From: a virus
Direction: 5' to 3' (one strand)
Virus record (IMG/VR): IMGVR_UViG_3300024273_002024
Span: 1-23,820 of that record
DNA length: 23,820 nt
Of the stretch, positions 1-23,820 are shown one piece after another. Under the pieces are notes generated by a model that saw only the letters and a list, made by a program, of their open reading frames with translations, was not told where the DNA came from and ran no database searches. A program made the translations under genes and the position numbers. How positions within the stretch are numbered: the first letter of the stretch is position 1; each line of letters opens with the position of its first letter.

Positions 1-61
1 AATCAGTTGCTGATTCAGCTGAGGTTAGTTCTGTGAGTTCTGATATCTTTTTGTTCGCCAT
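1..61 (-). CDS. Tail-fibre-like protein, N-terminal end only (runs off left edge)
   Basis: The minus strand has an ATG at 61-59, and 20 codons are readable before the window ends. They encode MANKKISELTELTSAESATD, nearly identical to the first 20 residues of the complete neighbour at 66-1379 (MADKKISELTELTAADAVTD). Only four nucleotides separate the neighbour's stop from this start, so the two are probably co-transcribed tandem paralogues. KISELTELT-type N-termini are common in phage tail-fibre and appendage proteins, where this short module probably attaches the protein to the tail. The distal domain lies outside the window, so I cannot say whether it also carries leucine-rich repeats. No Shine-Dalgarno sequence is visible. 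Confidence 0.75.
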   Translation of the reverse strand, partial: MANKKISELTELTSAESATD

Positions 62-65
62 AATA

Positions 66-1379
66 TTAAGCCTCTACAATAGTTAGTCCACCGTATAGTC
101 CTCCTCCGCCGCCTTCGGCGACGTATGATGCGGTAGCGCCAACTGGAACAATAATTTGCGTAGCTGGAACAGCAGCAAACACATTAACTCCTAAAGTTGG
201 AGCTACGTCAGCTAAACTAGTTACGCTACTCAGAGAAGTACATTGATCGAATGCACGAGTCCCGATGCTGGTGACGCTGTCAGGAATGGTGACGCTCGTC
301 AGGCTAGTGCATTGATAGAATGCTCGATATCCGATGCTAGTGACGCTGTTGCCGATGGTCGCGCTCGTCAGGCTGATGCAGCCAAAGAATGTGCCAATTC
401 CGATGCTGGTGAGGCTGTTGCCGATGGTAGCGCTCGTCAGGCCAGTGCAGTTAAGGAATGTGTAACTTCCGATGCTCGTGACGCTGTTGGGGATGATGAC
501 GCTGGTCAGGCTGCTGCAGCTATTGAATGCGTTATTCCCGATGCTGGTGACGCTGTCGGGAATGGTAATGCTCGTCAGGCCAGTATTACGGAATGCGCTA
601 ATGTTGATTGCGGTAAAATTAACGTTAGTTGGAAGGGTTACACTAGTCAGGCCAGTGCAGTTGTTGAATGCGTTAGTCCCGATGCTGGTGACGCTGTTGG
701 GGATGATGATGCTCGTCAGGCTGTTGCAGTCACGGAATACTTCAGACCCGATGCTGGTGACGCTGTTGCCGATGGTCGCGCTCGTCAGGCCAGTGCAGTT
801 ATAGAATGCTTGATACTCGATGCTGGTGACGCTGTCTGGAATGGTGATGCTTGCCAGGCTTATGCAGTCATAGAATGAGCGATTCTCGATGCTGGTGACG
901 CTGTTGCCGATGGTGACGCTCGTCAGGCCAGTGCAGCTTCTGAATGCGTCTCCCCCGATGCTGGTGACGCTGTTGGGAATGGTGATGCTCGTCAGTCCAA
1001 TGCAGTTACGGAATGCCTGATTCCCGATGCTGGTGACGCTGTTGCCGATGGTCGCGCTCGTCAGGCTAGTGCAGCCAAGGAATGAACTATTCCCGATACT
1101 AGGAACATTGCTCCCAATATAGATGCTAGTTAAAGTAGTGTCGTCGCCGTAATAATCCACATAAGTCAACGGAGCAGTAATATTCCGTGTTTGCTCTACA
1201 GCACCGTGAAAGTCTGTGGTGTATGGATACGCAGATCTTCCAGCCGAATCGCTTAGCGGTAAATTACTAAATCTAATCTTTTTGGTCTCATCTACGCTAG
1301 AGTCTACAACTGGCAAGAAGTCAGTTACTGCGTCAGCTGCAGTTAGTTCCGTAAGTTCTGATATTTTTTTGTCCGCCAT
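66..1379 (-). CDS. Tail-fibre-like protein with BspA-type leucine-rich repeats
   Basis: This 437-residue protein has three parts. Residues 1-40 (KISELTELTAADAVTD, then FLPVVDSS) match the short N-terminal attachment module often seen on phage tail fibres. Residues 83-382 are 13 near-identical repeats of 23 residues (one of 24) with the pattern LTSxxIxxSVTSIGxxAFxxCTG, the classic BspA/LRR_5 leucine-rich repeat. Residues 383-437 form a C-terminal cap with a VPVGATASY segment and a GGGGGLYGG stretch. No signal peptide is visible, as expected for a virion protein. BspA-type repeats commonly mediate surface binding, so a receptor-binding or adhesin role is my inference. The gene is clearly richer in G+C than its neighbours, which suggests separate acquisition. 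A 71-base gap upstream contains the TTTAGTGTAA motif. Confidence 0.85.
   Translation of the reverse strand: MADKKISELTELTAADAVTDFLPVVDSSVDETKKIRFSNLPLSDSAGRSAYPYTTDFHGAVEQTRNITAPLTYVDYYGDDTTLTSIYIGSNVPSIGNSSFLGCTSLTSATIGNSVTSIGNQAFRNCIGLTSITIPNSVTSIGGDAFRSCTGLTSVTIGNSVTSIENRSFYDCISLASITIPDSVTSIEYQAFYNCTGLTSATIGNSVTSIGSEVFRDCNSLTSIIIPNSVTSIGTNAFNNCTGLTSVTLPTNVNFTAINISAFRNTGLTSITIPDSVTSIGNNAFNSCSSLTSVIIPNSVTSIGSYTFLNCTGLTSATIGNSLTSIGIGTFFGCISLTSATIGNSVTSIGYRAFYQCTSLTSVTIPDSVTSIGTRAFDQCTSLSSVTSLADVAPTLGVNVFAAVPATQIIVPVGATASYVAEGGGGGLYGGLTIVEA
234..1133 (-). repeat. 13 tandem ~69-bp repeats encoding BspA-type LRR units
   Basis: The period is 69 bases, equal to 23 codons, with one 72-base unit. 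The unit can be followed by eye on the plus strand through recurring blocks such as GATGCTGGTGACGCTGT and GCTCGTCAGG. Similarity at DNA level, not only protein level, implies recent expansion or gene conversion between units. The repeats also keep the opposite strand open, creating long spurious antisense reading frames. Confidence 0.9.
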
Positions 1380-1387
1380 AGCATGTA

Positions 1388-1397
1388 TTACACTAAA
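1388..1397 (-). promoter_or_regulatory. TTTAGTGTAA motif upstream of the LRR fibre gene
   Basis: The minus strand reads TTTAGTGTAA, then eight bases, then the ATG of the LRR gene. The same ten-mer occurs at 12788-12797 and 19266-19275, also just upstream of starts. It does not resemble a Shine-Dalgarno sequence. It could be a -10-like promoter element giving a very short leader, or a translation signal. The motif is seen directly; its role is inference. Confidence 0.4.
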
Positions 1398-1450
1398 TGT
1401 CTTGTTATAGAATTAGTTTCAAAGAGTTTTGCATACAAAATATGTATTTT

Positions 1451-1921
1451 TTAAAACTGTATTAGTTTATAAAGTTTTGATTCTGTATTTATTTCTTTTG
1501 CGTTGAAGTATCTTTTTGACATATCAAACCATCTTTCATATTCGTTTCTTTTAACTACTTGAGCAAACATTTTATCATATCCATTTTGTATTCTAACTGT
1601 TTCTATATGATTCCTAAATTTTTTCATTAAACCTCCTGTCATATTAATGCTATTATCTTTAACAAAAAATTCAAGGAAACAATTATTATTGGTAGTCGGT
1701 CTGAAACAAGAAAACCCTATTTTTCGGCCATCCTGGTTTAAAAAAATATAACACTTGTTTTCTGGTTTTATAATTGTTTTTAAGAATTTTTCACAAATAT
1801 GTCTTTTGTTTTTTATACTTTTGCCGAAAAACGGCATACTAACCATTTTTATTTTTTTTTGCAGACAGATTACTTGTTCTAGTACAAACTCACGGTCTTC
1901 TGGGGTATATTCTCTAATCAT
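1451..1921 (-). CDS. Small GNAT-acetyltransferase-like protein
   Basis: This 156-residue protein opens with MIREYTPEDREFVLEQV, typical of the first strand and helix of GNAT-fold N-acetyltransferases. Residues about 56-70 (KCYIFLNQDGRKIGFSCF) look like the paired central strands. I cannot identify a convincing acetyl-CoA-binding loop (Q/RxxGxG/A), so activity is unproven; it could be a degenerate or structural GNAT-fold protein. Its start overlaps the end of the upstream 163-residue gene by eight bases, and the two share the general plan (charged N-terminus, strand-turn-strand near residues 60-80, basic C-terminus), so they may be distant paralogues. No Shine-Dalgarno sequence precedes the ATG. 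It lies upstream of the LRR fibre gene, but a 71-base gap separates them. Confidence 0.55.
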   Translation of the reverse strand: MIREYTPEDREFVLEQVICLQKKIKMVSMPFFGKSIKNKRHICEKFLKTIIKPENKCYIFLNQDGRKIGFSCFRPTTNNNCFLEFFVKDNSINMTGGLMKKFRNHIETVRIQNGYDKMFAQVVKRNEYERWFDMSKRYFNAKEINTESKLYKLIQF

Positions 1922-2405
1922 TGAATTTTATTATTGTTCTATTTAAAACGTTGTTTCTTATTATTTCTGGTTTGAAGATCCTTTTTATAAAGTTTTTATA
2001 AGAAGAGAATTTATCCCTCGGCCCTAATGAGGCTAAAATATATTCGACTTTACAGTGTCGTTTTGCATCTTGGAAGACATCAATTAAAAGTTTTTTCATT
2101 GAAAAGTTAAATCTATAACTAGGGTTCTTACAGACTATTAGTAAATCTAAAGAATCCTTCCTGAATTTGCTTTTAGAAAAACAAGCAAAGGCAAAAGTTT
2201 TCCCATCTTCTTCTCCTAAATAAGTTACACTGTTTTTTAATATTTTTTTTAATTCCTCCCTTAAAAACGCATTGCACATCAATGGACTTCTGCCTTTTGT
2301 TAAATTATAAAAGGTTTTAATTTTTGTTTTGTTTTGAAATTTCAAAAAAATATGAAATACTTCATCGAATTCTGAATCTTTAAAACGGCGATAAGTATAT
2401 TTCAT
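1914..2405 (-). CDS. Small GNAT-acetyltransferase-like protein, possible paralogue of its neighbour
   Basis: This is a 163-residue basic protein starting MKYTYRRFKDSEFDEVFHIF, again with the N-terminal layout of GNAT-fold proteins. Around residues 60-77 the stretch VTYLGEEDGKTFAFACF would form the central strands, corresponding to KCYIFLNQDGRKIGFSCF in the adjacent gene. A later segment (VEYILASLGPRD) could be the strand before the final helices. No clear acetyl-CoA-binding signature is visible. The gene heads the minus-strand unit and diverges from the tail-tip operon across only 14 bases, so promoter sequences for at least one direction must lie inside coding DNA. The acetyltransferase assignment rests on overall pattern only; it could simply be an unknown phage protein. 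Confidence 0.5.
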   Translation of the reverse strand: MKYTYRRFKDSEFDEVFHIFLKFQNKTKIKTFYNLTKGRSPLMCNAFLREELKKILKNSVTYLGEEDGKTFAFACFSKSKFRKDSLDLLIVCKNPSYRFNFSMKKLLIDVFQDAKRHCKVEYILASLGPRDKFSSYKNFIKRIFKPEIIRNNVLNRTIIKFND

Positions 2406-2411
2406 GTGTAA
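2406..2411 (+). promoter_or_regulatory. GTGTAA element, eight bases before the gpL start
   Basis: GTGTAA is the core of the TTTAGTGTAA motif found at three other gene starts, and it sits at the same eight-base distance from the ATG at 2420. The wider ten-mer matches at only 7 of 10 positions. The spacing supports ATG 2420 as the start rather than the TTG at 2414. Its function is inferred. Confidence 0.25.
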
Positions 2412-2419
2412 TATTGATT

Positions 2420-3478
2420 ATGGGAAAAGGGATAAATACAAATATAGCTGAAGAAATTTTAAGTTTAGAGCCTACTTCTTTGTTGGAATTGTATGTATTA
2501 TACTACGATTACCAAAACGATTCTCAAGCAGTAATGTATTTTCATGGAGGAACTAATGGATTAGGGAGACCAATATTTTTTGATGGTCAAGAATATCTAC
2601 CAATCCCAGTGGAAGGAGATAGCTTCCAAGTTCTGGGTGATCAAAGATTGCCAAGACCAAAAATGAGAATTTCAAATGCGGGATTGTATGTTTCATCTTT
2701 ATTAAGAAAATATAACAACTTAAACGGTGCTAAATTAATAAGAAGACGTACATTTGTTAAATTTTTAGATGACGAAAACTTTCCAGAAAACAAAAACCCT
2801 TGGGGTAGCGCAGATCCAAATGCAAAGCTTTTAGATGAAAAGTTTTTTGTATCTAGAAAAATTTTAGAAAATAAAATGTTAGTTGAGTTCGAACTTGTAT
2901 CTAGTTTAGAATTAGAAAACATAAATATACCAAGCAGAGAAATTTCAGCGAGATACTGTAATTGGGTCTATAGAGGATATGGATGCCGATATGGTTATAA
3001 CTCAAGATCTTTACTGGATGGATTTGATCGACCGATTGCGGACATAAGAGATAATCTTTTAGTAGTCCCAGACGGGGGCAACTGGCAATTAAACCCTGAG
3101 GTGTTCTCCAGCCCCAAAATAGCGTCTAGCATTAATGGGGTTTTAACAAATCAAGGTAGATGGGCAGTGGGGCAGAGTTATTCCCCTGGAGATTATGTCC
3201 ACACAGTAAGCGATAGAATTAAAAACTCTCAAGGTTTGACCGCTAATTACTTTCAAAACCATCCAGTTTACTATGTCTGTAAAGTTACTCATATTGCAAC
3301 TGATGCTTCAAGGCCACAATTAAATTCAAATTTTTGGGTAAAAGACGAATGTTCAAAAAAAATAAATAGTTGTCAGTTTAGATACGATAATGAGTTATAC
3401 GCTGGGGAAGATGGTATAAATAATGATAAAAGTCTTCCATTTGGGGGATTTCCAGGAACCGACACTTTTAGTTATTAG
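2420..3478 (+). CDS. L: Phage minor tail protein L-like (tail-tip, Fe-S cysteine family)
   Basis: This 352-residue protein begins the tail-tip operon. Counting from the ATG at 2420, residues about 1-185 follow the lambda gpL plan. The C-terminal half holds the family's cysteines: C180 and C189 (in YCNWVYRGYGCRYG) and C311 and C318 (in DECSKKINSCQFRY). These correspond to the four cysteines that bind an iron-sulfur cluster in lambda gpL. Between the two pairs is an extra segment (about residues 200-305) with RWAVGQSYSPGDYV, VYYVCKVTH and a final W, resembling a small carbohydrate-binding module (type 5/12). gpL caps the tail tube and contacts gpJ. A TTG at 2414 would add two residues, but the ATG fits better. 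The JAMM gene follows after two bases. Confidence 0.85.
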   Translation: MGKGINTNIAEEILSLEPTSLLELYVLYYDYQNDSQAVMYFHGGTNGLGRPIFFDGQEYLPIPVEGDSFQVLGDQRLPRPKMRISNAGLYVSSLLRKYNNLNGAKLIRRRTFVKFLDDENFPENKNPWGSADPNAKLLDEKFFVSRKILENKMLVEFELVSSLELENINIPSREISARYCNWVYRGYGCRYGYNSRSLLDGFDRPIADIRDNLLVVPDGGNWQLNPEVFSSPKIASSINGVLTNQGRWAVGQSYSPGDYVHTVSDRIKNSQGLTANYFQNHPVYYVCKVTHIATDASRPQLNSNFWVKDECSKKINSCQFRYDNELYAGEDGINNDKSLPFGGFPGTDTFSY

Positions 3479-3480
3479 AT

Positions 3481-3852
3481 ATGTTAAAAAAAGATATAGA
3501 AAAAAAATCGTTTCAAAACGTAAAAGAAGAAGCTTGCGGCTTCATTTATTTAGAGAACGAAAAGCTTAAAATTTTAGAAGTAAAAAATTCAGCAGAAGAT
3601 AAAACTTCAGAATTTTTAATATCCGCGAATACTTACCTTTATGCGAAAGAGAATTACGAAATAGTTGGGATATATCATTCTCACCCTTCTGGTTCAGAAG
3701 AGCCAAGCGAATATGATAAAAAATGTGCAGAAATAACGTGTTTACCTTTTATTATATATTCAATAAAGAGAAGAAAATTTTCTGTTTTCTGCCCAGAGTT
3801 ATTAGAAATAAAACAATCTATTGTAGAGCAATTACGAAAAGAACTGTTATGA
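3481..3852 (+). CDS. Tail assembly protein K-like, JAMM/MPN peptidase domain only
   Basis: This 123-residue protein has a complete JAMM/MPN+ metalloprotease signature: E17 in EEACGF, then H66 and H68 in HSHPSGSEEPSEYD, followed by S76 and D79 of the same motif. In lambda, gpK carries this domain plus a C-terminal NlpC/P60 peptidase and is part of the tail-tip initiator assembly. Here the protein ends straight after the JAMM domain, so the NlpC/P60 half is absent. Position between L and I supports the assignment. It starts two bases after the gpL stop, and its TGA overlaps the next gene's ATG (ATGA), suggesting translational coupling. The zinc-binding residues are intact, so proteolytic activity is plausible, but the substrate is unknown. 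Confidence 0.85.
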   Translation: MLKKDIEKKSFQNVKEEACGFIYLENEKLKILEVKNSAEDKTSEFLISANTYLYAKENYEIVGIYHSHPSGSEEPSEYDKKCAEITCLPFIIYSIKRRKFSVFCPELLEIKQSIVEQLRKELL

Positions 3853-4421
3853 ATATAATTTTACATGGGATTATTGCTAATAAATTTAAATCACATTTTA
3901 GTTTTGCCCAAAATATAAAAAAAGATCATGTTTTAGAAGCTGTTGAATCTCGCCAGCCGAGTTTTAAAGTTTTTATTAAAAAATTAGCTAGTCAAAACAT
4001 GTACTATGAAATAGCGCAAGAAAATGAAGACTACCATATTGTTCCCGTTATTCATGGTAATATAGGTGCAATATCTGCTCTTTTAAACCCTAATTTAATT
4101 AGATCTTTAGTAGGGATGGGCGCTAATTTTGCGTTAAATGGGTTGAATTCATTAATTACTCCCGATGAAGGTGCAATTTCCATATCAAAACAAGTCGTTT
4201 TACAGGGTTCTAGATTAGAGAGTTTAAGAAATAACAAAAGTCAAGGATTAACTATTCCACTAGGATACGGGAAACTTAAAATTAGTAGTAGTGTCGTCCA
4301 ACAATACAAAGAAAGCGTTAATGCTAATGATGTAGAAAGTATTAACGAAAGTAGCAATGACACATCCGCCACGTCCGCACCTATAGAATACTCGAATCCA
4401 TCAGTATACGAAATAAAATGA
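3849..4421 (+). CDS. Tail assembly protein I-like, first copy
   Basis: Taking the ATG that overlaps the upstream stop codon gives 190 residues; an earlier in-frame ATG at 3723 would overlap the JAMM gene by 130 bases and is unlikely. The N-terminal part looks like the small beta-grasp domain of lambda gpI. It is followed by a Gly- and Leu-rich hydrophobic segment at about residues 70-103, then IPLGYGKLKISSS (136-148), the conserved GYG motif near the end of the gpI core. A Ser/Asn/Asp-rich tail follows. gpI acts in tail-tip initiator assembly in lambda. The next gene is a second, more canonical gpI-like protein, with a four-base ATGA overlap. This copy is the more divergent, so its assignment is somewhat less certain. 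Confidence 0.7.
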   Translation: MNIILHGIIANKFKSHFSFAQNIKKDHVLEAVESRQPSFKVFIKKLASQNMYYEIAQENEDYHIVPVIHGNIGAISALLNPNLIRSLVGMGANFALNGLNSLITPDEGAISISKQVVLQGSRLESLRNNKSQGLTIPLGYGKLKISSSVVQQYKESVNANDVESINESSNDTSATSAPIEYSNPSVYEIK

Positions 4422-5044
4422 AAACACAAATAATATTATACGGCAGGATGCGGAAACTTTTTGGCGAAAAATTTGAATTTTCAAACGTCCCTAATTTAAA
4501 AGTCGCTATATCGGCGTTAAATAGCGTAAATAATGATTTTAAAAAAACTTTGATGGATGATTTTTCAAATGGTATGAATTATCAAGTTTTTATAAATAGA
4601 GAGCTTGTTAAAAATGTCAAAGCTGTCAAACGCCTAGAAAAAAATTCTACAATAGAGATTGTCCCGTGTATCTCTGGGCAAGACCCAATTACAATATTAG
4701 TTGCTGTTGTCGGTAATCTCATAATAACAGGAATAACAATGCTATTAACTCCTGCGCCAGAATCTATAGATGAACAAAGAATAGAAGCCTCAATAAAGGG
4801 GGAGAGTTATATATTTGAAACTCCAGATAACGTAGCTAGACAAGGGCAAGCTTATCCGCTGGGATATGGAAGGTTAAGGATAGGCTCTCAAATTATAAAT
4901 TCTACTGTAACTAGTGTAGATTTAGCTAACTTCTCAACCTCCCAACCTGATTTAGGATATGATAATATAACAGAACAGTTGTCCGAATTTTTAAATTTAG
5001 ATGTTTTAAATAGAGGATATTTCAATGGTGGAATACAGAATTAG
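4418..5044 (+). CDS. I: Tail assembly protein I-like, second copy
   Basis: This 208-residue protein has the full gpI layout. An N-terminal beta-grasp domain (QIILYGRMRKLFGEKFEF and on to residue 80) is followed by a hydrophobic segment (ITILVAVVGNLIITGITMLL, about 91-110). Then come the conserved FETPDNVARQGQAYPLGYGR block and RLRIGSQII around residues 134-160. The block matches the hallmark end of lambda gpI-family proteins, where a stretch like NxARQGxPVPxGYGRLxxGS is typical. The gene overlaps the first copy by four bases and lies 11 bases before the first J gene, as expected for the L-K-I-J order. Having two I-like genes in front of two J-like genes suggests each may partner one J. Confidence 0.85.
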   Translation: MKTQIILYGRMRKLFGEKFEFSNVPNLKVAISALNSVNNDFKKTLMDDFSNGMNYQVFINRELVKNVKAVKRLEKNSTIEIVPCISGQDPITILVAVVGNLIITGITMLLTPAPESIDEQRIEASIKGESYIFETPDNVARQGQAYPLGYGRLRIGSQIINSTVTSVDLANFSTSQPDLGYDNITEQLSEFLNLDVLNRGYFNGGIQN

Positions 5045-5055
5045 ATTCTTAAAAT

Positions 5056-8000
5056 ATGACTGTAATAAAAAATAAATTATCTAAAATCATAAGAGGTGCA
5101 GATAAAAAAGGTGATTTTGATATTAGCTATCTTTTGTTGGCCAGTGAAGAGGGAAATTATTTAAAAAGCACGGATTATGCAAAAACTTTAGATGTTTTAT
5201 GTGAGGGGCCTATAGAGGGGTTTATAGATGGGGAAGGAGAAAGAGTATATGGATCTGATATTTTAAAAGCTATTGATTTAGATGGCACTCCAATAAAAAC
5301 ATCAGACGATGAGTATAATTTCCAAAATATTTCTGTGGATTATAGATTGGGGCTTGAGAATCAAGATAGTATACCCCGATACTCTAAGCCAATTATAAAC
5401 ACAGAAGTAAATAAGCCACTCCTTGGAGCATTTATCCCAGGCGACGTTAATAACAGCCCCGAATCACAAAGAAAAGCTGTATATTCTTACGAGTTTCAAT
5501 ATTACCCTGACCAAGAGGTACAAATCAGAAAAAAGACTGACCCTGGTAATCACCAGATACTAGAATATCGGAAAGAACTAAAGACTTTAACTAATATTAC
5601 TGTTTTGGATCCAGGCAAGGGGTACGATGGTGTAACAACAGCCGAGCCAAAATTTGAACCAGAATATAATCAATTCCGAACTTTTAATGGTCGTATTGAA
5701 GAGGAACCGACATTTGATATAACTTACAACGTCGAGGGTGGCGTTAATACTATTTCTATATTAAATGGTGGGAGGTTCAATGTTTTTGATTCATATACTG
5801 GTTACTCAGGGACTGCGCCAATAGAGCAATGGTATGTTAGCGGGACAATAACTGGTAACCTTCAGGAAGGCGCTGGTGCTGGGGAGCCGCCTGATAGAAC
5901 TTATAGAGGTTCTGGCAGTATTACTTATGATGAATATAGACCTGATGAATTTGGTAGTTTAGTTCAAACAAATGTTACGGAAACTGGGTTTTTTGACACC
6001 CAAGGATACTACTATATATCTTTATTCGGGGAGGCTAATATACTGTATTACGGCTACCTTCCTAAGAGTGGGGGGTTCGCTTACGATCACTATTTTGTAC
6101 AAAGTGCAGATAAACCATTCAACGAAACGTATGGTCTAATTTTCGAAGGGCCAATGGCTTATACGGGATATTCTGGAATTCTCGATCCACTTTATATAAG
6201 TGGACGAACAACAGAATTAGGATTTAACGCTACGGTTAACTTTCCCACTTCGGATCTTAATTTAGCAACATTAGGGCAAACAGATACGGATATAAGAAGT
6301 AATCAAGAAGATTATGCGGGTTGGAACACAAATAAAAGTAAGCCTTACGATTATTTTCCACACACCCACATAATAACAAACGATGATGTAGATAGCGTCG
6401 ATCTTGTGGTAAGTATTGCTAGGTTAAATGATACACAGTACGAAGCAGATTCAATATTTGAAATATGGAAAGAACCTGAATTTAGTATCTTCGGTGGAGC
6501 AGATGATGGTGAGGGATCGGTTGCTTTTTCAATTGGTAGACCAGAAGATTCTTTTGTAAAATTTAAAGTAGAAATTGGATTTACAAATACCGATTATGGG
6601 AAGGAAACTTTCGAATATGTCGTCAATGGGCAAACAGCTGAAGGCTATTTAAAAGAACTAAAGGATATAAACCTTCCAACTTACAAAAGTCTTTCGTCCG
6701 AATTATTTTTTAGTTCTTTACCAGAACTAAAAAGTAGATACAAAAGATATGTTAAAATAACGAAAAATATGTTTGAAACGGACTCTGTATTGATTAACAG
6801 AGATGTCGCCCTATCATCCATAAAGGAAAAAATAAATTCTAACTTTAGATACCCTTTTTCAACTTTGGTTGGAACGACTATAGATTCAAGAACTTTTGAA
6901 ACAGTTCCAGTTAGAACATATAATACCCAGTTAAAAAGAATACAAGCTCCAGAAAACTATAAACCTTTAACGCAAGAGGGTTTAGATAAAAGATTTCAAA
7001 CAGACGAAGAAAATTACAATGGGGTGGAAATTATAGATGTTTCAACGTTTACGCATGAAGCTGCGTTTCCTACATTTGCCATTAGTGCTGAACGATCATC
7101 ATATGGTAAATGTATATCCGCGTATAAAGAAAGTTATGTTCTTTCTTGGTTCGATTTTGGGAAACTCGAATTTGGAATACCCGACCAATCTTACGGCAAT
7201 CTTTTTTATTTTCCTGGAGACGGAACAAGGGAGGCTATTAAAGCTGGAACGACAAGGTATCAAACTTTGAGTTTCATCAAGAAAGACGATTACAAGACCT
7301 TTGATTTCGTGTATCCAGAACAAATTGTGGGTGACCCATATATACAAAACCAATTAACCCTTGCACCTTTTGTGGGTCCTGGCTTCTTTACGTTTAACGG
7401 CAATACGTTGGCTGTAACGATATTTGCGGGTGGTAATGTTTTCGTAACTCCTCCAATACAAGTAGAATTCTACAGCACGAAACAAAGCATGAGTGTAAGC
7501 TCTCCGTATTTAAAAGTACCGCCTGGAAAACTTTCGCTTTTAGAGTTTTCCTGTAGTTGGGAGGCCCATCCAGATACGTATCCCGATGCATTTATAACAA
7601 CTGTCGAGGGCGTAGGTGGTATTGTAGTCGGGTTTGTAGAAAATATGTCGGACCCAAAACCGAAGTATATTATTACGAAGATAAATCGGAGCCAAAGTCT
7701 GATGGGCCAGCAAACTTTAGAGATATACCATGAAGATCCTAAAACTCTTTATGTAAAATTTTTTGCAGTACAGCTGACATCGCTGAGTAGTACAAGCGCA
7801 CCAGGTGGGCCAGTCATTAACAGCGTTTATAACATTGAAGACGAACTTAAAAAAGTGGACGAAGATAATATAGATTATGGATATGCGGATATAGGAGATG
7901 ACGCTGGGCTTCAATTAAGGCCCTATTCAATGAGGATTAGTAACTTAAAGATGGAGGAAGACATATTAGGGAATTTTTATTCTCTTGGAGACGAATTTAT

Positions 8001-11000
8001 TGAGTTGAGTGATCAATATATTATTTGCGACGCAATGAGGAATGGCGCTTATGATAAACATGTCATACTTGTGATTAAAAGGAATAAGGCAACAAAAACC
8101 TGGCACTTTTTCCAGGAAATTGAATCATGGGACGAGCAACCGATTAATGGCGTTATATCAGAAGACGAAAGAAGAATAATCTTGAATGTAAGAGCTTCGA
8201 CTTCAACAGCCAAGCCTATTAAGGTGTATGATTTTGATGATTCAACTAAACAATTTGAAAGGACGGCTTCATTTGGTCGTTTTGAAGGTGATTTTAAAGG
8301 CCAGAGAGTGATTAGTTCTTCAAATAATCACCTAAGTTGGATGGCATCACCTGATCGAAATACTATAATTATTCATGAGCCTCAATCGAGGTTAGTAAAT
8401 GAAATAAATTCAACTAATTATAATGTAGTATTAGTTTATAAAGAAATAAATGGTATTTTTTCATTGCACCAATTGATACAGCCGCCCGATTCAGAAAATC
8501 TTGGAACGACTTGGTCAGCTGTAGACGTTAAAATGGATTGGCTGATAGTCGGTTATAGGGATCACCAAAATGATGAAGATTTAAAAAGCGACGGTTCCGC
8601 CGCTCTTTTCAGGTATAATGGTAAAATATATGAGTATGTAAAAACATTTTGGGGAGATCAGGTTATCGATCCCAGATTAGGATCGGTCGTACGTCTAGAT
8701 GAAAATTTTGGAGCAACAGTTGCTATGGGTCAAAATCAAAATGGAGATGTAGAATTAGCAATAACGTCCGAGTTTAGCGAGGCTGGAGAAGAAAGTAAGT
8801 TATATATATATGAAATACACCCAGATAAAGACGAATTTGATGAGTCGTCAATAAACACCTCTACAGAACTATTATATAATAGAACAACGAGACGCCAGCG
8901 AGGTATAGATTTGGACGGGACAAATGTTTTGGTCTATATGGAGAAATTACGTAGCGATTTAACGTCTCAAGTTCTCAAAGTTAGCAAAAAAAGCCTTAAA
9001 TATTCAAAAAGAATATATGAAGACGCATTGGGTTGGAATGGCATAATGCAAGAGAAATGGACAGATAATCCAGTTTGGATTGTTTATGATATGTTAACTA
9101 ATCCAGTGTATGGAGCAGGAGTCGCCCTAGATGATTTAGAAGATATAAATATATTTAATTTTTATAATTTAGGAAAATATTTTGATTCAGTAGATGAAAA
9201 AGGCTTTTTTATTCCGCTTTATGACGAAAAAGGTTCTACGGAACCAAGATTTTCTTGTAATTTTTTATTGAAAGAAAGTTTTAATGCTTTTGATGTAATC
9301 AACTCTATTACTGATTTGTTTTTTGGCGCTCTTTATCTTTCTAATGGGCAATACAATTTGTGGGCGGACGTACCCACGGAGACTACGTTCTTTTTCAATA
9401 ACGAAGATGTGGTTGATGGAAATTTCACATATTCAGATAAACCAAAAAACGAAAGGACTACAATTATAGAGGTCCCTTACTTAGATAAGTATGACGACTT
9501 TAAGCCAAAAATAGAATATATAGAAGATTCTGTCTTAATGAGAGAAAACGGCAAAATTAGTAAAAGATTAGAATTTGGAGCGTTTACTACTAGGTCCCAG
9601 GCCAGAAGATTCGGCAAACAATATATTTACAACAACTCTTATGAAACAGAAAAAATAACATTTGAGACCGACAATAAAGCTTTGTTTTTAAACCCTGGAG
9701 ATGTTATTGGAGTTAACGACGATTTAAAAAAGTTTTCTACCGAAAAAATGTTCTGGTCTGTTGATCAAGTTGTTTATGAAGAAAAAATTCATATAGTGCA
9801 ACATCCTAGTGGCACAAGTAGTACGAGTGGGTTTTTATATTCCGAGGCTACCTTAAACGATGGCGAATTGTCTAATGCAAAGTGGGATTTTAAACAAATT
9901 AAAACTATCAAAGGAAATGGTAGCACTCAATACCCCACACACTTTGATTTAAAAACCGACAATAATGGTACGCCATACATATTAGCCCAATCAACTGATA
10001 ATATATCTCTTTATAGAAAAACGGGGGATTCATTTGATCGACTCAGTTTTACTAATCTTGATGATCCATACGCTACCAGTCTTCAGTGTGAGAGTTATAT
10101 AGATTTTGATTCGAATAACGTACCATATATATCTTTAATAGGTAATGGCGTTTATAATAACGGCGCTGATCAAGGTGTTGGGTTTATGAAACTTGTTGGA
10201 AACGACTTTTCGGACCCAGCGTCTTGGCAAGTGCGTTATATAGCTCAAATAGACCCACTTCAAGAAGGACTCGAAGCAGATAGAAGAATTTCTAAGATAA
10301 AAATAGATGATTTAAATAATATATATTTATTAACTAGAGTTGTAGATAGGACCCCTATTAGTGGGGAGCTTAATTTATATAAAATTAATGAATCATCTAA
10401 TTATTTTGCAAGATATAGATTTGGAGGGATTCCATACTCGAATGATGATATGAGGTTTGATATTCAGATTAAAAATGGGACAACACCAGCAATAGCTTAT
10501 AAGGCTTCTAAAGGGCCAACTCTTTATAGATTAGATCCGCATATATTTTATACAGAGTATGTGGGTGGGGATTTTGAAAACTCAGGCTCCTGGAATGATG
10601 TTTTTGTACACGGCACAGAAGACTTATCTCAGGATGATATAAAATTATCTTTTAATAAAAATATACCTTTTATTTCTAACTCAAGTCATTTAGAGAATGA
10701 TATAAGAATATATACACCTTTAACTGGCGATATATGGAATCATGCTAATTGGGCAACAAATAAAACATTTATTACACAACCCGCAATATATAGCGCTGCT
10801 CCTTTAATATTTTTAGGCAATAATGACCCAGTACTTTTTAAAACTGATTATAATATCAGTAACGGTGACAGGAAAAAAGGTTTGAGTACATTTCAGTTTA
10901 AAGAAGATTTGTCCAAGTTTCAGATGACTCAAAAATGGGAATTTAATCAGGTGTACGGCCACGAAAACGTAGGTATATATACGTCTTTTGTTAACTCCCC

Positions 11001-12792
11001 ATCTGTAGATAATTTTATCACTCAGCCACCAAAAATAACTTTATTAAATTCTCGTAGAGACTTTTTCGATAATGATTTCGAGTTAGATTTAAATACAGAA
11101 AATAATTTAGAGGTTAATTATCTCGGTGGCACTGATGTTGATTTAAAAAATCTTTACAACAAAACTCAGTTTGAGGATTTAATAGTGAATGAAGATTTTG
11201 AGGTGACAAAGTCTTTTCTGACAATTACTGGGTACGAAGAAAGCGGTTCCTATTTAAATCTTTACCCCACAATCAATAAAGAATCTATAGAGACTATACA
11301 ACTTCTGAAAGCTAAAGGAACTTTGGTTCGACCAGTTAAAGCCAATAAAAAACCTACAGAATATAGAGTTTTAAATATTATAGAAAAGGATCAAAATTTA
11401 TTTGAAGTACAGGGGAGAGAATTTCATTCTGGAAAATTTAGTGCAATAGAAAGCGCTGAGAATATTTCTTCACCATTGCAAGAAATATATAATATAGGTA
11501 TACCATCTCATACAATAAATAAACCATCACAACCTATTGGTGTTTCTTATGATGTCGGCATAGATGAGGGTGGTGGAGCTTTCGTTATTGGCTCTATTAC
11601 TGGAGAAGTAAATGGTTCGGAAACTAAGTATAGACTATCTATAACATCTCCAAATTTAAAATATAAATATATTGAGATAGAAAAAGATTTTGAAAATCTA
11701 TCCCCACAAAATGAGCCTATAACAAATTATGGTTTTTATAATTTAAATCAACCAGGAGAGTACGAGCTTACTGTTAAGTCTTTAAGAAACCCAGAGTCTA
11801 GCACTTTTATTTCTCAAAAATTTGAAATAGAATTCGGAGAAAAAGTTTCCGATAAGCCTTATATATCTTCAATTAATATATTTAATAAAGATGAGTATAT
11901 AAAACTAGAAATAGACACAAGAAATGTGTATGGTGATAAGTTTGAGCTTACAAATGGTAAAGCGAGTATTGATATAAAATTAAATGGAGTGTTATGGCAA
12001 GCCGACAGGACTATTAAAACTTTTGAAACATCATTGCAAGAATTAAGAGAGTTTTGTGGTTTAAATCATAGAGCAATTGTAATTGATGTTGAGTTATTTT
12101 ATGATGGCGCTAAAGTTTCAGAAATTACCAAAACTCTTACTGACAAGCCCCCCAGAATAAATAATGCAGAATTCTTGAGTGATGGCGTAGATTCCTTAAT
12201 AAAATTTGATATGGAGGATGATTTTAAACTAAGGCTTGTCTCTGTATATTATTCTGGTGAAAAAATAAAAACCCACCAACTCAAAAACCAGAACCAAACA
12301 CAAATTATAAATTTTTATGATTTCGAAATAGAAAAAATTCCAGTATCGAGTGATTTGTCTTTCTCTTTAATTCCAGAAGATGTTTATGGAACTGGGCAAT
12401 CTTTTGACATAAGTGGGTTTATACCAGAAAAACAATCTTCACTAGATATATATAATGAAAGTATAATTACAATATATTCAATCAACTCACAAGATCAAAG
12501 TTCTGGAGTGTTTGATAATTTTAATTCTTCGAATGGTTTAACTAAATTTTATGGAACCAATAGGGATAGCTTAATTGAATTTTCTAGTTCTTTAGTAAGC
12601 GGTTATAGCGGCTCAATTTCGGCAAAAATCATATCCAATACCGACTCCAAAGATATTCCAATAGAGTTTGATAATTTAGGTTTTAAATCTACCAAAAAAA
12701 TCACTAATCTGTTAAATGAAGAGTATTCTGTTTATATATCTGGTCAGTATGGCTTATTCGATGGTTATGAATTGAAAATTAAAAAACTTTAG
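5056..12792 (+). CDS. J: Central tail-tip/host-specificity protein J-like, giant copy with beta-propeller inserts
   Basis: This 2578-residue protein is about twice the length of lambda gpJ. The J-family landmarks appear in order: LDVLCEGPIEGF (45-56); a hub region ending near 640 with NFRYPFSTLVGTTIDSRTF and PENYKPL; the tip domain beginning TDNPVWIVYDMLTNPVYG (about 1335) with EPRFSCN; and an FN3-like segment near 2149-2265. An ITVLDPGKGYDGV / TISILNGGRFN pair (about 175-235) resembles beta motifs frequent in phage structural proteins. Two large insertions break the core. Residues about 657-1330 include a run resembling FG-GAP beta-propeller blades. Residues about 1569-1990 contain six blade-like repeats. 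gpJ trimers form the tail tip and bind the receptor. No Shine-Dalgarno sequence is visible before the ATG. Confidence 0.9.
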   Translation: MTVIKNKLSKIIRGADKKGDFDISYLLLASEEGNYLKSTDYAKTLDVLCEGPIEGFIDGEGERVYGSDILKAIDLDGTPIKTSDDEYNFQNISVDYRLGLENQDSIPRYSKPIINTEVNKPLLGAFIPGDVNNSPESQRKAVYSYEFQYYPDQEVQIRKKTDPGNHQILEYRKELKTLTNITVLDPGKGYDGVTTAEPKFEPEYNQFRTFNGRIEEEPTFDITYNVEGGVNTISILNGGRFNVFDSYTGYSGTAPIEQWYVSGTITGNLQEGAGAGEPPDRTYRGSGSITYDEYRPDEFGSLVQTNVTETGFFDTQGYYYISLFGEANILYYGYLPKSGGFAYDHYFVQSADKPFNETYGLIFEGPMAYTGYSGILDPLYISGRTTELGFNATVNFPTSDLNLATLGQTDTDIRSNQEDYAGWNTNKSKPYDYFPHTHIITNDDVDSVDLVVSIARLNDTQYEADSIFEIWKEPEFSIFGGADDGEGSVAFSIGRPEDSFVKFKVEIGFTNTDYGKETFEYVVNGQTAEGYLKELKDINLPTYKSLSSELFFSSLPELKSRYKRYVKITKNMFETDSVLINRDVALSSIKEKINSNFRYPFSTLVGTTIDSRTFETVPVRTYNTQLKRIQAPENYKPLTQEGLDKRFQTDEENYNGVEIIDVSTFTHEAAFPTFAISAERSSYGKCISAYKESYVLSWFDFGKLEFGIPDQSYGNLFYFPGDGTREAIKAGTTRYQTLSFIKKDDYKTFDFVYPEQIVGDPYIQNQLTLAPFVGPGFFTFNGNTLAVTIFAGGNVFVTPPIQVEFYSTKQSMSVSSPYLKVPPGKLSLLEFSCSWEAHPDTYPDAFITTVEGVGGIVVGFVENMSDPKPKYIITKINRSQSLMGQQTLEIYHEDPKTLYVKFFAVQLTSLSSTSAPGGPVINSVYNIEDELKKVDEDNIDYGYADIGDDAGLQLRPYSMRISNLKMEEDILGNFYSLGDEFIELSDQYIICDAMRNGAYDKHVILVIKRNKATKTWHFFQEIESWDEQPINGVISEDERRIILNVRASTSTAKPIKVYDFDDSTKQFERTASFGRFEGDFKGQRVISSSNNHLSWMASPDRNTIIIHEPQSRLVNEINSTNYNVVLVYKEINGIFSLHQLIQPPDSENLGTTWSAVDVKMDWLIVGYRDHQNDEDLKSDGSAALFRYNGKIYEYVKTFWGDQVIDPRLGSVVRLDENFGATVAMGQNQNGDVELAITSEFSEAGEESKLYIYEIHPDKDEFDESSINTSTELLYNRTTRRQRGIDLDGTNVLVYMEKLRSDLTSQVLKVSKKSLKYSKRIYEDALGWNGIMQEKWTDNPVWIVYDMLTNPVYGAGVALDDLEDINIFNFYNLGKYFDSVDEKGFFIPLYDEKGSTEPRFSCNFLLKESFNAFDVINSITDLFFGALYLSNGQYNLWADVPTETTFFFNNEDVVDGNFTYSDKPKNERTTIIEVPYLDKYDDFKPKIEYIEDSVLMRENGKISKRLEFGAFTTRSQARRFGKQYIYNNSYETEKITFETDNKALFLNPGDVIGVNDDLKKFSTEKMFWSVDQVVYEEKIHIVQHPSGTSSTSGFLYSEATLNDGELSNAKWDFKQIKTIKGNGSTQYPTHFDLKTDNNGTPYILAQSTDNISLYRKTGDSFDRLSFTNLDDPYATSLQCESYIDFDSNNVPYISLIGNGVYNNGADQGVGFMKLVGNDFSDPASWQVRYIAQIDPLQEGLEADRRISKIKIDDLNNIYLLTRVVDRTPISGELNLYKINESSNYFARYRFGGIPYSNDDMRFDIQIKNGTTPAIAYKASKGPTLYRLDPHIFYTEYVGGDFENSGSWNDVFVHGTEDLSQDDIKLSFNKNIPFISNSSHLENDIRIYTPLTGDIWNHANWATNKTFITQPAIYSAAPLIFLGNNDPVLFKTDYNISNGDRKKGLSTFQFKEDLSKFQMTQKWEFNQVYGHENVGIYTSFVNSPSVDNFITQPPKITLLNSRRDFFDNDFELDLNTENNLEVNYLGGTDVDLKNLYNKTQFEDLIVNEDFEVTKSFLTITGYEESGSYLNLYPTINKESIETIQLLKAKGTLVRPVKANKKPTEYRVLNIIEKDQNLFEVQGREFHSGKFSAIESAENISSPLQEIYNIGIPSHTINKPSQPIGVSYDVGIDEGGGAFVIGSITGEVNGSETKYRLSITSPNLKYKYIEIEKDFENLSPQNEPITNYGFYNLNQPGEYELTVKSLRNPESSTFISQKFEIEFGEKVSDKPYISSINIFNKDEYIKLEIDTRNVYGDKFELTNGKASIDIKLNGVLWQADRTIKTFETSLQELREFCGLNHRAIVIDVELFYDGAKVSEITKTLTDKPPRINNAEFLSDGVDSLIKFDMEDDFKLRLVSVYYSGEKIKTHQLKNQNQTQIINFYDFEIEKIPVSSDLSFSLIPEDVYGTGQSFDISGFIPEKQSSLDIYNESIITIYSINSQDQSSGVFDNFNSSNGLTKFYGTNRDSLIEFSSSLVSGYSGSISAKIISNTDSKDIPIEFDNLGFKSTKKITNLLNEEYSVYISGQYGLFDGYELKIKKL
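9838..10990 (+). repeat. Six blade-like protein repeats inside the giant J (second beta-propeller candidate)
   Basis: Within the giant J, six segments share a hydrophobic-strand / acidic-turn / strand pattern: HFDLKTDNNGTPYILAQ, YIDFDSNNVPYISLIG, KIKIDDLNNIYLLTR, FDIQIKNGTTPAIAYK, DIKLSFNKNIPFISNS and PLIFLGNNDPVLFKTD. They alternate with W-containing strands such as NAKWDFKQI, ASWQVRYIA, GSWNDVFVH and QKWEFNQV. This periodicity is what a six-bladed beta-propeller would give. No counterpart exists in the second J. Confidence 0.6.
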
Positions 12793-12797
12793 TGTAA
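12788..12797 (+). promoter_or_regulatory. TTTAGTGTAA motif between the two J genes
   Basis: The motif spans the TAG stop of the first J gene and lies ten bases before the ATG of the second. It is identical to the minus-strand motifs at 1388-1397 and 19266-19275. If it is a promoter element, the second J gene could be transcribed independently of the first. Confidence 0.4.
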
Positions 12798-12807
12798 AAG
12801 TAATTGG

Positions 12808-15800
12808 ATGAAGGTTATAAAAAATAGGTTTTTTAGGAACACCCCCAGGGGCGCTGGTAAGGCTGGAGGCAGCGCAGAGTCTGTTTACTTGGTTCCGCCG
12901 CAGAACAGCAACGCATTGTATAGCTTGTCTGTACTCAAATCATTAGACGTCATCTCTGAAGGCCCCATAGAAGGATTATGTTTAAGTAATGGAGAGAGAG
13001 CTGAAAATTCTGATGTCCTTTCATCTGTATATTTTGATGAAACACCAGTCAAAGTAGAAACGGCTAAAAGCTCCTGGATTCAAGGATTTGGGGCAGAAAA
13101 TATTCAGTTGGTCGATAGGCTTTCAATAAATTCGTTAAATGCGTCACTCAATAACATAGAATCGAATATAAACCAATATATTAGCGCTGGTGATTCCTCA
13201 GATGGGTTAGCGCAATTAGCTTTACAAAGTTTATCGAGAACACAAGAAGAGCTTGGAGATCTTTTCAATAATTTTGATGAACATGGGGCTTTAGCTGGCC
13301 ATTTAGGAATTATACAGTTTGACATAGAAGATGTTACTACTAATCTGAATTCTACCCTTTATTCGAACGCTAAATCTCCAATTGGTTTAAATTTTTTATT
13401 AAATGAGGATACTCACGAAAGATACGTGAAGGTCGAAAACGGGGAAGAGATTATAAAAATTCCCAAAAATATTTTTGGATTCACTCCTGATTTTGATTCT
13501 ACTGATATACAGACTTCTGCTGATAGTATTTTTGAGTTAAAAAGAATTAGAAATTTTATTGGTGGAGGTATATTCTTTTTTTACATAGGTGATGAGGTTG
13601 CTACAGGAGCGGGGGGAGAGTTTTTAACAGGAAAGTTTTTATTACCCACGCCTAACCAAAGTGAAATACAAAGCGGTATAGATAATAATTATGATATATT
13701 TCTTACTGGTTCTAGTATAGAGTTTTTAAATACCACTCACGGACAAGTGTGTCCATCTTTTGGAGAAACTATTGGCAAATCAATAAGATTAGGAGCTAGT
13801 GTTGATAATAACATAAAATATAATTTTAATAATGTTTCTGTTGAAACTAATTTGGGTTATGAATTTCAAAAACCGATAGCTAATTATAGCCAAATTAAAA
13901 GAGATACACCTATTTATAAATCATTACTCGGGCCATTTGCTAAAGCAGTAAATGATGAAGGGCCTGGAGCTAGCGATGGTGTAACCATTTTAGACCAGTT
14001 TGGAAATATTACGACCTATTCAAAAGTAGGACTTGGTAACAATGATGTTAGAACTGATAGTTTTGGAGACGGCTTCACACAAAACTTTGCTATTTGGAAT
14101 GACATATCATCAGTACCTTATGATAGGTTTGGATATACCCATATAATATATCAATCTGAAGTGGATGAATTGGCTCCCACCATACAAATAAACTTATTAA
14201 AAGACACTGAGGCTACAGATGACGATACCCTTGGGAGATCTGAGCCAGCTGGTTTGGTCATAGATTTCTATATAGGGTTTGAAAATTCTATTACTAGCGA
14301 AGAATCTTTAGTATCTCTTTTGGATAGAGGAGTAAGTCCTAAGACATTACTATTAAATACTTTTACGGAAAAAAAATCAGCTGGGTACTACGGATTGGCG
14401 GATACGCCCTATCAAAATACCCCATATTCATTTGTTTTGCCAAAAAATAGTGTTTTAAAAAATTTACAAACTCGTGATATCCCAGGGATGACCACTGAAA
14501 TTGCTGATGAATATGGATTAGATTTTAATGAAGTTTTATTCCCAAACGAATCTTGGAGACAGGTTAATAGATTTGTCACCACAGAAAAACGAAGCCACGA
14601 AACAGAATCGGTTCTTATACAGAGGGTTTGTAGTTTAGCGTCTGTAACAGAAAAAATAAATTCTGAATTTAGTTATCCTTTTTCGGCTTTGGTCGGGACA
14701 ACATTAAACGCTAGGACTTTCTCAACATCACCAATCAGAACTTATGATGCAAGATTAAAAAAAGTTCTAGTCCCTTCTAATTATTGCCCATTAAAGGCGG
14801 ACGGCGAAGATAAAAGATTTATTATTAATGATAAAAAATATGGAGAAAGACGGGTAACAAGACTTACAAACGCTCAAGCTGCTTTGCCTGGAATAGTTTC
14901 TTTGGGAATTGATAATTTTGAAATTTCCTTTAAATTTAAAAGCGCCTCTCTATTAGGGGCTGGACTTTCTGGAAATTGTGTTTTTAGGGCTGACGGAGGA
15001 TCTGCAAACATAATATTTCTTCAGGAAGATGGAAAATTTGTATTTAAAGCTGATAATATCACTCAATCAGATGTCTTAATTGAGTTTGATTATTCAGTTT
15101 ATTCATCTAATGATGTTTTTGAGTTTTCTATTAAATGTGTAGATAGAAAATATACTATAAATTTGACAGTTAATAATGTATTTCAAGAATCCAAATCTGC
15201 TTTATATACAAATATTAGACCGAGTTTAGTTTACGAGGATCAATTCTATATAAGTCAACCATCAGCCAACACGAGCATACAAATTGCTGATTTTAAGATT
15301 AAAAAAAATAATCAATTGCTACATCATTTTGATGGGACTCAAATATCCACATTAAGATTTGGACCCTGCCTTAAAGATAGAATTGGAGGATTCCACGCTC
15401 ATATTACGGGTGGATATGTAGGGCTATCTGATCCAGATTTTGAATTTGGCAGAAATAAAGAGCAGGTTTATATTGGAGAATGGGACGGGACATTCAAACT
15501 GGCTTGGACTGATAATCCAGCTTGGATTTTGTATGATTTAATGATTAACCCTGTTTATGGAATTAGAAATCAAATAGATGATATTGAGGATATTGATATT
15601 TTTGAGTTGTATATGCTCGGTAGATATGCCGACGCTGTAGACTCAGAGGGTTATTTTGATGGTGTTTCTGATTTTAATGGAGGCTTGGAACCAAGATTTT
15701 CTTGCAATATGATATTAAGGGAGAAAGAAAACGCTTTTAATGTTATAGGGAATATTGCTTCTATATTTAGGTGTATAGCTTATTGGGCTGGAAGTTCTTT

Positions 15801-18141
15801 CAATTTTTCTATAGATAAACCTAAAGAAGCTACATCTATATTTAATAATGGGAATGTCACAGATGGTTCTTTTAGCTACGGCGATATACCCAAACAATCT
15901 CGATTCACTAGAGTTGAAGTGCTTTATGCCGATAAGAATGATTTTTATAAACTTAAAAAAGAATTTATAGAAGACGAAGAAAGAATCAGGCAATATGGAT
16001 TAATAACAAATACACAAAATGGCATAGGTTGCACTTCAAGATCTCAGGCTAGGAGATTGGGTAAATATATTATCTTAAGCAATAGACTAGAGACGGAGAC
16101 CGTGAGTTTTACCACTGATCAAAAAGCGCTTCTTTTGGTTCCTGGGGACATTATTAGAGTAGATGATGAGATAAAGAACTTTGAAATAAATTATGGCAGA
16201 GTTTTAGATCATGGAGTATCTAATAATAATTTTTATGTTTCCATAGAAAATACAACAGACCCTGACAGCATAATAACGGGAAGTGATGGTGGAATTTATT
16301 TATATAAAAGTCGAGGACAGACGGAAATAAAATCTCTATATAATATAATTAAATTTAACCAACCGTATACCATAGGAGAAGATTCAGATAAATATGTAGG
16401 GGAGCTAAGTCAAGAAAAAATAAACGAGGCATATGAGAGTTTCCTTTTTAAGGCTGAAATTACTGGGGTAGAACCCCAACAAAATGCTACTAAATTATAT
16501 TTAGATTTAGATTCAGATCAACAAGTTTATTTCTCAGAACTAAAAAATGGGTCTACATTTAATGTGGAATTAGAAAACGAAGTTAATAACTTTTTTAAAG
16601 TTACTAGTATACAAGAATTAGAGCCTAACATTTTAGAAGTTCAAGGGTTGCAGTATGATTATGATAAATTCGAACAAATAGAAAGTTTCGACTTTAAGGA
16701 AATAGATAAAAATACATATAATATAGGTTTGGTATCTCAAAATATCAATAGACCTAGCCCACCATCAGGTTTTACAGTGGGGGTATATTATGACGGCATT
16801 TCAACCTCAATAACTGGTCAAATATCTGGAGTTTTGGATAGTTCCGAAACAAAATACAGAGTGTCTGCATTTGCGCCAAATGGGTCTTATTTTTATAAAG
16901 AATTTTTAAAGGATACCTCGCTCTCTCCACCAGTTACCGAATATTCTCTATTTAACTTATCTCAAATTGGCGGATACACTGTATCGGTAACTTCTTTAAG
17001 AAACCCAGAATCAGCTGATTCTCCAGAAAAAACCATATCGATTGGCAGTGAACACATCAACACTTCTCTAAAATTTAAAAAAGTGACACTGAAAGGAGCT
17101 AAACAAGAAACAACTACTTCTCAAGGCGAACTTTCTTATAAAACGGGAGAGTCTTTAACTATAAATGATAATTTTCATATTACTTTACAGAACGACGATG
17201 GTATTTACGTCCCATTTAATTCTAATCTAGCCCCATATGTTACGGTTAAAATATTTGGAGAGAATGATGATTTTATTTCTGAAATAAGAGAGGAGTTCAG
17301 ATCTAATGATTTGTATATTAATAAAATAGAAAAAGATCAATTATTGCTAAATCAAAGAAACTACACATTGGGTTTTTACCTAAAAGATTTCGAAGGTAAT
17401 CTTAAAGACACTTTAATGTATAGTGTTTTAAATAAGGCTCCAAGTTTGTCTATTATTGAAACAAAAAATATGCAGGACAAAATTGTTTTTGAGTTGGATT
17501 TATTGAATAATTTAGATATAAAAAATATAAAAGTTTATGATTCTGATGATAATGAAAATTTTAATCTGTTAAAAACAGAAAATATATTTAACACAAACAG
17601 CGTCTCTTTGCCAGTTTTTTATGAGGAAGTTGATCGAGATTCTGATATTTTTTACAAATTTTTACCCACAGATTCTTTGGGAAGTGGATATTTTTCAGAA
17701 GTTGTCTCTGCGAGTATTGTAAAACCCGTAACTAATTCTAGCCTGCCTATAGCGGAAATCAACCAACAATTAGATCAATCTTTATTATCTGTATATTTTG
17801 CTCAAGGTGGCGGAGACTTAAATATACAATATTCGACCAACAATAAAAGTAGTTTTGATTTTGCACAATACTCAAGTGATGGCAGAGAATTGGGCTACAA
17901 TGTTTCTATGGATTGCTCTTATTATTCGAGTGGGCAAGCCGAAAATAGATTAATGAGTTTGAATAATATTATTAATTTAAATCTCAGCTCTCAAAGCACG
18001 GAATCAAAAACATCTTTTTATAAGAAATCAAAAGTAAATTGGAGTCAATACGGAAACCAAGATCTTTCTTTGTCTATAAATAATTTAAATGGACTTGATG
18101 TAGAGCAGTTTAACATAGAGATAGAAAAGTTTTACAAATAA
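12808..18141 (+). CDS. Second J-like central tail-tip/host-specificity protein
   Basis: This 1777-residue paralogue of the preceding J has the same landmarks: an N-terminus MKVIKNRF (cf. MTVIKNKL); LDVISEGPIEGL (46-57); the hub block with FSYPFSALVGTTLNARTF and PSNYCPL (about 588-665); the tip domain starting TDNPAWILYDLMINPVYG (about 898) with EPRFSCN; and an FN3-like region with TSLRNPESAD (about 1310-1411). Residues about 108-190 look alpha-helical, possibly coiled coil. At the position of the giant J's first insert it has a 210-residue insert instead (about 678-888), including DNFEISFKFKSASLLGAG and LHHFDGTQ, resembling a LamG/concanavalin-like jelly roll. It lacks the second propeller. 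The gene starts 15 bases after the first J and ends flush against a convergent gene. Confidence 0.9.
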   Translation: MKVIKNRFFRNTPRGAGKAGGSAESVYLVPPQNSNALYSLSVLKSLDVISEGPIEGLCLSNGERAENSDVLSSVYFDETPVKVETAKSSWIQGFGAENIQLVDRLSINSLNASLNNIESNINQYISAGDSSDGLAQLALQSLSRTQEELGDLFNNFDEHGALAGHLGIIQFDIEDVTTNLNSTLYSNAKSPIGLNFLLNEDTHERYVKVENGEEIIKIPKNIFGFTPDFDSTDIQTSADSIFELKRIRNFIGGGIFFFYIGDEVATGAGGEFLTGKFLLPTPNQSEIQSGIDNNYDIFLTGSSIEFLNTTHGQVCPSFGETIGKSIRLGASVDNNIKYNFNNVSVETNLGYEFQKPIANYSQIKRDTPIYKSLLGPFAKAVNDEGPGASDGVTILDQFGNITTYSKVGLGNNDVRTDSFGDGFTQNFAIWNDISSVPYDRFGYTHIIYQSEVDELAPTIQINLLKDTEATDDDTLGRSEPAGLVIDFYIGFENSITSEESLVSLLDRGVSPKTLLLNTFTEKKSAGYYGLADTPYQNTPYSFVLPKNSVLKNLQTRDIPGMTTEIADEYGLDFNEVLFPNESWRQVNRFVTTEKRSHETESVLIQRVCSLASVTEKINSEFSYPFSALVGTTLNARTFSTSPIRTYDARLKKVLVPSNYCPLKADGEDKRFIINDKKYGERRVTRLTNAQAALPGIVSLGIDNFEISFKFKSASLLGAGLSGNCVFRADGGSANIIFLQEDGKFVFKADNITQSDVLIEFDYSVYSSNDVFEFSIKCVDRKYTINLTVNNVFQESKSALYTNIRPSLVYEDQFYISQPSANTSIQIADFKIKKNNQLLHHFDGTQISTLRFGPCLKDRIGGFHAHITGGYVGLSDPDFEFGRNKEQVYIGEWDGTFKLAWTDNPAWILYDLMINPVYGIRNQIDDIEDIDIFELYMLGRYADAVDSEGYFDGVSDFNGGLEPRFSCNMILREKENAFNVIGNIASIFRCIAYWAGSSFNFSIDKPKEATSIFNNGNVTDGSFSYGDIPKQSRFTRVEVLYADKNDFYKLKKEFIEDEERIRQYGLITNTQNGIGCTSRSQARRLGKYIILSNRLETETVSFTTDQKALLLVPGDIIRVDDEIKNFEINYGRVLDHGVSNNNFYVSIENTTDPDSIITGSDGGIYLYKSRGQTEIKSLYNIIKFNQPYTIGEDSDKYVGELSQEKINEAYESFLFKAEITGVEPQQNATKLYLDLDSDQQVYFSELKNGSTFNVELENEVNNFFKVTSIQELEPNILEVQGLQYDYDKFEQIESFDFKEIDKNTYNIGLVSQNINRPSPPSGFTVGVYYDGISTSITGQISGVLDSSETKYRVSAFAPNGSYFYKEFLKDTSLSPPVTEYSLFNLSQIGGYTVSVTSLRNPESADSPEKTISIGSEHINTSLKFKKVTLKGAKQETTTSQGELSYKTGESLTINDNFHITLQNDDGIYVPFNSNLAPYVTVKIFGENDDFISEIREEFRSNDLYINKIEKDQLLLNQRNYTLGFYLKDFEGNLKDTLMYSVLNKAPSLSIIETKNMQDKIVFELDLLNNLDIKNIKVYDSDDNENFNLLKTENIFNTNSVSLPVFYEEVDRDSDIFYKFLPTDSLGSGYFSEVVSASIVKPVTNSSLPIAEINQQLDQSLLSVYFAQGGGDLNIQYSTNNKSSFDFAQYSSDGRELGYNVSMDCSYYSSGQAENRLMSLNNIINLNLSSQSTESKTSFYKKSKVNWSQYGNQDLSLSINNLNGLDVEQFNIEIEKFYK

Positions 18142-19257
18142 CTAATCTCTAATTAAATAAAATACCGCATCACATTTCATAACAAATTCTGGATAGTCGT
18201 TTTTTATATATGGCCTAATATTTTCGTAAAGTTTTATAAATTTGAACATTCTATGTGGCCTGTTGTTTTTGTGAATAGCTATTTCAATAATCATTAAAGA
18301 CGATAGTCGTATTAATAGTAATTTATAACAAACCTTTTTGTATTCTGTTAGTTTGCTATACGCTAATTCAGATTCCATATCTATTTTTTGATGAAATTTT
18401 ATATAATAATTCAAAAATTGTTTTTCCAAATTTTGGTTTTTATTTATACCTGTATAAAAGATCAATAAAGCTATATCGAAAAACGGGTCTAAATAGAACG
18501 AGTCTTGAAAATTTATGAACTTTATAAAAAAATCTCTTAGTAAAATTCTAGATTTAGATAAAGCAGTATGACACAGACTGATGTTGTTCTGTTTTAATTG
18601 ATCACAATCACTAGATATAGAAATTTTTAAGTCTGATAAAAATTTAATGTAATCATCTAAATCAGGTATCTGTTTTAAAATATTTTCTAAAGCTTCCTTT
18701 GGAATTATTTCGTTAAAATCAGATTGATCAAAAATGCTTTTTAAAAACAGATCAATTTCATTCTCTTTTTGATCTTGTGTTGTTTCATGTATGTATGAAA
18801 AATTATTAGCCAAAATTTCTAAATAAGAAATTAATTTACCCTGCTCTAAATCAGCAAAAGAATCGCTAATTTCTAAAGAGCAAACCATTAAAAAAACTTG
18901 AGAACCTGCATATTCGACAGAATCATATAAAATTGGACTCGGGGCAATAGGTTTTTCTTCTAGAGTTTTTAAAGCTTCAAATTCTCTTTTTAAAATTTCA
19001 TCTGGATCATCTTCATTGATTTTTAAAATAAACATTTTACCACTATTTTTAAATGAGTAACTATCGCACTCATAGTTATTGTCGATTATAGACAACGTTT
19101 CCATTGCTTCGTCAATATCAAGCGTTTCCGCAAAAACGCTCTTTTTTAAAATATCGTTTATAAATTGCGATTCTTCTTTGGAGAATGTTTTGTCTTCAAC
19201 TCCGACAAAGACTCTTTCTTTCAAAAATTTTGAGGTATTAAATTTATCAAATGACAT
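18142..19257 (-). CDS. APH/choline-kinase-fold protein, probable pseudokinase
   Basis: This 371-residue protein has the N-lobe of the aminoglycoside-phosphotransferase-like kinase fold: a strand with the nucleotide-binding lysine (MFILKI, K79), a following KREFEAL helix with a Glu, and a hinge-like VFLMVCSLE. The catalytic loop expected as HGDLxxxNIL instead reads CHTALSKSRILLRD (H230 kept, Asp replaced by A232, Asn by R237). The metal-binding IDWE reads INFQ (N249). The downstream LDPFFDIALL still matches the family's DPxxDLA. It therefore keeps the fold but lacks the catalytic Asp and metal-binding Asp, so phosphotransfer is unlikely. It is the last gene of the minus-strand operon, 13 bases after its neighbour, and abuts the end of the second J with no gap. 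Its role is unknown; a nucleotide- or glycan-binding function is speculative. Confidence 0.6.
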   Translation of the reverse strand: MSFDKFNTSKFLKERVFVGVEDKTFSKEESQFINDILKKSVFAETLDIDEAMETLSIIDNNYECDSYSFKNSGKMFILKINEDDPDEILKREFEALKTLEEKPIAPSPILYDSVEYAGSQVFLMVCSLEISDSFADLEQGKLISYLEILANNFSYIHETTQDQKENEIDLFLKSIFDQSDFNEIIPKEALENILKQIPDLDDYIKFLSDLKISISSDCDQLKQNNISLCHTALSKSRILLRDFFIKFINFQDSFYLDPFFDIALLIFYTGINKNQNLEKQFLNYYIKFHQKIDMESELAYSKLTEYKKVCYKLLLIRLSSLMIIEIAIHKNNRPHRMFKFIKLYENIRPYIKNDYPEFVMKCDAVFYLIRD

Positions 19258-19265
19258 AATTATAT

Positions 19266-19275
19266 TTACACTAAA
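19266..19275 (-). promoter_or_regulatory. TTTAGTGTAA motif upstream of the pseudokinase gene
   Basis: On the minus strand, TTTAGTGTAA ends eight bases before the ATG at 19257. Its TAG is the stop codon of the upstream 249-residue gene, the same arrangement as between the two J genes. The identical spacing to the LRR-gene copy argues against chance. Confidence 0.4.
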
Positions 19276-20020
19276 TTAGTTTAAGGAGCTTTCGGCATTC
19301 TTTCGCTGGGATGTCTTTGTAATCTTTCCAGGTCTTGATAACTTCTGGATCGTTCTCGTATTTACCGTCCACATAAAGCTTGCGTAGCTTAGTTAAAAAA
19401 GAATTGAAGTCTGTACCTGCTTTCTCTTTTAAAATGCCTTGTGGGCTAATATCCTTCGCTCCAGAGCTAGGAGCGACAACAATTGGAGCTTTGTTTCTTG
19501 AGGTATCGATTTCATCTGCTCCCACAATATGAATACCTAAGAAATTACGAACAGTACGGACGAATGCACGATTTTCCGCAATACATTCCAAGAACTTAGC
19601 AGCAAACCCGTTTGTATTATGGACTGTGGCGTTAGCGATGGAGGAAAAACTAAGACTACAGCCTTCTGGATCTGGGTTTTCATAATTAGCAATAAATTCT
19701 ACGATACAACGAACCACTGATCGTTCATCAGAACTTTCTTCTACATTGTACCCTACGCTCTTGATACCTCGAAGTTTAGCTAATTCTTTAATTCCACCGA
19801 GTTTAATTAAAAGCTGGTTGTCCTCTAACCCCTCAATAGATTCTGGGAGAGGCATCTTACGCATCTCAAAATGCTCTTTGTTTGGGTATAGGTGTTCTGA
19901 GCTAATCATAGCTCGCCAATTCACCGAACCATCCTCGTTAAATGTATATTCAACAGACTCTAGTAGTCCGTGTTCGTTGCGCTTCCATAGATCTGGGCCG
20001 TATATTTTATTTTTCTTCAT
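19271..20020 (-). CDS. Conserved phage protein, possible ssDNA-annealing/recombination-like
   Basis: I do not recognise this 249-residue protein with certainty. Residues about 120-171 are SSIANATVHNTNGFAAKFLE, then CIAENRAFVRTVRNFLGIHI and VGADEI. The [AE]xRAxxRxxRxxLxI-V-xxxEL pattern resembles the C-terminal helix region seen in Rad52/Sak-type annealing proteins of phages. The N-terminal half (IYGPDLWKRNEHG, VNWRAMIS, IKLGGIKELAKLRG) would be the beta-rich part. After residue 175 comes a Pro/Lys-rich linker, then a short C-terminal helix region (PEVIKTWKDYKD). The gene is visibly richer in G+C than its neighbours, suggesting a different history or higher expression. It overlaps the upstream gene by 14 bases. 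The function is a guess from pattern; a general phage replication/recombination protein is the safest description. Confidence 0.45.
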   Translation of the reverse strand: MKKNKIYGPDLWKRNEHGLLESVEYTFNEDGSVNWRAMISSEHLYPNKEHFEMRKMPLPESIEGLEDNQLLIKLGGIKELAKLRGIKSVGYNVEESSDERSVVRCIVEFIANYENPDPEGCSLSFSSIANATVHNTNGFAAKFLECIAENRAFVRTVRNFLGIHIVGADEIDTSRNKAPIVVAPSSGAKDISPQGILKEKAGTDFNSFLTKLRKLYVDGKYENDPEVIKTWKDYKDIPAKECRKLLKLI

Positions 20021-21137
20021 ATAGATATAAATTTTCTAATTCTTTAGATGAGGCTTCATCATAAGCAAAACAGGAAGACTTGTCAAGTCTATTTGCAGAA
20101 GATTCTGAAGAATAAACTTCCCCTTTAGATAGAAAACGTTTTTTTGACAAAAATCTCTTGCACTTTACTTCTCCGTGCGCTTTTTCTTGTGGTATAACGT
20201 CAAAATCAAAATATTTAAGTCTAACATCTGAAATAGAGTCTTCATTTTCGCAAACAATAATAAGTTTTACTTTGTAATTGTTTATTTTATTAAAAAATTC
20301 TTTGAGGTCAATTTTGTTATGATGGTCTTTGTATTTAAAAACTATTTGTTTTAAATTAACTAACGAGTTTAATATTGTATATTCAATGGGTCGGTCAATA
20401 TGTAAACTAACTATAGATGTTTGACACCAACTAGTTATATTATTTATATCAAAGTGCAAATCACCCCTGATGGTAACTGGGGTGTCAATTAATTGCTTAG
20501 ATAAAGCAAAAAAATTAGGTACAATTTCTGTGGTTTGTTGATGAAACATTTTCCCTATTCGGACTGTTTTAAATTTAATTTCACCTGGAATTCGTAATTG
20601 ATCCAATAAGCTTTGAGCTATGACTTCTGGTTTGATTTCATTTATTCTATTGCATACACCTGTAAAAGATGGTTTTATTTTAGAAAAATCTGGAGAAAGA
20701 CTGACGCATTTACTTTCTTTATGCCAAATAGGTTTTGAGTTTTCTGGGTATAAATTATAATGCAAAATAACAGAAGGTATATCATAGGCGCTAGCAACGT
20801 GTCCAGGTAGGCTATCACAACCCATATGAGCTTCTGCTTTTTTAATAATGTAGTTCATCTGTTTGTAAGTTGCGCCCAAAAAAGAGGCGTCTATTCCTTT
20901 TATCTTTTTTTCTTTGGGGCCTCCTATTTGTATTATTTTGGTTTTTTCTTCTTCTAAATAAGGTTTTATTAAGTTTAAAACAATGTCCCAATATTTATAT
21001 TCAGCACCAACTGATTTATTGGAGGATTGTATAGTGATATACTTATCAGGAACTCCTGGAATAAAATGCTCTGTTATATGTGGGCGTCCAACTTTAACAC
21101 CCAAATCTTTTGCGTAAACCTCAACTATATGACTCAT
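20007..21137 (-). CDS. GT9-like C-terminal half domain plus unknown C-terminal domain
   Basis: This is a 376-residue protein. Residues 1-185 match the C-terminal Rossmann domain of GT9 (ADP-heptose:LPS heptosyltransferase-like) enzymes. The nucleotide-sugar-binding core reads TKIIQIGGPKE, then QMNYIIKKAEAHMGCDSLPG and HVASAYDIPSVILHYNLYPE, the equivalent of the family's DSGPLHLAAALGTPVVALFG. The N-terminal acceptor domain is missing; it appears at the end of the upstream glycosyltransferase (residues about 455-563), with the DUF6165-like gene between. Residues about 200-320 form a second alpha/beta segment (TTEIVPNFFALSKQL, VSLHIDRPIEYTILNSL) I cannot identify, followed by a Ser/Lys-rich tail. 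The start overlaps the DUF6165-like gene by 17 bases. Whether the two GT9 halves reassemble as a complex is unknown. Confidence 0.7.
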   Translation of the reverse strand: MSHIVEVYAKDLGVKVGRPHITEHFIPGVPDKYITIQSSNKSVGAEYKYWDIVLNLIKPYLEEEKTKIIQIGGPKEKKIKGIDASFLGATYKQMNYIIKKAEAHMGCDSLPGHVASAYDIPSVILHYNLYPENSKPIWHKESKCVSLSPDFSKIKPSFTGVCNRINEIKPEVIAQSLLDQLRIPGEIKFKTVRIGKMFHQQTTEIVPNFFALSKQLIDTPVTIRGDLHFDINNITSWCQTSIVSLHIDRPIEYTILNSLVNLKQIVFKYKDHHNKIDLKEFFNKINNYKVKLIIVCENEDSISDVRLKYFDFDVIPQEKAHGEVKCKRFLSKKRFLSKGEVYSSESSANRLDKSSCFAYDEASSKELENLYLYEEK

Positions 21138-21528
21138 ATGATTTTTCTTCTCTAATGTGTGAGTTAAATAAAATATTTATTTCGTTTTTGCAAGAAAACC
21201 TAATATCATTAGCGTGATAAACATCTCTAGCTAATCTAATAAAATCTGGGCCAAAGTCTTTAAGTCTTTCTTTTTCTCTAATATTATCTTCTATAACCCA
21301 TAAAGATCTATTAACTTCAAACAGGTCGGCTTTGAGAGCTATCAACTCTAACAAATTATCAACCACCTCGTTGTTTAAAGAAACCTCTTCGTAAAGTTTT
21401 TTTAATTCATTATATTCTGTTTCAATATTTTTTAACTTTTTAAGATCAGATATTTTCTGTTTCTTAATTTCAAGAATAGTTAGTTTATCAACAAGCTCTC
21501 CAATTGATGTGGGTGTATTAATTTTCAT
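21121..21528 (-). CDS. DUF6165-like protein
   Basis: This 135-residue protein matches, from memory, the DUF6165 family often found beside glycosyltransferase genes. It opens with TSIGELVDKLTILEIKKQKI and has a helical middle (IETEYNELKKLYEEV). It ends with the most recognisable part: EVNRSLWVIEDNIREKE, then FIRLARDVYHANDIRFSCK, and finally EEKSYESYS. It is predicted to be mostly alpha-helical, with heptad-like charged stretches. It overlaps the upstream glycosyltransferase by 11 bases and the downstream GT9 half by 17, so it sits exactly within what looks like an ancestral GT9 coding sequence. The biochemical role is unknown; context suggests glycan synthesis or modification. Confidence 0.75.
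   Translation of the reverse strand: MKINTPTSIGELVDKLTILEIKKQKISDLKKLKNIETEYNELKKLYEEVSLNNEVVDNLLELIALKADLFEVNRSLWVIEDNIREKERLKDFGPDFIRLARDVYHANDIRFSCKNEINILFNSHIREEKSYESYS
21127..21139. repeat. 13-nt interrupted palindrome at the DUF6165/GT9 junction
   Basis: ATATGA-C-TCATAT is a perfect six-base inverted repeat around one base. It contains the ATG of the GT9 half (minus strand) and lies inside the last codons of the DUF6165-like gene. The other DUF6165 junction also has ATATGA (minus strand, at the overlap with the glycosyltransferase end). The inserted gene is therefore flanked by a short direct repeat. Confidence 0.4.
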
Positions 21529-23209
21529 ATAACTCTAATTGTGTTTTATCTATACCATTATGTGTATATTTTGAAAAAAACTGTGTGCTTAAAAAGGGGT
21601 AAAAAGCAATATCAAATAATCCTTTGTGGCCTGCATCGCCTTCCAGATTGGCTGATTTTTCTATTTGTTCATTATAGTGAAGGCATTTATACACATCTGG
21701 GTGGTCTTCTATATATGCGAAGAATTGAGGTTGTGTAAAAAAATATATATCATGTTCTGGGTAAAGTTTTTTCAAATTACTTATTAGAGAGTTAACCCAT
21801 AAAATGTCTCCAGCAGATTGGGGTATCATAACAGCTATTCGCTTTCCAGCATCCAATAGATCTTCGAGATTTTCTTTTTTTTCTTCTTTTTCTTCTAAAT
21901 CAAAATCATAGTTAATGCTGGGCATGGTATCGAGGATTGATTCCAACTTTTGCCCGACGGATTGTATTGAGTAGTTTTTAATAGTCCATTCTCGCCCTTT
22001 TTCACCCATTTGTTGGCGTTTGCTAGGGTTCATTTGCCAAACTTTTTTCAATTGTTTAGCTATACTTGATGGATAGGTGGAAGCTTTAATGAATTGAGTC
22101 CCTGGTTCCCTGTATTCAGCCCACTCCAAGGGAAAGCTACCAACCTTTGTAGATGAAGAATCTTCTCCGCAAGAATAATTTGTAACAAGAGTAATAAGGT
22201 TTGTTAACTTAGCTTCAAAAATTGGAATTTCCATGCCACCGCTAGTAAATGGGTGGCAGTAAACATCCATTAAATTGTAAATTTCATTGAGTTGTCTTTC
22301 ATTTACACCAGCTTTGACGTTGGTAGTGTTGAGAGATTCATCTGTCCCGCAAAATTTGCATTTTTGCTTTTGCCCTACGAATGGACGGACTTCATATTCT
22401 CCACAAACACAACAAAAATAAGTTGTTAAAATATCTTGTGGATCGATATTTTTTTCTTTAATTAGGCTTGGTATGTCCCAACCTTCAGTCCAATGGGTGT
22501 GTAGTAAAAGTTTAGCTTTAGGGCAGTCTTTTTTGAAAATTTTAAAACCCTCTAAAAGGTTTGGTACGCTTTTCCTTAATTGATTACGGAAAACAAAACC
22601 AATAATAAATTCATCGTCAAAACCGAAACTTCTTCTGAGGTTTTTGCGCTGTGAAGAATCGAGGCTGTAAAAATTTTCTGTGTCCACACAACCGTGGAGA
22701 GTGCCAACATGATCATGCTCTAATTTTTTAAGATCCTTTTCCGCGAAAGAAGACCATACATAAAAGTTTTTTGTTTTAGACGCAGCTTTAATAGCTTGAG
22801 GTAAAATTGGTTGGCTATCTAAAGTAGTCCAAATCATGTGGTTAATCTTGTCCCACCAATCTTTTTCCCAGAAATCTGTAAATGCCCAAATATCCTCTAC
22901 CCCAATATATATATCTGGTTTATATTCTTTAATGGCTCGGTCTATAGTACCGCCGCCGTAACTAGCAATGCGGGCTTTTTGTGGGTCTGCGTTTAACTCT
23001 CTTAATAACCTTGGGTCATTGGTTAGTGAACCTTGAGCTTTCCAAGGTCTAAATTTTAAGGACTGATCGTCCCATTGAGTACCATTTGCAAATTCAATTA
23101 ATTCATATTTATTTGTAGAATAAAGATAGCGTAGTATATTTTTTGCATTTTTTCCAAATCCAGTAAATGCTTTTGCCCCATTAGAATGAAATAAAATCTT
23201 TTTCTTCAT
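21518..23209 (-). CDS. GT-B (GT4-like) glycosyltransferase fused to a GT9 N-terminal half domain
   Basis: This is a 563-residue protein. Residues 1-425 form a GT-B glycosyltransferase: a glycine-rich N-terminal loop (FTGFGKNAKNILRYL), then IIGFVFRNQLRKSVPNLLEG at the start of the second Rossmann domain, and SGGMEIPIFEAK (323-334). The last block is the GT4-type donor site, retaining the second Glu of the EX7E motif (E332); the first Glu position is G324. A zinc-ribbon-like insert with C266, C269, C284 and C287 lies between them. After an acidic Glu/Lys linker (about 438-450), residues 455-563 are the N-terminal acceptor domain of a GT9 enzyme (RIAVMIPQSAGDILWVNSL, then FTQPQFFAYIEDHPDVYK). 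The protein stops where the GT9 C-terminal half should begin. It probably transfers sugars to a host surface or phage glycan. The start overlaps the upstream stop by one base (TAATG). Confidence 0.85.
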   Translation of the reverse strand: MKKKILFHSNGAKAFTGFGKNAKNILRYLYSTNKYELIEFANGTQWDDQSLKFRPWKAQGSLTNDPRLLRELNADPQKARIASYGGGTIDRAIKEYKPDIYIGVEDIWAFTDFWEKDWWDKINHMIWTTLDSQPILPQAIKAASKTKNFYVWSSFAEKDLKKLEHDHVGTLHGCVDTENFYSLDSSQRKNLRRSFGFDDEFIIGFVFRNQLRKSVPNLLEGFKIFKKDCPKAKLLLHTHWTEGWDIPSLIKEKNIDPQDILTTYFCCVCGEYEVRPFVGQKQKCKFCGTDESLNTTNVKAGVNERQLNEIYNLMDVYCHPFTSGGMEIPIFEAKLTNLITLVTNYSCGEDSSSTKVGSFPLEWAEYREPGTQFIKASTYPSSIAKQLKKVWQMNPSKRQQMGEKGREWTIKNYSIQSVGQKLESILDTMPSINYDFDLEEKEEKKENLEDLLDAGKRIAVMIPQSAGDILWVNSLISNLKKLYPEHDIYFFTQPQFFAYIEDHPDVYKCLHYNEQIEKSANLEGDAGHKGLFDIAFYPFLSTQFFSKYTHNGIDKTQLELYEN

Positions 23210-23670
23210 TAGAAATTAAATAATTTAAACAAGAACAAATCGAATAAACCTTTTAAAGTTCTAGCCTCCCCAAGCTCTATTCCCATGCCAAATTTTAATG
23301 TAGAATTTTTAACTACACTCAAAGAAAAGGCATTCTTGCCATCTTTCTTTTTATAGGGTTTAAAAGAAATTGTAGTCTTATCATCATTATAACTATGAAA
23401 AGCCGAAAACTCTGTATAATTTTCAATAGCATACAACATTGCGCCAACTTCGTTTTCGTTTAACTTAAAGTAAATATTTTTTTCTGGATTCTTTGCGTTA
23501 GCGCTGAAAGATCCATTCCTTGTTTTTTCGTTCCATGATGCTTGTTTAATGGATTGCACAAGCAGGGATGGTTTTGTTTTGTTTCCTTCTTTGTCTTGAT
23601 CTATAATCTTGAAGGAAAATGCGCATCCCGTATTAAAGGAATTTGGTTTGTAAATATCGTGTTGTTTCAT
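23209..23670 (-). CDS. Small beta-rich protein, possible PC4/Whirly-like ssDNA-binding protein
   Basis: This 153-residue, lysine-rich protein heads the minus-strand operon. It appears to be beta-rich with a final amphipathic helix: CAFSFKIIDQD, a middle strand (NIYFKLNENEVGAMLYAIE, about 65-83), FSAFHSYNDDKTTISFKPY, SLSVVKNS and a last LGEARTLKGLFDLFLFKL helix. This order of four or so strands followed by a helix, with a leading ELxEhLxxL-type element, resembles PC4/Whirly-like ssDNA-binding proteins known in some phages. I recognise no definite family signature, so the assignment is tentative; an unknown DNA-metabolism protein is the fallback. The start ATG follows a very AT-rich 50-base stretch just after the terminator of the upstream gene. 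This makes it the likely first gene of its transcription unit. No Shine-Dalgarno sequence is present. Confidence 0.45.
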   Translation of the reverse strand: MKQHDIYKPNSFNTGCAFSFKIIDQDKEGNKTKPSLLVQSIKQASWNEKTRNGSFSANAKNPEKNIYFKLNENEVGAMLYAIENYTEFSAFHSYNDDKTTISFKPYKKKDGKNAFSLSVVKNSTLKFGMGIELGEARTLKGLFDLFLFKLFNF

Positions 23671-23720
23671 TTATCGTATAATATGACTATTTATATAAAA
23701 TTCAATAACTGAATTCACAA

Positions 23721-23746
23721 AAAAGGCGGTATTTCTACCGCCTTTT
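23721..23746 (-). terminator. Strong rho-independent terminator hairpin
   Basis: A perfect 11-bp stem (AAAAGGCGGTA with TACCGCCTTTT) surrounds a four-base loop. On the minus strand the stem is followed by a run of six T's; on the plus strand by four. It lies a few bases after the stop of the partial minus-strand gene at the right edge, so it most likely ends that transcript and separates it from the operon starting at 23670. It could also act on plus-strand transcripts. Confidence 0.9.
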
Positions 23747-23749
23747 GAT

Positions 23750-23820
23750 TTAGATCTTAGTCTTGCCCATTGAGAGCGTTTTAAGGCTCGTCTTGGCAAA
23801 CTTTCGAATCTCCTTAGCAT
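23750..23820 (-). CDS. C-terminal end of an unknown protein (runs off right edge)
   Basis: On the minus strand, one frame is open from the window edge to a TAA at 23752-23750 and encodes a basic C-terminus ending KTSLKTLSMGKTKI. The stop lies directly before the terminator hairpin, which supports this frame as the real one. A competing frame beginning MLRRFESLP reads through the hairpin and is unlikely. Too little is visible for any functional call. Confidence 0.55.
   Translation of the reverse strand, partial: AKEIRKFAKTSLKTLSMGKTKI

Follow-up and report, generated by a model that had tools for sequence, protein, structure and literature searches.

A lambda-type tail-tip operon with two gpI-like and two gpJ-like genes in a phage lineage from metagenomes

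We describe a tail-tip operon that breaks the one-I, one-J rule of lambda-type tails: its plus strand encodes, in order, L-K-I1-I2-J1-J2, with two gpI-like and two gpJ-like genes. The operon lies on IMG/VR record IMGVR_UViG_3300024273_002024, a linear fragment of 23,820 bases that was analysed in its entirety and is hereafter called the window; the other contigs analysed are likewise fragments. On balance, we favour the interpretation that the operon specifies two parallel plug-hub sets, I1 with J1 and I2 with J2, on a shared scaffold of L and K.

Two I and two J genes in one operon

The preliminary description of this DNA, made from its letters, had proposed two gpI-like and two gpJ-like genes in the order given above, and the open reading frames together with matches to phrog_32 and phrog_31 bear this out (Table 1). 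It had also considered that I1 might prove unrelated to gpI; I1 matches phrog_32 at 3.5e-9. Both I genes sit between K and J, as membership of the gpI family requires, and a search of solved structures matched the I profile to lambda gpI (8iyk_I, 3.6e-17) and the J profile to lambda gpJ (8iyk_J, 4.6e-79). Within the window, I1 and I2 share 26% identity (E-value 4e-9) and the cores of J1 and J2 share 48%. In family searches the window K has the JAB domain and lacks the NlpC half. The start of L was placed at the ATG at 2420, and a longer version from the TTG at 2414 is possible.

Table 1. Features of the tail-tip operon and promoter-like elements in the window
Feature	Coordinates	Strand	Evidence or remark
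GTGTAA element	1388-1397	-	window
GTGTAA promoter-like element	2406..2411	+	14 nt before L
L, tail-tip hub/minor tail protein	2420..3478	+	Phage_tail_L PF05100 6e-39
K, JAB-domain protease-like, gpK family	3481..3852	+	PF14464 1e-10, phrog_30 1.5e-21
I1, gpI-like plug protein, 190 aa	3849..4421	+	phrog_32 3.5e-9; aligns with relatives' I1
I2, gpI-like plug protein, 208 aa	4418..5044	+	phrog_32 9e-27; I2 clade 98/88
J1, gpJ-like hub protein, 2578 aa	5056..12792	+	phrog_31 4e-85; Phage-tail_3 3e-18; J1 clade 98/90
J1 site-B insert, residues about 672-1327	7069..9036	+	large only in window group
J1 conserved core (Phage-tail_3)	9286..9771	+	family search
J1 site-C insert, residues about 1600-2044	9853..11187	+	site measurement
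GTGTAA promoter-like element	12792..12797	+	16 nt before J2, within TTTAGTGTAA copy 12788-12797
J2, gpJ-like hub protein, 1777 aa	12808..18141	+	phrog_31 1e-99; Phage-tail_3 2e-16; J2 clade 98/98
J2 site-B insert, residues about 690-880	14875..15447	+	LamG/LNS-like fold
J2 conserved core (Phage-tail_3)	15727..16188	+	family search
GTGTAA element	19266-19275	-	window

Outside the operon, positions 66-1379 (minus strand) encode a BspA-type leucine-rich repeat protein (PF13306, 2e-103), possibly a fibre or surface protein, which is preceded by a GTGTAA element. Between J2 and a gene that we call F lies, in the window group only, a minus-strand gene (18142-19257) with a weak match to APH-type phosphotransferases (4e-4, below the cut-off). 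Gene F itself (19271-20020, minus strand) is about 76-96% conserved among the contigs found with F and is a marker of the phage lineage; it has no match among cultured phages, PHROGs or Pfam. Searches by DNA and by gene F returned no cultured relatives. Elsewhere, contigs L101, L102 and L104 show that the lineage encodes a DnaE-type polymerase, a DnaB-like helicase, a UvsX/RecA-like recombinase, a ClpA-like ATPase and RIIA/RIIB homologues.

Spread of the double cassette and related locus states

Relatives were gathered via J alignments and, independently of J, via the flanking gene F and L. About 30 other contigs, from other metagenomes, have two adjacent I genes in the order L-K-I1-I2-J1-(X)-J2, and the arrangement is therefore neither chance nor an assembly fault. 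Co-occurrence of I1/I2 with J1/J2 in related genomes, a check put forward in the preliminary description, was found throughout the usable contigs: a second J is present in 15/15 two-I contigs continuing past J1 (those with >600 bases beyond J1), some of which are mutually close, so that they represent fewer than 15 independent events. The first two relatives, L002 and L003, show the same order, with J1 and J2 separated by an ORF, X, of 127 aa. ORF X (L002:8066-8449 and equivalents, about 121-140 aa) occupies the J1-J2 gap of most double loci and is absent from the window group. It matches no family and does not resemble the C-termini of J, and the idea that X is a detached J1 C-terminal domain was rejected, with a profile comparison probability under 2%.

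That lambda-type tails normally use a single J, as had been stated at the outset, agrees with the wider survey: each of the 33 loci returned from bacterial genomes has a single J, and of the 1540 cultured phage records matched by J, at most 4 are matched in two places. Beside gene F, one I and one J were found in all eight complete contigs of this kind (L107, L108, L113, L114, L118, L119, L121 and L123). Their J proteins form a distant clade in the J core tree, so the cassette in these contigs was probably exchanged rather than reduced. Two further contigs, L030 and L106, have the order (I)-J-I-J beside the same flank genes as the double lineage; this is an independent, more recent duplication.

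Multiplied I genes also occur with a single J. In L062 (2262-6504), a single J is preceded by a tandem array of three gpI-like genes, whose products of 472, 433 and 499 aa are all extended at the C-terminus; in the Pseudomonas loci L175, L176 and L177, one J accompanies a tandem pair of intact gpI genes. An extra I therefore requires no extra J, and the coupling of I and J characterises this lineage without holding generally. In L089, L090, L091 and L095, a gpI of 829-936 aa is followed by a J split into an N-terminal ORF of about 300 aa and a separate core ORF. J is encoded in two ORFs also in L004:295-9424, L126:7125-11425 and L069:2069-12334; the split lies near the N-terminus of J1 in L004 and L126 and within the site-B insert in L069.

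History and selection of the two copies

In the J core tree, J1 and J2 form clades with support of 98/90 and 98/98, respectively, and are sisters (89/84), which places one duplication before the divergence of the double contigs. According to this phylogeny, the J duplication is old and both copies have been retained. The I tree recovers the I2 clade (98/88) and scatters I1 by long branches instead of recovering it as one clade, although the test does not reject such a clade (p 0.156). Estimates of dN/dS come from L002 and L007, the only usable close pair, and are 0.35 for J1, 0.30 for J2, 0.11 for I1, 0.21 for I2 and 0.055 for L. Being well below 1, they indicate that both copies are maintained under purifying selection, and the J values substantiate the initial impression that neither J is decayed.

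Contig L069 carries just one I and one J, the latter in two ORFs. AU tests put its J in the J2 group, the alternatives having p 0.011 and 0.0115, and its I in the I2 group (alternatives p 0.032 and 0.037); the p values are modest, and the choice of tests was post hoc, after the trees were inspected. The joint retention of the I2 and J2 types would fit cognate I-J pairs. We also tried tree-distance correlation as evidence of pairing and rejected it: J1 tracks both I, J2 tracks neither, and I1-J1 and I2-J2 are not singled out.

Anatomy of the two J proteins

Profile alignment matches J1 to lambda J residues 7-71 and 99-484 or 609, and J2 to residues 10-57, 33-254 and 203-696; beyond residue ~696, lambda J aligns to neither. 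A C-terminal central fibre or receptor-binding part like that of lambda was accordingly not found in J1 or J2; this part varies across the gpJ family and does not define membership. The hub blocks and the PF13550 core are found in both proteins, in agreement with the preliminary description, which had both J retaining the landmark blocks of the family. AlphaFold models are weak (L002 J1 residues 640-1579, pLDDT 57; window J2 residues 1-1200, pLDDT 60), and Foldseek gives lambda or T1 gpJ as the best match of both (1e-36 for L002 J1 and 1.2e-15 for window J2).

Sequence change is concentrated differently in the two copies, mainly in the site-A insert for J1 and in the site-B insert for J2. Between L002 and L007, J1 identity per 60-residue block is 16-86% over residues ~120-660 (site A), and J2 identity per block is 0-46% over ~660-1080 (site B) and is also lowered at residues 120-300; the cores and C-termini of both J are 76-100% identical. 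At site B, every J2 measured has 245-501 aa; J1 proteins from beyond the window group have 40-50 aa there, as do the measured single-J proteins with three exceptions. The window J1 is exceptional, with a site B of 685 aa and a site C of 597 aa.

Modelled at pLDDT ~80, the window J2 insert matches LamG/LNS domains, and for the J1 insert of L002 CBM_4_9 scores 2.3e-5, just under the cut-off. A Pfam search of the window J inserts gave no named domain, and the idea that the inserts of J1 are beta-propellers found no confirmation. Since the C-termini are conserved and the inserts variable, we infer that the variable lectin-like inserts, not a C-terminal fibre, contact the host surface.

A promoter-like element upstream of J2

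The sequence TTTAGTGTAA has three exact copies in the window (0.12 expected), each directly upstream of a gene. The shorter motif GTGTAA is found lineage-wide, in the window plus L002-L151, and lies 13-20 nt upstream of the start codon in 62/372 distinct lineage genes against 0.75 expected, with a sharp mode of the distance at 14 nt. It thus shows both the fixed start-codon distance and the large excess over chance by which we recognise a promoter element. Shine-Dalgarno sites, counted without GGTG because it overlaps the motif, were seen in 1/62 genes with GTGTAA versus 67/310 without (Fisher p 4e-5). Given the excess at a fixed distance and the missing Shine-Dalgarno sites, GTGTAA is probably a promoter, one that would yield near-leaderless messages. 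A scan for sigma-70 promoters and terminators returned promoters at chance level.

In the tail-tip operons of the lineage, all J2 genes examined have GTGTAA upstream, at 14-20 nt or, in L004/L005, at 27 nt, and nearly all L genes have it too. K, I1, I2 and X never do, nor does J1 where it is a single ORF; the split J1 of L126 has the element before its second half. This placement before L and J2 and not before K, I1, I2 or X makes separate control of J2, suggested earlier from the motif in front of that gene, well supported and likely.

Probable plugs rather than chaperones

In the lambda tip, gpI serves as a structural plug attached to gpJ, the plug being formed by the C-terminal part of gpI, and gpK was not found in virions (PMC10721106). 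The gpI deposited in 9e7m is a 90-residue chain matching the C-terminal half of the I profile, in line with gpI trimming. Both I1 and I2 retain, by alignment and profile, the region of gpI that forms the lambda plug. It had been suggested that the I duplicates could be matched chaperones, an idea that the lambda structure argues against: since gpI is there a structural plug bound to gpJ, the two I copies are best read as matched plugs.

Proposed assembly and alternative explanations

By homology to the lambda tip, K would trim each I, the C-terminal part of each I would plug the tip interior, strand-paired with its cognate J, and J1 and J2 would build hub trimers on L, apart or together. The inserts would display two adhesion specificities, so that one phage may recognise two surface targets, and the separate promoter could allow the dose or timing of J2 to differ from that of the L-K-I1-I2-J1 unit. 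Both J proteins are likely to be present in virions. Whether both plug-hub sets would reside within one tip is a closer call, which we place somewhat short of an even chance. A specific form of such a tip, built from I1-J1 and I2-J2 on one L ring, with two adhesion modules at different positions and a mixed plug that closes the tube, is put forward tentatively.

The two sets may instead be used in alternation, each virion carrying J1-I1 or J2-I2, which would give two virion types as bet hedging, with the J2 promoter setting the ratio. The presence of two complete hub-plug sets with just one L and one K speaks for this possibility, as do the separate promoter-like element of J2 and contig L069, whose only set is of the I2-J2 type, so that one set can suffice. 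However, the locus shows no sign of a switch, an invertase or a mutually exclusive arrangement, the two sets would arise in the same cell, and the cores, at 48% identity, are similar enough to mix; we regard alternation as a little less probable than a shared tip.

A division of roles, in which one J is the structural hub and the other an accessory tail protein (e.g., an extra adhesin) with the extra I as its partner or chaperone, seems unlikely to us, because each J has all the hub blocks and is under purifying selection, and I1 and I2 alike preserve the part of gpI that is the plug in lambda. In its favour are the consistent difference in insert site between J1 and J2, the fast evolution of J1 in the window group and the differing distances of J to the two I. 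As for a recent or neutral duplication heading for loss, or an assembly artefact, loss did occur in L069 and J is split in L004, L126 and L069, but the duplication is older than the divergence of all double contigs, it turns up in separate assemblies, and the one usable pair, L002/L007, has dN/dS values well below 1; we consider such an origin highly improbable. Two parallel plug-hub sets on a shared L and K scaffold remain our preferred reading.

Comparison with known systems

Lambda-type tips are the textbook example of one hub and one receptor. A lineage that keeps two hub-plug sets through long divergence offers a direct test of a mixed versus a two-version siphophage tip, and of the mutual recognition between I and J. 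The single (L107 group), double and independently doubled (L030) states of one locus form a natural comparison.

With the lambda tail tip (PDB 8iyk, 8k35, 9e7m) the window shares the L-K-I-J order, the gpI and gpJ families, the gpJ hub blocks and the PF13550 core. Lambda has one I, one J and a K with the NlpC half, whereas the window has two I, two J and a K without NlpC. The receptor-binding part of lambda is the J C-terminus; here, the C-termini are conserved between close relatives.

L030 and L106 resemble the double lineage in their flank genes (F 52% identical) and have two J with 80-90% identical cores and a divergent site A. They differ in gene order, in that the first I would fall past the contig end, and in having no GTGTAA at either J start.

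Our literature search, in which subscription journals were thinly covered, returned no described tip keeping both I and J in two copies. A tandem J-like duplication is already known, in Caulobacter phage CcrColossus, where gp122/gp123 were reported simply as a duplication of phiCbK gp99 (PMC3556154); the search hints that the co-duplicated form of I and J may be without a description. When we compared gp122 and gp123, they showed 53-59% identity towards both ends and a divergent middle. CcrColossus thus has a tandem J-like PF13550 pair, as here, but with no gpI annotated alongside and in one genome only. A further parallel is provided by evolved Dit and Tal, in which carbohydrate-binding modules are inserted in structural baseplate proteins (PMC7291167); these systems have one hub gene, whereas the lineage described here has two hub paralogues with inserts at different sites.
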